The notes below the pieces were generated by a model. It worked only from the letters and a program-made list of their open reading frames with translations. It did no database searches and had not been told where the DNA came from. A DNA stretch of 64,000 nt from Phycisphaerae bacterium (GTDB taxonomy: Bacteria; Planctomycetota; Phycisphaerae; UBA1845; Fen-1342). The DNA lies in the NCBI GenBank assembly GCA_030428945.1, contig JAUIEC010000006.1, positions 62,001-126,000 on the forward strand. Direction: 5' to 3'. Numbering within the stretch: position 1 is the stretch's first letter; each line of letters begins with the position of its first letter. Positions 1 to 64,000 of the stretch are shown piece by piece. Made by a program: the position numbers and the translations under genes.

Positions 1-587
1 GGGACGATGATCTGGAAGTCGCCGCTGCTGGCTTCGACGATGGCGCCGCCGGAACGGGCCAGGCGCCGCCCGTCGGTGGCGACCATGAAGAGACGCTTGC
101 CCTGCTTCTCCCACAGGACGCCGTTGATCGCGTAGCGGCTCGTCTCGCGGGCCGCGGCGTAGCTGGTCAGGTGGATCATCCGCCGCAGTTCGGCCCCGCT
201 GACGACCAGGTCGGGAGCGTCCTCGAACTGGGCCACCGGCGGGAAGTCGCCGGGGCTCATCATGAAGATCCGGAAATTGCGGCCTTCGCCGCGGATCGTA
301 CAGTACGGGTCCGAGGTCTCCAGCGAGACCTCGACGTCGCCGAGTTCGCGGACGATGCTCAGCAGTCGGTCGGCCGGGACGACGCTCTCGCCCGGTTCCT
401 CGACGCTGAGGGCCGGGACGGACAGCCGCAGGCCGATCTCGCCATCGGTGGCCGACATTTCGAGTTTTTCGGGTCCGGCGACGAGTCGCACGCAGTCCAG
501 GATGGGCTTGGTGGTGCGTCCCCCGGTGACACTGGCGATGGCCTGCAGGGCTTCCTGGAAGTCGTGTCGGGGGAGGATGATTTTCAT
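1..587 (-). CDS. dnaN: DNA polymerase III beta sliding clamp, 5' part
   Basis: Replicative sliding clamp that tethers DNA polymerase III to the template. The start codon lies at 587-585 and the translation opens MKIILPRHDFQEAL, typical of beta-clamp N-termini. About 195 codons are visible, roughly half of the usual ~370 residues, covering domain 1 and the start of domain 2 (for example MVATDGRRLA and SRYAINGVLW). The frame stays open to the window edge, so the 3' half lies outside. It follows dnaA on the same strand, the common bacterial dnaA-dnaN order, but with an unusually long 358-nt gap. Only a weak ribosome-binding site is seen (AGGAAGG about 15 nt upstream). Confidence 0.95.
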   Translation of the reverse strand, partial: MKIILPRHDFQEALQAIASVTGGRTTKPILDCVRLVAGPEKLEMSATDGEIGLRLSVPALSVEEPGESVVPADRLLSIVRELGDVEVSLETSDPYCTIRGEGRNFRIFMMSPGDFPPVAQFEDAPDLVVSGAELRRMIHLTSYAAARETSRYAINGVLWEKQGKRLFMVATDGRRLARSGGAIVEASSGDFQIIV

Positions 588-945
588 GTGTGCTGCCGGC
601 CTTCCTGGACTCTGTCTGCAAGTTCACTGGGACCCGGTAAATCTACCGGAAAACGCGCCTTTCCGCCAGTCGTCCGCAACCCGGGAGGAGGGTCCGGCGG
701 GGACTGTCGGGGGGGCCCGGGAGACTGGTATTCAGAGAGAGAAAAGATAGCTCGCCCTCTTTCTTCTTCAGCCCTGTCAGGGCTGTCAGCCGCGTCCCGG
801 GCGGAGCGTTAACCGCCGTCTTTCGCAGGGACTTGAGCGAAGCCCGGCAGGTGTCAGCGGCCCGGTCCGGTTTGCTGACAGTGGTGGCGCGGGGCAACAG
901 TTCGGCGGGTTCTGACAGCGGATCGCCGGTCGGCGGTGGCTTGGG
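588..945. other. dnaA-dnaN intergenic region, candidate replication-origin DNA
   Basis: No gene is supported in this 358-nt gap. It holds a purine/pyrimidine tract (about 735-769) and a cluster of CTGTCAG/CTGACAG heptamers. It also holds a 17-nt palindrome, CAGCCCTGTCAGGGCTG, at 769-785. Because truD ends only 12 nt before dnaA starts, this gap is the only sizeable non-coding DNA beside dnaA. That makes it the natural place to look for an origin or a dnaN promoter. No classical DnaA box (TTWTNCACA) was found here by eye, so the origin reading is inference. Confidence 0.4.
774..918. repeat. CTGTCAG/CTGACAG heptamer cluster
   Basis: Exact CTGTCAG at 774-780 and 783-789, its reverse complement CTGACAG at 875-881 and 912-918, and a one-base variant GTGTCAG at 851-857. 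The first pair is 9 nt apart and forms part of a 17-nt palindrome. The same double motif recurs before asd at 4588-4604. On the minus strand the motif resembles a -35 box (TTGACA), so it may be promoter-related or a protein-binding site. Confidence 0.5.
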
Positions 946-2262
946 TCAACGGCGCGCCAGCAACTGGCGGGTGAGCAATGACAGGGTCTCGGCCGTTTCG
1001 GATTCCTGCTCGCGATCGGCTTCGATGACTCGTTCGGCGTGCAGGACGGTCGAGTGGTCGCGTCCGCCGAAGTGCGAGCCGATCTCTTCGAGGCTCAGCG
1101 GGGTCAGGCGGCGGGCGAGGTACATGCCGATCTGCCGGGGGAAGCTGACTGATCGGGATCGCTTCCGGCCGACGAGGTCGGGCAGTCGGACGCCGAAGTG
1201 GCGTGAGACGGCGTCCATGATGTCGCTGACCTGCAGCGGTTTGGCGGGGCGGCCGTCGAAGTCGGCCAGGATCCGGTCGGCGCTTTCGAGGGTGATGGCG
1301 TCGTCTCCGATCTGGGCTTCCATCATCAGCTTGGTCAGTGCGCCTTCGAGGTTTCGGACGTTGGACTGCACGCGTTCGGCGATCAGGTCGAGGACCTCGT
1401 CGGGGACCTCGCAGCCTCGCAGGCGGGCCTTTTTGTGCAGGATCGCCTGTCGGGTTTCGCGGTTGGGCGGGTCGATCTGGGTGACCAGGCCCCAGTTGAA
1501 GCGGCTGATCAGGCGGTCTTCCAGGGTCGGGATCTCGCCCGGGGGGGAGTCGGCCGAGAGGATGATCTGTCGCCGGGACTGGTACAGGACGTTGAACGTG
1601 TGGAACAGTTCCTCCTGGCTGGACTCGCGTTCGGCCAGGAACTGGATGTCGTCGATGATCAGCACGTCGGCGCAGCGGGCGCACTCGCGGAATTCGGTCA
1701 GTTGGCCGGATTCGATCGCGCGGACGAAGTCGTTGATGAACGTCTCGCAGGTGACATAGATGACGTTGAGCGGGGTGCTGCCGTTGCGCAGGGCGGCGCA
1801 GGTGGCCTGCAGCAGGTGGGTCTTGCCGAGACCGGACTGTCCGTGGACGAACAGCGGGTTGTAGAGCGTTCCGGGCTGTGTGCAGACGGCTTTGCAGGCG
1901 GCGTGCGCGAGGCGGTTGGACTGGCCGACGACGAACTGGTCGAAGGTGTAGTCGGGCGTCACGGGAAGCTGGGTCAGGAAGTTGGCTTCGGTGGTGGCGA
2001 GGGTGCGTTGCGGGCCGGCGTCGCAGACGAATTCGACGGAGACCAGGTGTCCGGTGCAGGACATGACGGCATCGACAAAGGCCTGGGTGCACTGTTCGTG
2101 CAGGTAGCGGCTCTGGGCGGCCTCGCGGACGTGCACGCGCAGGACGCCGCCCTGCACCGGTTCGGCGACGAGGGTATCGAACCACGCGCGATAGGTTTCC
2201 GGAAAGTCGGTCCGGACCACGCTCAGCAGGCGGTCCAGCGCGACTTCATGCCTGTCGATCAT
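946..2262 (-). CDS. dnaA: Chromosomal replication initiator DnaA
   Basis: AAA+ ATPase that binds the origin and opens it. In the 438-residue product, an N-terminal interaction domain (1-90) is followed by the AAA+ core. Walker A is GQSGLGKT at about 141-148, Walker B is LIIDD at about 201-205, and the sensor/arginine region LISRF is at about 251-255. The C-terminal DNA-binding domain carries the DnaA signature as GRDHSTVLHAERVI. Length and domain order are normal. It starts 12 nt after the truD stop, so it is probably transcribed with asd and truD. Confidence in identity is very high. Confidence 0.97.
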   Translation of the reverse strand: MIDRHEVALDRLLSVVRTDFPETYRAWFDTLVAEPVQGGVLRVHVREAAQSRYLHEQCTQAFVDAVMSCTGHLVSVEFVCDAGPQRTLATTEANFLTQLPVTPDYTFDQFVVGQSNRLAHAACKAVCTQPGTLYNPLFVHGQSGLGKTHLLQATCAALRNGSTPLNVIYVTCETFINDFVRAIESGQLTEFRECARCADVLIIDDIQFLAERESSQEELFHTFNVLYQSRRQIILSADSPPGEIPTLEDRLISRFNWGLVTQIDPPNRETRQAILHKKARLRGCEVPDEVLDLIAERVQSNVRNLEGALTKLMMEAQIGDDAITLESADRILADFDGRPAKPLQVSDIMDAVSRHFGVRLPDLVGRKRSRSVSFPRQIGMYLARRLTPLSLEEIGSHFGGRDHSTVLHAERVIEADREQESETAETLSLLTRQLLARR

Positions 2263-2274
2263 TCACAGCCCAAT

Positions 2275-3561
2275 CTAATGTGCTGGTGTCTCGCGTTCCC
2301 GCAGCCCGCCGCGCTCCCCTGAAGCAAGCAGCTCCCCTTCGTCGAAGAGCTCTCGCAATAGCGCCGTGGCGTAGCTGCCCTTCGGCAGAACGAAGTGGAG
2401 CTGAAGATAGGCCCCGCGTTCGTCAGCGCCAAGTTGAATCCGGGCATCACGCGGCTGGAAGCGCAGGCCGCGGCGGGCACCCTTCACACGCAGGGCACCG
2501 GTCGAAAAACTGCGCGGCGTCAGGCCGCTGGACTCGAGCAGTTCCGCCTCGCGCCGGCCGGGCGCACCCCCTGGTTCGGTCATGCGATAGCCGTACAGCG
2601 GGCCGGACGGGCTGATTTCGAATGCGTCCGCCCGCGGCTGCTCGACCGCACCGTCGAGGACCTCGAAGACCGCGCCGTTGCGGTGCACCTCGGCCAGATC
2701 GCCGGTCTCGAGCGTGCCCAGGGTGCCGCTCCGGACCCGGTCGGCCGCGATCCGGTTGAACAGGTGCGACTGGTAGGCCGAGACGTAGAACTTGCGCAGT
2801 CCGCGATCGATCGAGAGAAACGCCCGGCGGTGGTTGCCCTTGGTGCGTTCCATGGTCCGCAGCGCCCGGCGTTCGTCGCGGTACATGCCCGGCCACTTGC
2901 GGAAAGCCTGGCCGTATTGCTTTTCCTCGTAGAGTTCGCGGGCCCGGAGGATGTCGCCGCGGTCCAGCGGGCCGGGTCGGCCGAGGACCTGGTCGAGGGC
3001 GGCGGTCAGGTCGCCGCGGATCATGGCCTCGCCGACGCGCCAGGAGTCGCCGCGGGCGCCGAACCGTTGCCTGCCGAAGTAGTTGGGCACGCCGGTCTGT
3101 TCGAGGGCGCGAAGCTGGTCCTGCAGCCGGGCCAGGAGATTGGGGTTCGTGTCGCGGACGCGGATCTGGAAGGCGTTGGCCCGCAGGTGTCCGAGCTTGA
3201 GCTTGTTCCCGTGACGGGTCACGTCGAGGACCTTCATGCGCGGCAGTTCGATCTGCAGCAGGCGTTCGGGGTCGATGTGCTCGACCGACATCCACTGGCG
3301 GGTGACGGCCCGGGCGTCCTTCAGGCCGGCGTAGCCGATGTCCATGCGGCGGACTTCGAGCACTCTGGCGAGGTCGTGGACGGCCTGCATGGTGGTCAGG
3401 CCGGCTTTCTCGAGCAGGAAGTACGTGTGGGTCCCTTCGCCGCTGAAGTCATAGAGCGGCAGTTCCTCGACCTGGAAGTCTTCGTAGTCGCTCTTGATGA
3501 CGCCCGGGACGACTGGGTAGCTGGCCTGCAGGCGGGGCAGTCTGGTTTCGGTCTCGCTCAC
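2275..3561 (-). CDS. truD: tRNA pseudouridine(13) synthase TruD
   Basis: Isomerises U13 to pseudouridine in tRNA. The 428-residue protein has the TruD hallmark GYAGLKDARAVTRQW, with the catalytic Asp at about residue 82. It also has the family motif NYFGRQRFG and the downstream TruD insertion domain. Its first four bases overlap the end of asd (ATGA type), so translation is probably coupled. Its stop is 12 nt before dnaA. truD upstream of dnaA is not a common arrangement in model bacteria. Identity is strongly supported; the operon reading is inference from spacing. Confidence 0.93.
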   Translation of the reverse strand: MSETETRLPRLQASYPVVPGVIKSDYEDFQVEELPLYDFSGEGTHTYFLLEKAGLTTMQAVHDLARVLEVRRMDIGYAGLKDARAVTRQWMSVEHIDPERLLQIELPRMKVLDVTRHGNKLKLGHLRANAFQIRVRDTNPNLLARLQDQLRALEQTGVPNYFGRQRFGARGDSWRVGEAMIRGDLTAALDQVLGRPGPLDRGDILRARELYEEKQYGQAFRKWPGMYRDERRALRTMERTKGNHRRAFLSIDRGLRKFYVSAYQSHLFNRIAADRVRSGTLGTLETGDLAEVHRNGAVFEVLDGAVEQPRADAFEISPSGPLYGYRMTEPGGAPGRREAELLESSGLTPRSFSTGALRVKGARRGLRFQPRDARIQLGADERGAYLQLHFVLPKGSYATALLRELFDEGELLASGERGGLRERETPAH

Positions 3562-4565
3562 GCCGGTGTCTCCAGGAGTTCGGCGATCTGGACGGCATTC
3601 AGGGCGGCCCCTTTGCGCAACTGGTCGGCGGCGCAGATCAGTTGCAGGCCATGCCCGCCGGGGACGGTCGGGTCACGGCGGATCCGGCCGACCAGCACGT
3701 CATCGATGTCACTGGCGGCGATCGAGGTGGGGAAATCGCCGGCCTGGCGGTCGTCCACGACGCGTATGCCGGGCGCGCCGGCGAGGCACGCGCGGGCCTG
3801 GTCGGGGTCGACGGGCTGCTGGAACTCGATGTTCAGGACTTCGAGGTGGGCCCGGCGGACGGGCACGCGCATGCAGGTCGCGGTGACGGGCAAGTCGTTC
3901 TCATCGAAGATCTTGCGGGTCTCGTGGACCATTTTCAGCTCTTCGACGTTCGAGCCGGTCTCGTCCATGGCCGAGTTGTGGCTGAAGACGTTGAATGCGC
4001 ATTGAACCGGGAAGACCTCGGGACTGACGGGTTGGCCGTCGAGGACCGCGCGGGTCTGGTTGTCGAGTTCGGTCAGGGCCTGGGCGCCGGCCCCGCTGGC
4101 GGCCTGGTAGGTGCTGCAGATGACCCGACGGGCCTTCCACTGCCTGTGCAGCGGCCAGAGCGCTACGACCATCAGGATGGTGGAGCAGTTCGGGTTGGCG
4201 ATGATGCCGGCGTGTTGGGCCATGGCGTCGGGATTGACCTCGGGGACGATCAGCGGGACCTGCGGGTCCATGCGGAAGGCGGACGAGTTGTCGATGACGG
4301 TGGCGCCGGCGGCGACGGCGTGGGGGGCGAATTCGCGCGATACGCTTCCCCCGGCGCTGAAGAGGGCCACGTCGATGCCGCTAAACGATTCGGGTGTAAG
4401 GAGTTCGATCGTCTGCTGCCGACCGAGCCAGTCGATCGTCCGACCGGCGGAGCGGGCGGAGGCGAGTAGCCGGTACGAGGCGGCCGGGTAGTTCCGCTGA
4501 CCGAGGACGCGTTCGAATTCCTGTCCGACGGCGCCGGTGGCGCCGACGATGGCAACGTTGTGCAT
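3558..4565 (-). CDS. asd: Aspartate-semialdehyde dehydrogenase
   Basis: NADPH-dependent reductive dephosphorylation of aspartyl phosphate, feeding lysine, diaminopimelate, threonine and methionine synthesis. The 335-residue protein opens with the Rossmann motif GATGAVGQEF. It carries SAGGSVSREFAP near residue 70 and the active-site Cys in NPNCST at about residue 127. The substrate-binding/catalytic His lies in RVPVRRAHLE. Length is normal for the family. It is the first gene of the apparent asd-truD-dnaA group, and its promoter region contains paired CTGTCA heptamers. Confidence 0.95.
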   Translation of the reverse strand: MHNVAIVGATGAVGQEFERVLGQRNYPAASYRLLASARSAGRTIDWLGRQQTIELLTPESFSGIDVALFSAGGSVSREFAPHAVAAGATVIDNSSAFRMDPQVPLIVPEVNPDAMAQHAGIIANPNCSTILMVVALWPLHRQWKARRVICSTYQAASGAGAQALTELDNQTRAVLDGQPVSPEVFPVQCAFNVFSHNSAMDETGSNVEELKMVHETRKIFDENDLPVTATCMRVPVRRAHLEVLNIEFQQPVDPDQARACLAGAPGIRVVDDRQAGDFPTSIAASDIDDVLVGRIRRDPTVPGGHGLQLICAADQLRKGAALNAVQIAELLETPA

Positions 4566-4587
4566 GGTGGCCGATACCCTGTTCGGA

Positions 4588-4604
4588 CTGTCAAAAGCTG
4601 TCAG
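4588..4604 (-). promoter_or_regulatory. Paired YTGACAG motifs upstream of asd
   Basis: On the minus strand the DNA before asd reads CTGACAG (4604-4598) then TTGACAG (4594-4588), 10 nt apart, 23 nt from the start codon. TTGACA matches the -35 consensus, but no good -10 box sits at 16-18 nt spacing. The same doublet occurs between dnaA and dnaN, so a shared binding site is as likely as a promoter. Confidence 0.35.
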
Positions 4605-4660
4605 GCGGAGGTGGCGTGGCCGGTGGCCGCGCCTGGCTACGCGCCGCCGGGCAAACCTCC

Positions 4661-4666
4661 TATAGT
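4661..4666 (+). promoter_or_regulatory. -10-like box upstream of the membrane protein gene
   Basis: TATAGT matches five of six consensus positions and lies 54 nt before the ATG at 4721 in otherwise GC-rich DNA. No clear -35 is seen 17 nt upstream. It gives the most likely transcription start for the small membrane protein, divergent from asd. Confidence 0.4.
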
Positions 4667-4720
4667 AATGCGGCAGCGGGCATTACGCGAAACAGAAACC
4701 GTAACCGGCGGACGGAATTG

Positions 4721-5149
4721 ATGGGACCGTGGACATACTACCTGCCGTTCATCGTCGGGCTGCTGTTGCCGTTCGGGTTGCACCAGGCGTTTTTCTCTTC
4801 GGCGCGGATGGCCGGGCTGGAGGCCTGGCAGCAGTGGGGCCTGCTGGGGCTTTACGGTGTCGGTCTGGCCGTGTCGTTTCAGGCGTTGATGATCGGTGCC
4901 CAGGGGGCCTTCGCCCAGGTGCTGCCGGTTCCGATCGGTCGGTCGGTTCGCGGGCGGAGTGCCGTGGTGGCGGGGGGGGCGTTGATCGCGACGGTGCTGG
5001 TCGGGATGGCGACGCTGTTCCTGTATGACCAGGGCTCGGAGGGTCCGGGCCTGATCGCGGCGATCATCACCGGCGTGGCGGCGCTGATCAGCCTGATCGC
5101 GTATGTCTGGGCCTGGCCGCTGGCGGTGCGGGATTTCGCATCGCGTTGA
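4721..5149 (+). CDS. Small membrane protein of unknown function
   Basis: Not recognised. The 142-residue product is mostly hydrophobic, with about four membrane segments: around 8-25, 40-60, 80-100 and 112-134. There is one charged loop (PIGRSVRGRS). I chose the ATG at 4721 because the upstream in-frame sequence is Arg/Asn-rich, lacks coding character and overlaps the promoter region. It stands alone, divergent from asd and convergent with yjbQ, with only 30 nt between the two stops. No cofactor or catalytic motif is visible. Confidence 0.7.
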   Translation: MGPWTYYLPFIVGLLLPFGLHQAFFSSARMAGLEAWQQWGLLGLYGVGLAVSFQALMIGAQGAFAQVLPVPIGRSVRGRSAVVAGGALIATVLVGMATLFLYDQGSEGPGLIAAIITGVAALISLIAYVWAWPLAVRDFASR

Positions 5150-5179
5150 GTTCCGCGTGCCGCGGCGCGGCGCGCACCA

Positions 5180-5599
5180 TCACTCCCCGATCAACTGCAC
5201 GACGATCTCCCGCTCGCGCGGGCGGGTGTCGAAATCGAGCAGCACAATCTGTTGCCAGGTGCCGAGGGTCAGTCGGCCGTCGACGATCGGAATCGTGACG
5301 GACGGGCCGAGCGACGAAGCCCGGACGTGGGCGTGTCCGTTGTCGTCGTGCCAGGTCGCTTCGTGCTTGTAGTAGGCTTTCTCGGGCGCGATCCGCTCGT
5401 AGAAGGCGGCCAGGTCGTGGGTCAGCAGGCCCGGTTCGGACTCGGTGGTGGTGATGGCGGCGGTGGAGCCGATCACGAACACGCAGGCCAGGCCGGATCG
5501 CAGGGGGGCCTTGGATACGACCCGGGCGACCTGGTCATTGATGTCGGTGACCTGGCCGTTTCCCTCGGTGGCGATCTGGATTCGGGTGGTGTGCACCAT
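5180..5599 (-). CDS. yjbQ: YjbQ/UPF0047 family protein
   Basis: Belongs to the YjbQ family, of which some members have weak thiamine-phosphate synthase activity; the physiological role is unsettled. The 139-residue length is typical. Family landmarks are visible: GLACVFVIGSTAAITTTE near residues 37-54, GHAHVRASSLGPSVTIPI with conserved His residues, and the closing segment GTWQQIVLLDFDTRPRER. Its stop is convergent with the small membrane protein. It begins 3 nt after the upstream hydrolase gene ends, so the two are probably one transcript. Confidence 0.9.
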   Translation of the reverse strand: MVHTTRIQIATEGNGQVTDINDQVARVVSKAPLRSGLACVFVIGSTAAITTTESEPGLLTHDLAAFYERIAPEKAYYKHEATWHDDNGHAHVRASSLGPSVTIPIVDGRLTLGTWQQIVLLDFDTRPREREIVVQLIGE

Positions 5600-5602
5600 C
5601 GT

Positions 5603-6850
5603 TCAGGGCCTGCTTCCGGCGGTGGTTTCGATCCGGCGCCACCACTGGTCGAGTTGAAAGGTGACGGTCTGATCGCTGAGAACCGGGATGCGGACGTGCA
5701 TCGTGCGCTGGCGTGGTTCGAAGACGACGGTGTGCAGTGTCATCTCCTGGCGAACTTCCTCCATCAGGACGAACAGGCGTTCGCGGCTGATGGGCTGTTC
5801 GTACTGTGCGGCGTGGTTGACCTTGCGGGTCAGTCGCGGGAAGCGCCAGCCGGGGTCGGGCGCCCGGCGGCTTCGCATGTGATTGGTGCACCACAGGGCG
5901 GACTGCAGGTGGGCGTCGTTGTCACGGGCCAGGCGGAGTGTGACGCCGTCGTCCCCGGGTGAACCGTCGTACTCGAACACGCCGGCCGGGGGATCGCCCG
6001 GTCCGCTGACGTGGATGTTGTTGCCGACCATGACCGGGCTCTGCCGGAAGACGGCCGCGACGTCGGTCAGGAAGCTCTCGGGTCGGGCGGCGACGAGGGC
6101 GCGGCGCAGGATCAGGGATCGCGGCACGAAGCCGTTGGAGCGGCTGGCGGCCAGGCCGTTGGCGTCGTGCATCAGCATGGTGATGCCGTCGGCGCTGAAC
6201 CCGGTATAGACGCCGATCAGGCCGGGCCAGCTTACGGCGGCCCAGTTGCGCGGATCGGCCTGGTAGAAGAGGACGATCTGTCCGCGGGCCATGATGGGGG
6301 TGTTGGGGAAGTCGAGGTTTCGGCCGGTGCGGAGTTCGCCGTCGGTGCTGACGGATCCCCAGACGGACAGGGAGGAGCAGAGGAAACCGAACCAGTCGGC
6401 GATGGTGTTGATCACCATCAGGTCGCGGAGGTCGAGCGGGCGGTCGAGTCGGGCGGAGCGGAAGTCATCGCCCAGGCGGGCGCGGGCCCCTTTCAGCATG
6501 GCCTGCAGTTCTTCGCGGTCGGCCTGGCTGAAGGTGAACATTCGATCGACGTTTGCGACGAGCAGGGTTTCGTAGGTGGCGGGGTCGGCGATGATGTTCT
6601 CGTCGAGGACGTAGCCGTCGATCAGGTCGATGATTTCGCTGGCGAGCAGGTATCCGTGGGTGTAGCCGGCCTGCTGGCGGGTGCCCCACAGTTCGAGGAC
6701 CCGCAGTTGCTGGCAGCGTCCGAGTCGGCCGGTCAGGCCGGGGTGATCGGGTGTGGGCTCGTAGGTGATCCTGGGGGTCTCGGCGACGGCGGCGGGCAGG
6801 CCGAGGGCGACCAGCAGGAGCAGTCTGAGTCCGATTTCGGTGCTTCGCAT
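5603..6850 (-). CDS. Secreted C45-type Ntn hydrolase / acyltransferase-like protein
   Basis: Resembles the peptidase C45 / acyl-CoA:6-aminopenicillanic acid acyltransferase-like and phospholipase B-like Ntn hydrolases, which self-cleave to expose an N-terminal Cys. The 415-residue protein starts with a signal peptide (LRLLLLVALGLPAAVAE). The expected nucleophile is Cys158 in GFLCSSLSVWG, followed by the typical GRNLDFP strand. In other members that Cys becomes the mature N-terminus. The substrate cannot be told from sequence; an amide or acyl-amino bond is expected. A GGAGAGG ribosome-binding site lies 8 nt before the ATG. Confidence 0.8.
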   Translation of the reverse strand: MRSTEIGLRLLLLVALGLPAAVAETPRITYEPTPDHPGLTGRLGRCQQLRVLELWGTRQQAGYTHGYLLASEIIDLIDGYVLDENIIADPATYETLLVANVDRMFTFSQADREELQAMLKGARARLGDDFRSARLDRPLDLRDLMVINTIADWFGFLCSSLSVWGSVSTDGELRTGRNLDFPNTPIMARGQIVLFYQADPRNWAAVSWPGLIGVYTGFSADGITMLMHDANGLAASRSNGFVPRSLILRRALVAARPESFLTDVAAVFRQSPVMVGNNIHVSGPGDPPAGVFEYDGSPGDDGVTLRLARDNDAHLQSALWCTNHMRSRRAPDPGWRFPRLTRKVNHAAQYEQPISRERLFVLMEEVRQEMTLHTVVFEPRQRTMHVRIPVLSDQTVTFQLDQWWRRIETTAGSRP

Positions 6851-6906
6851 GCAATCCTCTCCGTGGATTGGCCCGGGACGGCTGGCTTCCGGGGCGTCCG
6901 GGTTGC

Positions 6907-6916
6907 TAGAATCGTA
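6907..6916. promoter_or_regulatory. Overlapping divergent -10 boxes
   Basis: TAGAAT on the plus strand (6907-6912) points to the acyl-CoA dehydrogenase. TACGAT on the minus strand (6916-6911) points to the C45 hydrolase. The two share bases 6911-6912, so RNA polymerase could occupy only one at a time. No strong -35 boxes are seen. This is a pattern call only. Confidence 0.35.
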
Positions 6917-6983
6917 ACCTCAGCGGAACATCCCGTTACCTTGATTTCTGGTTCGGCCAACAGCAACCGAGGTGGTCAGCGCT

Positions 6984-8126
6984 ATGGGCGCTCTTCTGAC
7001 GCAGGACGATTCCCTCCTTATTGAAGCCGTGCGCGATTTTGCGCGGGGCGATCTGATCGAGCGGGACCGGGAATGGGACCGGACGGAGACCAGTTGTTGC
7101 ACGCACCTGAAGGTGCTGTACGAGATGGGCCTGCTGGGCCTGCGGGTTCCGGAGGCCTACGGCGGGCTGGCCTGTCCGGTGGTCGCGTATGCGCACATCA
7201 TTCGCGAGCTGGCGGCCTGTTCGGCCAGCGTGGCGGTGACGGTGGCGGTGCACAACATGGTGGCGCTGATCCTGCACCGCTTCGCGGGCGAGGAGACCCG
7301 CTCCGAGGTGCTGCCGCAGTTGTGTCAGTCGGGGAACCTGGCGGCGTTCGCGATTTCCGAGCCGAACGCGGGCAGTGACCCGGGGTCGGCGGCAACGCGG
7401 GCCGAGCGGGTGGATGGTGGCTATCGGGTCAGCGGCTCGAAGTTCTGGGTGACCAATGGCGTCACCGGCCGCTGGTTCGTGGTGCTGGCCCGGACCGACA
7501 ACACGGGGACCAGTCGGGACCTGAGCATGCTGCTGCTGGATGCGAACAGCGACGGCGTGAGCCGCAACATGATCAAGGGCAAGCTTGGCATTCGCGGCAG
7601 CGAGACGGCCGAGATGAGCCTGGAAGACGTCTTCATTCCCGCGGACCGGCTGCTGGGTCAGGAGGGGATGGGGATGCGGATCGGGCTGAGCGCCCTGGAC
7701 GGCGGCCGGATCGGAATCGCGAGCCAGGCGGTCGGCATCGGCCAGGCCTGTCACGAGGAGATGGTCCGTTATGCCCGTCAGCGTGAGCAGTTCGGTCGGC
7801 CGATCGCGGACTTCCAGGCGGTGCAGTGGATGATCGCGGACACGCAGTCGGAGCTGATGGCGGCCCAGCAGTTGATTGACAAGGCGGCCTGGCTGGAGCA
7901 GGAAGGGCGTGACTACACGCAGGCGGCCAGCATGGCGAAGCTCTACGCCAGCGAGGCGGCCAACCGGATCGCGTACCGGGCGGTGCAGGTGCACGGCGGG
8001 TCCGGCTACGTCAACGAGTTCCGGGTCGAGCAGCTTTACCGGGACGCGCGGATCACGACGATCTACGAGGGCACGAGCGAAGTGCAGCGGATCGTGATCG
8101 GGCGCGGGCTTCGTCGCGAAGGCTGA
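6984..8126 (+). CDS. Acyl-CoA dehydrogenase
   Basis: FAD enzyme that introduces the alpha-beta double bond of an acyl-CoA. The 380-residue product has all family landmarks: LRVPEAYGG, the FAD/substrate motif FAISEPNAGSDPGSAA, FWVTNG, REQFGRPIADFQAVQ and QVHGGSGY. The C-terminal YEGTSEVQR carries the usual catalytic Glu of short/medium-chain enzymes. I chose ATG 6984 because GAGG (6969-6972) sits 11 nt upstream, whereas the in-frame GTG at 6972 overlaps that site. Its neighbours are not fatty-acid genes, so the substrate is unknown; an electron-transfer flavoprotein partner is not in the window. Confidence 0.93.
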   Translation: MGALLTQDDSLLIEAVRDFARGDLIERDREWDRTETSCCTHLKVLYEMGLLGLRVPEAYGGLACPVVAYAHIIRELAACSASVAVTVAVHNMVALILHRFAGEETRSEVLPQLCQSGNLAAFAISEPNAGSDPGSAATRAERVDGGYRVSGSKFWVTNGVTGRWFVVLARTDNTGTSRDLSMLLLDANSDGVSRNMIKGKLGIRGSETAEMSLEDVFIPADRLLGQEGMGMRIGLSALDGGRIGIASQAVGIGQACHEEMVRYARQREQFGRPIADFQAVQWMIADTQSELMAAQQLIDKAAWLEQEGRDYTQAASMAKLYASEAANRIAYRAVQVHGGSGYVNEFRVEQLYRDARITTIYEGTSEVQRIVIGRGLRREG

Positions 8127-8217
8127 ATCGCGGCGGGTTCGATCGGGCAGCGGCCGGCCGGTCGTTGCGGCATCATTCCTGATCTGATGGACGAATCCCG
8201 TGGCCGAGACCGGTTGA

Positions 8218-8247
8218 CCGGCCTCCGCGCGTTTGCACGGAGGCCGG
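8218..8247. terminator. Bidirectional stem-loop between convergent genes
   Basis: CCGGCCTCCG (8218-8227) and CGGAGGCCGG (8238-8247) form a perfect 10-bp stem with a 10-nt loop. It lies between the convergent acyl-CoA dehydrogenase and RTX-like lipoprotein genes. There is no T-run on either side, so it is a terminator by position and stability rather than a classical intrinsic one. The rest of the gap (8127-8301) shows nothing else. Confidence 0.6.
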
Positions 8248-8301
8248 GCCGGTGCGGCGGTCCCTCGCTCAAGAGCCGCCGGCTTGTGCGTGGGGGCGTT
8301 C

Positions 8302-9207
8302 TCAGAAGGCGAGGTCGGCGGCGGCCGGGACTTCGGAGGCGAGTTCGGCCAGGCTGATCACGGTCGGGGGGCTGGTTCGCAGGTCGAGCACTTCGATTTC
8401 GCCGCCGTTGCGGGCGGTACAGACGACGAACTCGACGCGTCGCAGGTGCAGGGTGACGCGCAGGCCGTTGTCGTCGGTCTGGGTTCCGGCTTCGAAGGCG
8501 TCGGCGATGCCGCGGATCGAGAAGCGGACCAGGTGGTCGAGGTCGAGGGCTTCGAGTTCGGCGGCCGCTTCGGCCGAGGTGGCGGCGTCGAGGACGGTGC
8601 AGAACCCGGGTGAGTTGGTCACGTCGACGGTCGGCAGGTTGGTGTTCGGATCGAGGACGATGTCTCCGGCCTGCTGGTCGTTGGCGACGCGGAAGACGGT
8701 CTGTCCGTTTTCGCGTTCCGCGATCAGGCCGAAGATGATGACATCCAGGCCGGGTCCGCCGTCGAAGAAGTCACTGCCGTCGCCCGGGGTCCAGATGAAG
8801 ACATCGTTGCCGTATTCGCCGAAGGCGCGGTCGCGGTTGTTGCTGCTGAAGTGTTCGGTTCCGCCGATCAGCACGTCGTCACCGTCGTATCCGAGGAGCG
8901 TGTCGGAGCCGAGGCGTCCGATCAGGACGTCGGCGGTGGCTGTGCCGAAGAGCACGTCGCCGTTCTGCAGGGACTGATCACGATCGCCGCCGGCGAGGGC
9001 GGGGTCCTGAGGCTGGACGAAGGGGTTGGCGTTGTTGTTGTTGTCGGCTCCGATGCGGACGTTGGCGGGACCGTCGCTGCCCTGGCCGGGCGTGTAGCCG
9101 GGGAGGTTGAACAGTTCGGGGACGCATCCGCTTCCGGCGAGGGTGATGGTGATGGCCAGGCAGGAAGGCAGCAGTCGTCGCAGGCGGGTGGTGGTGGTGT
9201 GACGCAT
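8302..9207 (-). CDS. Lipoprotein with RTX-like calcium-binding repeats
   Basis: The 301-residue product begins with a lipoprotein signal whose lipobox is LAGSGC (about residues 23-28). It should therefore be lipid-anchored after export. Residues 75-150 hold degenerate haemolysin-type Ca-binding nonapeptides: GRLGSDTLLGYDGDDVLIGG, YGNDVF, GDGSDFFDGGPGLD. The C-terminal half is unassigned. I chose the ATG at 9207 because it gives a clean signal peptide; longer frames add Arg/Pro-rich non-coding sequence. Function unknown; surface attachment or scaffolding is inferred from the repeats. Confidence 0.8.
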   Translation of the reverse strand: MRHTTTTRLRRLLPSCLAITITLAGSGCVPELFNLPGYTPGQGSDGPANVRIGADNNNNANPFVQPQDPALAGGDRDQSLQNGDVLFGTATADVLIGRLGSDTLLGYDGDDVLIGGTEHFSSNNRDRAFGEYGNDVFIWTPGDGSDFFDGGPGLDVIIFGLIAERENGQTVFRVANDQQAGDIVLDPNTNLPTVDVTNSPGFCTVLDAATSAEAAAELEALDLDHLVRFSIRGIADAFEAGTQTDDNGLRVTLHLRRVEFVVCTARNGGEIEVLDLRTSPPTVISLAELASEVPAAADLAF

Positions 9208-9408
9208 GGGCAGGAACTCCGCAGTCTCGTAACGGTGCATGGTCTCTGTCGCCATGCAGGGGCCAGATGTGGTCGGGCGTTGCGGGTTCTTGCGTCGAAG
9301 CCGGTTTTTCCGCGTTTTTCGGGTGTTTTTCGGAAACCCGGACGGTGGTGCAAGACGTGGCGGCGTGGTTGGACATGTGGACAGTCGCCTGGTCGCGGGA
9401 GCGTGTTC
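9208..9408. other. Gap between the lipoprotein gene and tRNA-Leu promoter
   Basis: About 200 nt with no supported gene. It must contain the promoter of the minus-strand lipoprotein gene, but no convincing -10/-35 pair was identified. Confidence 0.4.
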
Positions 9409-9437
9409 TTTACCTTGCCGGGCTGCATGGCTAGCAT
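9409..9437 (+). promoter_or_regulatory. Predicted sigma70 promoter of tRNA-Leu
   Basis: TTTACC (9409-9414), a 17-nt spacer, then TAGCAT (9432-9437). The predicted start is about 9444, leaving a ~27-nt 5' leader before the tRNA. Correct spacing and position support it; both hexamers are only moderate matches. Confidence 0.5.
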
Positions 9438-9470
9438 GCGCGGCTCGGCGGATCGCTCCCGTCGGTGGAT

Positions 9471-9556
9471 GCCGGAGTGGCGGAATTGGCAGACGCGCGG
9501 GATTCAAAATCCCGTTCCCCTAGCGGGGAGTGAGGGTTCGAGCCCCTCCTCCGGTA
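9471..9556 (+). tRNA. tRNA-Leu, anticodon CAA
   Basis: Class II tRNA with a long variable arm. The acceptor stem GCCGGAG (9471-9477) pairs with CTCCGGT (9549-9555) through a terminal G-U pair; the discriminator base is A9556. The anticodon stem CGGGA/TCCCG encloses loop TTCAAAA, giving anticodon CAA (reads UUG). The variable arm is the hairpin CCCCTAGCGGGG. The T-arm has GAGGG/CCCTC around TTCGAGC. No CCA is encoded, so it is added after transcription. Confidence 0.95.
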
Positions 9557-9558
9557 CT

Positions 9559-9592
9559 CGTTTTCGGTTGGTGGGCGGCGGGTCCGAAAACG
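9559..9592 (+). terminator. Stem-loop just after tRNA-Leu
   Basis: CGTTTTCGG (9559-9567) pairs perfectly with CCGAAAACG (9584-9592) across a 16-nt loop, three bases after the tRNA. A second short hairpin CCACC-TTT-GGTGG follows within 20 nt. No poly-T tail is present. It may terminate or help process the tRNA transcript. Confidence 0.5.
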
Positions 9593-9741
9593 GCTGGACC
9601 ACCTTTGGTGGGACACCCGGCGGATGCAACAATCCAGCGTCGCCCGGCATTGGAGCGATGCTCGCCGGGGGGCTTTACCCAGGAAAAATGCGCAAGTTGT
9701 GGCGCACGGGACGCCACGGGCACGACAAGCGCCGATTGGGA

Positions 9742-9768
9742 GGAACGCGCCGATGCGCTGCGCGTTCC
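9742..9768 (+). promoter_or_regulatory. Stable hairpin upstream of the LuxR-type regulator
   Basis: GGAACGCGC (9742-9750) and GCGCGTTCC (9760-9768) form a perfect 9-bp stem with a 9-nt loop, 26 nt before the start codon. It could be a leader-RNA structure, a terminator of the tRNA unit, or a palindromic operator for the adjacent regulator. Confidence 0.4.
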
Positions 9769-9794
9769 GCCCCCGCTTATTGTCTGGAAATACG

Positions 9795-10136
9795 ATGATG
9801 CAGTTCCGACCCTTACTGAATGACAGTGACTGGCCGCGTGTTGTCCGAACGTTTCGCCTGACCGGGCGGGAAGGTGAATGTGCCTGGTGGGCCTGTCGCG
9901 GCCTGAGCAACGCCGAGATTTCGGCGCGGCTCGGAATTGACCGCGACACCGTCAAGCAGCATCTGAGCAGTTGTTTCCGCAAGATGCAGGTCGTCTCGCG
10001 GGTGGAACTTCTGCTGCGCGTGCTGGAGACCTGGCGCGGGCAGCCGCGTGACATGCCGGTCTCGGACAGCGAAGCGATCATGCCGAGCGCTACGATTACC
10101 GCGCACGCCCCGGCCGCGGTGGTACGCGGAGGCTGA
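9795..10136 (+). CDS. LuxR/GerE-type helix-turn-helix protein
   Basis: A 113-residue protein that is almost only a LuxR-type DNA-binding domain. The core reads LTGREGECAWWACRGLSNAEISARLGIDRDTVKQHLSS, split here as the helix pair LSNAEISARLGI and DTVKQHLSSCFRKM. No receiver or ligand-binding domain precedes it, so it is an orphan HTH regulator. Either of two adjacent ATGs (9795, 9798) could start it. It stands alone between tRNA-Leu and dut; its targets are unknown. Confidence 0.8.
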   Translation: MMQFRPLLNDSDWPRVVRTFRLTGREGECAWWACRGLSNAEISARLGIDRDTVKQHLSSCFRKMQVVSRVELLLRVLETWRGQPRDMPVSDSEAIMPSATITAHAPAAVVRGG

Positions 10137-10238
10137 CCACGGCGGATTGCCGTCCCGGTTGCCTCCTGTGGAGGAACCGGGTTGCGCCACGGGGGGCCGC
10201 GGCGGGCGAAAAGCGGTTCGGTCGGGGGCCATCGCCGC

Positions 10239-10244
10239 TACAAT
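10239..10244 (+). promoter_or_regulatory. -10 box placed for a leaderless dut mRNA
   Basis: TACAAT (five of six consensus) ends 6 nt before the dut ATG. A normal start 6-7 nt after the -10 would put the first transcribed base at or next to the A of ATG, and no Shine-Dalgarno is present. The -35 is poor. Confidence 0.5.
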
Positions 10245-10250
10245 CCGCGC

Positions 10251-10694
10251 ATGCCTGAATTGAAGATTCGACGCGGGCCGGATGCGGCGGACCTGCCGCT
10301 GCCGGCGTACCAGACGGAGTTGTCGGCCGGGCTGGATCTGCACGCCAGTTGTCGCGAGCCGATCACGATTGCGCCGGGCGAGATCAAGCTGGTTCCGACC
10401 GGTCTGTTCGTCGAGATTCCGCCCGGATACGAGGGCCAGGTGCGGGCCCGCAGCGGGCTGGCGCTGAAGTGGGGCCTGAGCCTGCCGAATGCGCCGGGCA
10501 CGATTGACGCCGACTACCGCGGCGCGTTGCAGGTGATTCTCGGCAACGTCGGCGCGGCCCCCTACACGATCGAGCGCGGCATGCGCTTCGCGCAGCTCGT
10601 GATCGCCCCGATCGCGCACGTCACCGTCGTCGAGGTCGAGGAACTCACGGACACCGCCCGCGGGCACGGGGGGTTCGGACACACCGGGCGGTAG
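10251..10694 (+). CDS. dut: dUTP diphosphatase
   Basis: Hydrolyses dUTP to dUMP, keeping uracil out of DNA and supplying dTMP synthesis. The 147-residue length is standard for the trimeric enzyme. The conserved motifs appear in order: AGLDLHA (1), RARSGLALK (2), [10 protein letters not shown] (3, catalytic Asp), [11 protein letters not shown] (4) and [10 protein letters not shown] (5). I chose ATG 10251 over longer in-frame extensions because it begins the conserved sequence and sits 6 nt after a good -10 box. Very secure identity. Confidence 0.96.
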
Positions 10695-10744
10695 CGGCTG
10701 CGGCGCCCTTCGGGTCGCATACCCGCATCTTTCGGAGTCACCGC

Positions 10745-11701
10745 ATGCGTGTCGCCATCGCACAGATCGCGCCGGTTCTGCTGAATCGTGATGCGACGAT
10801 TGCGCGTGTTGTCGAGCGGATCCAGGAGGCCGGGCGGGCCGGCGCGCGGCTGATTGCATTCGGCGAGTCGCTGGTTCCGGCGTATCCGCTCTGGCTGTGT
10901 CGCGTGGATGGGGCCCGCTTCGAGGCGGATGACCTGAAGCAACTGCACGCGGCGTATCTCGACCAGGGCGTCAGCATAGAGGCCGGGCATCTGGAACCGG
11001 TCTGTGTGGCGGCCCGGGAGGCCGATTGCGTGGTGGTGCTTGGTGTGGCCGAGCGGGCGGCGGATCGGGGCGGGCACACGTTGTACTGTTCGTGCGTGAC
11101 GATTCAGCGGGGTGGTGCGATCGTATCGGTGCATCGCAAGCTGATGCCGACGTACGAGGAGCGTCTGGCGTGGGGGATGGGTGACGGCAACGGCCTGGTG
11201 ACGCACGAGGTCGGGCCGTTCACGCTGGGCAGTCTGAACTGCTGGGAGAACTGGATGCCGCTGGCGCGGGCGGCGCTGCAGGCGCAGGGCTGCAACCTGC
11301 ACGTGGCGATCTGGCCGGGGTGTCAGCGGCTGACACGGGACATTACGCGGTTCGTTGCACAGGAGTCGCGCTCGTACGTCCTTTCCGCGAGCGGGCTCAT
11401 TCGCCCGGAGGATGTCCCGGCCGACGTTCCGTTGCGGGCGCGGATGTGCGGTGACGAGGAGGTCTTCTACGACGGGGGGTCGTGCATTGCGCGGCCGGAC
11501 GGGAGCTGGCAGGTCGAGCCGGTGGTGGGGCGCGAAGGTCTGATCACGACGGACCTGGACATTGAGCAGGTGTATGCCGCCCGGCAGAGTTTTGATCCGT
11601 CCGGTCATTACGCGCGACCGGATGTGCTGCAGTTGCATCTGAACCGGGCCCGGCAGCGGGGCTTGCGGACGGACCCGGGCGACGCGTGGACGGAGTCGTA
11701 G
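10745..11701 (+). CDS. Carbon-nitrogen hydrolase, nitrilase type
   Basis: A 318-residue nitrilase-superfamily enzyme. The catalytic triad is visible: Glu41 in FGESLVP, Lys132 in HRKLMPTYEER and Cys166 in NCWENW. The sequence FGESLVPAYP and the PTYEERLAWG segment resemble the aliphatic/aromatic nitrilase branch rather than amidases, so hydrolysis of a nitrile to acid plus ammonia is likely. The substrate is unknown. It stands alone; an 80-nt dispersed repeat begins 35 nt after its stop. Confidence 0.88.
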   Translation: MRVAIAQIAPVLLNRDATIARVVERIQEAGRAGARLIAFGESLVPAYPLWLCRVDGARFEADDLKQLHAAYLDQGVSIEAGHLEPVCVAAREADCVVVLGVAERAADRGGHTLYCSCVTIQRGGAIVSVHRKLMPTYEERLAWGMGDGNGLVTHEVGPFTLGSLNCWENWMPLARAALQAQGCNLHVAIWPGCQRLTRDITRFVAQESRSYVLSASGLIRPEDVPADVPLRARMCGDEEVFYDGGSCIARPDGSWQVEPVVGREGLITTDLDIEQVYAARQSFDPSGHYARPDVLQLHLNRARQRGLRTDPGDAWTES

Positions 11702-11735
11702 GCCCGATCCGGGGCAGGTCCCGGCTGGTGCGGGT

Positions 11736-11821
11736 CGTCCCCGGGGTACCCCCCCACCCAAGTTCATTTTCGGTGCCAGGCGAGGTCCGCGATAGCGGGC
11801 AAACACCTGAAGCGCGTGTAA
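11736..11821 (+). repeat. Dispersed 80-nt repeat, copy 1
   Basis: Shares with three other copies the blocks CGTCCCCGGGGTACCCCCC, CACCCAAGTTCATTTTCGGTG, a variable ~15-nt centre, and TAGCGGGCAAACACCTGAAG. The start contains overlapping palindromes CCCCGGGG and GGGGTACCCC. Same orientation as copies 2 and 3. Intergenic, after the nitrilase gene. Confidence 0.85.
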
Positions 11822-11929
11822 CTCCTTCCGGTGCGGCGAGTTGGGTTCGGGATTTTTCCCGCTGCGGTCGCTGGCGGTCCGGTGCCGCGTCGCTGGCGTG
11901 TGCGGATCGCCGCGTGGTTGAGACCCGGC

Positions 11930-12703
11930 TCAGATGCTGGTCATCCGCCCGCCGTCGACGGCCAGGCTCACGCCCGTGATGTAGCTCGCTTCCGGGCTGG
12001 CCAGGAACAGCACGGCGTTGGCGACCTCTTCCGGCGTTGCGAAGCGGGCGAGCGGGACGTTGGCCTTCAGGGCCGCGGCAACCTGCTCGGGCGGAACGTT
12101 CTGCTTCTTCGCCCGGGTCGCGATCAGCTTGTCGAGCCTGCCGGTCCCGGTGTAGCCGGGCAGAACGTTGTTGATCGTGATGCCGTCCGGCCCCAGTTCA
12201 CGCGAAAGCGTCTTCGCCCAGCCCGCCACGGCCGCCCGCATCACGTTCGAGACGCCCAGCCCGGGGATCGGCTCGCGGACCGAGGTCGAGACGATGTTGA
12301 CGATCCGCCCGTATCCGCTGGCCCGCATGCCCGGCACCATGGCCTGCAGCAACTGCTGACTGCTGTGAATGTGCATGTGAAAGGCTGTCTGCAAGGCGTC
12401 CGCGTCGGCCTCGAGCAGCGGACCGGCCGGCGGGCCGCCGGTGTTGTTCACCAGGACCTGCACGAGTCGCGAGGCGACCACCCGCTCGGCCGTCTCGCGG
12501 ACCTCGGCCGGGTCGGTGAAGTCCGCCACGGCGATATCGACGTACTTCGGGCCGAGGTCGGACTGCGTGTGCCGCAGGGCTTCCTCGTTCCGGGCGAGCA
12601 AGGTGACGTGGGCGCCCTGGCGGACGAACAGGTGGGCGGCCTCGCGGCCGATGCCCTGCGTGCTGCCGCAGACGAGGGCGTGTTTACCGGTGAAATCCAG
12701 CAT
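11930..12703 (-). CDS. Short-chain dehydrogenase/reductase lacking the YxxxK motif
   Basis: A 257-residue classical-length SDR with the NAD(P) motif CGSTQGIG (about 12-19), NNTGG (86-90) and the active-site Ser region IVSTS (about 137-141). Where Tyr-x-x-x-Lys is expected (about 152-157) it reads SNVMRAA, so the catalytic Tyr and Lys are missing. Homologues of this subtype exist and are usually annotated as 3-oxoacyl-ACP reductases, but a classical reductase mechanism is not supported. It is flanked on both sides by same-orientation copies of the dispersed 80-nt repeat. Single-gene unit. Confidence 0.85.
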   Translation of the reverse strand: MLDFTGKHALVCGSTQGIGREAAHLFVRQGAHVTLLARNEEALRHTQSDLGPKYVDIAVADFTDPAEVRETAERVVASRLVQVLVNNTGGPPAGPLLEADADALQTAFHMHIHSSQQLLQAMVPGMRASGYGRIVNIVSTSVREPIPGLGVSNVMRAAVAGWAKTLSRELGPDGITINNVLPGYTGTGRLDKLIATRAKKQNVPPEQVAAALKANVPLARFATPEEVANAVLFLASPEASYITGVSLAVDGGRMTSI

Positions 12704-12763
12704 GCGTCGGCTCCGTGGTTTCGCGTCGGAGGAATGGTAACGGATTCGCGCCTTACCGCGCCG
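12704..12763. promoter_or_regulatory. Upstream region of the SDR gene
   Basis: About 60 nt containing the presumed SDR promoter on the minus strand before the tandem repeats start. No hexamer pair is convincing. Confidence 0.3.
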
Positions 12764-12870
12764 CCGCCTCGGTCCTCCGTCCGTGCGCCGGCCCCGGTCC
12801 TCCGTCTGTGCGCCGCCTCAGTCCACCGTCCATGCGCCGGCCCCGGTCCACCGTCCGTGCGCAGCCTCCG
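12764..12870. repeat. ~25-nt tandem repeat, four units
   Basis: Units beginning GTCCWCCGTC start at 12772, 12797, 12821 and 12846, spacing 25, 24 and 25 nt. They are arranged as two 49-nt higher-order copies, units 1-2 and 3-4, each with the linkers GCGCCGGCCCC and GCGCCGCCTC or near variants. Non-coding, between the SDR gene and repeat copy 2. Confidence 0.8.
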
Positions 12871-12920
12871 GCCTTCCTCGCGCGTTGGTCGTGGCTTCCG
12901 CCGCGCGTTCGCGGCCCGAT

Positions 12921-12995
12921 CGTCCCCGGGGTACCCCCCCACCCAAGTTCATTTTCCGTGCCAGCCGAAATCCGCGGTAGCGGGCAAACACCTGA
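12921..12995 (+). repeat. Dispersed 80-nt repeat, copy 2
   Basis: Same block order as copy 1: CGTCCCCGGGGTACCCCCC, ACCCAAGTTCATTTTCCGTG, variable centre, GGTAGCGGGCAAACACCTGA. It lies 1.2 kb from copy 1 in direct orientation, so the SDR gene sits between the two. Confidence 0.85.
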
Positions 12996-13201
12996 GACTT
13001 CGCAGATTCTTCCGGCCCCTGCCCGCCGGGCACGAGTTCCGGGGTCCGGACCACCGCGTTGCCGACATTTCTGACGGAGATCCGGAAAAACCGCCCGAAC
13101 ACTGCGCGACCTCGGACCCGCCTGCGTTCCCAATCAAGGCGGGCGGCACCGCGCGGCCCGCGCGGATCGGCATCTTCGCCAACGTCGCCGGAGGAACAGA
13201 C
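12996..13201. promoter_or_regulatory. Upstream region of the FG-GAP protein gene
   Basis: About 200 nt without a gene. A clear ribosome-binding site, GGAGG, lies 8 nt before the ATG at 13202. No obvious promoter hexamers. Confidence 0.4.
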
Positions 13202-14692
13202 ATGCTGACGGAAACGAAACAACGGTGGGCGGTGGTCGTCGCCGCGTGCATCGGAATCGGGGGCGCGACGGCCCTCGGGCAGTGCCCGGTGTCCTTCGCC
13301 CCCGGCCCCGCAGCCCCCGCGGGTGACGGACCCTTCGCCCTGGCCCTCACCGATGTCGACCGGGATGGCAACCTGGATGCACTGGTCGGCAACACGTTCT
13401 CCGACAGCATCACCCTGCTGATGGGCGACGGAACCGGCGCCTTCAGCCCGCCGACCAACCTCCCCGTCGGACCCGGTCCGGCCGCTCTCGCCGTCGGTGA
13501 CCTGAACGCCGACGGCTGGCCGGACGCCGTCGCCGCCAACGAACACAGCGATGCGAACGATCCGATGGTCGGCATCTCCGTCCTGCTCGGCGGCCCCGGT
13601 GGGTTCGCGCCAGCCGTGGACTACGGCGCGGGCCGGAACCCGCGCGGCCTGGCGATCGGCGATCTGAACGGTGACGGGATCCTCGACCTTGCCGTCGCCA
13701 ATCGAGGCAGCGCGGACATCTCGGTCCTGACCGGCCACGGAGACGGTACCTTCACGACCCCCGCCAGCTTTCCCACCGACGGCGGACCCTACGACGTCGC
13801 CCTCGCGGATATCACCGGCGACGGCCACGTCGACCTGGTCACAGCCAACCTCGGCGCCGGGACCGTTGCCGTCCTGGCCGGCGCTGGCGACGGGAGCTTC
13901 GCCACGCCGCAGACCCACCCGACCGGCGGCAACCCGGGATCGCTCGCGCTGGCCGACCTGAACCGGGATGGTTGGCTCGACGTCGTGGTCTCGCACCTGG
14001 CCACCGACCAGGTCGCCGTGCTGCTCGGCAGCGGGTCCGGCCCGCTCGCCGCACCGGTCGCCTACGACGCCGGCGACGGCCCGTTCGATGTCACGGTGGG
14101 TGACTGGAACGGCGACGGCCACCCAGACGTGGCGGCGGCGAACTCGACCGCCGGAACCGTCTCGATCCTGACCGGGCAGGGCGATGGCACCCTGGGCACC
14201 CCGCTGGATCTGACCGCCGGAACACGCCCGGTGCGGGTGTGCGCCGGCGACCTGAACAACGACGGTGCCCCGGACCTGGTGACGGCCGACCTCGTCGATG
14301 ACAACATCGCGGTGCTGCTGCACGATGGTCCGGCCGTGGCGATCACGCGGCATCCGGAAAGCCAGGAGGTGTTCGCCGGGGCGTTCGTGCAGTTCAGCGT
14401 GCAGGCCGCGGGTCCGGGTCCGCTGCACTACCAGTGGCGGCGAAACGGTCAGCCACTGACCAACGACGCGGTCCACCAGGGCGTCACGACCGACACGCTG
14501 ACCATTGCCGGCGCGACCGACGAATCCCGCGGCGTCTACGACGTCACGGTGATCGGCGCCTGCAATGCCCCCCGCAGCGCCGCGGCGTTCCTGTCGGTGC
14601 AGGCCCTGCCGGGCGACGTGGACCGGGACTGCGACGTCGACCTGAGCGACCTCGCGATCGTGCTGGGAACGTTCGGGATGACCTGCCCGTAA
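13202..14692 (+). CDS. Secreted FG-GAP/VCBS repeat protein with Ig-like and dockerin-type C-terminus
   Basis: A 496-residue exported protein: signal peptide MLTETKQRWAVVVAACIGIG.., then seven FG-GAP/VCBS units. Each unit carries a calcium-binding loop: DVDRDGNLD, DLNADGWPD, DLNGDGILD, DITGDGHVD, DLNRDGWLD, DWNGDGHPD, DLNNDGAPD. Such repeats form a beta-propeller. An Ig-like domain follows (about 380-465, HYQWRRNGQPL). The end, GDVDRDCDVDLSDLAIVLGTFG, is a dockerin-type EF-hand tail as often seen in planctomycetes. I chose ATG 13202 with GGAGG upstream; a longer open frame merely runs through the repeats and antisense to the SDR. Adhesion or assembly role inferred. Confidence 0.87.
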   Translation: MLTETKQRWAVVVAACIGIGGATALGQCPVSFAPGPAAPAGDGPFALALTDVDRDGNLDALVGNTFSDSITLLMGDGTGAFSPPTNLPVGPGPAALAVGDLNADGWPDAVAANEHSDANDPMVGISVLLGGPGGFAPAVDYGAGRNPRGLAIGDLNGDGILDLAVANRGSADISVLTGHGDGTFTTPASFPTDGGPYDVALADITGDGHVDLVTANLGAGTVAVLAGAGDGSFATPQTHPTGGNPGSLALADLNRDGWLDVVVSHLATDQVAVLLGSGSGPLAAPVAYDAGDGPFDVTVGDWNGDGHPDVAAANSTAGTVSILTGQGDGTLGTPLDLTAGTRPVRVCAGDLNNDGAPDLVTADLVDDNIAVLLHDGPAVAITRHPESQEVFAGAFVQFSVQAAGPGPLHYQWRRNGQPLTNDAVHQGVTTDTLTIAGATDESRGVYDVTVIGACNAPRSAAAFLSVQALPGDVDRDCDVDLSDLAIVLGTFGMTCP

Positions 14693-14730
14693 CCGGCCGG
14701 GCGCGAGACGGTTGTCCGCGCATGGATTAT

Positions 14731-14755
14731 CCTCGCTGACGGTTCGCCTGCGAGG
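14731..14755 (+). other. Short hairpin immediately before the zinc-ribbon gene
   Basis: CCTCGC (14731-14736) pairs with GCGAGG (14750-14755), followed by TTTCG and the ATG at 14764. It could terminate the FG-GAP transcript or occlude initiation of the next gene. A -10-like TATCCT just precedes it. Confidence 0.35.
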
Positions 14756-14763
14756 TTTCGTCC

Positions 14764-15252
14764 ATGTCCGAGCGCCTGCGGCGCTGCCCGCGCTGTGACT
14801 ACGATCTGACCGGGGCGGCCGGAACAACCTGCCCGGAGTGCGGGCAGGACTGCGACATCGTCTGGGATCCGACGATTCCCGCGGGACACTGCCAGAAGTG
14901 CCGCTACCTGCTGCCGGTCTTCGACGCCGGGCCGGTCTGCCGGCACTGCCTCGGCCAGGTCGGTCGGGTCCAATACCCCACGCTGCTGCTGCTGGGCTGG
15001 CCGGCGATCGCGTTCTGGCCGGTGTTCCTGGTGCTGGCGGCCGCCTCGCGGGCCCCGGGCCTGGTGGGCGTGCTGTTCCCGATCGTAGTGCTGCTGCTGG
15101 TTCTGGCCGCGATGCTGGTGACCAGCAGGATGGTCTGCCGACGGGTGCACGGGCGGGTGCTGCCGAGTGCGTGCATCGCGTACATCGCGATCCAGGATGT
15201 TGCCGCGGCGCTGGGCTTCCTGGTCGGCATGTTTCCGCTGCTGATCTGGTAG
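14764..15252 (+). CDS. Zinc-ribbon membrane protein
   Basis: A 162-residue protein. Two N-terminal zinc ribbons are visible: CPRCDYDLTG with CPECG (about 8-29), then CQKC with CRHC (about 43-62). Three or four hydrophobic segments follow (about 72-92, 97-120, 135-160). The CxxCxYDLxG-CPECG signature is very common in planctomycete proteins of unknown function. It precedes the radical SAM gene by 16 nt, so the two are probably co-transcribed. No enzymatic motif. Confidence 0.75.
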   Translation: MSERLRRCPRCDYDLTGAAGTTCPECGQDCDIVWDPTIPAGHCQKCRYLLPVFDAGPVCRHCLGQVGRVQYPTLLLLGWPAIAFWPVFLVLAAASRAPGLVGVLFPIVVLLLVLAAMLVTSRMVCRRVHGRVLPSACIAYIAIQDVAAALGFLVGMFPLLIW

Positions 15253-15268
15253 AGGCAGGAGAGGTCCG

Positions 15269-16576
15269 ATGTTGCCGGTCCGGAACATTCTCAAGCAGAC
15301 CACCAGCCTGTGCCCGGAGTGCCGCCGGCAGATTCCGGGCGAGGTCTGCGAAGATGGCGGACGGGTGTTCCTCGACAAGCACTGTCCGGAACACGGCGGC
15401 TTCCGTGCGCTGCTCAGTTCGGACCGGCGGTTCTACTACGACAGCGTCGGGGCCGACAACGCCTGCCAGTGCGGGCCCGGACACAGCGACGCGATCGTCG
15501 AGCACGCGGCCACCTGCATCGCACTGATCGAACTGGTCGAAAGCTGCAATCTGACCTGTCCGACATGCTATGCCAACAGCCCTTTCACGCGGCCGGAGGA
15601 GATCGTCGCCCTGTCGGCCGAGGAATTCTGGCGGCGGATCGATGCGGTCATCGCCCGCAAGGGTCCGCTCGACATCCTGCAGCTTTCCGGCGGCGAGCCG
15701 ACGATTCATCCGCGGTTCCCGGAACTGCTCGAGCAGGTCCTGCAGCGCGCCGACATCGGCTACACGCTGGTCAACACGAACGGCGTGCGGATCGCCCGCG
15801 ACGATGCCTTCGCGGAAGGCCTCGGCCGGCTGCATCGCAGGTACCGCAAGTTCGAGTTGTACCTGCAGTTCGACGGCCCGCAGGAGGCCGGCCAGGCGGA
15901 CCTGCGGGGTGCCGACCTGCGCGGGATCCGTCGCGAGGTGCTCGCGCGGGCCGAACGGCTGGGGCTGCCGACGACGCTGGCGATGACCGTCACGGACGAG
16001 AACGTCGATCAACTCGGCGCGACGCTGCGGTACGGGCTGGCGCATTCGGCCGTGCGCGGCATCACGCTGCAGCCGATGTTCGGTTCCGGCCGCACGCACT
16101 GGGTGCCGCTGACCGGTGCGGGGGTCGCGCGGACCGCTCCGCAGCGGCGGTACAACGTGGCCGACATGGTGCTTGGCCTGGTGGCCCAGAGTGACGGGCT
16201 GCTTTGCGAGCGTGATTTCACGCCGCTGCCGTGCGGCGATCCGAACTGCCACACGATCGGTTACCTGCTGCGGCGGGGTGAGGCGGTCGAGCCGGTGTCG
16301 AAGTATGTCGATTTCGGATCGGTCCAGGGGTTCCTGAAGGACCGGGTCAACTTTGACCTGGAGGACCTGTCGCGGTGCGGGTGCGAATCGGAGCCGCTGG
16401 GGGCGATGCTGAAGCAACTGGAGGTGGGGCCGGACGATGTCTTCCGGATCTTTATCAAGCCGTTCATGGATGCCTGGAGCTACGACCAGGATCGAATCGA
16501 TCGCTGCTGCGTGCACGTAGTCGGGCCCGGCGGGCGGCTGGAGAGTTTCTGCCGGCACTACGCCCTGCAGGGCTGA
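15269..16576 (+). CDS. Radical SAM enzyme resembling the Tes lipid-coupling family
   Basis: A 435-residue radical SAM protein with the cluster motif C93-x3-C97-x2-C100 (CNLTCPTC) and SGGEP (140-144) for SAM binding. It also has an N-terminal Cys-rich zone (SLCPECRR, HCPEHGGF, CQCGPGHSD) and C-terminal Cys groups (LPCGDPNCH, CGCESEP, CC..C). That layout, especially the N-terminal CPEC/CPEHG and the late CxxPxC, is characteristic of the Tes/MJ0619-like family. Members of that family couple lipid tails into tetraethers or membrane-spanning lipids. Function here is by family resemblance only. GGCAGGAGAGG provides a good ribosome-binding site. Confidence 0.75.
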   Translation: MLPVRNILKQTTSLCPECRRQIPGEVCEDGGRVFLDKHCPEHGGFRALLSSDRRFYYDSVGADNACQCGPGHSDAIVEHAATCIALIELVESCNLTCPTCYANSPFTRPEEIVALSAEEFWRRIDAVIARKGPLDILQLSGGEPTIHPRFPELLEQVLQRADIGYTLVNTNGVRIARDDAFAEGLGRLHRRYRKFELYLQFDGPQEAGQADLRGADLRGIRREVLARAERLGLPTTLAMTVTDENVDQLGATLRYGLAHSAVRGITLQPMFGSGRTHWVPLTGAGVARTAPQRRYNVADMVLGLVAQSDGLLCERDFTPLPCGDPNCHTIGYLLRRGEAVEPVSKYVDFGSVQGFLKDRVNFDLEDLSRCGCESEPLGAMLKQLEVGPDDVFRIFIKPFMDAWSYDQDRIDRCCVHVVGPGGRLESFCRHYALQG

Positions 16577-17039
16577 CCCGGTCGCGGGCGGCCGGGGGGC
16601 GGTTGCCGGGGGCGGGTCCGAGGCAGCCGGTCGCGGGCCCTGGGGGATGTGGACCACTCGCGCGGGCCCGGCCCGGAATCGCTCACGAAAAACTGCCCCC
16701 CGATGGGGCCGTATTACCGGATTCCCGCGTCGCTGCCATTCGGGCAAAGGCCTGATATTTCAGGACACTGGGGTCGCCAGGGCAGCCTGGAGAGGCCTAC
16801 GATGCGGTGGGTCCAAGGGTTGGGGGCGGCATTTCAACGATGACCGAGCAGTCAGCCAGTCCGCCTTTTTCGCCCGCCCGCGTTGATTCCATCCGCCCCA
16901 GTCGCTTGACTGGAAGGCCCGGCAGCACCGCGGCAACGCCCCGGGACCGGATTTCGCTGCACTGCCTCCCCGAAAGGTTCGATGGCACTGGGGTAGTCCG
17001 GCCTCGCCCGGCCGGCCCGTTGCAAGGAGATTGGCCAAT
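16577..17039. other. Intergenic region before the polysaccharide locus
   Basis: 463 nt with no gene I can support. It contains a small CCCC-GAT-GGGG hairpin shortly after the radical SAM gene, a CCTGA-TATT-TCAGG hairpin near 16755, and a -10-like TACGAT near 16800 without a good -35. The region should hold the main promoter of the 17-32 kb locus. AAGGAGA (17024-17030) is the ribosome-binding site of rfbF. Confidence 0.4.
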
Positions 17040-17816
17040 ATGAAGGTAGCCATCCTGGCTGGCGGTGTCGGCACACGCCTCGCCGAGGAAACCGAAATCA
17101 AGCCCAAGCCGATGGTCGAAATCGGCGGCCGGCCCATCCTGTGGCACATCCTGAGCCACTACGCCCACTACGGGCACAACGAATTCGTCATCGCCCTGGG
17201 CTACAAGGGCGAGGTGATCAAGAAATACATGGTCGACTACGCCTCGCTCGAGAGCCACCTGAAGGTCAATCTCGGGACCGGCTCGGTCGAGAAACACGGC
17301 GGGCAGACACCCGACTGGACCGTCGAACTGATCGATACCGGCCAGGCCACCCTGACCGGCGGCCGCATCAAGCGGCTGAAACCCTACGTCAACAACGAGA
17401 CCTTCATGCTGACCTGGGGCGACGGGGTCGCCGACGTGGACATCGCCCGCCTGCTGGCGTTCCACCGCAGTCACGGCAAGCTGGCGACCGTGACGGCCGT
17501 CCGTCCCACCGCCCGCTTCGGACACATGGAGTTCGAGGGCGAGCAGGTCGTCGCCTTCAGCGAGAAGCCGCAGACGGCGGAAGGCTGGATCAACGGCGCG
17601 TTCTTCGTGCTCGAGCCGCAGGTTTTCGACTACATCGAAGGCGACCAGACCCAGTGGGAACGCGAGCCGATGGAAGGCCTCGCCCGCGACGGGCAGTTGA
17701 TGGCCTATCGCCACACGGGATTCTGGCAGTGCATGGACACGCTGCGGGACAAGAAGCTCCTGCAGGATTTGTGGGATCAGGGCGACGCGCCCTGGGCAAC
17801 CTGGGAGAAGAAGTAA
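17040..17816 (+). CDS. rfbF: Glucose-1-phosphate cytidylyltransferase
   Basis: Makes CDP-glucose from CTP and glucose-1-phosphate, entry to CDP-linked deoxysugars. The 258-residue protein has the nucleotide motif LAGGVGTRL (6-14), [17 protein letters not shown], the metal-binding WGDGVADVD, and the RfbF-specific C-terminus [15 protein letters not shown] chose ATG 17040 because AAGGAGA sits 9 nt upstream. It starts the polysaccharide operon; the epimerase begins 1 nt after its stop. No recognisable CDP-glucose 4,6-dehydratase (rfbG) follows, which is odd for the usual pathway. Confidence 0.93.
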
Positions 17817-17817
17817 A

Positions 17818-18858
17818 ATGCGCGTACTGGTCACCGGACACCGCGGTTACATCGGTGTGGTTCTGACGCAGATGCTGCTCGACGAAGGCTTCGAAGTGGT
17901 CGGGCTCGACAGCGACCTCTACCGCCGCTGCACCTTCGGACAGGTCCAGTTGCCGGACGTCCCGAGCATCGAGAAAGACGTTCGCGACGTGGCCCCGGCC
18001 GACCTGAAAGGCGTCGACGCCGTCCTGCACCTGGCCGGCCTGTCGAACGACCCGCTCGGCGACCTGAACCCCGACCTGACCTACGAAATCAACCACCGGG
18101 CCTCCGTCCGCCTCGCCGAACTCGCCAAACAGGCCGGCTGCAGCCGCTACGTGTTCTCGTCCTCGTGCAGCAACTACGGCGCCGGCGGCCAGGACTTCCT
18201 CGACGAAAGCTCGGCCTTCAACCCGGTCACCCCCTACGGCGAGTCCAAGGTCTTCACCGAACGCGACTGCGCCAAACTGGCCGATGACAACTTCTCGCCG
18301 ACCTACCTGCGGAACGCGACCGCCTACGGCGCCTCGTCGCGAATCCGCTTCGACCTGGTCCTGAACAACCTCGTCGCCTGGGCCGTGACCACCGGCAAAG
18401 TGATGATGAAGAGCGACGGCATGCCCTGGCGGCCGATCGTCCACATCGAGGACATCTCGCGGGCCTTCGTGGCCGTGCTGAAGGCCCCCCGCGACGTGAT
18501 CCACAACGAGGCCTTCAACATCGGACGCACCGACGAGAACTACCGCGTGCGCGAAATCGCCCAGGTCGTGGCCGAGACGGTCCCGAACTGCGAGTTGACC
18601 TTCGCCGACAACGCCAGTCCCGACAAGCGGAACTACCGCGTCAACTGCGACAAGGCGGCCGCCCGACTGGAACACTTCAAGCCGCAATGGGACGTTCGCA
18701 AGGGCGCCCGCGAACTGCTGGATACCTACACGCGGATCGGTCTGACCCTCGAAGAGTTCGAGGGTCCGGTCTACCAGCGGATCGGCCACATCCGCATGCT
18801 GCTCGAAAAGGGTCACCTGGATCGCGACCTGCGCGTGCAGGCCGAGACGGTCCGGTAG
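17818..18858 (+). CDS. NAD-dependent sugar-nucleotide epimerase/dehydratase (extended SDR)
   Basis: A 346-residue extended SDR with VTGHRGYIG for NAD binding, [13 protein letters not shown], catalytic Ser in SSSCSNYG and the YGESK Tyr-x-x-x-Lys. Such enzymes act on the sugar ring of NDP-sugars. The context (RfbF before, C-methyltransferase after) suggests a CDP- or dTDP-linked branched deoxysugar. Which step it does is not decided by sequence. It may replace the missing rfbG or act later. Its 3' flank carries an octamer-repeat hairpin. Confidence 0.85.
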
Positions 18859-18866
18859 GCACGACC

Positions 18867-18941
18867 GTGAACGAATGAACCCGTGGAAGCGTGAACGCGT
18901 GAGCGCCCGGTCGCATGGCCCCGTCATCCGTTCGCGCTTCC
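18867..18941 (+). repeat. Octamer-phased array with hairpin arm
   Basis: Five contiguous 8-nt units: GTGAACGA, ATGAACCC, GTGGAAGC, GTGAACGC, GTGAGCGC (18867-18906), beginning 8 nt after the epimerase stop. GGAAGCGTGAACG (18885-18897) pairs with CGTTCGCGCTTCC (18929-18941) through 12 Watson-Crick pairs and one G-U. Likely 3'-end structure of the upstream mRNA; not a classical terminator (no T-run). Confidence 0.8.
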
Positions 18942-18969
18942 CTTCTCTGCTGATCAAGGGGTGTCTGAC

Positions 18970-20250
18970 GTGAGTGAAATCGAAACGCGTTGCCGCACCG
19001 CCCGCTGCCGGATCTGCCAGGAACAGACCCTGGCGCCCGTGCTGGACCTCGGACACATGCCGCTTTCGGACGGGTTCCTGTCCGAGGCACAACTGGCGTC
19101 GCCGGAGAAGCGCTACCCGCTCGAAGTCGCCTTCTGCCGGACCTGCAGCCTGGTCCAGATCCTCGAAACGGTGCCGCCCGAAGAACTGTTCTGTGATGAC
19201 TATCCCTATTACGCCTCCTTCTCGACCAGTTGGCTGGCCCACGCCCGCCAGAGCGCCCTCGACCTGATCGCCGAGCGGAAACTCGGGGCCGACAGCCTGG
19301 TCGTCGAACTGGCCAGCAACGACGGCTACCTGCTGAAGAACTTCGTCGAACACGGCATCCCCGTGCTCGGCATCGACCCGGCCGAAGGGCCCGCCGAAGC
19401 CGCCCGCCGGATCGGCGTCGAAACGCTCTGCGACTTCTTCACCACCGACCTGGCCGCCCGACTCGTCGCGGAGGGACGGCAGGCGGACGTGGTCTGCGGC
19501 AACAACGTCCTCGCCCACGTGGCCGACACGAACGGATTCGTCGCGGGCATCGCGGCGATCCTGAAGGACGACGGCGTGGCCGTGATCGAGGTGCCGTACC
19601 TGCGGGACCTGATCGAACATTGCGAGTTCGACACGATCTACCACGAACACCTGTGCTACTTCTCCGTGACCGCCCTGGATCACCTCTTCCGGCGGCACGG
19701 ACTCTACCTGAACCGCGTCAAGCGGCTGGCCAGCCACGGCGGATCGCTGCGGCTGTTCATCGAAAAGCACGAGAACCGCGATCCCTCGTTCAGCGACCTG
19801 CTGGCGGCCGAGCGGGCCGACGGCATGACCGCCCTCCCGTTCTACGAAGACTTCAGCCATCGCGTCGAAGCGATCGGACGCGACCTGCACACGCTGGTCT
19901 CCGGGCTGAAGGCGGCCGGGAACCGGATCGTGGCCTACGGCGCCGCCGCCAAGGGCACGATCATGCTGAACTTTGCCGGCATCGATCACACGCTGGTCGA
20001 CTACGTGATGGACATGAACGTCCACAAGCAGGGCAAGACCGTCCCGGGCGTCCGGATTCCGATCGTGGCGCCGGACCAGTTGCTGGCCGATCAGCCGCCC
20101 TACTGCCTGCTGCTGGTCTGGAACCTGAAGAAGGAGATTCTTCGCGCCCAGGACGAGTACCGCCGGCGGGGTGGCCGCTTCATCGTCCCGATCCCCCGAC
20201 CGGAGATTATTGAACCGGCCGATCTTTCGAACGCACCCTCGGCCCGCTGA
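18970..20250 (+). CDS. Sugar C-methyltransferase-type class I methyltransferase (1)
   Basis: A 426-residue three-domain protein of the TylC3/NovU-like type that methylates a ring carbon of a keto-deoxysugar. Domains: N-terminal zinc site (CRICQ..CRTC, with LDLGHMPLSDGF), SAM-binding fold (ELASNDGYLL, GIDPAEGPAE), and a C-terminal domain with YGAAAKGTIMLNF. YHEHLCYFS carries the family's conserved Tyr/His/Glu cluster. I prefer GTG 18970, since AAGGGG ends 8 nt before it; GTG 18961 is the alternative. It follows the octamer array within the polysaccharide locus. Confidence 0.85.
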   Translation: MSEIETRCRTARCRICQEQTLAPVLDLGHMPLSDGFLSEAQLASPEKRYPLEVAFCRTCSLVQILETVPPEELFCDDYPYYASFSTSWLAHARQSALDLIAERKLGADSLVVELASNDGYLLKNFVEHGIPVLGIDPAEGPAEAARRIGVETLCDFFTTDLAARLVAEGRQADVVCGNNVLAHVADTNGFVAGIAAILKDDGVAVIEVPYLRDLIEHCEFDTIYHEHLCYFSVTALDHLFRRHGLYLNRVKRLASHGGSLRLFIEKHENRDPSFSDLLAAERADGMTALPFYEDFSHRVEAIGRDLHTLVSGLKAAGNRIVAYGAAAKGTIMLNFAGIDHTLVDYVMDMNVHKQGKTVPGVRIPIVAPDQLLADQPPYCLLLVWNLKKEILRAQDEYRRRGGRFIVPIPRPEIIEPADLSNAPSAR

Positions 20251-20342
20251 GGCCGTATGCTTTGGCGTCTGCGCAGCGTCCGGCACCGGGCCGGCGCGCG
20301 ACGGGCCCGCGACCAGTCAGACCAGTCCAGCGGAGCGTGTCG

Positions 20343-21149
20343 GTGCGCGCAAACCTGCGGAAACGCTATCTCGACAAGCTGACCCGCCGGACCCGCACCT
20401 GGACCGCGGACCAGTTGACCGCCCCCGCCATCGTCATTGCCCCGCACCAGGATGAACAGACCCTCGGATGCGGCGCCACCATCGCCGCCAAGAAAGCGGC
20501 CGGCGCGGCCGTCCACGTGGTCTTCATGACCGATGACTGCCAGCGGAACGGGCACCTGATGCGTCGCCAGGACCTGCTGAACCTGCGCCGGCAGGAGGCT
20601 CTCGCGGCCGGGCGCGTGCTCGGCCTGGACCCGCGCGAGATTCACTTCCTCGACTTTCCCGACGGAAGCCTGATCCAGCATCGCCAGGCGGCGGCCGCGG
20701 CGCTGCGCGAGATCCTGACCCGCTTTCCGCCGCGGCAGGCCTTCGTCCCGTTCCGGGGCGATTCGACCAACGATCACCTGGCGGCCAGCCAGATCTTCTA
20801 CGATGCGGCCGAGGCGTGCGAACACGGCCTGGACGTGTTCGAGTACCCGGTCTGGTTCTGGTCGCGCTGGCCGTGGTCGCCGGGTCCCGGTCGCCGGTCC
20901 TGGAAGAAGATGCTGGCGCACACCCGCGACGCGGCCCGGGCAAGCTGGGCGATCCGGTTCCAGTTGCGGGCCTATGCCGCTTCGCCGGAAGCGGTCGACG
21001 CGAAGCGCCGGGCGCTGGCCGAGCATCGTTCGCAGACGGTGCGGCACGAATCGAACCCGGCCTGGGTGACGCTCGGTGACATGGGTGACGGGCATTTCCT
21101 GCAGCATTTCATGGGAGGCTTCGAGGTCTTCCATCGCAAGACGATCTGA
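20343..21149 (+). CDS. PIG-L/LmbE family deacetylase
   Basis: A 268-residue zinc-dependent N-deacetylase fold, acting on N-acetyl-amino sugars or similar. The first metal motif reads PHQDEQTLGCG (about 34-44) where most members have PH[PQ]DDE. The catalytic Asp is kept but the metal-ligand Asp is Glu. Further family features: RRQEALAAGRVLGL and STNDHLAAS. GTG 20343 is preferred because GGAG (20332-20335) lies 7 nt upstream and earlier sequence looks non-coding. Probably edits an amino sugar of the polysaccharide. Confidence 0.82.
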   Translation: MRANLRKRYLDKLTRRTRTWTADQLTAPAIVIAPHQDEQTLGCGATIAAKKAAGAAVHVVFMTDDCQRNGHLMRRQDLLNLRRQEALAAGRVLGLDPREIHFLDFPDGSLIQHRQAAAAALREILTRFPPRQAFVPFRGDSTNDHLAASQIFYDAAEACEHGLDVFEYPVWFWSRWPWSPGPGRRSWKKMLAHTRDAARASWAIRFQLRAYAASPEAVDAKRRALAEHRSQTVRHESNPAWVTLGDMGDGHFLQHFMGGFEVFHRKTI

Positions 21150-21175
21150 CTTTCTGGCGCGGAGATCGAAATCCA

Positions 21176-22387
21176 ATGAACACGCTGCCTGACCAGGTTT
21201 CCTTTCCCGAGGAGTACCTGCCCGACTGCGTCTGCCCGAACTGCCTGACCCCGGGGGCCGAACGGTTCTACCACGTCGCCCGCGTTCCGGTGCACAGTTG
21301 CCTGCTGATGGCGACCCGGGCCGACGCGCTGTCGTTTCAGTGCGGGCCGCTGGACCTGGCGGTCTGCCGGTCGTGCGGTTTCCTGTTCAATACGGCTTAC
21401 GACGCGAGCGTGCAGAACTATTCGCAGGACTACGAAGAGACGCAGGGGTTTTCCGACACGTTCAACCGCTTCGCCCGCGACCTGGTCGGACAACTGGTCG
21501 AGAAGCACGACCTGCGGAACAAGACCGCCCTGGAGATCGGCTGCGGCAAGGGCGAGTTCCTCGTCTGCCTGTGCGAAACGGGACCCAACACCGGGATCGG
21601 ACTGGATCCGAGCTATCGACCCGAACGGACCGACAGCACCGCCCGGATCGACTTCATCCAGGACTTCTACAGCGAGAAGTACACCGACCTGCAGGCCGAC
21701 TTCGTCTGCTGCCGGCACACGCTCGAACACATCGGCCCGACCGGCGAGTTCATGGCGATGGTCCGGCGGGCGATCGGCGACAAGGGCAGCATCGTCTTCT
21801 TCGAACTGCCCGAGGGCATGCGGGTGCTGCGCGAGGGCGCCTTCTGGGACATGTACTACGAACATTGTTCCTATTTCACCCCCGGCTCGCTGGCCCGTGT
21901 GTTCCGCGACAACCACTTCAACGTGACCGAACTCGAACTGGTCTACGATGATCAGTACCTGCTGATCACGGCCCTCCCGGCCGGCGGCCCCACCACCGGC
22001 CACCTGCCCGAGGAGGAGCCCGTCGCCGAGGTGCTGCAGGCGGTGGCCGACTTCCGGCGGACCTGCGCGCAGAAGATCACGTACTGGGGCCGCTACGTTC
22101 GCGAGGCGCACGCCCGCGGGCAGCGGGTCGTCCTGTGGGGATCGGGATCGAAGGCGGTCTCGTTCCTGACCACGATCGGGCTGGTCGACGAGATCGAGCA
22201 CGTGGTCGACATCAATCCGCACAAGCACGGGCGCTTCATGCCGATCACCGGCCAGGAGATCATCGGGCCGGAGCAACTGGCCGACTACCGTCCGCAGCAT
22301 GTCATTGCGATGAACCCGATCTACACCAACGAGATCCAGGCCGATCTCGATCGTCTCGAGATCGACGCGCGCCTGGTAGCCGTCTGA
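21176..22387 (+). CDS. Sugar C-methyltransferase-type class I methyltransferase (2)
   Basis: A 403-residue relative of the preceding methyltransferase: N-terminal zinc-type Cys (CPNC..CRSC), SAM site LEIGCGKGEFL and GIGLDPSYRPE, central motif YYEHCSYFTPGSLARVF, and C-terminal WGSGSKAVSFLTTIG with DINPHKHG. It is most similar to the next gene, and the two look like an old duplication. A methyl transfer to a sugar ring carbon is likely but unproven. Within the single-strand polysaccharide run; 26 nt after the deacetylase gene. Confidence 0.82.
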   Translation: MNTLPDQVSFPEEYLPDCVCPNCLTPGAERFYHVARVPVHSCLLMATRADALSFQCGPLDLAVCRSCGFLFNTAYDASVQNYSQDYEETQGFSDTFNRFARDLVGQLVEKHDLRNKTALEIGCGKGEFLVCLCETGPNTGIGLDPSYRPERTDSTARIDFIQDFYSEKYTDLQADFVCCRHTLEHIGPTGEFMAMVRRAIGDKGSIVFFELPEGMRVLREGAFWDMYYEHCSYFTPGSLARVFRDNHFNVTELELVYDDQYLLITALPAGGPTTGHLPEEEPVAEVLQAVADFRRTCAQKITYWGRYVREAHARGQRVVLWGSGSKAVSFLTTIGLVDEIEHVVDINPHKHGRFMPITGQEIIGPEQLADYRPQHVIAMNPIYTNEIQADLDRLEIDARLVAV

Positions 22388-22437
22388 CGCGTGGCGGCGG
22401 TGCCGGCGTCTTTCTCACGAATCCTGCAGCGGGCCCG

Positions 22438-23613
22438 ATGATGCGTTCCGTAGACCAGCCATGTCCGGCCTGTGATGCCGTCGCCCTCGAGGTGTTCTTC
22501 GAGGCCCCGGCCGTGCCGGTGTTCTGCAATGTCCTCTGGCCGACGGCGGAACAGGCGCTCGCCAGTCCGCGCGGCGCGATCGAACTGGCCCACTGCGGGG
22601 CGTGCGGGTTGCTCTACAACGTGGCATTTGATTCCGCCCGGATCGCGTACGAGGGGACCTACGAGAACTCGCTGCACTTCTCGCCGCATTTCCAGGCTTT
22701 CGCCGACGCGCTGGCCGATCGACTGGTCGAGCGCTGGGACCTGCGGGGCCGGAACCTGCTGGAACTCGGGTGCGGGTTCGGCGATTTCCTGGCGAGCCTG
22801 TGCGAACGCGGGGAGAACGTCGGCCGCGGCTTTGATCCGGGGCACAACCCCGAGCACGTGGCGCGTCCGGGGCGGGGCAGTCTGCGGATCGAAGCGGTTC
22901 CGTTCGATCGTCGACACACCGACGTGCCGGTGGACTTCCTGCTGACGCGGCACGTGCTCGAGCACATTCCGCGGCCGCTGGAGTGGCTGCGCGAGATTCG
23001 GGAGATCGTGCTGACAGGCAACCGTCCGGACTATTACCTCGAGGTTCCGAACGCGTTGTATACGCTGCGGGACATGGGGATCTGGGACATCATCTACGAG
23101 CACTGTTCGTACTTCACCCCGCCGGCGCTGGCTCGGCTGCTGACCCGCGCGGGTTACCAGGTCGGCGAGATTCAGGAGTTGTACGCGGGGCAGTTCCTGG
23201 GGGTCGAGGGCAGTCTGGCGGGTGGGCCGGAAGGTTCGATTCCCGGTCCGACGCCGGACGAGATCGCGGGGATGGTCGCGGACTTCGGGTCGCTGCAGCA
23301 GGCGAAGGTCTCCGAGTGGCGCGGGCGCGTGGCGGATGCGGCCGGTCGGGTGGTGGTCTGGGGTGGTGGATCGAAGGGCGTGACGTTTCTGAACCTGCTG
23401 GGTGCGGGGGTGGACCGGGTACCGCTGGTGGTGGACGTGAATCCGCGGAAGCACGGCAGGTTCGTGGCGGGGACGGGTCAGCGGATCGTTTCGCCGGAGG
23501 CGTTGCAGGCGGACCCGCCGGAACTGATTCTGGTGATGAACGGCGTGTACCTGGAGGAGATACGGAGTCAGGTGGGGTCGCTGGGTCTGGGGTCTGCGCT
23601 GGCGACGGTGTAA
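22438..23613 (+). CDS. Sugar C-methyltransferase-type class I methyltransferase (3)
   Basis: A 391-residue paralogue of the previous gene: CPAC..CGAC N-terminus, SAM motif LELGCGFGDFL, HVLEHIPRP, IYEHCSYFTPPALARLL and C-terminal WGGGSKGVTFLNLLG with VDVNPRKHG. Either of two adjacent ATGs (22438, 22441) starts it; no Shine-Dalgarno is seen, so translation may be coupled to or reinitiated from the upstream gene. Together with its two relatives it suggests several methyl branches, or three different acceptor sugars. Confidence 0.82.
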   Translation: MMRSVDQPCPACDAVALEVFFEAPAVPVFCNVLWPTAEQALASPRGAIELAHCGACGLLYNVAFDSARIAYEGTYENSLHFSPHFQAFADALADRLVERWDLRGRNLLELGCGFGDFLASLCERGENVGRGFDPGHNPEHVARPGRGSLRIEAVPFDRRHTDVPVDFLLTRHVLEHIPRPLEWLREIREIVLTGNRPDYYLEVPNALYTLRDMGIWDIIYEHCSYFTPPALARLLTRAGYQVGEIQELYAGQFLGVEGSLAGGPEGSIPGPTPDEIAGMVADFGSLQQAKVSEWRGRVADAAGRVVVWGGGSKGVTFLNLLGAGVDRVPLVVDVNPRKHGRFVAGTGQRIVSPEALQADPPELILVMNGVYLEEIRSQVGSLGLGSALATV

Positions 23614-24000
23614 CAGTTGCAGGGGTGCAGGTCCTGTAACAGTTACGAGGCGCGCAAGCATTGCATTGGTATGGGATTCAGTTTCGGTACGGACATGGAC
23701 GGGAAATCAAATCGCGCTTGATCCGCGGAATCCCTGAACTTAAACTGAGGTGGGATAGAAGGGTTTGTCAGGTCCCAGAACGTTCGCACGTCTCACGTAG
23801 TGGTTGGGGCGTGCCTGTTGCTGGGTGGCGGGAGTGATCCCGGACTGGGGCCATTGGGTTTCGAGGGTTGGCGCGGATTCCGCGCCTCTGCGATGGGCAC
23901 ATGAAAGGCCGGTCTCTGGCATCTCTGACCGGCCGAAGCGCACTACCGCTGTGAGCCTGCTGCTGGCCGCCTGTCGGGCCAGCGAGAGAGGAGTGTTGGC
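23614..24000 (+). promoter_or_regulatory. 387-nt structured leader with a sigma70-like promoter
   Basis: No gene here. TTGATC (23718-23723), 17 nt, TAAACT (23741-23746) is one of the better promoters in the window and lies in an AT-richer patch. It would give a ~250-nt 5' leader for the next gene. The leader holds a near-perfect palindrome (23870-23886, GGCGCGGA/TCCGCGCC) and an 8-bp hairpin GGCCGGTC/GACCGGCC (23907-23934). Just after the methyltransferase stop, TGTAACAGTT occurs twice and can form a hairpin. A regulatory leader is plausible; it matches no riboswitch I recognise. Confidence 0.5.
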
Positions 24001-25092
24001 GTGGGTACCCGACACGATCGCACACACGGCATTCTGCTTGCCGGTGTGCACCACTGGGACGAGCGTTCGCTCGACAGTGTAGTCCCTCGTTGCCTGATGC
24101 CGGTCGGCCTGTCTCCGCTCGTGGGATACATCCTGCGCTGGTTCGCCGATGGTGAAACCCCCAATGTGACGCTGTGTGCCAACAGCGCCTCGCGTGTCGC
24201 CCGCATCTGCCTGGGCGACGGGGCCGCTTTCGACACCAACCTCGATTACTACGAGGACTTCTCGCCGCGCGGGCCCGCCGGATGCGTGCACGACGTCGCC
24301 GAGCAGGTTGACGCGGACCGCTTCATCGTCGCGGACGCCAATCACCTGCCGCGGTTCGATCTTCGCAAGCTGGTCGAGACGCACGTCGCCAGTCGCGCCG
24401 GGATGACCGTCGTGCTGACGAGCCACTGCAGCGACGACAACAAGAACGACACAAACCTCCGTCCGGCTGGCGTTTATGTCATTGAACGCCGGGTGCTCGA
24501 TGCGATCGGCGATCGCGGGTACCAGGACATCAAGGAGGAGATGATCCCGGCCCTCCGCCGCCGCGGCGAAGCGGTCCTGCCGTACATCATCCACGATCGC
24601 GTCTTCCGCGTGACCGGGCTGCTCGGCTACCTGATGGCCCACGAGTTCATCGTCCGCCAACTCGTCGCCGGCGAGATGATCGGCCGCGATTTCGAACGCT
24701 TCGGCGGAAGCCTGGTGCACAAGACCGCCGATATTTCCAGTACGGCCCGTCTGATCGGGCCGTGCGTGGTCGGACCGCGCGCCCGGCTCGAGGCCGGTGT
24801 CGTCCTGGTCGGCCCGACCGTCGTCGGCGAAGGCTGCCGCGTCGGACATGACGCCGTCATCAGCCGCTCGGCCCTCTGGACCGACTGCGACCTCGGCCAC
24901 GGGACCCGTCTGGACAGCTCCGTCCTGACCTACGGCGCGGCACTGCGCCCCGGCACGGAGTTGATCAGCACGCTGATCGCGGAGGGTCGCTCGTACTGGA
25001 AGCCGAAGCCGCACCAGCAGTTGTGGTCGCGGCGGCCCGCGACGCGGCAACGGTCGACCGAGGTCGTCGAACGCCTGTCGGCCTCCGTCTGA
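24001..25092 (+). CDS. Degenerate NDP-sugar pyrophosphorylase with left-handed beta-helix
   Basis: A 363-residue protein with the general plan of sugar nucleotidyltransferases: N-terminal Rossmann-like domain (about 1-230) and C-terminal hexapeptide beta-helix (about 240-320, TADISSTARLIGPCVVG..). The nucleotide-binding loop, normally GGxGTRL..PKPM, reads AGVHHWDERSL..PRCLMPVG, so the catalytic Gly-rich loop, Arg and Lys are missing. It may be a regulatory or sugar-binding paralogue. GTG start with GAGAGGAG upstream. It begins the promoter-led second half of the locus and precedes the Wzc-like gene. Confidence 0.75.
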   Translation: MGTRHDRTHGILLAGVHHWDERSLDSVVPRCLMPVGLSPLVGYILRWFADGETPNVTLCANSASRVARICLGDGAAFDTNLDYYEDFSPRGPAGCVHDVAEQVDADRFIVADANHLPRFDLRKLVETHVASRAGMTVVLTSHCSDDNKNDTNLRPAGVYVIERRVLDAIGDRGYQDIKEEMIPALRRRGEAVLPYIIHDRVFRVTGLLGYLMAHEFIVRQLVAGEMIGRDFERFGGSLVHKTADISSTARLIGPCVVGPRARLEAGVVLVGPTVVGEGCRVGHDAVISRSALWTDCDLGHGTRLDSSVLTYGAALRPGTELISTLIAEGRSYWKPKPHQQLWSRRPATRQRSTEVVERLSASV

Positions 25093-25150
25093 GATCCGCT
25101 CGCCCGGGCACTCGAACAGACGCTGCGGTCACCACAGGAAGGCTTCACGG

Positions 25151-27322
25151 ATGAACCGGCCGGATGACCAGGCTCCCACGCCTCTGGCGCGGGTCGAACG
25201 AATTCAACCTCCCGGACTGCGGCCGCCGGCGGCAAGTCCGCTGCCTCCGCCCGGTGTGCTCTCCCTGCTGCTGCGACATTGGCGCAGCATGACCCTGACC
25301 TTCATCCTGACCCTGGCGGCCGGCTTCTCGCTGCTGCCGTTCCTGCAGCCGGTCTATCGGGCGCGGGTCGAGATCGCGGCCCGGCCGGCGGGCTCGCATG
25401 GCCACCGGGACCCGGATTTCGAGGCCTGGCTGGCGACGCAGTCCCGGCGGATCGTCAGTCCGGCGATTCGCGGTCCGGTCGCCGCGCGGCATGCGGCGGA
25501 ACTGGTCTCGACGGAACATCCGCTGTGGCAGGCGCTGGGCCGCTCCCGCAGCGCGGCCGCGATCCTGACGGACGCGACCAGCGCGTCGCTGCAGGCACCG
25601 CTGCTGATGCTCGAGGTTCGGTTGCCGGATCCGGGCATCGCGGCCGAGGTCGCGGGCGATCTGGCGCGCGCCTACCTGGCCGAGCAGGCGGCCGTGCGTA
25701 CAGAGGCGACGGCGGCGGAAGCGGCGCGGCGCGGGCGACTGCAGTCGCTGGACCGGGTGATTGCCGAACAGGATCAGCGGATCGACGAGCTGCGGCGTTC
25801 GATCCAGGTGCTGGTGCCGGAACCGCTGGTCACGCAGCAGCGGTCGACCCTGACTGATCTGCAGCGTCGCCGTGATGAGCTGGATGTCGAGATCGCCCGT
25901 TGCGTCGGCCAGCTTCAGGTGGTCGAGTCGCAGATCGCCGCGACGCCGATTCCCCCTGAAACCGAACTGCGCCAGCGTGTTCGTCTTGATCCGCGCTACC
26001 AGGCTTTCGAGGCCGACCTGGCCGGTGCCCGCACGGCGCTGGCGAACGCCTCGGACCGGCTGGGGGCATCGCATCCGGAGCTGCTGGCGCGCCGCCGTCA
26101 CGTTCAGGAAGTCGAAGCCCGCCGCGCGGGGCTCGAGCGGACGATCCTCGCCGATCTGAAGGGTTCGTCGCTGGCGGTGCCGGCCCGCGGGCTGCCGGCG
26201 ACCGAACAGCCCGATACCCTCCGCCGCCGCCTGGAGACCCTGCGGGCCGAGCGGTTCTCGCTGGACGGCCTGATCGCGCGTCGCAGCAGTGCGTTTGACG
26301 AGGAGTTCGCGGCGGCCGAGGAACTGGTCCGCCTGGAGCGTGCCCGCGACCAGGCCCGGGCCGAGCGGGCCCGACTGCACGACGATGTGCCGTCGGCCGC
26401 GGTGGCGGACCTTCAGGTGGTGGCCGAAGCCACGCCGGCGCATCGTCCGGAGGTGGATCATCGTCCGCTGGTCGGCGCCGTCACGGTGCTGCTGGCGAGC
26501 GTGCTGGGGCTGGGCTGCGGCATTGGACGGGTTGTGCTGGGCGGTGATCTGCGGCGGATGGACCATCGCGAAGTGCTGTTCGCCGAGCATTTCGGGACAC
26601 CGCTGGGGATGTTGTCGGCGGCCCCGGCCGGGACTCCGGAGGCCTTCGCGTTGCGGCACGAGTCGATCCGGATGGTGCGGACGGCGCTGCTGACCCGGCT
26701 GTCGGGCCCGGGTGGTTCGATCATCCAGGTGACCAGTGCCGGGCCGTCGGCGGGCAAGACGACGGTGGCGATCGAACTGGCCCGCAGCCTGGCGGAGCTT
26801 GGCAAGCGGACGCTGCTGGTGGATGCGGACCTGCGGAATCCGGCGATCGCCCGGCGGCTGGGGCTCGAGGCTTCGGGGCAGGGGTTCGTCGAGGCGCTGG
26901 CGGGCGTGTCGGGATCGGAAGGCATTCGGGTTGACCGGTCCAGCGCGGTGGATGTGCTGCCGCTGGCGCGTCCGGCGACCGCGGACGAGGCGGCGGTGCT
27001 GGGGACGGACGGTGCCCGGTCGGTGTTCGCGGCCTGGCGTGAGGATTACGACGTGGTGGTGCTGGACACTTCGCCGGTGCTGCCGGTGGCGGATGCGCGG
27101 CAGTTGTCTCGTGACGTGGACGGCACGGTGCTGGTGGTGCGTGAGCAGCATTGCGACCGAAACGACGTGTTCGAGGCGGTGGCGTATCTGCGGGCGGCCG
27201 GCGGGCGTCTGCTGGGGACGGTTTTCAACGCGGGCCGCCGTTCCCTGGCGTTCCATGGGGCCTATCATTACGGGCGGGCGTATGCCGGGCATGGTTCCGG
27301 CGACATTCTTGACGGGGCCTGA
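25151..27322 (+). CDS. Wzc-like polysaccharide co-polymerase / tyrosine-kinase-type ATPase
   Basis: A 723-residue inner-membrane protein controlling polysaccharide chain length and export. A Pro-rich N-terminus precedes TM1 (about 47-66). A long periplasmic coiled-coil region (about 170-430) follows, then TM2 (about 440-463). The cytoplasmic ATPase has Walker A SAGPSAGKTTV (about 530-540), Walker A' LLVDADLRNP and Walker B VVLDTSP. The tail has only a few Tyr (AYHYGRAYAG), fewer than in classical Wzc. It lies between two nucleotidyltransferase-like genes, the second fused to the initiating transferase. Confidence 0.88.
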   Translation: MNRPDDQAPTPLARVERIQPPGLRPPAASPLPPPGVLSLLLRHWRSMTLTFILTLAAGFSLLPFLQPVYRARVEIAARPAGSHGHRDPDFEAWLATQSRRIVSPAIRGPVAARHAAELVSTEHPLWQALGRSRSAAAILTDATSASLQAPLLMLEVRLPDPGIAAEVAGDLARAYLAEQAAVRTEATAAEAARRGRLQSLDRVIAEQDQRIDELRRSIQVLVPEPLVTQQRSTLTDLQRRRDELDVEIARCVGQLQVVESQIAATPIPPETELRQRVRLDPRYQAFEADLAGARTALANASDRLGASHPELLARRRHVQEVEARRAGLERTILADLKGSSLAVPARGLPATEQPDTLRRRLETLRAERFSLDGLIARRSSAFDEEFAAAEELVRLERARDQARAERARLHDDVPSAAVADLQVVAEATPAHRPEVDHRPLVGAVTVLLASVLGLGCGIGRVVLGGDLRRMDHREVLFAEHFGTPLGMLSAAPAGTPEAFALRHESIRMVRTALLTRLSGPGGSIIQVTSAGPSAGKTTVAIELARSLAELGKRTLLVDADLRNPAIARRLGLEASGQGFVEALAGVSGSEGIRVDRSSAVDVLPLARPATADEAAVLGTDGARSVFAAWREDYDVVVLDTSPVLPVADARQLSRDVDGTVLVVREQHCDRNDVFEAVAYLRAAGGRLLGTVFNAGRRSLAFHGAYHYGRAYAGHGSGDILDGA

Positions 27323-27324
27323 GT

Positions 27325-29127
27325 TTGCATATTTTCCCGGTCATCATCGACAGCCAGCCGGCGTACGCACGAGCGTGCGGTGCGTCGAGCGGTGTGCTCG
27401 GGATGCCGGCCGGGGCCGAGTCGGTGCTGGCGCGTCTGTGCCGCGAGATTTCGGCGGTGACGTTTCAGCGTCCGACGATCTTTTCGGCGTTCGGGCTGGA
27501 TCCGGCCTATCGCGAGGCGTTGCTCGGCCAGACGCCGTACGCGGTGGAGTGGCCGGTGTCTCAGCGATTTTCGCAGTGGCTGGCGGAGCGCGAGCCGTCG
27601 GACATGCTGCTGGTGGTGGATCCGCGGTGTTGTCCGATCGAGCGGGTGGATCTGCAGCGGCTGGTGGAGGACCTGGCGGACGTGCGGGTGGCGCAGTTCC
27701 TGGTGGGGATGGACGGGAGCGCATCGGGAACCGAAGAGCTGGCGTTGTTTGACGATCACGGCAACATTCGGCGGGTGCAGCGGTACTACGACAACGTGAC
27801 GCGGATGCAGCCGCGGGGGGTGTTTGCGGGGCTGGTGCCGGCGTCGTCGTTGCGGGTGGGCGGTCAGCCGACGATTGAGTCGCTGATGCGGATCCGGGCG
27901 TCGCTGGCGTCGGCGGGTCTGCCACAGCACGACATCACGCTCGAGACGGCGCTGGTGGATCTGCATCAGCCGCGGGGTGTGCTGGACCTGAACGAGCATG
28001 CGCTGCGGCGGATGCCGTCGGTGCTCGATGGTTACAACAAGCTGGGTGACGGCGTGTACGTGGCCGACACGGCCGAGGTCGATGTCAGCGCGGTGGTGCT
28101 GGGTCCGGTGGTGATTCACGCGGGCGCGCAGGTCGAGCGTGAAGCGCTGCTGATCGGCCCGGCGGTGGTCGGGGCGGGCGCGGTGGTCGGCAACCAGGCC
28201 CAGGTGGTGCAGTCGGTGGTGGTGCCGCAGGCGGTGCTGGCGCCGCTGCGTTCGGCCCGGCACCAGATCGCGTTCAGCCAGCAGAACAGCAGCAGTGACG
28301 AAAGCGAGTACGCGTCGCTGGCGGAGGCGACGGCGTTTTCGGCGATCGGATTGCACGATGAGCGGAGCCAGCTTGACCCGGCCCACAGCCGGCCGCGGTC
28401 GCGGGCGTACCGCTGGCTGAAGCGGATCACGGACGTGACGGTGGCGGCGGTCGGTCTGCTGGTGACGCTGCCGCTGACGCTGGTGCTGGCGGTGCTGATC
28501 AAGGCGACCTCGCGCGGGCCGGTGTTTTTCGCGCACAGTCGCGAGGGTCGCGGCGGCAAGCCCTTCAACTGTTACAAGTTCCGGACGATGGCGCAGGACG
28601 CGCACGAGCGGCAGCGTGAGCTGTATCAGCAGAGCGGGGTGGACGGGCCGCAGTTCAAGATTCCGAATGATCCGCGGGTGACGCCGATCGGGCGGATCCT
28701 GCGGGACTGGTGCATAGACGAGATTCCGCAGCTCTGGAACGTGCTGCTGGGCGAGATGTCGCTGGTGGGTCCGCGGCCGTCTCCGTTCCGCGAGAACCAG
28801 ATCTGCATTCCGTGGCGGAATGCCCGGCTGAGTGTTCGCCCGGGGATCACGGGTCTCTGGCAGATCTGTCGCAGCGAGCGTTCGCTGGGGGACTTTCACC
28901 AGTGGATTCACTTTGACATTCTGTACGTGCGGACGGCCTCGTACTGGCTGGACCTTCAGATCATCATCTGGACGTTCCTGTCGCTGGGAGGTCGTCGCCC
29001 GGTTCCGGTCAGCCGTCTGCTGCCGCAGCACAAGCTGACGATCTGGGACGCGGGGCAGCGCGGGGGCGGCGAGTCCCCGGACGGTGATGATCTGACAGAC
29101 AAGAACTCGCTTGGGAGCGTGGCGTGA
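27325..29127 (+). CDS. Fusion: degenerate nucleotidyltransferase/beta-helix + initiating sugar-phosphate transferase
   Basis: A 600-residue two-part protein. Residues ~1-330 resemble the degenerate NDP-sugar pyrophosphorylase two genes upstream. They lack GGxGTRL and end in hexapeptide repeats (VDVSAVVLGPVVIHAG.., EREALLIGPAVVG). Residues ~365-560 are a bacterial sugar transferase (WcaJ/WbaP-type) that loads the first sugar-1-phosphate onto undecaprenyl phosphate. Its landmarks are KRITDVTVAAVGLL (membrane helix), YKFRTM, DEIPQLWNVLLGEMSLVGPRP and RPGITGLWQ. The start is TTG, 2 nt after the upstream stop; no better start is near. The arrangement suggests feedback control of initiation. Confidence 0.82.
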   Translation: MHIFPVIIDSQPAYARACGASSGVLGMPAGAESVLARLCREISAVTFQRPTIFSAFGLDPAYREALLGQTPYAVEWPVSQRFSQWLAEREPSDMLLVVDPRCCPIERVDLQRLVEDLADVRVAQFLVGMDGSASGTEELALFDDHGNIRRVQRYYDNVTRMQPRGVFAGLVPASSLRVGGQPTIESLMRIRASLASAGLPQHDITLETALVDLHQPRGVLDLNEHALRRMPSVLDGYNKLGDGVYVADTAEVDVSAVVLGPVVIHAGAQVEREALLIGPAVVGAGAVVGNQAQVVQSVVVPQAVLAPLRSARHQIAFSQQNSSSDESEYASLAEATAFSAIGLHDERSQLDPAHSRPRSRAYRWLKRITDVTVAAVGLLVTLPLTLVLAVLIKATSRGPVFFAHSREGRGGKPFNCYKFRTMAQDAHERQRELYQQSGVDGPQFKIPNDPRVTPIGRILRDWCIDEIPQLWNVLLGEMSLVGPRPSPFRENQICIPWRNARLSVRPGITGLWQICRSERSLGDFHQWIHFDILYVRTASYWLDLQIIIWTFLSLGGRRPVPVSRLLPQHKLTIWDAGQRGGGESPDGDDLTDKNSLGSVA

Positions 29128-29579
29128 TTGATGGTGCGAAGCTCAAGAAGCTGAAAGTGTTTCCGGACGAGCGCGGCTGGCTGATGGAGATTCTCCGCAA
29201 CGACGACGAGATCTTCGAGCAGTTCGGCCAGGTCTACGTGACCTGCGCCTATCCCGGCGTGGTCAAGGGCTGGCACATGCACGAACTGCAGACCGACCAC
29301 TTCTGCGTGCTGACCGGCATGGCCAAGATCGTGCTGTACGACGGCCGCGAGGATTCGCCGACCAAGGGCGAGGTCAACGAGTTCTTCCTCGGCCAGCACG
29401 ACCGCAGCGTTCTGAAGATTCCGAAGCTGGTGATGCACGGGTTCAAGTGCATCAGTCCCGAGCCGGCGATGATCCTGAACGTGCCGACCGAGCGCTTCAA
29501 CTACGACAAGCCGGACGAGATTCGCCTGCCGGCCCATGACCCGTCGATTCCGTACGACTGGTCGCGAAAGGACGGATGA
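29124..29579 (+). CDS. RmlC-like cupin, dTDP-4-dehydrorhamnose 3,5-epimerase family
   Basis: A 151-residue cupin. It has the RmlC family opening (FPDERGWLMEILRND), the central GWHMHELQTDHFCVLTG and the closing KIPKLVMHGFKCIS. It is shorter than typical RmlC (about 180) but is the only epimerase candidate in the RmlA/B/D set. GTG start overlaps the previous stop by four bases (GTGA), implying coupled translation. rmlA starts 1 nt after its stop. Most likely epimerises dTDP-4-keto-6-deoxyglucose. Confidence 0.8.
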   Translation: MIDGAKLKKLKVFPDERGWLMEILRNDDEIFEQFGQVYVTCAYPGVVKGWHMHELQTDHFCVLTGMAKIVLYDGREDSPTKGEVNEFFLGQHDRSVLKIPKLVMHGFKCISPEPAMILNVPTERFNYDKPDEIRLPAHDPSIPYDWSRKDG

Positions 29580-29580
29580 G

Positions 29581-30354
29581 ATGAAGGGTGTCGTACTCGC
29601 GGGCGGACTTGGTTCGCGCCTTTCGCCGCTGACCCGGATCACCAACAAGCACCTGCTGCCGATCTACGACAAGCCGATGGTCTACTACCCGATCGAGTGC
29701 CTGGTAAAGGCCGGCATCCGGGATGTGCTGCTGGTCACCGGCGGCAACGATGCCGGCGACTTCCTGAAGCTGCTGGGCAACGGCAAGAAGTTCGGCCTGA
29801 AGGAACTGCACTACACCTACCAGGAGGGCGAGGGCGGGATCGCCGACGCGCTCGGCCTGGCCCGCGACTTCGCCGACGGCGGCAAGCTGGTGGTCGTGCT
29901 GGGCGACAACATCATCGAGAACAACATCCGCGAAGGCGTTGCCAACTTCTTCACCCAGCCGCGCGGTGGTCGCATCTACCTCAAGCAGGTCCACGACCCC
30001 GAACGCTTCGGGGTGCCCGTCTTCGAGAACGACCGGATCGTCCGCATCGAGGAGAAGCCGTCCAGGCCGCAGAGCAACTACGCCGTGATCGGCATCTACA
30101 TGTACGACGAACAGGTCTTCGAATGGATCGACGGCCTGGAACCGTCCGCCCGCGGCGAACTCGAGATCACCGACGTCAACAACCGCTACATCGAACAGGG
30201 CACGATGGAGTACGACATCCTCGACGGCTGGTGGACCGACGCCGGGACGTTCGACTCGCTGCTGCACGCCAACAAGCTCGTGGCCGAGGGCGGCGCCAAC
30301 AAGGTCCCCGGCGAGAACCCCGTCAGCCCCGACCGTGAGCAGGTGACCAAGTAA
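29581..30354 (+). CDS. rmlA: Glucose-1-phosphate thymidylyltransferase
   Basis: Makes dTDP-glucose, first step to dTDP-rhamnose. The 257-residue protein has the intact nucleotide loop LAGGLGSRLSPLT (6-18), NKHLLPIYDKPMVYYP, GDNIIENN and the late GWWTDAGTFDSLL. It is the short type, ending soon after the catalytic core. Its final codons and TAA stop lie inside an octamer-repeat array, so the last residues (EQVTK) are encoded by repeat DNA. Followed by rmlB after 70 nt. Confidence 0.94.
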   Translation: MKGVVLAGGLGSRLSPLTRITNKHLLPIYDKPMVYYPIECLVKAGIRDVLLVTGGNDAGDFLKLLGNGKKFGLKELHYTYQEGEGGIADALGLARDFADGGKLVVVLGDNIIENNIREGVANFFTQPRGGRIYLKQVHDPERFGVPVFENDRIVRIEEKPSRPQSNYAVIGIYMYDEQVFEWIDGLEPSARGELEITDVNNRYIEQGTMEYDILDGWWTDAGTFDSLLHANKLVAEGGANKVPGENPVSPDREQVTK

Positions 30355-30374
30355 GCAGGTCAGCAAGGCAGCGC
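30335..30374 (+). repeat. Octamer-phased array across the rmlA stop codon
   Basis: Five 8-nt units: GTGAGCAG, GTGACCAA, GTAAGCAG, GTCAGCAA, GGCAGCGC. The TAA stop of rmlA (30352-30354) is part of the third unit. No complementary right arm is evident downstream, so this copy is a half-element. Confidence 0.75.
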
Positions 30375-30424
30375 GGCCGAAGTGCACCGCGCCCTCGACC
30401 CCACACGCCAGGAGGCGATTCCTG

Positions 30425-31441
30425 ATGTCCCGTTGGCTGGTTACCGGTGCGGCCGGATTCATCGGCAGCAACTTCGTCCGTCGCGTGCTGGAGGTCCGTC
30501 CGGACCTGCACCTGGTGGCCTATGACGCCCTGACCTACGCCGGCAACCTCGCCAACCTCGACGGCCTGGCGGACGGCGGACGGATGACCTTCGTCCGCGG
30601 CGACATCTGCAACCAGCAGGAAGTCGCCGCCGCGCTCGACGGGGTCAGCGTCGTGATCAACTTCGCGGCCGAGTCGCACGTCGACCGCAGCATTCACGGC
30701 GGGGCCGCCTTCGTGCAGACCAACGTGGGCGGCACGCAGACCCTGCTCGATGCCGCGCGGACGGCCGGCGTGCAGCGTTACGTGCAGGTTTCGACCGACG
30801 AGGTCTACGGCTCGCTCGGGCCCGAAGGCCGCTTCGTCGAGGATTCGCCGCTGCAGCCGAGCAGCGCCTACAGCGCCTCCAAGGCCGGGGCCGACCTGCT
30901 GGTCCACGCCGCGCACCACACGCACGGCCTGCCGACGATCATCACGCGCTGCTCGAACAACTACGGCCCGTACCAGTTCCCCGAGAAGATCATCCCGCTG
31001 TTCGTCACCAACCTGCTCGAAGGGCGCAGCGTGCCGGTCTACGGCACCGGCCAGAACGTCCGGGACTGGATCCACGTCCGCGACCACTGCGACGCCGTCC
31101 TGGCCGCGGCCGAACAGGGCACGCCCGGCCGGGTCTACAACGTCGGGGCGGACAGCGAGAAGACCAACCTGGAACTGACCCGGGCGATCCTTTCCGGGCT
31201 GGGCTGTGACGAGTCGCGGATCGAATACGTCCAGGACCGGCTCGGGCACGACCTGCGCTATGCGATCGACAGCAGCCGGGCGCGGCAGGAGCTTGGCTGG
31301 CAGCCGCAGGTCCGTTTCGAGGACGGACTGGCCGAGACGATCCAGTGGTATCGCGACAACCAGGACTGGTGGCGGGCGATCAAGACCGGGGCGTACCTCA
31401 AGTACTACGAACTTCAGTATGGTGAAAAGGTGGAAGAGTGA
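30425..31441 (+). CDS. rmlB: dTDP-glucose 4,6-dehydratase
   Basis: Converts dTDP-glucose to dTDP-4-keto-6-deoxyglucose. The 338-residue extended SDR has VTGAAGFIGSNFV (5-17), NFAAESHVDRSI, STDEVYGSLG with the catalytic Thr-Asp-Glu triplet, YSASKAGAD (Tyr-x-x-x-Lys) and RCSNNYGPYQFPEK. Length and motifs are those of active enzymes. The closing residues GEKVEE are encoded within an octamer-repeat arm that spans the TGA stop. Confidence 0.95.
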   Translation: MSRWLVTGAAGFIGSNFVRRVLEVRPDLHLVAYDALTYAGNLANLDGLADGGRMTFVRGDICNQQEVAAALDGVSVVINFAAESHVDRSIHGGAAFVQTNVGGTQTLLDAARTAGVQRYVQVSTDEVYGSLGPEGRFVEDSPLQPSSAYSASKAGADLLVHAAHHTHGLPTIITRCSNNYGPYQFPEKIIPLFVTNLLEGRSVPVYGTGQNVRDWIHVRDHCDAVLAAAEQGTPGRVYNVGADSEKTNLELTRAILSGLGCDESRIEYVQDRLGHDLRYAIDSSRARQELGWQPQVRFEDGLAETIQWYRDNQDWWRAIKTGAYLKYYELQYGEKVEE

Positions 31442-31499
31442 AAGAGTGAAAGAGGGGGCGCGAGGCACTCCTTCACCCTTCACGCATTCACTTCTCCAC
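31422..31499 (+). repeat. Octamer-phased inverted repeat across the rmlB stop
   Basis: Left arm of four units (31422-31453): GTGAAAAG, GTGGAAGA, GTGAAAGA, GTGAAAGA. After a 14-nt GC-rich loop, a right arm of four units follows (31468-31499): CTCCTTCA, CCCTTCAC, GCATTCAC, TTCTCCAC. The arms are imperfect complements, each in exact 8-nt phase. The TGA stop (31439-31441) lies in the third left unit. Confidence 0.8.
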
Positions 31500-31518
31500 T
31501 GCCAGAAGGGAGCACGGT

Positions 31519-32376
31519 GTGCGGATCGCGATTGTCGGCGGGCGGGGGCAGCTTGGCCATGACTTGCAGCGGCACCTGCCGGGCGAGTGCATTCTGCTCG
31601 ACCAGCCTGAGTTCGACATTCGCGATACCGCTGGCGTGCTTGCGGCGCTGTCGGGTGCCAGGCCCGACCTGGTGATCAACGCGGCCGCGATGACCAACGT
31701 CGACGGCTGCGAGGAGGATCCGCGGGCCGCGCACGCGGTCAACGCGACCGGTGCCGGGCACGTGGCGGCGGCGGTCGCGCGGCTCGACGTTCCGTTGATT
31801 CAGATCAGCACGGACTTTGTCTTCGGGGGTCAGCCGGGGAGGCGGACGGCGTACCTGGAGGACGACGTGCCGGACCCGCTGAGTGTCTACGGCGCGAGCA
31901 AGCTGGCGGGAGAGCGTGAGACACTGGCGGCGTGTCCGCGGGCGCTGGTCGTGCGTACGTGCGGGCTGTACGGCGTGGCGGGTGCGCGTGGCAAGGGCGG
32001 GAACTTTGTCGAGACGATGCTGCGGCTGGCGGATGGTGACAGGCCGATCCGGGTGGTGGCCGACCAGGTGCTGTCGCCGACCAGCAGTGATGCGCTCGCG
32101 CGGGTGCTGGCGGGCCTGGCGCCGCATCCGCCGCGGGGGATTCTGCACGTCACGGCCCCGGACCGCTGTTCGTGGCACGAGTTCGCCTGTGCGATCATTC
32201 ACGGCGTCGATCCCGACCGCGAGGTCGCGGCGATTCCGACGTCGGACTATCCGCTGCCGGCCCGGCGTCCGTCGTTCTCCGCGCTGCGCAGTCGGCGGCT
32301 GGAAGAGCTGGGACTGGACGCCTGTCCGCCGTGGCGCGAGATGCTGGCCGAGTACCTGCGGCAGCGTCGGGGCTGA
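31519..32376 (+). CDS. rmlD: dTDP-4-dehydrorhamnose reductase
   Basis: Last step of dTDP-L-rhamnose synthesis. The 285-residue SDR has VGGRGQLGHDL at the N-terminus, NAAAMTNVDGCEEDP, ISTDFVFGG, YGASKLAGE (Tyr-x-x-x-Lys) and RTCGLYG. GTG start with GAAGGGAG upstream. It closes the RmlA/C-like/B/D set and the polysaccharide locus; the octamer hairpin separates it from rmlB. Confidence 0.93.
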   Translation: MRIAIVGGRGQLGHDLQRHLPGECILLDQPEFDIRDTAGVLAALSGARPDLVINAAAMTNVDGCEEDPRAAHAVNATGAGHVAAAVARLDVPLIQISTDFVFGGQPGRRTAYLEDDVPDPLSVYGASKLAGERETLAACPRALVVRTCGLYGVAGARGKGGNFVETMLRLADGDRPIRVVADQVLSPTSSDALARVLAGLAPHPPRGILHVTAPDRCSWHEFACAIIHGVDPDREVAAIPTSDYPLPARRPSFSALRSRRLEELGLDACPPWREMLAEYLRQRRG

Positions 32377-32440
32377 TTGAGCCGGGACCCGCGGCGCGGT
32401 ACCGTGCGGCACCCACTGGTGAATCTGACCGGGAGCAGAC

Positions 32441-33931
32441 ATGCCGCGCTTTGGCTTCGCGATCGACAACCGTGTCTGCATCGGCTGCCACGCCTGCACG
32501 GTGGCCTGCAAGTCCGAGCACGAGGTTCCGCTCGGCGTCAACCGCACCTGGGTCAAGTACATCGAGAAAGGCGCGTTTCCGAACGCCCGCCGCAGCTTCA
32601 GCGTGCAGCGCTGCAACCACTGCGCCGATGCGCCCTGCGTCGAGATCTGTCCCGTCACGTCGCTCTATCGCCGCCCGGACGGGATCGTCGACTTCGACAA
32701 CGACCGCTGCATCGGCTGCACCGCCTGCATGCAGGCCTGTCCGTACGATGCCCTCTACCTGGACCCCGCGACGAGCACGGCCGCCAAGTGCAACTACTGC
32801 ACGCATCGGGTCGACGCCGGGTACGAGCCGGCCTGCGTGGTGGTCTGTCCGGTCGAGGCGATCGTCTCGGGCGACCTGGACGATCCCGACAGCCGCATCG
32901 CGCTGCTCGATCGACAGCAGCGCGTCCAGTATCCGAAGGTCGAGAAGGGTACGGACCCGAAGCTGTTCTACGTCGGCGGTGAAACGGCCGCGATGAACCC
33001 GGGCCTGGCCGGTCCGCGCGAGAACTACCTGTGGAGCGGGACGCCGACGAGTGTCTCGCTGCCGCAGATGCGCAAGGCGGCCGACGAGGCCGAGCGGGCC
33101 CGCCGGGTCTACGACCAGAAACCCAAGCCCGGCACGTGGGGCTGGATGGTCAGCGCCTATGTCAGCACCAAGGCGGTCGCCACCGGACTGGTGCTGGTGC
33201 CGATCCTCGCGTACGCCGCGGCCGAGACCGGCGGCGCGGCGCTGCCGACCGGCGCGATGCTGCTGGCGCTGCTGTTCCTGGGCATCACCGGCGGCCTGCT
33301 GGTCGGCGACCTGAAACAGCCGCGGCGGTTCCTGTACGTGCTGCTGCGACCGCAGTGGAAGAGCTGGCTGGTGCGCGGGGCGTACCTGATCACGGCCTTC
33401 GCCCCGCTGGTGCTGCTGACGTGGCTGCTTGGCAGCGCGGGCGCGGGGCGCGGGTGGCAGCTTGCGCTGGGTGTCCCGACGGCGCTGCTGGCCGGCGGCG
33501 TGGCGGTCTACACGGCGTTCCTGTTCGCGCAGGCCAAGGGGCGCGACTACTGGCAGAACCCGCTGCTGGGTGTTGGCATGCTGGCGGATGCGCTCGTGGC
33601 CGGCGCGGCCGTCGTGCAACTGTGCGGTCTGACGGTGGCGTTGCCGGACAACGCGCTGCTGACGGGTGCGATCGTGCTGGCGGTTCTGACGGCGCTGGAG
33701 TTCATTCCCCGGCATCAGACCGAGAATGCGCACGTGGCCGCCGGGTTGATCCTGCGTGGTCCGTTCGCGGGCTGGTTCTGGGGCGGCGTGGTGGCGGTGG
33801 GGCTGGTGCTGCCGCTGGTCGTGCTGCTGGCGGGCGGGCCGGTTGTGCTGGCGGCGATCGGGCTGCTGGTGCACATCGTCGCGAAGAACCACGTGGTCGT
33901 GCAGGCGCCGCAGCGGGTGCCGCTGAGCTGA
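32441..33931 (+). CDS. Fused four-cluster ferredoxin and NrfD-type membrane subunit
   Basis: A 496-residue fusion of the two partner subunits of a molybdopterin oxidoreductase. Residues 1-190 are a four [4Fe-4S]-cluster protein: C13-C16-C19-C23 (VCIGCHACTVACK), CNHCADAPCVEICP, CIGCTACMQACPYD and CNYCTH..CVVVCP. From about 225 onward come eight hydrophobic helices of the NrfD/PsrC type, expected to exchange electrons with quinone. GGGAGCAGAC precedes the ATG. The catalytic subunit follows 90 nt downstream; the two should form one complex. Confidence 0.9.
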   Translation: MPRFGFAIDNRVCIGCHACTVACKSEHEVPLGVNRTWVKYIEKGAFPNARRSFSVQRCNHCADAPCVEICPVTSLYRRPDGIVDFDNDRCIGCTACMQACPYDALYLDPATSTAAKCNYCTHRVDAGYEPACVVVCPVEAIVSGDLDDPDSRIALLDRQQRVQYPKVEKGTDPKLFYVGGETAAMNPGLAGPRENYLWSGTPTSVSLPQMRKAADEAERARRVYDQKPKPGTWGWMVSAYVSTKAVATGLVLVPILAYAAAETGGAALPTGAMLLALLFLGITGGLLVGDLKQPRRFLYVLLRPQWKSWLVRGAYLITAFAPLVLLTWLLGSAGAGRGWQLALGVPTALLAGGVAVYTAFLFAQAKGRDYWQNPLLGVGMLADALVAGAAVVQLCGLTVALPDNALLTGAIVLAVLTALEFIPRHQTENAHVAAGLILRGPFAGWFWGGVVAVGLVLPLVVLLAGGPVVLAAIGLLVHIVAKNHVVVQAPQRVPLS

Positions 33932-34021
33932 AGCGTCCGGGGTGGTGCGCATCGGAGAGTGCCAGGCAGGGAGTGCGCGTGCACGCCTTTCGCCGGGCAA
34001 CGGTCGGGCAGGAGTGTGGGT

Positions 34022-36898
34022 TTGAAACCGTACAAGCCGCAACGATCCGCGATTGAGCGCATGGCCGTCTCGCTCGGGCTGATTCCCGGCAGCGATGACG
34101 AGGCCCGCGCGAGCGTCAATCCGCTGCCGCTGTTCCGCTATCCCCAGCCCGACACCTGGCACGATCACGTCGAGTACGATCCGGCCGCCTGGCCGCGGCG
34201 GGCGGTGGCCCGGCACTATCGCCTGGTGCCGACGACCTGCTTCAACTGCGAAAGCGCCTGCGGTCTGCTGGCGTATGTCGACAAGGACAGCGGGCAGATC
34301 CGCAAGTTCGAAGGCAACCCGGTGCATCCCGGCAGTCGCGGCAAGAACTGTGCGAAGGGGCCGGCGACGATCAACCAGGTGACCGACCCGGACCGGATCC
34401 TGACACCGATGAAGCGCAGCGGACCGCGCGGCAGCGGGCAGTGGCAGGCCGTCAGTTGGGACGCGGCCCTGGCGGACATCGGCGGGCGCGTGCGGGCCGC
34501 GCTGCGGGAGCAGCGGCAGGACGAGGTCGTCTATCACGTCGGCCGGCCCGGGGCCGAGGGCTACATGGATCGTGTCCTGCGGGCCTGGGGCATCGACGGG
34601 CACAACAGCCACACCAACATCTGCTCGGCCGGGGCCCGCTTCGGCTACGCCCTGTGGATGGGCTACGATCGTCCGAGTCCGGACTATGCCAACGCGCAGT
34701 TCATCCTGGCGCTGAACGCCCACTTCGAGAGCGGGCACTACTTCAACCCGCACGCGCAGCGGATCTCGCAGGCGCTGCAGGAAGGCTGCCAGTTGGCGGT
34801 CGTCGACCCGCGCCTGTCGAACACGGCCTCGCACGCCGACTACTGGCTGGCGACCCGGCCCGGCAGTGAGGCCGCGCTGCTGCTGGCGATCGCGCACGTG
34901 CTGCTGCGCGAGAATCTCTGCGACCGCGACTTCATGCGGCGCTGGGTCAACTGGCGCGAGACGCTCGCGGCCGATGGCGTGGCCGGCGACTTCGATGCGT
35001 TCCACGAACTGCTGCGGCGCGCGTACGCCGATTTCACGCCGGCGTTCGCCGAGCGCGAGTGCGGGGTCTCGGCCACGATGATCGAGGACGTCGCCCGCCG
35101 GATCGGCGCGGCCGGGTCCCGTTTCGCGTCGCACACCTGGCGCGGTGCGGCCAGCGCTCACCTGGGTGGCTGGCAGGTTTCGCGGTGCCTGTTCTTCCTG
35201 CACATCCTGACCGGCAGTGTCGGCACGCAGGGTGGCTGCAGCCCGTCGGCCTGGCACAAGTACAAGGCCAGCCTGATCGATCCGCCGCCGCCGATCACGC
35301 AGTGGAACGAGATGCACTGGCCGCGCGAGTACCCGCTGACGCACTACGAACTGAGCTTCCTGCTGCCGCACTTCCTGAAGGAGGGGCGCGGGAAGATCGA
35401 CGTCTACTTCACGCGCGTGTTCAACCCGGTCTGGACCTACCCGGACGGATTCAGTTGGATCGAAGCCCTCAGCGACGAAAGCCGGATCGGCCTGCACGTC
35501 GCGCTGACGCCGACCTGGAACGAGACGGCCTTCTTCGCCGACTACGTCCTGCCGATGGGGCACGGGCCCGAACGGCATGACCTGACCACCTACGAAACGC
35601 ACAACGCCACCTGGGTCGCCTTTCGCCAGCCTGTCCTGCGGGCGGCCGCCCAGGCCGACGGCCGGGAGGTGGGCGACACGCGCGAGACGAACCCCGGCGA
35701 GGTCTGGGAGGAGGACGAGTTCTGGATCGGACTGTCGTGGGCGATCGATCCCGACGGCGATCTCGGCATTCGCCGGTACTTCGAAAGCAGGCAGCGGCCG
35801 GGCGAGAAACTCGGCGTCGAGGAATACTACCAATACCTGTTCGAGCGCGTCGCGGGCCTGCCCGAGGCGGCGGCCGAGAAAGGCATGACCCCGCTGGACT
35901 ACATGCGGAAATACGGCGCGTTCCAGGTGCAGGACCGGGTCTACGAGCAGCACGAGCAGGCGGTCCCGGACGAGGCCCTGGCGGGCAGCACGCGTGATCC
36001 GGAGACCGGGGCGGTCACCCGCGACGGGAAGGTGATCGGTGTCGAACGCGACGGCGTTGTCCGGGCCGGCTTCCACACCGAGTCGCGCCTGCTCGAGTTT
36101 CACAGCCCGACGATGGTCGCCTGGGGCTGGCCGGAGCACGCCCGGCCGGGCTACATCCGCAGCCACATCTACGAGAGCGAAGCGGAACAGCAGGGCTGGG
36201 AGGACAAGCAGGCCGACGACGGCACGTTCTGTCTGCTGCCGACCTTCCGGCTGCCGACGCTGATTCACACCCGCAGCGGATCGGCCAAGTGGCTCAACGA
36301 AATCTCGCAGCGCAACCCGGTCTGGCTGCACACCCGCGACGCCGCCCGACTGGGCGTTCGCACCGGCGACCTGGTGCGGGTCGCGACCGAGATCGGACAC
36401 TTCGTCGACAAGGTCTGGGTGACCGAGGCGATCCGGCCGGGGGTCGTGGCCTGTTCGCACCACCTGGGGCGCTGGCGTCGCAGCCAGGACCCGGGCAACA
36501 GTCGCTGGAGCGGATCGGTCGTGCGGATCAGCCAGCAGGGTGGCACCTGGAAGTTGCAGACCGAGCAGGGCCCGGGCCCGTTCGAGAGCAGCGATCCGGA
36601 CAGCCGCCGCATCTGGTGGCGCGAGGGTGGCGTGCCGCAGAACCTGACCTTCCCGGTGCACCCCGATCCGATCAGCGGCATGCACTGCTGGCATCAGCGC
36701 GTCACCGTCACGCGGGCCGAGGCGGGCGACCGGTCCGGCGACGTGGTGGTCGATACCGACAAATCGATGCAGGTCTATCGCGAGTGGCTTACGCGGACGC
36801 GCTCGGACGCCGTCGAGCAGTTCGGTCTGCGGCGGCCGTTGTGGCTGAATCGTCCGTTGCGTCCGACGGACGAAGCCTACCGGCTCGACAGGTCCTGA
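34022..36898 (+). CDS. Molybdopterin oxidoreductase catalytic subunit (CISM type)
   Basis: A 958-residue DMSO-reductase-family enzyme. The FS0 cluster ligands are C73, C76, C80 and C110 (CFNCESACG..GKNCAKG). The likely Mo ligand is C201 in HNSHTNICSAGARFG, the position used by polysulfide reductases and formate dehydrogenases. The C-terminal MGD-binding domain contains RSGSAKWLNEIS and SHHLGRWRR. I chose TTG 34022 because AGGAG (34010-34014) lies 7 nt upstream. No twin-arginine signal is visible, unlike most NrfD-partnered enzymes. Substrate (sulfur compound, arsenic or other) cannot be told. Confidence 0.85.
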   Translation: MKPYKPQRSAIERMAVSLGLIPGSDDEARASVNPLPLFRYPQPDTWHDHVEYDPAAWPRRAVARHYRLVPTTCFNCESACGLLAYVDKDSGQIRKFEGNPVHPGSRGKNCAKGPATINQVTDPDRILTPMKRSGPRGSGQWQAVSWDAALADIGGRVRAALREQRQDEVVYHVGRPGAEGYMDRVLRAWGIDGHNSHTNICSAGARFGYALWMGYDRPSPDYANAQFILALNAHFESGHYFNPHAQRISQALQEGCQLAVVDPRLSNTASHADYWLATRPGSEAALLLAIAHVLLRENLCDRDFMRRWVNWRETLAADGVAGDFDAFHELLRRAYADFTPAFAERECGVSATMIEDVARRIGAAGSRFASHTWRGAASAHLGGWQVSRCLFFLHILTGSVGTQGGCSPSAWHKYKASLIDPPPPITQWNEMHWPREYPLTHYELSFLLPHFLKEGRGKIDVYFTRVFNPVWTYPDGFSWIEALSDESRIGLHVALTPTWNETAFFADYVLPMGHGPERHDLTTYETHNATWVAFRQPVLRAAAQADGREVGDTRETNPGEVWEEDEFWIGLSWAIDPDGDLGIRRYFESRQRPGEKLGVEEYYQYLFERVAGLPEAAAEKGMTPLDYMRKYGAFQVQDRVYEQHEQAVPDEALAGSTRDPETGAVTRDGKVIGVERDGVVRAGFHTESRLLEFHSPTMVAWGWPEHARPGYIRSHIYESEAEQQGWEDKQADDGTFCLLPTFRLPTLIHTRSGSAKWLNEISQRNPVWLHTRDAARLGVRTGDLVRVATEIGHFVDKVWVTEAIRPGVVACSHHLGRWRRSQDPGNSRWSGSVVRISQQGGTWKLQTEQGPGPFESSDPDSRRIWWREGGVPQNLTFPVHPDPISGMHCWHQRVTVTRAEAGDRSGDVVVDTDKSMQVYREWLTRTRSDAVEQFGLRRPLWLNRPLRPTDEAYRLDRS

Positions 36899-36943
36899 TC
36901 CGCGTCCGGCAGCGGGCGGTTCGGTGCGGCGGGGTCGCGTGGC

Positions 36944-38836
36944 TCAGTCCGGATCCTCGGCCGGCGGCAGGTCTTCGACGTCGACATCCATGTCAATGCT
37001 GCCGTCCGGGCTGATCGCGATGCGTTGCATGACCGCCCGCCGCTGTCCGGACCCGCCGAGCATCTGCACGCCCCCGGGACCGCCCGCTTCCGGCATCGCG
37101 ATCGGCGCAGGGGGTCGGCCGTAGCCGTCGATCTCGCCGGCGGCCGGGTTGCCGGCCGTGCCGGTCAGGACCGGGGTCCGTTCGTGCTGGAGCGCCAGCA
37201 GCAGGGCGCCGACGGCCGTGTCGCGTTGCGTGTCACCGGCGAAGTCGAACCGGCCATCCATGGTCTGGGCGGCGACGAGTCGCAGGCGGGCGTCGTCGTA
37301 GAAGCGCTGCCAGGCGGTCACGCCGCCGGCCCGGGCGAGCAGGGCGTGGCTCAGGAGGTCCTCGGCCGTCGCCGCTTCGGCGGCCTGTGCGGTTCCGAGG
37401 AACTGCTCCAGTCGCGTCCGCAGTTCGTCGTCGCGGCTGCAGTTCAGCAGGTGCAGGGCCCGCAACGCGTGGGCCGCCCGGACCCATTCGGTCCGTCGAT
37501 CGGCGCCGCGGGCGACGCTCCCGGCCAGTTTGCCTTCGGCGACGGACTCGCGCAGCCAGGTGACGCCGCGCTCGATGGGTTCAGGCGGCAGTGCCAGGCC
37601 GACCCGCTGCGCGCTGCCGAGTGCGGCCAGGGCCGCGGTGGTCGTGCGGAACGTTTCCGCGCCGGAGCCCCAACTGCCATCCTCGTTCCGGGCCGCGACC
37701 AGGCGGGTGACGATGCGATCGAGTTCGGCCAGGCGCGGCGGGCGTCCCGGATCCAGTTCCTGGAGGATCGGATCCAGCGGCACCCGCTGCGCGACCGGTC
37801 CGCCGGTGCGGAGCATGCGGGCCCCAGTCGGGGGCGGGCCGCCGACGACCGACGTGGTGAAGCTGATCTCGGCGTCCTCGGGCAGGCCGAGTGATTCGCG
37901 GAGCATCTCGGGGTCGGGTCCGTCGTCGTTGTCGTCGCCGCCGATCATCATCATCTGCACGCCGCCGCCCGAGCCGCCTTCGGAGTTGGCCATCGCGTTT
38001 TCGACCATTTCGCGAATGTCGTCCGGCAGTTCGGAGAGATCGTTGACGACCATGGCGCCTTCGAACGACGGTCCGCCGGGACCGGTCGGCAGGCGCGGGG
38101 CGGCGCTCTCTTCGGCGATCCGCACGAGGACATCATCCGGCAGGGCTCCGATGCGTTCGGCTTCGAACTGGATGGCGGCGCTCAGGGCGGTGGCGTCGGC
38201 GCTGGCGGCCAGGCGTTCGTGCAGTTGTTCGGCGATAGCCGCCAGGCGGTCCTGGTCGGTCTCGCCGCCGGCCAGCAGGGCCAGGCCCCAGTATGCCAGG
38301 GTGGCGGGGTCGGAGATCTGTCCGGCGTCGAGGGTCGCGCGGGCCCGGGCCGCGCCATGGTTGAAGCGGGCGACGTCGAGCGGCAGGCCGTCCTCGAGGC
38401 TGGTTTCCGGAAGGGGAATCTCGACCTGTTGCGTGGCGCTCTGTCGAAGGAGCGTCAGGGTCGCGGTCGTTCCACCGGCGCTGCGGGCCTGCTCGAGTTC
38501 GTTCAGCAGGTCGAGCGTCGGATCGTCCTTGATCGGCAGCGGCCGGTCATCGACCGCGACCAGCACGTCGCCGGTCTGCACGCCGGCGGAGGCCAGCGGT
38601 CCCGCGGCGGCAACGGCGTCGACGATCAGCGTGCCGGCCAGTTGCCCGCGACCGTCGAGCGTGATTTCACGGGAATCGGAGCCGGGACGGGCGCTGCCGG
38701 CCAGCCAGCCGAGCGGTCGTGGCTGGCCGACGCCGGTCAGCGCCGCCCTTTCGGTGGTTCGGTTCGGCGGATCTCCGCAGCCGGCCAGGGTCAGTCCGAG
38801 GCACGCGCAGAGGGCGAGCAGGGTAAGGCGATGCAT
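36944..38836 (-). CDS. PDZ lipoprotein with cyclase-fold (squalene/prenyl) repeats
   Basis: A 630-residue lipoprotein: signal ending LTLAGC (about 15-20), a PDZ domain (about 55-130, GPLASAGVQTGDVLVAVDDRPL), an acidic Gly/Met-rich linker (VQMMMIGGDDNDDGPDP), and a C-terminal alpha-helical domain. That domain has repeats such as LVAARNEDGSWGSGAETFRTTTAALAAL, typical of the squalene-cyclase/prenyltransferase barrel. No DxDD or other cyclase acid motif is seen, so it is probably a protein- or peptide-binding barrel. It follows the next cyclase-fold gene by 4 nt in the MFP-ABC operon. Confidence 0.75.
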   Translation of the reverse strand: MHRLTLLALCACLGLTLAGCGDPPNRTTERAALTGVGQPRPLGWLAGSARPGSDSREITLDGRGQLAGTLIVDAVAAAGPLASAGVQTGDVLVAVDDRPLPIKDDPTLDLLNELEQARSAGGTTATLTLLRQSATQQVEIPLPETSLEDGLPLDVARFNHGAARARATLDAGQISDPATLAYWGLALLAGGETDQDRLAAIAEQLHERLAASADATALSAAIQFEAERIGALPDDVLVRIAEESAAPRLPTGPGGPSFEGAMVVNDLSELPDDIREMVENAMANSEGGSGGGVQMMMIGGDDNDDGPDPEMLRESLGLPEDAEISFTTSVVGGPPPTGARMLRTGGPVAQRVPLDPILQELDPGRPPRLAELDRIVTRLVAARNEDGSWGSGAETFRTTTAALAALGSAQRVGLALPPEPIERGVTWLRESVAEGKLAGSVARGADRRTEWVRAAHALRALHLLNCSRDDELRTRLEQFLGTAQAAEAATAEDLLSHALLARAGGVTAWQRFYDDARLRLVAAQTMDGRFDFAGDTQRDTAVGALLLALQHERTPVLTGTAGNPAAGEIDGYGRPPAPIAMPEAGGPGGVQMLGGSGQRRAVMQRIAISPDGSIDMDVDVEDLPPAEDPD

Positions 38837-38840
38837 GCTG

Positions 38841-40049
38841 TCACTCCTGGTCCGGGGCGGGTTGGCTGGTCGGGCTGTCGGGGTCGCGGTGCAGGTAGCG
38901 CTGCAGCACCATCAGGGCAAAGCCGGTGGCCCACTTGTCACCGTAGGCGGCCGCGGCGGTATCCCACCAGCAGCCGCTGGTTTCCTGTGTGCGGATCATC
39001 GTCCACGCGCTGCGCTCCCAGCGCTCGGCGGAGACTTCATCACCGAGCAGCGCCAGCAGTTCCGCATGGTAATGGTAGCCGTAGAAGAAGAAGTAACCGG
39101 AGATCTGGTCGACCGCCGTGTGCGGGACGATCAGCTTGCGGCCATCTTCGAGCCAGTGCTCATCCTGTGCGAACAGGCGGGCGGCAATGCGGGCGTCGGA
39201 ACGCTTCAGGGCCTCGGCTCGGATCAGTCCGAGCGTGGCGGCTGCGGTCCGGCTGGGCGAGCCGACGTCGTTGACGAACTCGGCCACGGCGCCGCTCGGC
39301 CGGATGAAGCGGGCGTCGTAGAGGAACGATCCGCGGATCGTTCGCATTCGCAGCAGGACGCGCACGGCATCGGCGATCATGCCCTGCGGCACGGCGACAC
39401 CGAGCGCCCGGGCCCGCGCCAGGGCGTCGATGATGTTGGCGGTGTTGAACGACATCGAGTTGCCGCGGGCGAGCGGGCTGGCGTAGTAGTTCCAGCCGCC
39501 GTCACTCTGCTGGTAGCGGAGCAGGCCGCGGACGCAGCCTGCGGCCGCTTCCCGGAGCGTTTCCCGCCGGTCGCTGCCGCGCGGGTCGGCCATCAGGGCG
39601 CACAGGAAGTCGAGCTTGTAGCCGTAGCCCCAGGTGTTGAACGCCTCGCCGGCTTCGTAGTGGATCTTCTCCCGGGCCAGCAGGGCGTCGGTTGCCCGGC
39701 GGATCGCCTCGTTGATCGCCGCGGTCGGCTGCGGGTCGCGCAGCAGGGCCTTGGCGATGATCGCGGTGCAGGCCATTCGCACGCCGTCCTGCGCGCCGCG
39801 CGAGGTGGTTCCGAACCCGAAGTCCTTCAGCATCGGTGCAGCCGGGTCGTGCGACCCCCACGAGCCATCGGCGTTCTGGGTGGCGAGCACGTAGGCCAGT
39901 CCGCGGGCGTAGGCATCGGCGGCCCGGGTTCGCAGTTCCTTCCCGTGGATCGGCGGCGTCAACTGGCTGGCCAGGTCCGGCTGCGAGGTCGGTGCCTGGG
40001 CGAGGGCCGGTAGCGCGCTCAGCAGCATCAGCAGGGCGAGTCTGCACAT
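38841..40049 (-). CDS. Secreted cyclase-fold repeat protein
   Basis: A 402-residue exported protein: signal peptide MCRLALLMLLSALPALAQA, then alpha-alpha barrel repeats of the squalene-hopene cyclase/prenyltransferase type (QNADGSWGSHDPAAP, QQSDGGWNYYASPLARGNSMSFNTANII, ETSGCWWDTAAAAYGDKWATGFALMVLQ). The catalytic Asp motif of terpene cyclases is absent. I chose the ATG at 40049 because it starts the signal peptide; a longer frame overlaps the permease gene. It sits 5 nt after the permease stop, so it is likely co-translated with the transporter. Confidence 0.78.
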   Translation of the reverse strand: MCRLALLMLLSALPALAQAPTSQPDLASQLTPPIHGKELRTRAADAYARGLAYVLATQNADGSWGSHDPAAPMLKDFGFGTTSRGAQDGVRMACTAIIAKALLRDPQPTAAINEAIRRATDALLAREKIHYEAGEAFNTWGYGYKLDFLCALMADPRGSDRRETLREAAAGCVRGLLRYQQSDGGWNYYASPLARGNSMSFNTANIIDALARARALGVAVPQGMIADAVRVLLRMRTIRGSFLYDARFIRPSGAVAEFVNDVGSPSRTAAATLGLIRAEALKRSDARIAARLFAQDEHWLEDGRKLIVPHTAVDQISGYFFFYGYHYHAELLALLGDEVSAERWERSAWTMIRTQETSGCWWDTAAAAYGDKWATGFALMVLQRYLHRDPDSPTSQPAPDQE

Positions 40050-40054
40050 CGGAA

Positions 40055-41315
40055 CTACTCCACACGCAGGGCGAGGACGGGGTCGACGCGGGCGGCCTGG
40101 ACCGCGGGCGCGGTGCCGAAGATCAGTCCGGTCGCGGCGCTGACCAGGATCGCGAGCGGGAACGAGTAGGCCTCGAACGCCACGGTCCACTGCGCCAGGT
40201 TGCCGACCAGCATCGCCAGCCCGGCGCCCAGGGCCGCCCCGAACAGTCCGCCGATGATGCACAGCAGCATGCTCTCGGCCATGAACAGTCGCACGATGTC
40301 GCTGCGCCTGGCGCCGAGCGCGCGGCGCAGGCCGATCTCCTGGCGTCGCTCGGCCATGTTGGCCAGCATGATGTTCATGATGCCGACGCCGCCGACCAGC
40401 AGCGAGATGGCGCCGAGCGAGCCCATCACCCAGCGGAAGATCCGCTCGGCCTGCCGCTGTTCGCGCAGCAGGGCGTAGGGGATCGTGATCGTGACGTCGT
40501 CCTGGGTGTGTCGTTCGGTGACCAGGTGCCGGACGAGTCCTTCGATGGCGGTCAGCGGCGTGTCGGCGGCGACCTGAATGATGGCCCGGTCGACCTCGAC
40601 CTGCACCGCTTCGTTGACGCCGCTGCCCCGGCGTACGTTGAGCAGTCCGAAGCGGGCCCGGGCCGTTTCGTACGGGATCCAGACCATCCGGTCGGGATTC
40701 GACAGCGCCCCCGACGTGCCGACGCGCCCGAGCGCTTCGAGCACACCGACGACCGTGAAGTGCACGTTGCCGATTTCCAGTTGCTGTCCGATCGGGTTGG
40801 CCAGCGGGAACAGTTCGCGCACCGTTTCAGCGCCCAGCACGCAGACGCGGCCGAGCGTGGCCTGGTCGACGGCCCGCAGGAACCGTCCGTGCTGCAGCTT
40901 GACGTCGATGACTTCGGTGAACGCTTCGGAGGTGGCGACCACGCCGACGTCGGTTCCGTCACCGGCGACGACGACCTCCTCGTTGATCAGCCGCATCGGG
41001 ACGATCCGTTCGATGGCCGGATTCTCGGTCCCCGGACCGATCGTATCGCGGAGCAGTTGCAGGTCCGCTTCGCGAATGCCGTATTCCTCCCACCAGTTCT
41101 TCCGGGCCTGTTCGCGGCGGCGGGCCCGGACCGACTGCGGCGGCACGCTGTCGAGGATCACGTTGCGAATGCCGAGTCGTTCGATCCGGCCGATCGCATC
41201 GCGGCGGGCGACCTCGCTGATCGAGATCATGCAGATCACGCTGGCGACCCCGAAGATGATCCCCAGGGCGGCCAGCAGCGAACGGGTTTTGTGAAGCAGC
41301 AGATTGCCGGCCGCT

Positions 41316-41338
<23 letters not shown>
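40055..41338 (-). CDS. MacB/FtsX-type ABC transporter permease
   Basis: A 427-residue permease with the MacB plan: one N-terminal membrane helix ([19 protein letters not shown], about 22-40), a large extracytoplasmic domain, and three C-terminal helices. The FtsX motif [29 protein letters not shown] is clear. These act as mechanotransmission transporters rather than classical importers. Its start overlaps the ATPase gene by 23 nt, so the two are translationally coupled. Substrate unknown. Confidence 0.9.
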
Positions 41339-42008
<670 letters not shown>

Positions 42009-42027
42009 CGTTGCGCTCCTTGGTCGG

Positions 42028-43506
42028 CTACCCGGCCGCCGGGTCGTAGAGGGCGACCCGTTCGCCGGCCCGCAGGCCCTGGGTGACTTCGACCATGGTG
42101 GCGTTGGCCTGTCCGATCCGGATCTGCCGGCGGGTCCGCTGGTTGCCGTCGACCACCAGGACGTAGAACTCGTCGCCCTCGTTGAAGACGGACAGGATCG
42201 GGACCTGCACGCAGTCCGGCACCGTTCCGGCGTGGACGGTCACGCGGCAGTTCATGCCGCTGCGCAGTTGCGGATGCGAACCCTCGTAGTTGCCCAGCAC
42301 CGTGAACTCGCGGACCTCGCTGAGGAAGCCCGTCCGGCTGGCGACCGCGTCCACCTTCTCCAGTTCGCCCTCGATCGCCAGGGACGGGTACGCGTCGGGG
42401 CGAATCGTGATCGGCAGGCCGGCCGCCAGGTGCTGGATGTCGCCTTCGCGGGCCTTCATCTTGACGGACAACTGGTCCATCGACGCGACGGTCATCAGGA
42501 CGGTGTGGGTCCGCACACGTCCGCCGATCTTCATGTTGTCGTCGCTGCCGCCGATCCCGGCGATGACGACGTTCGAGAAGCCGTCGCCCTCGTCCAGCGA
42601 GCCGTAGAAGACCACGCCGTCGCGCGGGGCCTTGACGACCAGCGCTTCGAGGTCCTGCCTGAGCTTGTCGACTTTTTCGGTGGCGGTCTTCAGGGCCCGC
42701 TCGGCCTTGGTCACCGCCGACTGCTTCTCCTGTCGTTCGGCGTCCTGGTTGACGTCTTCCTTCTGCTTGTCGGCCAGCTTGTCGTCGTAGTCGAGTTGCT
42801 TCTTGTTGACCTCGCGCTGGTATTCGTAGGTCTTCCAGATGGCCAGTCGGGCGGTGGCCATTTCCAGGTCGCGCTCGAGCTTGCTGATCTTGCGGCGTTC
42901 CTGCTTGACCAGGATGTCTTCGGTGGCGGTGTGCAGTTCGCGCTCCTTGTAGAGCAGCAGCAACTGTTCGAGGTCGATCCGGGCGTCTTCGAGTCGGTCG
43001 CGGGCGTCGGTCACCTTCTGTTCTTCATCGGAGAGCGACAGGGCGGCCTCCTCGCGGGCCTTCTCCAGGTCGCCGAGCGCTTCCTTGATCTCGGCCGCGG
43101 TGCGGATCGCCAGGCGATCGTGCTCGATCTGCCAGCTTTCCAGTTCCGCCCGCGCCTTGGCGAGGTCGACCTGCTTGCTCTGCACGTCGGCTTCGGCGTC
43201 CTCGATCGCGTCGGCCACGCTGGAGCGTTCGAACTCGATCAGCACGTCGCCTTCGCGGACCGAACGTCCCTCCGGCGTCAGGCGGGTGATGATCAGTTCA
43301 CCGCGGTACGACTTGGGTTCCATCCGGATCTCGTCGAGGTCGTCGGCCTTGAACGTGCCGGACAGTTCGACTTCGATCGGCAGGTCGCCGCGCCGGACCT
43401 CGGCTTCGAGCAGGCCACGCTCCTGGTCGCGGGGGCTCGCGCCGCCCAGCACCAGCACCACGGCCAGCAGCACTCCGCCGGCCACCGCGGTCGAGATGAT
43501 CTTCAT
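42028..43506 (-). CDS. HlyD/MacA-type membrane-fusion protein with long coiled coil
   Basis: A 492-residue periplasmic adaptor: N-terminal membrane anchor (VAGGVLLAVVLVLGG), a split lipoyl/barrel-sandwich domain, and a very long coiled-coil hairpin (about 100-290). The hairpin is rich in Glu/Lys/Arg heptads (DADVQSKQVDLAKARAELES, KKQLDYDDKLADKQKEDVN). A beta-barrel C-terminus follows. It is the first gene of the operon with ATPase, permease and two cyclase-fold secreted proteins. The coiled coil is longer than in typical MacA, compatible with reaching across a wide periplasm. Confidence 0.88.
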   Translation of the reverse strand: MKIISTAVAGGVLLAVVLVLGGASPRDQERGLLEAEVRRGDLPIEVELSGTFKADDLDEIRMEPKSYRGELIITRLTPEGRSVREGDVLIEFERSSVADAIEDAEADVQSKQVDLAKARAELESWQIEHDRLAIRTAAEIKEALGDLEKAREEAALSLSDEEQKVTDARDRLEDARIDLEQLLLLYKERELHTATEDILVKQERRKISKLERDLEMATARLAIWKTYEYQREVNKKQLDYDDKLADKQKEDVNQDAERQEKQSAVTKAERALKTATEKVDKLRQDLEALVVKAPRDGVVFYGSLDEGDGFSNVVIAGIGGSDDNMKIGGRVRTHTVLMTVASMDQLSVKMKAREGDIQHLAAGLPITIRPDAYPSLAIEGELEKVDAVASRTGFLSEVREFTVLGNYEGSHPQLRSGMNCRVTVHAGTVPDCVQVPILSVFNEGDEFYVLVVDGNQRTRRQIRIGQANATMVEVTQGLRAGERVALYDPAAG

Positions 43507-43691
43507 GGTTCGTTCCTTGTTCGTCTGCGTTCCAGGCCGGAGCCGTGGTTACTGTGCGCTGCCTGACGGATCGCGTCGAATCGCGGCCGGCGGAAGAGTG
43601 GCGTTCGTGTGCGGTGCCGGCGGTTCCGGCTCGTTCGGTCCTCGCTGGCAGCGTCACGCCGGCACCCTTTGGACCGGCTGCCGGCCGTGAT

Positions 43692-43767
43692 CCGGGCGGA
43701 AAATCAGTCCGCCCGGTGAAAAGGTCGCCACCAAAGAAACGGGCCCCCGCGCGTGGCGGAGGCCCGT
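43692..43767 (-). terminator. Tandem stem-loops after the GEVED protein gene
   Basis: Reading with the minus strand, the first hairpin (43767-43739) has outer stem ACGGGCC/GGCCCGT plus inner CCGC/GCGG and is followed by GTTTCTTTGG, a weak T-tract. A second hairpin CCGGGCGGA/TCCGCCCGG (43716-43692) follows. Together they are a good intrinsic-type terminator for the GEVED gene. The rest of the 289-nt gap to the membrane-fusion gene shows nothing more. Confidence 0.65.
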
Positions 43768-43795
43768 CAGGGATAACTACGGCAGCAGTCAGGAC

Positions 43796-46168
43796 CTACG
43801 GATCGTTCGGGTCGACGGCGACGCAGGCGACGAGCGAGCAGTCGCCGGTCCCGTCATAGGTGCCGCCCGAGCCGATGCAGTCGCCCTCGGACAGTTCCGC
43901 GCAGGTGCCGTCAGTGAAGCAGCAGCCGCTGGTCGGCGGTTCGCAGAACGCGGTCCCGCAGTCGCTGCCGGGCCCCTGCGGCGTACCGCCCTGGCTGATG
44001 CAGTCGTTCGGGTCCAGGTCACTGCACGAGCCGTCCGAGAAACAGCAGGCCTCCGGCGGTGGCGCGCACGCCACCGTGGTGCAGTCGCCGCCCGGCCCCT
44101 GCGGCGTGCCGCCCGCGCTGAGGCATTCGTTGATCCCCATCTCCGCACAGGATCCGTCCGGGAAGCAGCACGGTTCGAGCATGTTCGGGTCCGGCGGGCA
44201 GGCGATCGAACCACAGTCGCTGCCCAGCCCCTGCGGCGAGCCGCCCTGGAAGATGCAGTCGTTGGCGGTCATGTCCGCGCAACTGCCATCCGGGAAACAG
44301 CAGGCCTCGAGGCCCAGGTTCGGGTCGCACGGGTCGTTCGGCTCGTTGGGATCCACGACATTCGGATCGTTCGGGTCGACGTTCGGGTCATTCGGATCCA
44401 CGTTGGGGTCGTTCGGCTCGTTCGGCTCGCAGGGGCTGGGATTGTTCGGATCGCAGCAGACCTCGCGGACGCAGTCGTCCGTGCACGTCGCGGACGCCGC
44501 CGCCAGCGCTTCGGCGTAACTCAGCGAGACCGCGGACGCCGCCGCCGAACTCTCGAATGCCGCCGAGGCCGACCAGCTCGCCGAGAACGAGGCGCTCGCC
44601 GCCCAGGATGCGTAGTACGAAGCCGATGACGACCAGGCGAAGTTCGCCGACGCCGAGGCCGAGGCCGCCGCGAACGCCTCCGCGACGGCCGCGAACGACG
44701 CACTGGCCGAGAAGCTGAAACTCGCGGCCGCCGACGCGCTGAAGGTCGCCTGGGCGACCGCGGCCGCCACCGCTTCGCCATCACCCGCACAGGCCGCCAC
44801 GAACGCCGCCGCGGCCGCGCTGGCCGCCGCTGTCGCTTCCGCCTCCGCCGACGCGGATGCCGTCGCCAGGGCTGCAACCGCCGCGGATGCCGAGGCTGCC
44901 GCCGCCGCGCAGGCCGAGGCCTCCGCGCTGGCGAAGGCGCTCGCGCTGGCACACGCCGATGCGGCCGCGCTGGCCGATGCGCTCGCTTCCGCGGCCGCGC
45001 TGGCCGACGCGCTGGCCGATGCCGAAGCCGCCGCACAGGCCGCTGCACTCGCCGCGGCTGACGCCTCGCTGTAGGCACAGGCACTCGCGCACTGGCAGAC
45101 CGCGCACGCGAAGGCGTAGGCGCTGGCCCAGGCCGACGAACCGGCGCAGGCCGAAGCCGCCGCCGTCGCGTAGGCCTGCGCCTCGGCCCAGGCACTCGCC
45201 GCCGCGGACGCGTGTGCTTCGGCGTTCGCACACGCGCTGGCGATCGCGAACGCGAACGCCTCGGCATCGGCACACGCCACCGCGATGGCGGCCGCCTGGG
45301 CCTGCGCCGTGGCGAACGCGAAGGCGACCGCATCCGCGGAAGCGCGAGCCGATGCGGCCGCACTGGCCGCGGCCGAGGCACCGGCGATGTAGCTGCCGAG
45401 CTTGTAGTCTTCGACTTCACCGAAGGCGAACATGCCGCTGCCGTCCCATCCGGTGCTGTCGATCGCGATGGCGTCGCTGACCCGTTCGCGCGTGACGGTG
45501 ACCCGCATCCAGGCCGACGGCAGGTTCAGCGGCATCAGGAATGAAGGCGTCGTGACGGTTGTCGTGGTTCCGGGCGTCAGGGCCGGCATCTCGAAATCGA
45601 CCACGACCCATTCCGGCAGGTTCGGGTCGGCGTTCCGCCAGCGACCGTCGCGGTTCAGGTCGATCAGCACGTTGAGGTAGCGACTGCCGGGCGGGGCATT
45701 GGCACCCAGCGTGACGTCCACCTGCAGCGTGACGCCGGCCGGGTCCGCGAGCACACCCTGGATCACCGGGCACGGCGCGCCGACCAGTCCGTCGTCGAAG
45801 GCGTCATCGTTGATCAGGTTCTCGCGCAGGTCCGGGTCGGCAAAGTCCCGCGCACCGCGCTCGCGGCTGACGTCCGCGCCCAGGTGGTCGTTGCCGGTCC
45901 GCTCCATGTGGATCCCGGGCAGGCCGTAGCGACTGTTGGTCGTCGCGAAGCGGGTCGGGAAGCGGCCGATGACACCTTCGTCGGGCGAGTCGTACCCGGC
46001 CGGAACCCCGTCGGGCGCGTCGCCGTAGTCTCCCAGCGGAACGGCGTTGGGCAGCGGGATCTTCCCGTTGACCTTCGGCTGGGCCAGCCCGGGCAGCGGC
46101 AACAGCAGGCACGTGACAACCGCGCACAGGGACGTGCGCACGACGCGGGTATCCAGGCAGCGTAGCAC
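43796..46168 (-). CDS. Secreted GEVED protein with silk-like Ala/Ser block and CCFxDGxC repeats
   Basis: About 790 residues. A signal peptide (LCAVVTCLLLPLPGLAQ) precedes a planctomycete GEVED domain (about 35-255, ending FAFGEVEDYKLG). Then come ~280 residues composed almost wholly of Ala and Ser in an alternating pattern (ASASASAS, SASAAAEASASA) with scattered Phe, Glu and Cys. A Pro-Asn-Asp linker (EPNDPNVDPNDPNV) follows. Four ~45-residue repeats close it, built on CCFxDGxC..C..GGxxxGxGxDC. I prefer the GTG at 46168 because GGAGAGG lies 9 nt upstream and a normal signal peptide follows; GTG 46237 would add 23 basic residues. Structural or surface role inferred. Confidence 0.85.
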   Translation of the reverse strand: MLRCLDTRVVRTSLCAVVTCLLLPLPGLAQPKVNGKIPLPNAVPLGDYGDAPDGVPAGYDSPDEGVIGRFPTRFATTNSRYGLPGIHMERTGNDHLGADVSRERGARDFADPDLRENLINDDAFDDGLVGAPCPVIQGVLADPAGVTLQVDVTLGANAPPGSRYLNVLIDLNRDGRWRNADPNLPEWVVVDFEMPALTPGTTTTVTTPSFLMPLNLPSAWMRVTVTRERVSDAIAIDSTGWDGSGMFAFGEVEDYKLGSYIAGASAAASAAASARASADAVAFAFATAQAQAAAIAVACADAEAFAFAIASACANAEAHASAAASAWAEAQAYATAAASACAGSSAWASAYAFACAVCQCASACAYSEASAAASAAACAAASASASASASAAAEASASASAAASACASASAFASAEASACAAAAASASAAVAALATASASAEAEATAAASAAAAAFVAACAGDGEAVAAAVAQATFSASAAASFSFSASASFAAVAEAFAAASASASANFAWSSSASYYASWAASASFSASWSASAAFESSAAASAVSLSYAEALAAASATCTDDCVREVCCDPNNPSPCEPNEPNDPNVDPNDPNVDPNDPNVVDPNEPNDPCDPNLGLEACCFPDGSCADMTANDCIFQGGSPQGLGSDCGSIACPPDPNMLEPCCFPDGSCAEMGINECLSAGGTPQGPGGDCTTVACAPPPEACCFSDGSCSDLDPNDCISQGGTPQGPGSDCGTAFCEPPTSGCCFTDGTCAELSEGDCIGSGGTYDGTGDCSLVACVAVDPNDP

Positions 46169-46530
46169 TTTCTTCACCCTCTCCAGAATGGCGAGACGTC
46201 GCCGGACTTGCTCGGCACGGCGCGCGAACGACACCACAGGGGGGATCTGCCGTGCGGAATGACCATCAGGCTAGTCACCGGGCGCGCCGACCCGCAAGGT
46301 TTTTTTGCGCGCGGACGCGCCCGCTGCCGCCCGGATGGTCCGAGGCGGCCGGGCTGCGGCCCGGCTGGCAGACCGGACGGGCCGGCGCGACCGGCAGGAT
46401 GCCTGCGCGCAGAAGGAGCGTCCCCTGCGGCGGTTACCGCTCTTCCCGCGCCTTCACGTCTTCCCCGTTTCGATGACGAACCGGACCGGTTCGGTTCCTC
46501 GATCCAGGCGCCCGCGTCTTTGTATCCGGG
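46169..46530. other. Gap upstream of the GEVED gene
   Basis: 362 nt with no supported gene. A run of seven T (plus strand, near 46302-46308) and a weak TTGCGG/TAGCCT pair on the minus strand could belong to the GEVED promoter. GAACCGGACCGGTTC (46478-46492) is a 15-nt palindrome near the end of the CPXCG gene, possibly its 3' structure. Confidence 0.4.
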
Positions 46531-46719
46531 TTATTGCCAATCCTGTTCCGGCGCTCCGTCGGCCGAAACCTCGCCGGCGCGATCCAGGTGAATGCGAATC
46601 ACGTTCGGCCGGCAGCAGACCGGGCAGTCTTCGACGTATTCCTGCTCGCGTCCGGCGGACAGGTCGATCGGGATGACGATCTCTTCCCCGCAGGCCTGGC
46701 AGGTGTAGCTGGTCTCCAT
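46531..46719 (-). CDS. CPXCG-motif cysteine-rich small protein
   Basis: A 62-residue zinc-finger-like protein: CQAC (7-10) and CPVC (32-35) should bind one metal ion. It matches the widespread bacterial 'CPXCG motif-containing cysteine-rich protein' family, whose role is unknown. It follows the marC-like gene by 17 nt on the same strand, so co-transcription is likely. Length is normal for the family. Confidence 0.85.
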   Translation of the reverse strand: METSYTCQACGEEIVIPIDLSAGREQEYVEDCPVCCRPNVIRIHLDRAGEVSADGAPEQDWQ

Positions 46720-46736
46720 CCGTGTGCCCTCACCGG

Positions 46737-47351
46737 TCAGGCCGGCCCCGCTCCGCCCGGGCCGCTGCGCTGAATGTGGATGAACTCACCGACGCCGTTC
46801 AGCAGCATCTCGACCGCGATCGCGACCAGCAGCATGCCCATCAGTCGCTCCATCGCGATCAGCCCGCGGTTCCCGAGAAAGCGGGACAGTTGCGTCGCGC
46901 TCAACAGGATCACGCCGGTGACCGACCAGGCGATCAGAACCGCTCCAACGCCCAGCGTCCAGCCCGAGACCTCGCCGCTGCCAATCACCAGCACCGTCGC
47001 CAGCGCCGAGGGACCGGCCGTCAGCGGGATCGCCAGCGGCACGATGAACGGCGCCTCCAGGCAGTCCTCGCCGTTGCTGGTCTTCAGGGCCGGAAAGACC
47101 ATCCGCAGCGCGATCAGGAACAGCAGGACGCCGCCGGCGATCGTAAACGACGGCCGCGAGATCCCGAGCAACTCCAGCAGATGCTGCCCGGCCAGCAGGA
47201 ACGCCAGCAGAATCAGCAACGCGAAGACCAGTTCGCGGGCGACCACGCGGGTCCGCCGGGCGGGCTCCACCTTCTGCAGGACGGACAGGAACAGCGGGAT
47301 GTTGCCGATCGGGTCCAGCGTCAGAAACAGCATCGTCGCGGCGGAAAACAT
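46737..47351 (-). CDS. MarC family integral membrane protein
   Basis: A 204-residue six-helix membrane protein of the MarC/NAAT family. Landmarks are FLTLDPIGNIPLFL at the start and its internal repeat FIVPLAIPLTAGPSALATVLV, the paired Pro-Gly half-helices of this fold. The family was once linked to drug resistance but its function is unsettled. The ATG at 47351 has GAGGAGG just upstream and begins the first helix. Divergent from the HTH regulator gene. Confidence 0.9.
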   Translation of the reverse strand: MFSAATMLFLTLDPIGNIPLFLSVLQKVEPARRTRVVARELVFALLILLAFLLAGQHLLELLGISRPSFTIAGGVLLFLIALRMVFPALKTSNGEDCLEAPFIVPLAIPLTAGPSALATVLVIGSGEVSGWTLGVGAVLIAWSVTGVILLSATQLSRFLGNRGLIAMERLMGMLLVAIAVEMLLNGVGEFIHIQRSGPGGAGPA

Positions 47352-47437
47352 GGCGGGGCCCTCCTCTCGGCCAACTGGCTCTCCAGTCTGAGTATTGCGC
47401 CGCAACCCATCCGAATCAAACCGGTTTATTCATCCAG

Positions 47438-47516
47438 AATCACAGGTGGTTTTGTTAAAATCACATTCCTGTTGTGTGTTACGTCATGTTGGCAGAATGA
47501 CGCAGTGAAGGTGATT
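47438..47516 (+). promoter_or_regulatory. Operator-like repeats before the HTH regulator
   Basis: AATCACA occurs at 47438-47444 and 47459-47465, exactly 21 nt (two helical turns) apart. The inverted GTGATT lies at 47511-47516 next to the start codon. The tract is the most AT-rich intergenic DNA in the window and separates the divergent marC-like and regulator genes. Likely binding sites, perhaps for autoregulation. Confidence 0.5.
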
Positions 47517-47519
47517 TGA

Positions 47520-48452
47520 ATGCTGGTATCCATTGAGTTTGAAGCTCGGCTTGCGGCGTTGATCGAGGAGCAGGGCGGCCGGGAGATGAGGCAGAAAATC
47601 ATCGCCGAACTGGCGATTTCTCCGTCGACGTTGTCGCAGTACCTGCGCGGCTCGGCCCGCCCGAGCTTCGAGCGACTGGTGGCGCTGGCATCGGTGCTGG
47701 AGGTCTCGCTTGATGACCTTGTATTCGGCCGCCCGCTGCCGACCGTTCAGCCGCCCGAACTGGCCCCCTGGGAGCAGGCGATCGACAAGCGCCTGTTGCG
47801 GGTCGAACGGGCCACCGAGCGCTACGCGGCCCTGGTTCGTCGGGTCGGGCACACCCTGGGCGAGATGATCGGCGACGCGGTCCGCTCGGCCACCCAGATC
47901 GGGGCGGTTCCGGGGCTGATCCTGGACGAGGAGACGCTGGTGCTGGAACGGTTCAGCCGCCACACGCGGACGCTGGGTATGCGGACTGATTACCTGCTCG
48001 ACGTCTCCGAGGAGGAGGGCGGCGTCTCGACGCCGGGGCGGTTCCTGGCCACCCTGGCCGGCAACCTGACGGCCGGGCGGCGGTACAGTTTCGTTTTCGT
48101 GCGGCGGACGGGGGTGGACTGGGCCCGGATCGCCGGCCAGTTGCGTGAGACGCTGCGGACGGCCTGCGGGCTGAGCCGCAGCGTGCTGGCCCGATGCCAG
48201 TTGCAGGAGACCGCGCTGCCGACCGGTTCAGGGGTGCTGCTGTACGAACTGGACGTGGCCGAACTGCGGCGGACCGAGCCGTTTCTGTACGATCTGGTCA
48301 GCGAGCGGATCTCGGCCGACGGCTGGGTCGGCGCGGTTCAGCCCCCCGTCAGTGGCTTCGGGGCCGACATCCTGATGGACAGCGACCACCTCGACCACGC
48401 CCGGCGGATCTTCGCCGACGTCACCCGCAGCCGCCGCACCCGGGGGTTGTGA
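47520..48452 (+). CDS. Helix-turn-helix regulator with unassigned C-terminal domain
   Basis: A 310-residue protein. The first ~65 residues form a Cro/C1-type HTH (IIAELAISPSTLSQYLRGSARPSFERLVALASVLEVSLDDL). The remaining ~245 residues match no domain I recognise; they are mixed alpha/beta with segments such as RRYSFVFVRRTGVDWARI, possibly a ligand-sensing module. Divergent from marC. Upstream DNA holds paired AATCACA sites. GAAGGTG gives a ribosome-binding site. Its own 3' flank has a heptamer tandem repeat. Confidence 0.75.
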   Translation: MLVSIEFEARLAALIEEQGGREMRQKIIAELAISPSTLSQYLRGSARPSFERLVALASVLEVSLDDLVFGRPLPTVQPPELAPWEQAIDKRLLRVERATERYAALVRRVGHTLGEMIGDAVRSATQIGAVPGLILDEETLVLERFSRHTRTLGMRTDYLLDVSEEEGGVSTPGRFLATLAGNLTAGRRYSFVFVRRTGVDWARIAGQLRETLRTACGLSRSVLARCQLQETALPTGSGVLLYELDVAELRRTEPFLYDLVSERISADGWVGAVQPPVSGFGADILMDSDHLDHARRIFADVTRSRRTRGL

Positions 48453-48457
48453 TGGGA

Positions 48458-48488
48458 GGGAACAGGGAACAGGGAACAGGGAACAGGG
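48458..48488 (+). repeat. GGGAACA heptamer tandem repeat
   Basis: Four exact 7-nt units GGGAACA (48458-48485) followed by GGG, starting 6 nt after the stop of the HTH regulator. Resembles the octamer arrays in base composition and position but has a 7-nt period and no complementary arm. Confidence 0.8.
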
Positions 48489-48538
48489 TGTCCCGCCAGG
48501 ACTATGCCGCGCTTCCTGCAATGCCGAAAGGAGACCTG

Positions 48539-48841
48539 ATGCCCGGGTTTGATCTGCCCGACGCGTGTCCAACGTGCGGCAAGCCGATGAAGGTCGGCTT
48601 TCTGCTGGCTGGTGAAGAGGGGGAGGCGGGCCTGTACTGGAGTGCCGTGGATCCCCGAACCGAGATTGCTCGACCGACGCCGATTCGGGAGAAGCCAAGG
48701 GTTCGTTCGTTTCGCTTTTCGGCCGCGGAACCCGACGGCATCGAGGCGCATCGCTGCGAGGAGTGCCAAACGGTGGTCTTCAGATCGTCTCGTCAGCAAC
48801 GCACGGAGGGGGGGCCGGGAGCTAGGAAGACCGGGGGGTGA
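48539..48841 (+). CDS. DUF6487-like cysteine-rich small protein
   Basis: A 100-residue protein with CPTCGKPMKVGFLLAG at 9-24, an internal LYWSAVDP, and CEEC (about 77-80). This CPxCGxxMxxGxL..LxW..CxxC layout fits the small DUF6487 family of presumed metal-binding proteins. AAAGGAG sits 5 nt before the ATG at 48539, deciding the start. Function unknown. Confidence 0.75.
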   Translation: MPGFDLPDACPTCGKPMKVGFLLAGEEGEAGLYWSAVDPRTEIARPTPIREKPRVRSFRFSAAEPDGIEAHRCEECQTVVFRSSRQQRTEGGPGARKTGG

Positions 48842-48871
48842 CCATCTCGGGGGATGTCGCCGCTCGGCCCC

Positions 48872-48903
48872 CTTGCGTACTTGCTTACCTGCTCACTTGC
48901 TCA
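48872..48903. repeat. Octamer-phased array, pyrimidine arm only
   Basis: Four 8-nt units CTTGCGTA, CTTGCTTA, CCTGCTCA, CTTGCTCA. Their reverse complements (TGAGCAAG and variants) match the purine arms elsewhere. It lies 13 nt before the ATPase gene with no matching left arm, so it is either a half-element or reversed. Confidence 0.75.
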
Positions 48904-48916
48904 CTATGGTCTGGCT

Positions 48917-51322
48917 ATGGATGCCTACGAAAAGCTCAATCAGTTCTATCTCGGCAAGGTCTACGATCCCGCGGCGGCTGCGCCGACCGATGACCTGCTG
49001 CTGTACAGCGCCCGTGACCTGACCACGCACGGGGTCTGCGTCGGCATGACCGGCAGCGGCAAGACCGGTCTGTGCGTCTCGCTGCTCGAGGAGGCCGCGA
49101 TCGACGGCATTCCGGTGATTGCGATCGATCCGAAGGGCGACCTCGGCAACCTGGCGCTGAACTTCCCGAAGCTGCGCGGCGAGGATTTCGCGCCATGGGT
49201 CGATCCGGCCGAGGCCAGTCGCAAGGGCATGACGGTCGAGGACTACGCCACCGACCGGGCCGAACTGTGGCGCAAGGGCCTCGCGTCGTGGGACCAGCGG
49301 CCGGACCGGATCCAGCGGCTGCGCGACGCGGCCGACGTGGCGATCTACACGCCCGGCAGCGCGACCGGCCTGCAGCTCAAGGTCCTTCGCAGCCTGGCCG
49401 CCCCGCCGCCGGAGGTGCTGGCCGATGCGGATGCATTGCGCGAACGCACGCAGGCGTACGTTTCGGCACTGCTCGCGCTGCTCGGCGTGGACGCCGACCC
49501 GGTCAAGAGTCGCGAGCACATCCTGCTGAGCAACCTGATCGACCGCGCCTGGCGCGACGGGCGCGACCTGGACCTGGCCCGCCTGATCCAGGAGATTCAG
49601 CAGCCGCCGTTCGATCGTCTCGGCGTGTTCGAACTCGACTCGTTCTACCCCGCCAAGGATCGCTTCGAGCTGGCGCTCGCGCTGAACAACCTGCTGGCGT
49701 CGCCGACCTTCGCGGCCTGGATCGAGGGCGAACCGCTCGACATCCAGCGGCTGATGTTCACACCGGACGGCAGGAACCGGATCTCGATCCTGTCGATCGC
49801 CCACCTGTCCGATGCCGAGCGGATGTTCTTCGTCACCCTGCTGCTGAACGAGGTGGTCGCGTGGATGCGGCAGCAGCCCGGGACCGGCAGCCTGCGGGCG
49901 ATCCTCTACATGGACGAGGTCTTCGGCTACCTGCCGCCGACCGCGAACCCGCCGTCGAAGCTCCCGCTGCTGACGATGCTGAAGCAGGCCCGCGCGTTCG
50001 GGCTGGGCGTCCTGCTGGCCACGCAGAACCCGGTTGACCTGGATTACAAGGCCCTGTCGAATGCCGGCACGTGGTTCATCGGCCGGCTGCAGACCGAGCG
50101 CGACCGGGCCCGCCTGCTTGACGGCCTGCAGAGCACCGACTCGCAGTTCGATCGCAGGGAACTGGTCGACCTGATCAAGGCCCTCGACAGCCGCGTGTTC
50201 CTGATGAACAACGTGCACGACGGCGGCCCGGTGCTGATGCACACCCGCTGGGCCCTGTCATACCTGCGCGGCCCGCTGACCCGCACCCAGATCCAGGACC
50301 TGATGGCCCCGCGCGTCGCGCAGCAGCAGCAGGCGATCGCCGCCGCCCGGCCGAAACCGAAGAGAGCGGCCAGGAAGCGCGCGCCGCGCCCGGTGCTGCC
50401 GCCGGAGATCGAACAGGCGTTCGTGCCGGTCGGACTCAGCGGCCCCGACGGCGCCGAACTGACCTATCAGCCGGCCCTGGTGGCCACGGCGCAACTGCAT
50501 TACACGCGAACCTCGGCCGGGATCGACGAGTATCGTGGCGAGGGTCTCTACGCTCCGCTCAGCAAGCGAACCATCGACGACCCGTGGGATGCCGGCATCG
50601 CGTTCTCACCGGCGTCGCTCGACCTGGACGACCAGGCGGACGAGCAGGGATCGTTCGCGGCGCTCCCGGCCGAGGCGGCCAGCGCCCGGCAGTTCAAGCG
50701 CTGGCAGAAGGACCTGGTCGACCACCTGTACCGGACGCGCGACGGGCTGGTGCTGCGGTGCAAGGCGCTGAAGGCCTACAGCAGGCTGAACGAGAGCGAG
50801 GCCGACTTCCGGGCGAGCCTGCGGCACAAGCTGCACGAGGAGCGGGACCTGGACCTGGAGAAGCTCCGCAAGCGCTTCGAGCCGAAGGTCGCGCGGCTCG
50901 AGGAGCGGATTCGCAAGGCCGAGCAGCGGGTCGAGAAGGAACGGTCACAGGTCAAGCAGGCCGGATTCCAGACGGTGCTGTCGATGGGCTCGAGCCTGCT
51001 CGGGGCCCTGTTCGGCGGCCGGCGGACGAAGATGAGCACGGCCGCACGCCAGGCCGGCCGGACGATGCAGCAGCGTGGCGACGTGACGCGTGCGAAGGAA
51101 ACGGTCGAGGCGCTGCGGGAGGAACTGGCCGAGATGGAGGCCGACCTGCAGGAGCGGCTCGACGAGATCACCGACGCGGCCACGGTCGATCAGCTTGAAC
51201 TGGAAGAGTTGCGCATCCGTCCGAAGAAGTCGACGCTCGAGGTCGAGAAGTTCACGCTCGCGTGGCTGCCGCACTGGGTCGACACGGACGGGATGGCCGC
51301 GCCGGCGTTCGAACTGGAGTGA
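48917..51322 (+). CDS. HerA/DUF87-type ATPase with C-terminal coiled coil
   Basis: An 801-residue ATPase. Walker A is GMTGSGKT (43-50) and IAIDPKGDLGNL follows. Walker B is ILYMDEVFGYLPP, and FLMNNVHDGGPVLMHTR is typical of HerA/VirB4-like translocases of the DUF87 type. Residues ~620-740 form a long charged coiled coil (LEKLRKRFEPKVARLEERIRKAEQRVEKE). Members act on DNA or polypeptide strands as hexamers; target unknown. The ATG at 48917 is chosen because the longer frame reads through the octamer array. No nuclease or defence partner is adjacent. Confidence 0.85.
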   Translation: MDAYEKLNQFYLGKVYDPAAAAPTDDLLLYSARDLTTHGVCVGMTGSGKTGLCVSLLEEAAIDGIPVIAIDPKGDLGNLALNFPKLRGEDFAPWVDPAEASRKGMTVEDYATDRAELWRKGLASWDQRPDRIQRLRDAADVAIYTPGSATGLQLKVLRSLAAPPPEVLADADALRERTQAYVSALLALLGVDADPVKSREHILLSNLIDRAWRDGRDLDLARLIQEIQQPPFDRLGVFELDSFYPAKDRFELALALNNLLASPTFAAWIEGEPLDIQRLMFTPDGRNRISILSIAHLSDAERMFFVTLLLNEVVAWMRQQPGTGSLRAILYMDEVFGYLPPTANPPSKLPLLTMLKQARAFGLGVLLATQNPVDLDYKALSNAGTWFIGRLQTERDRARLLDGLQSTDSQFDRRELVDLIKALDSRVFLMNNVHDGGPVLMHTRWALSYLRGPLTRTQIQDLMAPRVAQQQQAIAAARPKPKRAARKRAPRPVLPPEIEQAFVPVGLSGPDGAELTYQPALVATAQLHYTRTSAGIDEYRGEGLYAPLSKRTIDDPWDAGIAFSPASLDLDDQADEQGSFAALPAEAASARQFKRWQKDLVDHLYRTRDGLVLRCKALKAYSRLNESEADFRASLRHKLHEERDLDLEKLRKRFEPKVARLEERIRKAEQRVEKERSQVKQAGFQTVLSMGSSLLGALFGGRRTKMSTAARQAGRTMQQRGDVTRAKETVEALREELAEMEADLQERLDEITDAATVDQLELEELRIRPKKSTLEVEKFTLAWLPHWVDTDGMAAPAFELE

Positions 51323-51372
51323 CGGGGCCGGTTCCCGCGGAGGTGGAGGCTGGCCGGGACGGTCGGCCGCCC

Positions 51373-52692
51373 TCAGCCCGGCGTGTCTTCGGCGTGCGCC
51401 TGCAACAGGGCCGCGAATCGCCAGACGTCGTGAAACGAGTTGTACAACGGCACCGGCGCCACGCGCACGACGTTCGGCGGGCGGAAGTCACTGATCACGC
51501 CCGCCCCCTGCAGCCGTTCCTGCAACGACCGCGGCCGATCACCGTGCACCAGCAACGAGACCTGGCAGCCCCGCGCACGCTCGGTCCGGGGGGTGATCAC
51601 CTCGTACCCGCGGGCCCCGCCCCCCTCGACCGCCATGCGATCCAGCAGGTCGAGCAGGTACCCCGTCAACCGCAACGACTTGGCCCGCAGCGCCGCCATC
51701 CCGGCCTCGTCGAAGATCGCCAGTGAGGCCCGCAACGCGGCCAGCGCCAGCACCGGCGGATTCGACAACTGCCAGGCATCGGCCGACGCCACCGGCGCGA
51801 ACGTTTCGTTCAGGTGCATCCGGAAGCGCGTCTCCGGATCGTTGCCCCACCATCCGGCGAACCGCGGAAGACCCGCATCGGCCACGTGCCGGGCATGCAC
51901 GAACGTGCCGGCCACGCAACCGGGCCCGCCGTTCAGGTACTTGTAGCTGCACCAGCAGGCGAAATCGACATCCCAGTCGTGCAGCGACAACGGCAGATTC
52001 CCGGCCGCGTGCGCGAGGTCGAATCCGACCACGCATCCCGCCCGCCGGGCGGCCGTCGCGATCCGCTCCAGGTCAAACGCCTGCCCGGTGTAGTAGTTGA
52101 CCCCCGCGAACAGCACCAGGGCGATCTCGTCGCCCCGTTCGGCCAGCATCCGCTCGATGTCCTCGGTCCGCAGCAGGTGCTCTCCTTCCCGCGGGCGGAC
52201 ACGCAGCAACCCCTCATGCGGGTTGTAGCCGTGCCAGCGCAACTGGCTCTGCACCGCGTACGTGTCGGACGGAAACGACGTGTCCTCCATCAGGATCTTG
52301 AACCGCGACGCGGTCGGCCGATAGAAGCTGACCATCATCAGGTGCAGGTTGGCGGTCAGCGTGTTCATCACGACCACCTCTTCCGGACGGGCCCCGACCA
52401 GACGACAACACGAGTCGCGGAACAACTCGTGATAGGGATACCAGGGGTGCGGGCCCTCGAAGTGGCCGTCGACCGCGTGCCGGGCCCAGGTGTCCAGTTC
52501 CTCGCCGACCGCGTCGCGGACCGCGTGCGGCATCAGCCCGAGCGAATTCCCGGCCAGGTAGATCACGTCCCGGCCATCATGCTGGGGGAAGGCGAACCGC
52601 CGGCGAAAGGCGGCCAGCGGATCGGCGGCATCCAGCCGCAGGGCGAACGCTTCGGTCGGCTCGAAAGTAGATGGATCGTAGGTGCTGCTCAC
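51373..52692 (-). CDS. kynU: Kynureninase
   Basis: PLP enzyme cleaving kynurenine or 3-hydroxykynurenine to anthranilate or 3-hydroxyanthranilate plus alanine. The 439-residue protein has NSLGLMP, the PLP Asp in VGFDLAHAAGNLPL, and the Schiff-base Lys in CWCSYKYLNGGPG. GTG 52692 is chosen because the sequence VSSTYDPSTFEP follows and a good promoter ends just before it; upstream codons lie in repeat-like DNA. Divergent from the other genes of the pathway cluster. Confidence 0.93.
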   Translation of the reverse strand: MSSTYDPSTFEPTEAFALRLDAADPLAAFRRRFAFPQHDGRDVIYLAGNSLGLMPHAVRDAVGEELDTWARHAVDGHFEGPHPWYPYHELFRDSCCRLVGARPEEVVVMNTLTANLHLMMVSFYRPTASRFKILMEDTSFPSDTYAVQSQLRWHGYNPHEGLLRVRPREGEHLLRTEDIERMLAERGDEIALVLFAGVNYYTGQAFDLERIATAARRAGCVVGFDLAHAAGNLPLSLHDWDVDFACWCSYKYLNGGPGCVAGTFVHARHVADAGLPRFAGWWGNDPETRFRMHLNETFAPVASADAWQLSNPPVLALAALRASLAIFDEAGMAALRAKSLRLTGYLLDLLDRMAVEGGGARGYEVITPRTERARGCQVSLLVHGDRPRSLQERLQGAGVISDFRPPNVVRVAPVPLYNSFHDVWRFAALLQAHAEDTPG

Positions 52693-52698
52693 GCGGCT

Positions 52699-52727
52699 AT
52701 CATAGCTGGTGAGGGTGCAGGGGTCAG
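52699..52727 (-). promoter_or_regulatory. Promoter of kynU giving a leaderless mRNA
   Basis: On the minus strand CTGACC (52727-52722), 17 nt, TATGAT (52704-52699), then 6 nt and the GTG start. Start of transcription would fall on or beside the G of GTG. No Shine-Dalgarno is present. Confidence 0.55.
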
Positions 52728-52759
52728 GCTCGCGGGTCACGGATCAGGGGGGCAGGGCG

Positions 52760-53461
52760 TTGCCGGAACCGGAAGACGTAGATTTCTCGGTATTGACGTT
52801 CGACGCGTGGCTGAAGTTCTTCTTCGCCCTCTCGCCGACCCGGGCGTTCACGTGGTCGGTCTTCGACATCTCCGACGCGCGCCGGCACCTGGAGCATTAC
52901 ATTCGCTTCTGCGAGGAGTCGCGGGCGATCCTGTGGCTGTACAAGGCCGACGCCGCGCGGATCGAGTCGGTCACCTGGACCCTGACCCAGGGGACCGCCA
53001 ACGTGCTGTGGTCCGACCGGCTGACCGAGGACATCTGGCCGCCGGAAGCCCGGCCGACCCACCGGCTGCGCCTGCAGGCGATCGAGGCGATGGCGATCCC
53101 GTACGAAGACGTTTACCGCTACATCGCCGAGAACTTCGTCGGGTCGGCCTTCTTCATGTGGTGGGAGGCGGTGATCGGCGGCTTTCGGAAGGCCTACGGC
53201 CGGCCGGCCGTCAAGGGCGACTACACCCCGGACACGCCGCAAGAGGTGGCCGAGCGTGATGCGATCTTCGCGACGCTGCAGCGGATCTTGGCGATCGAGA
53301 ACCTGGACTGCCAACTGGCGGCCTGTCACGGGCTGAACCACCTGTCCCACCCGCACCGGGCGACGACGGTCGAGGCGTTCATCCGGCGTTTCTCGGCCGA
53401 CGGCGGCGATCCGGACACGCTCCGCTGGCTGTACAGTTGCCGGGACGGGGCGGCGATGTAG
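52760..53461 (+). CDS. Unrecognised protein in the kynurenine cluster
   Basis: Not recognised. About 233 residues, predicted mainly alpha-helical and rich in Trp/Phe (DAWLKFFFAL, FFMWWEAVIGGF). It ends in a HEAT-like CQLAACHGLNHLSHPHRATTVEAFI. It is not tryptophan 2,3-dioxygenase (lacks that family's heme His region) nor a formamidase or hydroxylase I can identify. The proposed TTG start follows AGGGGGGCAGG; a longer version from GTG 52709 would include octamer-like DNA. It sits between kynU and the 3-hydroxyanthranilate dioxygenase gene, so a pathway role is inferred from place only. Confidence 0.65.
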   Translation: MPEPEDVDFSVLTFDAWLKFFFALSPTRAFTWSVFDISDARRHLEHYIRFCEESRAILWLYKADAARIESVTWTLTQGTANVLWSDRLTEDIWPPEARPTHRLRLQAIEAMAIPYEDVYRYIAENFVGSAFFMWWEAVIGGFRKAYGRPAVKGDYTPDTPQEVAERDAIFATLQRILAIENLDCQLAACHGLNHLSHPHRATTVEAFIRRFSADGGDPDTLRWLYSCRDGAAM

Positions 53462-53472
53462 CTTTGCTGCGA

Positions 53473-53528
53473 GGGAGCAAGGGAGCAAGGGAGCAAGGGA
53501 GCAAGGGAGCGAGGGAGCGAGGGAGCGA
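53473..53528 (+). repeat. Perfect octamer tandem array
   Basis: Seven uninterrupted 8-nt units: four GGGAGCAA then three GGGAGCGA. It starts 11 nt after the stop of the unrecognised gene. GGTTTTTTGG and two CACGTTTT units (53557-53572) follow. The near identity of units suggests recent expansion. The T-run may aid termination. Confidence 0.85.
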
Positions 53529-53620
53529 GGAGGTGTGCGGGGTTTTTTGGCGGCATCACGTTTTCACGTTTTCGCGGTGTCGAGGGTACACTGCCGGGGG
53601 CACGAAATTGGAGACACATC

Positions 53621-54181
53621 ATGCAGACGCCGACGACGACGAAAGTGCTGCCGCCGATCAACCTGATGAAGTGGGTCGAGGAGAATCGCGACCAGTTGAA
53701 ACCGCCGGTGGGGAACAAGTACCTGTACTGCGGCGAGGATTTCTTCGTGATGGTGATCGGGGGGCCGAATGCCCGCAACGATTTCCACATCACGGCCTCG
53801 GAGGAGTACTTCTACCAGGTCAAGGGCGACATGGTCGTGCGGATTCGCGAGGACAACGACATCAAGGACTATGTCGTGCACGAAGGCGAGACGTTCTTCA
53901 TTCCGCCGAACGTGCCGCATTCGCCCTGCCGCCCGGCCGGGACGATCGGGGTGGTGGTCGAGCGCAACCGCCCGCCCGGCGAGATGGAACACATGGTGTT
54001 CTACTGCGAGAACTGCAAGGAACTGGTCCACGACGTCGAGTTCGACTGCAAGGACATCGTCGAGCACTTCCGCGAGGCGATGGAGTCCTTCTGGGCCGAC
54101 GAAGAGAAATCGACCTGCAGGAACTGCGGCACACGCGTCCCGAAGGCGGGGCCTTATCAGATGCCCGAGCATCTCAAGTAA
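53621..54181 (+). CDS. nbaC: 3-hydroxyanthranilate 3,4-dioxygenase
   Basis: Fe(II) cupin that opens the ring of 3-hydroxyanthranilate. The 186-residue bacterial-type enzyme has metal ligands His56 and Glu62 (NDFHITASEEYFYQ) and His100 (PPNVPHSPCRP). It also has the C-terminal rubredoxin-like site C129, C132, C166, C169 of the bacterial enzymes. GGAGA precedes the ATG. It is followed by ACMSD, the next step; the TAA stop is part of an octamer hairpin. Confidence 0.95.
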   Translation: MQTPTTTKVLPPINLMKWVEENRDQLKPPVGNKYLYCGEDFFVMVIGGPNARNDFHITASEEYFYQVKGDMVVRIREDNDIKDYVVHEGETFFIPPNVPHSPCRPAGTIGVVVERNRPPGEMEHMVFYCENCKELVHDVEFDCKDIVEHFREAMESFWADEEKSTCRNCGTRVPKAGPYQMPEHLK

Positions 54182-54262
54182 GCAAGTGAGCACGTAAGCA
54201 AGTGAGCAAGGCAGAGTTGCCGGGGCACCACTTGGTCACTTGCTGACTTGCTTACTTGCTTA
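54178..54262 (+). repeat. Octamer-phased 32-bp hairpin at the nbaC stop codon
   Basis: Left arm (54179-54210): TAAGCAAG, TGAGCACG, TAAGCAAG, TGAGCAAG. Right arm (54231-54262): CTTGGTCA, CTTGCTGA, CTTGCTTA, CTTGCTTA. The arms are complementary at 28 of 32 positions around a 20-nt loop. The first triplet of the left arm is the TAA stop of nbaC. Best example of the element in the window. Confidence 0.9.
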
Positions 54263-54296
54263 CTGATGTGACCACGCCGTTGCGCCGGGGTTCGCC

Positions 54297-55370
54297 GTGA
54301 TAGACCTGCATACGCACATCATGCCTCCCGATTGGCCGGACTGGTGTGAGAAGTTTGGTTACGAGGGGTTCATTCGGCTGGAGGCCTGTGAGGGCTGTCG
54401 GGCGCGGATGATGATCGGGGATCGGCTCTTTCGCGAAGTGGGGGAGGTCTGTTGGGCGCCTGGGCCGCGGATTGCCGACTGTGACGTGGCCGGGGTTTCG
54501 CAGCAGGTGCTCAGTCCGATTCCGGTTCTGTTCTGTTACTGGGCCCGGGGCGCGGATGCGCTCGAGTTCGCCCGTCTGCAGAACGATCACATCGCCGGCG
54601 TGATCCGCGATTACCCGGGCCGGTTCTACGGGCTGGGGACGGTGCCGCTGCAGGATCCGCAACGGGCGATCGGCGAGCTCGAGCGGTGCGTGCTGCCGGC
54701 CGAGCGGGGTGGCCTGGGCTTGTCGGGGGTCGAGATCGGCACGCACGTCGAGGCGAACCGGTTCGACGGGCGGGACCACGACTGGAACCTGAACGCGCCG
54801 GAACTGTTCGAGTTCTTTCAGGCGGCCGAGCGGCTGGGGGCGGCCGTATTCGTGCATCCGTGGGACATGATGGGTGCCGACCAGATGCGGCGCTACTGGC
54901 TGCCGTGGCTGGTGGGGATGCCGGCCGAGACGTCGCGGGCGATCTGTTCGATGATCTTCGGTGGCGTGCACGAGCGGTTGCCGGACCTGCGGGTGTGCTA
55001 CGCGCACGGCGGCGGTAGTTTTCCGTTCACGCTGGGTCGGATCGAGCACGGGTTCCACTGTCGGCAGGACCTGGTGGCGCTGGACAACGCGATCAATCCG
55101 CGGGCGTACGTCGCGCGGGAGGACGATGGTGTGGTGACGCCGGCGCGGTTCTGGGTGGACTCGCTGACGCATGACGCGGATGCGCTGCGGTACCTGCTGA
55201 AGATCTTCAGCGACGAGCGGATCTGCCTGGGGACCGACTACCCGTTTCCGCTGGGTGAGCAGCAGCCGGGCAGCCTGATCCGGTCGATGGACTTCCCGGA
55301 CGAGGTGGCCCGGCGCCTGCTGGTCGAGAACGCCGAGGCGTTTCTCGGACTGCGTCAAGTGAAGGAGTGA
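54297..55370 (+). CDS. nbaD: 2-amino-3-carboxymuconate-6-semialdehyde decarboxylase
   Basis: Zinc amidohydrolase-fold decarboxylase acting on the dioxygenase product. The 357-residue protein has the metal motif DLHTHIMP (His5, His7), EIGTHVEANRFD, VHPWDMMG (metal His), YAHGGGSFPFTLGR and GTDYPFPLGE (metal Asp), all typical of ACMSD. GTG start. It diverts the pathway to catabolism and away from quinolinate/NAD. Its last codons and stop are within another octamer hairpin. Confidence 0.92.
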   Translation: MIDLHTHIMPPDWPDWCEKFGYEGFIRLEACEGCRARMMIGDRLFREVGEVCWAPGPRIADCDVAGVSQQVLSPIPVLFCYWARGADALEFARLQNDHIAGVIRDYPGRFYGLGTVPLQDPQRAIGELERCVLPAERGGLGLSGVEIGTHVEANRFDGRDHDWNLNAPELFEFFQAAERLGAAVFVHPWDMMGADQMRRYWLPWLVGMPAETSRAICSMIFGGVHERLPDLRVCYAHGGGSFPFTLGRIEHGFHCRQDLVALDNAINPRAYVAREDDGVVTPARFWVDSLTHDADALRYLLKIFSDERICLGTDYPFPLGEQQPGSLIRSMDFPDEVARRLLVENAEAFLGLRQVKE

Positions 55371-55441
55371 ACACGTGAAAGAGTGAAAGCGGGTGGCGCG
55401 GGGCCAGCCTCTTTCACTCCATCACATGTTCACGTTTTCAC
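55359..55441 (+). repeat. Octamer-phased inverted repeat across the nbaD stop
   Basis: Left arm (55359-55390): GTGAAGGA, GTGAACAC, GTGAAAGA, GTGAAAGC. Loop of 19 nt. Right arm (55410-55441): TCTTTCAC, TCCATCAC, ATGTTCAC, GTTTTCAC. The TGA stop of nbaD (55368-55370) is in the second unit. The element fills the gap between convergent genes and may serve both. Confidence 0.85.
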
Positions 55442-55448
55442 CACGCGT

Positions 55449-56330
55449 TCAGCGTCGCCGGCCGAGCAGGCCGAGGCTGACGAGCAGCAGGCTGAGCGAG
55501 GTCGGTTCGGGGACGACGGTGAAGTTGTCGAACAGGGCCCACTGGTGGTCGGGCTGATCGCTGACCGAGCTGAACGGATCCTCGTAGCCCAGCAGGGCGA
55601 ACCCGTCCGTGGAAGCGCTTGCCTCGCTGAAGAACAGGACGTCATTGAAGAGGACGTTGACGATGCCGCCGGCGACTTCGATGTCCACGCGGACCCACTG
55701 CAGGGCCGGCGCGGCGTGCGGACCGCCGAGCAGGTTGTCGAAGGCCGCGTCGAACGGCGCGCCTTCGCCGGTCTGGGTGTCGCCCAGGTCGGCCAGTTCG
55801 ACGTCGCCCTCGTTGATCGCGGCGTCTTCCGTTCCGTAGCCGTTCTCGTTGGCCAGCCAGCCCCAGGTGCCGGCAGCGCCGCCGCCGCGGTTGTTGCGGG
55901 CCTCGATCGGGTCAGCGCTGTCGGTGCCGACGCCCCAGAGCAGTTGCTCGGTCGAGCCGGCCGGGAACGGATCGGTGCTCAGGTTCATGTAGGCATCGAA
56001 CGAGACCGTGTAGTCGCCGGTGAAGTTGATCGGCGTGGCACCGGCCACGATGTTCAGCCCCGCCGCCACGCCAGCCGAGAAGTTGGCCTGGGCCAGCACG
56101 CCGCGGGTCGCGGCGCCGCCGGGGATCGGCCGGGGGGCTTCGGGAATGCTGAAGGCCGTGCCGAAGACGCTGAAGTTGCTGTAGTCGACGAAGGTGGCGA
56201 GCGTATCGGACTGTGCGTTGATGGTCACATCGGCCGCGGCGCTGTCGAACGGTTCGGCGAAGACGGTGCCGGCGTTGGCCGCGCTGGTCAGCAGTGCGCC
56301 GCCGAGCAGGATGCCCAGGAAGTTCTTCAT
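55449..56330 (-). CDS. PEP-CTERM sorted secreted protein
   Basis: A 293-residue exported protein: signal peptide MKNFLGILLGGALLTSAANA, a beta-rich jelly-roll-like body (DVTINAQSDTLATFVDYSNF, WVRVDIEVAGGIVNVLFNDV), and a C-terminal PEP-CTERM tag. The tag reads VPEPTSLSLLLVSLGLLGRRR in two parts: VPEP, a hydrophobic helix, then RRR. Such tags are cut by an exosortase (not in this window) and the proteins often belong to exopolysaccharide matrices. Start ATG 56330 gives the signal peptide. Body function unknown. Confidence 0.85.
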   Translation of the reverse strand: MKNFLGILLGGALLTSAANAGTVFAEPFDSAAADVTINAQSDTLATFVDYSNFSVFGTAFSIPEAPRPIPGGAATRGVLAQANFSAGVAAGLNIVAGATPINFTGDYTVSFDAYMNLSTDPFPAGSTEQLLWGVGTDSADPIEARNNRGGGAAGTWGWLANENGYGTEDAAINEGDVELADLGDTQTGEGAPFDAAFDNLLGGPHAAPALQWVRVDIEVAGGIVNVLFNDVLFFSEASASTDGFALLGYEDPFSSVSDQPDHQWALFDNFTVVPEPTSLSLLLVSLGLLGRRR

Positions 56331-56582
56331 TCTGATTGCTCCGTATCCCTCTGATTTGTTGGCGCGGGATTCACCCGTTCGGCGAAGACATGATCCGCTG
56401 GGGATGCTAGGGGGCCGCCGACGCGGTTTTCCACACAGAGTGTCCAAGTCGTTTCCACGGCTGAAGTAACGTCGCGTGTCGGGTTCGGGTTCTTCAGGGC
56501 TTCGCCATGTTCATGCGGCCCCAGGGTCGGGCCTGCCTGGTGCCCACACCTCTGGTCCTGTCATGGGGGCGGCTCGGCGGCG
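56331..56582. other. Gap between hflX and the PEP-CTERM gene
   Basis: 252 nt with no gene. It contains the promoter of the PEP-CTERM gene (not pinpointed) and one TTTTCCACA (56428-56436), which matches the DnaA-box consensus. A single box carries little weight. Confidence 0.35.
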
Positions 56583-57917
56583 TCAGGCGACGTCGATGTG
56601 CTGGATGTCGCGGGCGAGGGTGTGGAGGTGTTCGAGTGCGCGGGGGGGGATGCGGACGTCGACGATGACGCGGGTATCGACGTATTCCTGGCTGAGGACG
56701 TCGGCGTAGCGTTCGAGGAAGTTGAGGGCCTTGCCGCTGGCGATCGGGATGCTGAGTCGCAGGCGCTGCATGTGGCCCTGCATGATCGCGTCGACTTCCT
56801 CGGTCAGGTGGTCGATGTTGGTGCCGCGGGCGGCCGAGATTTCGAGTGCGTCGAGGTGCTGTTTGCGGAGGACGGTCAGGACAGACTGGTCCTCGACGGC
56901 GTCGATCTTGTTGAGCAGCAGGATGGTCTGTTTGCCGTCCGCGCCGAGTTCGGTCAGGACGGTATCGACGGCGTTGATCTGTTCGAGTGCGTCGGGGCTG
57001 GACGCGTCGACGACGTGCAGCAGCAGGTCGGCGTGGATGGCTTCTTCGAGGGTGGCTTTGAAGCTGGCGACCAGGTGGTGCGGCAGGTCGCGGATGAAGC
57101 CGACGGTGTCGCTGAGCAGGACGGCCCGGCCGTGGCCGAGTTCCCACTTGCGGGTCAGGGTGTCGAGGGTCATGAACAGGCGGTCGGCGGCCTTGGCCTT
57201 GGCGCCGGTCAGGGTGTTCATCAGGGTGCTTTTGCCGGCGTTGGTGTAGCCGACGAGCGAGACCTGGAAGAACTCCTTGCGGGCGAGGACTTCGCGGGTG
57301 CGGCGGCGGTCGATGGCGGCGAGTTTTTCCTTGAGCATGGCGATGCGTTTGCCGACCAGGCGGCGGTCGATTTCGATCTGGCGTTCGCCGGGTCCGCGGG
57401 TGCCGATGCCGCCGACGGCGCCGGCCCCTCCACCGCCGCCGGCTCCGGCGATGCGTTCGAGGTGGGTCCACATGCCGCGCAGACGCGGGGCGGTGTATTC
57501 GAGCTGGGCGAGTTCGACCTGCAGCCGGGCCTCGGCCGTGCGGGCCCGCGAGGCGAAGATATCGAGGATCAGTTCGCTGCGGTCGATCACCTTGCGCTGG
57601 ACCGCTTTCTCGATTTCGCGGATCTGGGTCGGGCTCAGGTCGTTGTCGAAGATGACGACGTTGGCGTCGTGCACGTCGGACCGCTGGCGGATCTCTTCGA
57701 GCTTGCCTTTGCCGACGCAGGTGGCCGGGTCATAGGAGCGGCGGCGTTGCAGGACGGAGTCGACGACGTCGGCGCCGGCCGACTCGGTCAGTTCGCTCAG
57801 TTCGGCCAGCGGATCGCCGATGGGATCACCGCCCAGCAGCACGCCGACGAGCAGAGCCCGCTCGCGGACGACGGAGAAGTCGTCGCGGGACTGATCTGCG
57901 AAGGATGGCTTGGCCAT
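56583..57917 (-). CDS. hflX: Ribosome-associated GTPase HflX
   Basis: GTPase that splits stalled or inactive ribosomes under stress. The 444-residue protein has the HflX N-terminal domain (VVIFDNDLSPTQIREIEKAV, a Gly-rich linker GGGGGAGAVGGIGTRGPGE) and G domain motifs G1 GYTNAGKST, G3 DTVGFIRDLPHHLVASF and G4 NKID. The start is placed at the ATG before AKPSFADQ. No ribosome-binding site is obvious. Stands alone on the minus strand. Confidence 0.95.
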   Translation of the reverse strand: MAKPSFADQSRDDFSVVRERALLVGVLLGGDPIGDPLAELSELTESAGADVVDSVLQRRRSYDPATCVGKGKLEEIRQRSDVHDANVVIFDNDLSPTQIREIEKAVQRKVIDRSELILDIFASRARTAEARLQVELAQLEYTAPRLRGMWTHLERIAGAGGGGGAGAVGGIGTRGPGERQIEIDRRLVGKRIAMLKEKLAAIDRRRTREVLARKEFFQVSLVGYTNAGKSTLMNTLTGAKAKAADRLFMTLDTLTRKWELGHGRAVLLSDTVGFIRDLPHHLVASFKATLEEAIHADLLLHVVDASSPDALEQINAVDTVLTELGADGKQTILLLNKIDAVEDQSVLTVLRKQHLDALEISAARGTNIDHLTEEVDAIMQGHMQRLRLSIPIASGKALNFLERYADVLSQEYVDTRVIVDVRIPPRALEHLHTLARDIQHIDVA

Positions 57918-58011
57918 TCGGGTTCCCAACAAGCGCGTGCGCGGGCCGGCCGACGCTGTCGCCGGCTGCCTGCATTATACGGTCCGGGCGGGCCGGGTTT
58001 TCGGTTTGGGG

Positions 58012-58431
58012 TCAGTTTTCGGCGGTTGGCCGGCCGCACTCGGGGCAGCGTGGCAGTTCCTGTCCGCGGAGGTCGTAGCCGCAGGCGAGGCAGATCGGTA
58101 CGCCGAGGGTCACGAGTCGCCGGCGGAGGAAGCGCAGGTAGCGGCGGCGGACGATCCAGGTGGCACCGAGCCAGATGCACGCGCCGAGGATCGGTCCGGC
58201 GGCGATGACGAGGATCATCCGGCCGGCCGGGGTGGTCGGCATGGGGATCCAGAGGCGGAGGGTCAGAGCAAGCAGGAACGCGGTCGCCGCGACGGCGGCG
58301 GTGTAGGCGGCGAGGGCGAGCCAGAAGCCAGGCATGCGGTAGAGTTGCCGGTTCCAGTCCGCGAGGGCCTGCTGCGCATCGGCGTTGGTGGGGAAGCGCC
58401 GGGTTTCGGGATCGTGGGGGTCAAGTTCCAC
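58012..58431 (-). CDS. Membrane protein with C-terminal zinc ribbon
   Basis: A 139-residue protein with two membrane helices (about 35-58, 68-92), a basic segment RRRYLRFLRRR, and a C-terminal double zinc knuckle: CLACGYDLRG..CPECG (about 115-134). The CxxCxYDLRG-CPECG signature repeats that of the 14.8-kb protein, but here at the C-terminus. Planctomycete-type protein of unknown role. Downstream of the M42 peptidase gene on the same strand. Confidence 0.75.
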   Translation of the reverse strand: MELDPHDPETRRFPTNADAQQALADWNRQLYRMPGFWLALAAYTAAVAATAFLLALTLRLWIPMPTTPAGRMILVIAAGPILGACIWLGATWIVRRRYLRFLRRRLVTLGVPICLACGYDLRGQELPRCPECGRPTAEN

Positions 58432-58452
58432 GTCGTGGTCTCAAATGGTCAG

Positions 58453-58494
58453 GGAGCAAAGGGCGCGACGGAGCGAGCCCTTGTCACTTGCTCC
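58453..58494 (-). repeat. Octamer-type hairpin after the M42 peptidase gene
   Basis: On the minus strand GGAGCAA begins 8 nt after the peptidase stop. TTGCTCC (58488-58494) pairs with GGAGCAA (58453-58459), and GCCCTT (58477-58482) with AAGGGC (58459-58464, sharing A58459), leaving a 5-nt bulge. Phase is weaker than in other copies. Orientation relative to the upstream gene follows the same rule. Confidence 0.55.
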
Positions 58495-58502
58495 GCTGGT
58501 CC

Positions 58503-59615
58503 TCAGAAGTACTTTTCCCAGGTGGCGAAGCGTTTTTCGAGGTCTGCCTTCATGGCGGGGTCGTTCTTGAGGTAGCCCGGGTCGTGGACGACGAGGGCTT
58601 CGAACCAGTCGACCATCAGTTTCCAGTCGGTCAGGCTGATCGTTTCGGGTGCGATGCGGTGGCGGTCGACGTCCATGTTGTGGTAGTTGCCGAGTGCCAG
58701 GCACATGCCGGTGGCTTCGTAGCCGTAGGCGCAGAACGCGGTCGATTCGCAGGTGCCGCCGGCCATCAGCTTGCGCTGATAGCGGAAGGTCTTGCGTCGG
58801 CGGGCGAGGGTGGCGGCGACGCGGCCGCAGTGGTCGGTGAGCGCGGGGGTGAAGACGCTGGCCTTGTCGCCGACGCGGAGGACCGGGCCGTCGCCGATGG
58901 TGGCGTTACCGCCGCGGGCGCTGCTGGTTTCGATGGCGACGATGGGGATCTTCTTCGGCAGGGTGCGGGCCTTGCAGGCGCCGATGGCGCCGATGAAGCC
59001 GACTTCTTCGGCGCGGGTGAACAGGCAGTAGACCTCGGCGCGGGTCTTCTTGCGGGCGAGTCGTTCGAGGAGCGCGAGGGCGGCCGCGGCGCCGGCGATG
59101 TCATCGCAGCCGCGGGCGTGGACGATGTCGCCGCGGAGGCGGGGTTCGGTCAGGTCCCACATGCCGGGGCTGTTGGGCTGGATGGGTTGGGAGACCCGGA
59201 GCAGGACTTCCTCGGGCAGGCGCATGTTTCCGATCAGGCGGTAGACGGACTTGGTCTTGGTGACTTCCTGCACGCGGGCCCGGATCCACTTCCCGTCGGA
59301 GTGAAAGCGGACGCGCTGGTTGTCGAAGTAGTCGGCGTAGACGCCACCGCGAAAGGCGGCCCGGACGGTGCGGCGGTCGACCATCTCGAGGGCGACGAAG
59401 CCGGGGTGGTCGGTGTGTGCGCTGAAGGCAAGCGGCCGGCGGTTCTTCGGCGGTCGTGACCGATAATGCGCGAGCAGGTTTCCGTAGCGATCGGCTTTGC
59501 AGGTGACGCCGGGCAGTTGCCGGCAGCGGTCGCGGATGTAGTCGAGGACGGCGTGTTCGACGAAGGCGGCGGTCGGGAGGGCGAGCATGTCGCGCAGGAC
59601 CCTGGGAAGCGGCAT
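58503..59615 (-). CDS. M42-family metallopeptidase
   Basis: A 370-residue di-metal aminopeptidase of the M42/glutamyl-aminopeptidase type. Metal and catalytic residues: His67 and Asp69 (SAHTDHPGF), bridging Asp in ARGCDDIAG, the Glu-Glu pair in RAEEVGFIGA, IVAIETS, and the last His in LGNYHNMD. The start with GGAGA upstream (59615) is chosen over a longer Pro/Arg-rich frame. Cytosolic peptide turnover is the likely role. Confidence 0.88.
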   Translation of the reverse strand: MPLPRVLRDMLALPTAAFVEHAVLDYIRDRCRQLPGVTCKADRYGNLLAHYRSRPPKNRRPLAFSAHTDHPGFVALEMVDRRTVRAAFRGGVYADYFDNQRVRFHSDGKWIRARVQEVTKTKSVYRLIGNMRLPEEVLLRVSQPIQPNSPGMWDLTEPRLRGDIVHARGCDDIAGAAAALALLERLARKKTRAEVYCLFTRAEEVGFIGAIGACKARTLPKKIPIVAIETSSARGGNATIGDGPVLRVGDKASVFTPALTDHCGRVAATLARRRKTFRYQRKLMAGGTCESTAFCAYGYEATGMCLALGNYHNMDVDRHRIAPETISLTDWKLMVDWFEALVVHDPGYLKNDPAMKADLEKRFATWEKYF

Positions 59616-59782
59616 GTGGATGTCTCCGGGGGTATCGGTTGATGCGAGTGTAGGGAAAAGGGGGCGTGGGAGCGAGAGAGCGGGCAAGGCCGGGTTACCG
59701 GCGGGACGCCCGGGCGACGCCGGCCCGGCGCGGCCCGAAAATCCTGGACGCAAGCTGCTTCGGGCGTGGCGTTTACGGGCGG

Positions 59783-59858
59783 TTCAGGTGTTTACCCGCT
59801 ACCGCTGTTCGGATCTGGCGCCGAAAATGAACATGGGTGGGGGGGTACCCCGGGGACG
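59783..59858 (-). repeat. Dispersed 80-nt repeat, copy 4 (inverted)
   Basis: Reverse orientation to the other copies: TTCAGGTGTTTACCCGCTACCG, split here as TTCAGGTGTTT and ACCCGCTACCG. A variable centre, GCCGAAAATGAACATGGGTG and GGGGGGTACCCCGGGGACG follow. It shares the extra flanking block TTACGGGCG with copy 3, with which it brackets the ECF sigma operon. Confidence 0.85.
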
Positions 59859-59900
59859 AGCGGGGCCGCAAGCGTCTTCGTGGGGGCGTTCGCGGGTCCG

Positions 59901-60040
59901 CATTTCGCCTTCGCCTTCGCCTTCGCACCTCGCATTCGCATTGGCATTCGTACCTCGCCTTCGCCTTCGCACCTCGCATTGGCATTGGCATTGGCCTTCG
60001 CACTCGCACCTCGCATTGGCATTCGCAATGGCATAGGCGT
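59901..60040. repeat. Hexamer-based low-complexity repeat
   Basis: About 140 nt made of interchangeable 6-7-nt words: CATTCG, CATTGG, CCTTCG, CACTCG and the spacer CACCTCG. Higher-order order is irregular, as in a decaying or shuffling minisatellite. It lies between repeat copy 4 and the sigma-factor promoter. All six frames are open through most of it because of its composition, but it is not credible coding DNA. Confidence 0.75.
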
Positions 60041-60154
60041 CCGCGTTTCGCGTCGGGCCCGGGCCACCGCCGCCGGCCGCGCGCCCTCTGCGGGCCGCGT
60101 ACCCCGGCGACCGTGCCCGCCTGCTCCGATCTCCCTGGGGCCCGTCCCGGCAGG

Positions 60155-60160
60155 TATATT
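60155..60160 (+). promoter_or_regulatory. -10 box placed for a leaderless ECF sigma mRNA
   Basis: TATATT ends 7 nt before the ATG at 60168; no Shine-Dalgarno is present. The spacing places transcription start at or beside the start codon. No recognisable -35. Confidence 0.45.
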
Positions 60161-60167
60161 TTTTGGC

Positions 60168-60788
60168 ATGGAAGCGCGGAAGAGCCCGTCCACTACGGGT
60201 GATATGACTGGTGCGGCACTGGAGCTTGATGCGACCATGGCGACCGTGACGGAGGCCCAGCGTGGCAGCCGTGAGGCCGCGGACCGGCTGGTGCGCGAGC
60301 ACGACGGCCTGGTTCGCGGCGTGATCTTCGGCGTCGTCGGACGGGCCCAGATGGTCGACGACATCGCCCAGCAGGTCTGGGCCCAGGTCTGGCAGCGGCT
60401 GCCGGGCCTCAAGGATCCACGGCGCCTGCGGTCGTGGCTCTACACGGTGGCCCGGAACGCCGCCATCGATGCCGGCCAGTCCGCCCGGCGTCGCCAGGGG
60501 GTCGCGCTCGATGCGGTGGCCGAGCCGGTGCGGGACGGCCCGCAGGTGAACCCGGCCCGGATCACGATCGGCGGCGAGGTTCGCGAGGAACTGCTGCGGG
60601 CGATCGAGGGATTGCCGGCCCTGTATCGCGAACCGTTCGTGCTGCGGCACATGGAAGACTGGTCGTACGCCGAGATTGGCGAGCTGCTGGGCCTGCCGGT
60701 CGAGACGGTCGAAACGCGCCTGGTTCGCGCCCGGCGCCAATTGCGGGAGGCCCTGCGAGGGAAGGTAGAACATGACGGATCCGCGTGA
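60168..60788 (+). CDS. ECF-type RNA polymerase sigma factor
   Basis: A 206-residue sigma-70 family factor with region 2 (LVREHDGLVRGVIFGVVG..VDDIAQQVWAQVWQRLPGLKDPRRLRSWLYTVARNAAID) and region 4 HTH (YREPFVLRHMEDWSYAEIGELLGLPVETVETRLVRARRQLREAL), quoted here only as landmarks: DDIAQQVW, SWLYTVARN and ETVETRLVRAR. No region 3. ATG 60168 is preferred for its promoter spacing; ATG 60204 is possible. It overlaps the next gene by 17 nt, as sigma/anti-sigma pairs often do. Confidence 0.9.
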   Translation: MEARKSPSTTGDMTGAALELDATMATVTEAQRGSREAADRLVREHDGLVRGVIFGVVGRAQMVDDIAQQVWAQVWQRLPGLKDPRRLRSWLYTVARNAAIDAGQSARRRQGVALDAVAEPVRDGPQVNPARITIGGEVREELLRAIEGLPALYREPFVLRHMEDWSYAEIGELLGLPVETVETRLVRARRQLREALRGKVEHDGSA

Positions 60789-61293
60789 ACAACTTGAGCG
60801 CCTGATTTCGCGGTGCCTCGACGGCGAGGCAAGTGCCGAAGAGCGGCGTGACCTGCAGCGCGCGTTGCGACGCAACCCGAGTGCGGACGCGTTGTTCGAG
60901 GAATACGCGGCGTTGGATCGCGAGGCCGGGCATGCGATTCGGGCGGCAGTCGCCGCACCGGGGATCGGTCCGGTCCTGCGGCGGCCGTCGATCTGGCGCG
61001 AGGCCGGCCTGGCGCTGGCGGCCTGCGTGGCGATGCTCGTCTGGCTGCAGCCGCTCGAGCGGCCGAGCGCCGGCGGAGCGGCGGATGCGAGTCGGGCCTC
61101 GTGGTTCGCGCCGCCCCCGACGACCACGGACAGTTGGACGGACGACGCGCGTTCGGTCGAACGGCTGGGCGTGCCGATGGCTGATACCGATCGCGAGTGG
61201 ATCGTGGTGCCCGGGGAGCGACCCGGGGAATACCTGGTGATTGAAGTGAATCGTACGCGGACGCGACTGCTGCAGTTGCGGCGCGACTTCTGA
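60772..61293 (+). CDS. Probable anti-sigma factor
   Basis: A 173-residue single-pass membrane protein. Residues 1-60 (ISRCLDGEASAEERRDLQRAL..) resemble the helical anti-sigma domain common in planctomycetes, with DGE and AEE motifs but no zinc His-Cys pair. One membrane helix is at about 80-98 (AGLALAACVAMLVWLQPL). The rest is extracytoplasmic. GGGAAGG precedes the ATG. Overlap with the sigma gene supports the role; no direct proof. Confidence 0.75.
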   Translation: MTDPREQLERLISRCLDGEASAEERRDLQRALRRNPSADALFEEYAALDREAGHAIRAAVAAPGIGPVLRRPSIWREAGLALAACVAMLVWLQPLERPSAGGAADASRASWFAPPPTTTDSWTDDARSVERLGVPMADTDREWIVVPGERPGEYLVIEVNRTRTRLLQLRRDF

Positions 61294-61306
61294 GAGGGCA
61301 TGGACG

Positions 61307-62596
61307 ATGTTGATTCTGAAAGCCTTGTTCCTGAGTGGTGTGTTTCTTCTGGCCGGCCGCCCGCTGGCGCAGCAGGCGACGATCCAGGTCGACGCGGTGC
61401 CGGACGAACACGGCAACGTTGCCCTGTCGCTGGTGGTCGGCGATGAACCCGCCCACGTGATCGCGGCCAGCGTGCAGGTCTCGCCGGTCTGGATCGGCGT
61501 GCGGATGGTGCCGGTTCCCGACGCGCTGGCGGCGCACATTCACCGCGAAGGGATGATGATCTCGAACGTCGTGGCGGGCAGCCCGGCCGACGAAGCGGGC
61601 CTGGAACAGTACGACGTGGTGGTCTCGTTCGACGGCGAGGAGATCGAGACCGGCGAGCAACTGGTCGAGCGGATCGCGGAGGTCGGCGTCGGCAGGCGGG
61701 CGAAGGTGGTCGTGATTCGCGGCGGGGCCGAGCAGTCGCTCTGGATTCGTCCGGCGGACCGCCCGGAGCATCCGAGCCACGAGTACAAGTACGACGAGCC
61801 GGCCATGGCGGGCAACGACACGAACTACTTCGGGCACAACATGGTGGTGACCCCGGACGGCAAGTGGCAGATGCAGCCGCTGGGCCAGATGCGTGACCTG
61901 TCGGAACTGCTGGACGAGTTCGACCTGGAGGAACTGAAGGACTTCCAGTTCCCGGACAACAGCGGGATGATGCCGCGCTTCCGCATGCGGAGCTTCCCCG
62001 GGATGGAATTCGATTTTGACTTCAACTGGAAGGACCTGGGCGAAGTCGACGGCGACGTGGAGATCGTCATCCGCAGCAGCGACGGCGACGAGACCCTGGA
62101 GATCAAGCGGAACGCGGACGGCACCTTCCGCGTCGTGCGCGAAGACGACGCGGGCGAGCGGGTCGACGAGTACGAAAGCGCCGAGCAGTTCGAGGCGCAG
62201 GATCCGGAGGCCTTCGAGATGTTCCAGGGACACTCGGGTCACGGGAGCGGCGCGATGATCTTCATGCATCCGGGTGGCAAGGATCTGCCGCGGATGCAGC
62301 GCGACTTCTCGGCCAAGATCGAAAAGCGGATTCGCGAAGCGCACGAACGGGCCACCGCGGCGCTGCAGCACGGCGATCAGGCCCGGCAGCGGGTGATCCG
62401 CCGGCAGCGGAGCATGTCGACCAGCGACCAGAGCGGGGCGCACGAGACGCAGCTTCAGGTTTCGATCGGCGATGACGGCGTGCGGGTCGAGCTGGTCGAG
62501 GACGGCGTCAGGAAGGTGTACGAATTCGAAGACGAGGCGCACTTCAAGCGGAGCGAGCCCGAACTCTACGAGCGGTGCGGCCTGGGCGGCCGGTAG
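61307..62596 (+). CDS. Exported PDZ-domain protein
   Basis: A 429-residue secreted or periplasmic protein: signal peptide MLILKALFLSGVFLLAGRPLAQ, a PDZ domain (about 75-140, GMMISNVVAGSPADEAGLEQYDVVVSFDGEEI, quoted in part as SPADEAGL), then a long acidic region rich in Asp/Glu/Phe/Met (DFDLEELKDFQFPD, MEFDFDFNWKDL). No protease triad is seen. It is the third gene of the sigma/anti-sigma operon (13-nt gap) and may be its sensor or regulated output. Confidence 0.8.
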   Translation: MLILKALFLSGVFLLAGRPLAQQATIQVDAVPDEHGNVALSLVVGDEPAHVIAASVQVSPVWIGVRMVPVPDALAAHIHREGMMISNVVAGSPADEAGLEQYDVVVSFDGEEIETGEQLVERIAEVGVGRRAKVVVIRGGAEQSLWIRPADRPEHPSHEYKYDEPAMAGNDTNYFGHNMVVTPDGKWQMQPLGQMRDLSELLDEFDLEELKDFQFPDNSGMMPRFRMRSFPGMEFDFDFNWKDLGEVDGDVEIVIRSSDGDETLEIKRNADGTFRVVREDDAGERVDEYESAEQFEAQDPEAFEMFQGHSGHGSGAMIFMHPGGKDLPRMQRDFSAKIEKRIREAHERATAALQHGDQARQRVIRRQRSMSTSDQSGAHETQLQVSIGDDGVRVELVEDGVRKVYEFEDEAHFKRSEPELYERCGLGGR

Positions 62597-62614
62597 GAAT
62601 CGAAGGACGGAGTC

Positions 62615-62669
62615 GGGGACCAGGGGTTCGAGCGGCGCGCCCGGCGCGCCCGGCGCGCCCGCGGTCCCC
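62615..62669 (+). terminator. Hairpin enclosing a 9-nt tandem repeat
   Basis: GGGGACC (62615-62621) pairs with GGTCCCC (62663-62669). The loop holds three units of CGCGCCCGG (62636-62662, last unit ending in GC). It begins 19 nt after the PDZ gene stop. No T-tract. A 3'-end structure is likely, with a loop length that could vary by 9-nt steps. Confidence 0.55.
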
Positions 62670-62798
62670 GGTCCGCCTTGTGCGAGACGCGCAGGGTGCG
62701 TCATCGACGCCGCGTTCCACGGATTCGCGTGGCAGCGCCGGCGTGGGTGCCGCACCCTGACTTCATCACACCCGAACTGAATTCCAACCTGCCGCCGT

Positions 62799-62877
62799 CG
62801 TCCCCGGGGTACCCCCCACCCAAGTTCATTTTCGGTGCCAGAGCGAAGAGGCGGTAGCGGGCAAACACCTGAAGCGC
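62799..62877 (+). repeat. Dispersed 80-nt repeat, copy 3
   Basis: CGTCCCCGGGGTACCCCCC, ACCCAAGTTCATTTTCGGTG, a variable centre (CCAGAGCGAAGAGGC), GGTAGCGGGCAAACACCTGA, then AGCGCCCGTAAG. Same orientation as copies 1 and 2; inverted relative to copy 4, 2.9 kb away. Confidence 0.85.
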
Positions 62878-63012
62878 CCGTAAGCGGCCCGCCGACAGCG
62901 GGTTGCGTCTTCGATTTTTCCGAGCCCGTCGCGCCGCGACAGGCCGCGAGAACCGCCTCGCCTCGGACCGATCCGGGGCGGTCGTTCCGCGCTGCCGGCG
63001 AGACGTTTGGCG

Positions 63013-63042
63013 TTGCGGCCGCTCCCACCAGAGTGCTATCCT
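63013..63042 (+). promoter_or_regulatory. Predicted promoter of the LysM protein gene
   Basis: TTGCGG (63013-63018), 18-nt spacer, TATCCT (63037-63042), 43 nt before the ATG. Both hexamers match four of six consensus positions. Confidence 0.45.
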
Positions 63043-63085
63043 CAGCCGCGGTTCCTTCGACCCACTTCCGCGAGGCCGAGCGGCG

Positions 63086-63931
63086 ATGCCCGACACGCCC
63101 GACCAGTCCGAGTTCAGCCGACGCCTGCAGGCCGCCATGCAGCGGGCCAAGGCCCCCGCGCCGGCCGAGCCGCCCGCCGCTACCGCGACGAACACCGATG
63201 CGTTTCAGCAGCGGCTGGCGACCGCGATGGATCCGGCCGCGGAAGCCGCGACCGAACCTCCTCCGCCCGAGCCGCTGCCCGAAGCCGAACCGGTCGGCAC
63301 CGGCGCATACATCGTTCGCAAAGGCGACTGCACCTCGAGCATCGCGATGGACCACGGGCTGTACCCCGAGACGCTCTGGAACGACCCGGGCAACACCGCG
63401 CTGCGCGAGGCCCGCGTCAACATGAACGTGCTGCTGCCGGGCGACCGGATGCACATTCCCGAGAAGCGCCTTCGCGAGGAAGCCCTGGCACCCGAGCAGC
63501 GACATCGCTTCCGGCGCCGCGGCGTACCCGAACAACTCCAGATCGGGTTCGAGGACAAGGACGGCGCCCCCTACGCCGGCGAGGCCTACACGATCGACAT
63601 CGACGGCCTCGTCCGCGAAGGCTTCACCGACGGCAGCGGTTTCGTACGCGAACCGATTCCGCCCGAGGCCAGGCTGGCCGTCATCGAATTCGCCGAGCGA
63701 CAGGAGACCTACGAGTTCACGCTCGGCGACCTCGAACCCGTCGACGCCGTCCGCGGGCTGCAGAAACGACTCAAGAACCTCGGTTTCCTCGCCGGACGCC
63801 TGAGCGGCGCCTACGACGACGCGACCACCGCGGCGGTGCGCGACTTCCAGCGGCATTACGCCCTGGCCAACACCAGCGGACAGGTCGACGCCGAAACCCG
63901 CGCACAGCTCGTGGCGGTTCATCGCAGCTAA
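63086..63931 (+). CDS. LysM and peptidoglycan-binding domain protein
   Basis: A 281-residue protein with no signal peptide. The N-terminal ~70 residues are Pro/Ala-rich with two similar short helices (EFSRRLQAAMQRAKA, AFQQRLATAMDPAAE). Then comes a LysM-like module (about 73-130, YIVRKGDCTSSIAMDHGLYPETLWNDP). A central beta-rich part and a C-terminal peptidoglycan-binding domain (LQKRLKNLGFLAGRLSGAYDDATTAAVRDFQ) follow. Such cytosolic LysM/PGB combinations often accompany contractile injection or phage-tail-like clusters, but only one further gene start is visible. Confidence 0.82.
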   Translation: MPDTPDQSEFSRRLQAAMQRAKAPAPAEPPAATATNTDAFQQRLATAMDPAAEAATEPPPPEPLPEAEPVGTGAYIVRKGDCTSSIAMDHGLYPETLWNDPGNTALREARVNMNVLLPGDRMHIPEKRLREEALAPEQRHRFRRRGVPEQLQIGFEDKDGAPYAGEAYTIDIDGLVREGFTDGSGFVREPIPPEARLAVIEFAERQETYEFTLGDLEPVDAVRGLQKRLKNLGFLAGRLSGAYDDATTAAVRDFQRHYALANTSGQVDAETRAQLVAVHRS

Positions 63932-63956
63932 CCCCCTCTCCCCCAGGAGCCCGCCC

Positions 63957-64000
63957 GTGTCGACACGTCCCGCGGAAGGCCGGTTCGAGGCCGTCAACTT
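63957..64000 (+). CDS. Start of a gene cut by the window edge
   Basis: GTG at 63957 with AGGAG (63945-63949) 7 nt upstream opens a frame reading MSTRPAEGRFEAVN to the edge. Too short to identify. Close spacing (25 nt) suggests co-transcription with the LysM protein gene. Confidence 0.5.
   Translation, partial: MSTRPAEGRFEAVN

Follow-up and report, generated by a model that had tools for sequence, protein, structure and literature searches.

Octamer and heptamer arrays at gene 3' ends of a Phycisphaerae bacterium resemble the ends of S23/IVP-type inserted elements

In the genome of this Phycisphaerae bacterium, hairpins and single arrays built from tandem 7- or 8-nt units are located directly 3' of the stop codons of many genes, with the purine-rich strand first in the sense of the preceding gene. 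The same two-array architecture recurs at stop codons across many phyla, and it also surrounds the small gene that encodes the S23/IVP protein. Thus, the hairpins look like non-coding cousins of a small selfish element, and it is probable that both they and the single arrays belong, as non-coding members, to a widespread family of inserted elements of the IVP/IVS type. The ends of such an element would be facing tandem arrays of one 7- or 8-nt unit, purine-rich strand first, instead of fixed terminal inverted repeats. Its full-length member would carry one gene between the arrays, coding for the S23/IVP protein, as encoded in 23S rRNA intervening sequences (IVSs).

The best copy in the window (the whole 64-kb stretch of DNA that was analysed) is found at the end of nbaC, where the following features can be distinguished:

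54178-54209, + strand: left arm of four purine-rich octamers, holding the nbaC TAA stop codon (54179-54181)
54232-54263, + strand: right arm of inverted octamers
53621-54181, + strand: nbaC, 3-hydroxyanthranilate dioxygenase (PF06052, 1.6e-53), whose stop codon is contained in the array
54297-55370, + strand: ACMSD-like amidohydrolase (PF04909), the downstream neighbour of nbaC, probably in one operon with it

As claimed in a preliminary description of this DNA, 28 of the 32 positions pair (29 with G-U pairs), and the RNA fold reaches -54.1 kcal/mol (z = -6.0), a value equalled by none of 200 shuffles. This copy has no ORF of its own. The nbaC stop codon is separated from the next gene by 115 nt here, and by 12 and 33 nt in two relatives; arrays are absent from the orthologous junction in the relatives with a readable nbaC 3' end.

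Further copies in the window are the following:

55359-55441, + strand: GTGAANNN hairpin (arms 55359-55397 and 55403-55441; z = -9.1), overlapping the amidohydrolase stop codon
31422-31500, + strand: GTGAAAGA hairpin (z = -4.3), providing the stop codon of gene 30425-31441
18867-18908, + strand: degenerate GTGAACGN array forming a weak hairpin (z = -1.7), 8 nt past the stop of gene 17818-18858
58440-58512, - strand: loose, weak hairpin (z = -1.4) at the 3' end of the M42-like peptidase gene 58503-59753
30335-30374, + strand: GTRAGCAR array without partner arm (z = +0.3), overlapping the stop of gene 29581-30354
53472-53530, + strand: AGGGAGCR array of 7.4 units, 3' of the stop of gene 52793-53461
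48453-48490, + strand: GGGAACA array with a 7-nt period, located at the stop of gene 47520-48452 and marking the left edge of an island
48871-48906, - strand: 8-nt array, pyrimidine-rich on the + strand, just 5' of gene 48917-51322, right border of the island

The copies first reported at 54178, 55359 and 31422 are true hairpins, and those at 18867 and 58453 are weak ones. By contrast, those at 30335 and 53473 turned out to be single arrays; for the latter, z is -0.7 and there is no convincing partner, with a short inverted TCACGTTT pair downstream at 53556. That first list lacked the arrays at 48453-48490 and 48871-48906, and the single unit GTGARCAA proposed for all copies does not fit them all, as the unit at 53473 is GGGAGCRA and four unit families exist in the genome. 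The window contains 8 arrays of 7 or 8 nt; Markov-1 simulations with the same threshold averaged 0.35 and never exceeded 2. No Rfam family matched above its gathering score in window positions 48000-60000.

The island at 48453-48906, enclosed by the GGGAACA array and the inverse 8-nt array, carries an ORF matching DUF6487 (8.5e-9). Long tandem repeats (43907-44429 and 59899-60034; periods of 123, 42 and 44 nt) are also present in the window and are unrelated to the octamers. One window ORF ends in a PEP-CTERM-type tail, which together with the gene content points to a planctomycete, probably one of the Phycisphaerae.

The genome-wide scan called for in the preliminary description was run on 861 kb of the 5.5-Mb draft genome (two contig stretches plus the window, with 797 kb lying outside the window), using fixed thresholds for array detection and a gene map from a home-made, codon-trained finder based on codon-position GC. 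A total of 204 intergenic arrays were found, 165 with period 8 and 39 with period 7, and each of the other periods from 5 to 13 gave between 0 and 3. The 8-nt phase originally described therefore holds, and period 7 is enriched as well. Nearly all arrays are covered by the four unit families, GGGAGCRA, GTRAGCAA, GTGAAAGA and the 7-mer GGGAACA. A purine-sense array begins at a stop codon in 116 array/gene combinations, mostly at -5 to +10 nt, and in some cases the array itself provides the stop codon. Among the arms situated at -25 to +10 nt of a stop, 96 point away from the gene and 2 have the opposite orientation; when arms were placed at random across the same intergenic regions, the average was 22 and the highest count 33. 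Both the placement at gene 3' ends and the rule that the purine arm comes first in the sense of the upstream gene are thus borne out, and the suggestion that these sequences are a dispersed element gains support.

The partner arm is missing in about half of the arrays, and convergent genes often have arrays at both stops. A single two-ended element per intergenic region was rejected as the sole model, since the arms at convergent stops frequently belong to different families. Within array-bordered regions, another dispersed hairpin, GGGTGCGTCATCGACGC...GGCGTCGATGCCGCACC, recurs (C10:156490-156760 and C10:494510-494815 of this genome, and window 62692-62759); a further recurring intergenic repeat is of the type GGATGGGGCACCC / GGTGCCCCATCC (C5:52870-53295, same genome).

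At 39 of 60 loci, the gene of the S23/IVP four-helix bundle (PF05635/TIGR02436) stands between complementary 7/8-nt arrays that share one period; the other 21 have no detectable array pair. In controls, the same test, which is symmetric and so unaffected by the strand of the locus, detected paired arrays at 0/144 small genes of this genome, 4/3000 random windows, 1/110 shifted windows and 1/1150 windows in hairpin loci. Over 89 IVP loci, the paired arrays have a period of 7 nt in 31 cases, 8 nt in 15 and 9 nt in one, and none have a period of 5, 6, 10 or 11 nt. At least one 7/8-nt array lies near the IVP gene at 78 of these 89 loci; of 161 windows taken at a distance from the gene in these loci, 37 contain one. 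Strict GTGA arrays are almost absent near IVP genes, and the link is seen only once any 7/8-nt unit is allowed.

Of 25 hairpin-bearing genomes from other phyla, 24 contain TIGR02436, and the figures are 72 of 369 for sampled gammaproteobacteria and 0 of 14 for control genomes; the contrast between hairpin genomes and gammaproteobacteria is only indicative, because these groups are unmatched for phylum. The genome studied here has two IVP genes (PF05635, 1e-29 and 5.5e-35), one of them intergenic and the other inside dnaE, and the solved structure closest to its IVP is XCC0516 of Xanthomonas (organism from PMC4990558). Full-length members share with IVSs an IVP ORF between complementary ends; location in 23S rRNA, another defining trait of IVSs, was not found, the window copies being at the ends of protein genes. 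The profile for bAvd, of diversity-generating retroelements, gave 27.4 bits, below its cut-off of 40, and the single reverse transcriptase (RT) lies elsewhere in the genome. At one locus (L168), the frame stays open across the whole 3.3 kb around an array-flanked IVP element, and the protein looks like a restriction-modification enzyme.

An insertion is seen in dnaE, which in this genome contains, in frame, an array-IVP-array unit of ~510 nt:

L209:2801-6682 (C10:262801-266682), own genome: dnaE with IVP element; also in L170, L171, L174, L178, L179, L184 and L188

The alignment of the DnaE protein with Taq Pol III alpha breaks off after residue 599 and resumes at residue 770; Taq has 5 residues in this interval, and the ~170 extra residues correspond exactly to the array-IVP-array unit. 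The IVP gene inside dnaE is read in a frame different from that of dnaE itself. One and the same dnaE site is occupied by such a unit in eight genera, and the array unit differs per genus but is the same in both arms. Several of the IVP-bearing dnaE genes have further array-coded stretches at other linkers, without IVP. In the IVP tree, seven dnaE-borne IVPs and two others form a branch of nine (98/90), which is compatible with one origin of the dnaE-borne IVPs. Evidence of insertion also comes from a gammaproteobacterium (L379:851-1500, G591:C14), where the interval between accB and accC (names assigned by reading the sequence) holds an IVP gene with a frameshift, surrounded by GGGAATC arrays. 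This unit lies ~5 nt past the accB stop and a few nt short of the start of accC. We identified no target-site duplication.

The search for hairpins in other phyla used a pattern of three GTGA units per arm, and the loci were picked by pattern or best score, not randomly. The matches listed include Chloroflexota, Planctomycetota, Acidobacteria, Bacteroidota, Betaproteobacteria, Nitrospirae and others, and 93 of 121 hairpins among them adjoin the stop codon of an ORF of 120 or more codons, most often at a distance of 0-5 nt, compared with 4.9% of random positions. Limnoglobus roseus, Hymenobacter and Larkinella are cultured hosts among these matches. Pairing in register at variable positions reaches 0.72, versus 0.693 +- 0.007 for shuffled unit order, a small but consistent difference. 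Outside the hairpins, the flanks near the arm have complementarities of 0.58, 0.46 and 0.50, against 0.41, 0.28 and 0.28 in shuffled pairs; insertion into a pre-existing terminator stem may be the source of this, but partial repeat units can explain it.

In two related species whose flanks are 93-99% identical, the hairpins are common to both at all three readable loci, where no presence/absence (empty-site) difference was found, and this implies that movement is at most slow. The changes between them are small indels, one of exactly 8 nt (a clean loss) and others of 12, 14 and 25 nt.

The main rival explanation reverses the order of events: hairpins would have arisen first, by tandem duplication and template switching after stops, and IVP genes would have entered their loops later, the arrays being the target. 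Such a sequence of events would agree with the many arrays that have neither an IVP gene nor a partner arm, with the IVP-free stretches at other linkers in the dnaE genes of relatives, and with the variation of the array unit between genera at the common dnaE site. Furthermore, published IVSs are found in place of the tetraloops in rRNA helices (PMC4990558). It gives no account, however, of why the arrays have a stop-codon position and strand polarity, and the presence of IVP genes in nearly all hairpin genomes of other phyla is above what independent origin would lead one to expect. Taking both sides into account, this order of events is considered unlikely, although it is the strongest competitor.

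A less probable, rather unlikely proposal is that the arrays are functional mRNA 3'-end elements, selected to end transcription or to block 3' exonucleases. Position, polarity and maintained pairing are in line with it, as is the presence of arrays in 53% of convergent, 27% of tandem and 13% of divergent intergenic regions, and the Xanthomonas repeats discussed below are mostly transcribed (PMC4692102). Nevertheless, a run of at least four T within 15 nt 3' of the stem was found at only 2 of 64 hairpin flanks, which indicates that the arrays are not U-tract terminators. The terminator reading put forward initially is not supported, also because the nbaC copy lies between genes only 12-33 nt apart in relatives and within a probable operon. 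Stemless single arrays are common, and such a function accounts neither for the bracketing of IVP genes nor for the insertion in dnaE. A role in mRNA 3'-end stability is possible. As for ordinary simple-sequence repeats, slippage products surviving mainly in the narrow neutral space 3' of stops would explain the small length changes between related species, including the clean 8-nt loss, but they predict neither periods 7 and 8 alone with only a few purine-rich families, nor a fixed polarity, nor facing arrays on both sides of one particular gene family across many phyla; this origin is already contradicted by polarity and period and is very improbable.

An inserted element of the IVP/IVS type is the reading that we favour. 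Several observations count against it: the genome has only 2 IVP genes, versus 204 intergenic arrays in the 861 kb; the frequent lack of a partner arm and the differing families at convergent stops are unexplained by a single two-ended insertion; a target-site duplication was not identified; the two related species share the hairpins; and 21 of the 60 IVP loci have no detectable array pair. We propose that copies would enter harmless sites, that is, positions directly 3' of a stop codon, rRNA loops and protein linkers. In the RNA, the arms would form a long stem, so that the reading frame of the host ends or continues unharmed. 23S IVSs are excised by RNase III (PMC4990558) and, by analogy, the stem in mRNA would probably be a substrate of this enzyme. 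Arrays would gain and lose units while retaining in-register pairing. Movement would probably be mediated by the IVP protein acting in trans together with host enzymes, this being the least certain step. One reverse transcriptase was found in the genome, along with one marginal match to Y1_Tnp (RAYT), with an E value of 2.5e-4 and 23.2 bits against a cut-off of 23. We know of no mobilising enzyme for these array elements.

The preliminary description stated that these sequences fit no named repeat class, and this is mostly right, although a close precedent has been published. The GGGNATC heptamers of Xanthomonas and Nostoc (Rehm et al. 2015; PMC4692102) are tandem, dispersed and intergenic repeats that lie on the coding strand 0-50 bp from stop codons, also overlapping stops, with about 70 facing pairs per Xanthomonas genome (PMC4692102). 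They were published as G-quadruplex repeats with a single 7-nt unit and without any link to mobile elements (PMC4692102). The arrays described here are likewise purine-rich on the sense strand and located within 50 bp of a stop codon, and the Xanthomonas unit GGGAATC (PMC4692102) is the one found around the IVP gene between accB and accC. In contrast, they are mostly of 8 nt and otherwise of 7 nt, and some cannot form quadruplexes; a 7-nt quadruplex unit does not describe them, because most are octameric and GTGAAAGA and GTRAGCAA have no G-tracts.

A second precedent is provided by the 23S rRNA IVSs of Coxiella and Leptospira, which have one small IVP ORF, complementary ends and a long stem, and have been called a selfish element of unclear origin (PMC4990558). 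Full-length array elements resemble them in having an IVP gene between complementary ends. Unlike these IVSs, which occupy rRNA helices and have plain inverted repeats, the present elements end in tandem arrays, are situated at the 3' ends of genes or within dnaE and, for the most part, do not carry the IVP gene.

Extragenic palindromes of the REP/REPIN type, served by a RAYT transposase, are non-autonomous, reach high copy numbers and are often found in 3' regions. They differ from the elements described here, which have no fixed REP sequence and whose stems consist of octamer or heptamer arrays with variable units. The short tandemly repeated repetitive (STRR) heptamers of cyanobacteria, to which our sources refer in passing, are also dispersed 7-nt tandem arrays.

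Tentatively, and with somewhat less confidence than we would need to prefer it, these observations could be brought together in one selfish superfamily that crosses phyla and has ends of tandem 7/8-mer arrays, uniting the 23S rRNA IVSs, the Xanthomonas GGGAATC repeats and the octamer hairpins. Its members would insert at stops in a strand-polar manner, and the sequence of their ends would be exchanged jointly in the two arms, leaving the architecture intact. The priority of the array-IVP link is not certain, the open literature alone having been covered.

For more than 25 years it has been an open question where the 23S rRNA IVSs come from and what the S23/IVP protein does (PMC4990558), and the heptamers published at stop codons of Xanthomonas were without explanation. 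The shared architecture ties both to a repeat class of many phyla. It is unusual in itself for an inserted element to be placed so exactly, and with such strand polarity, at stop codons when no conserved target sequence is obvious.
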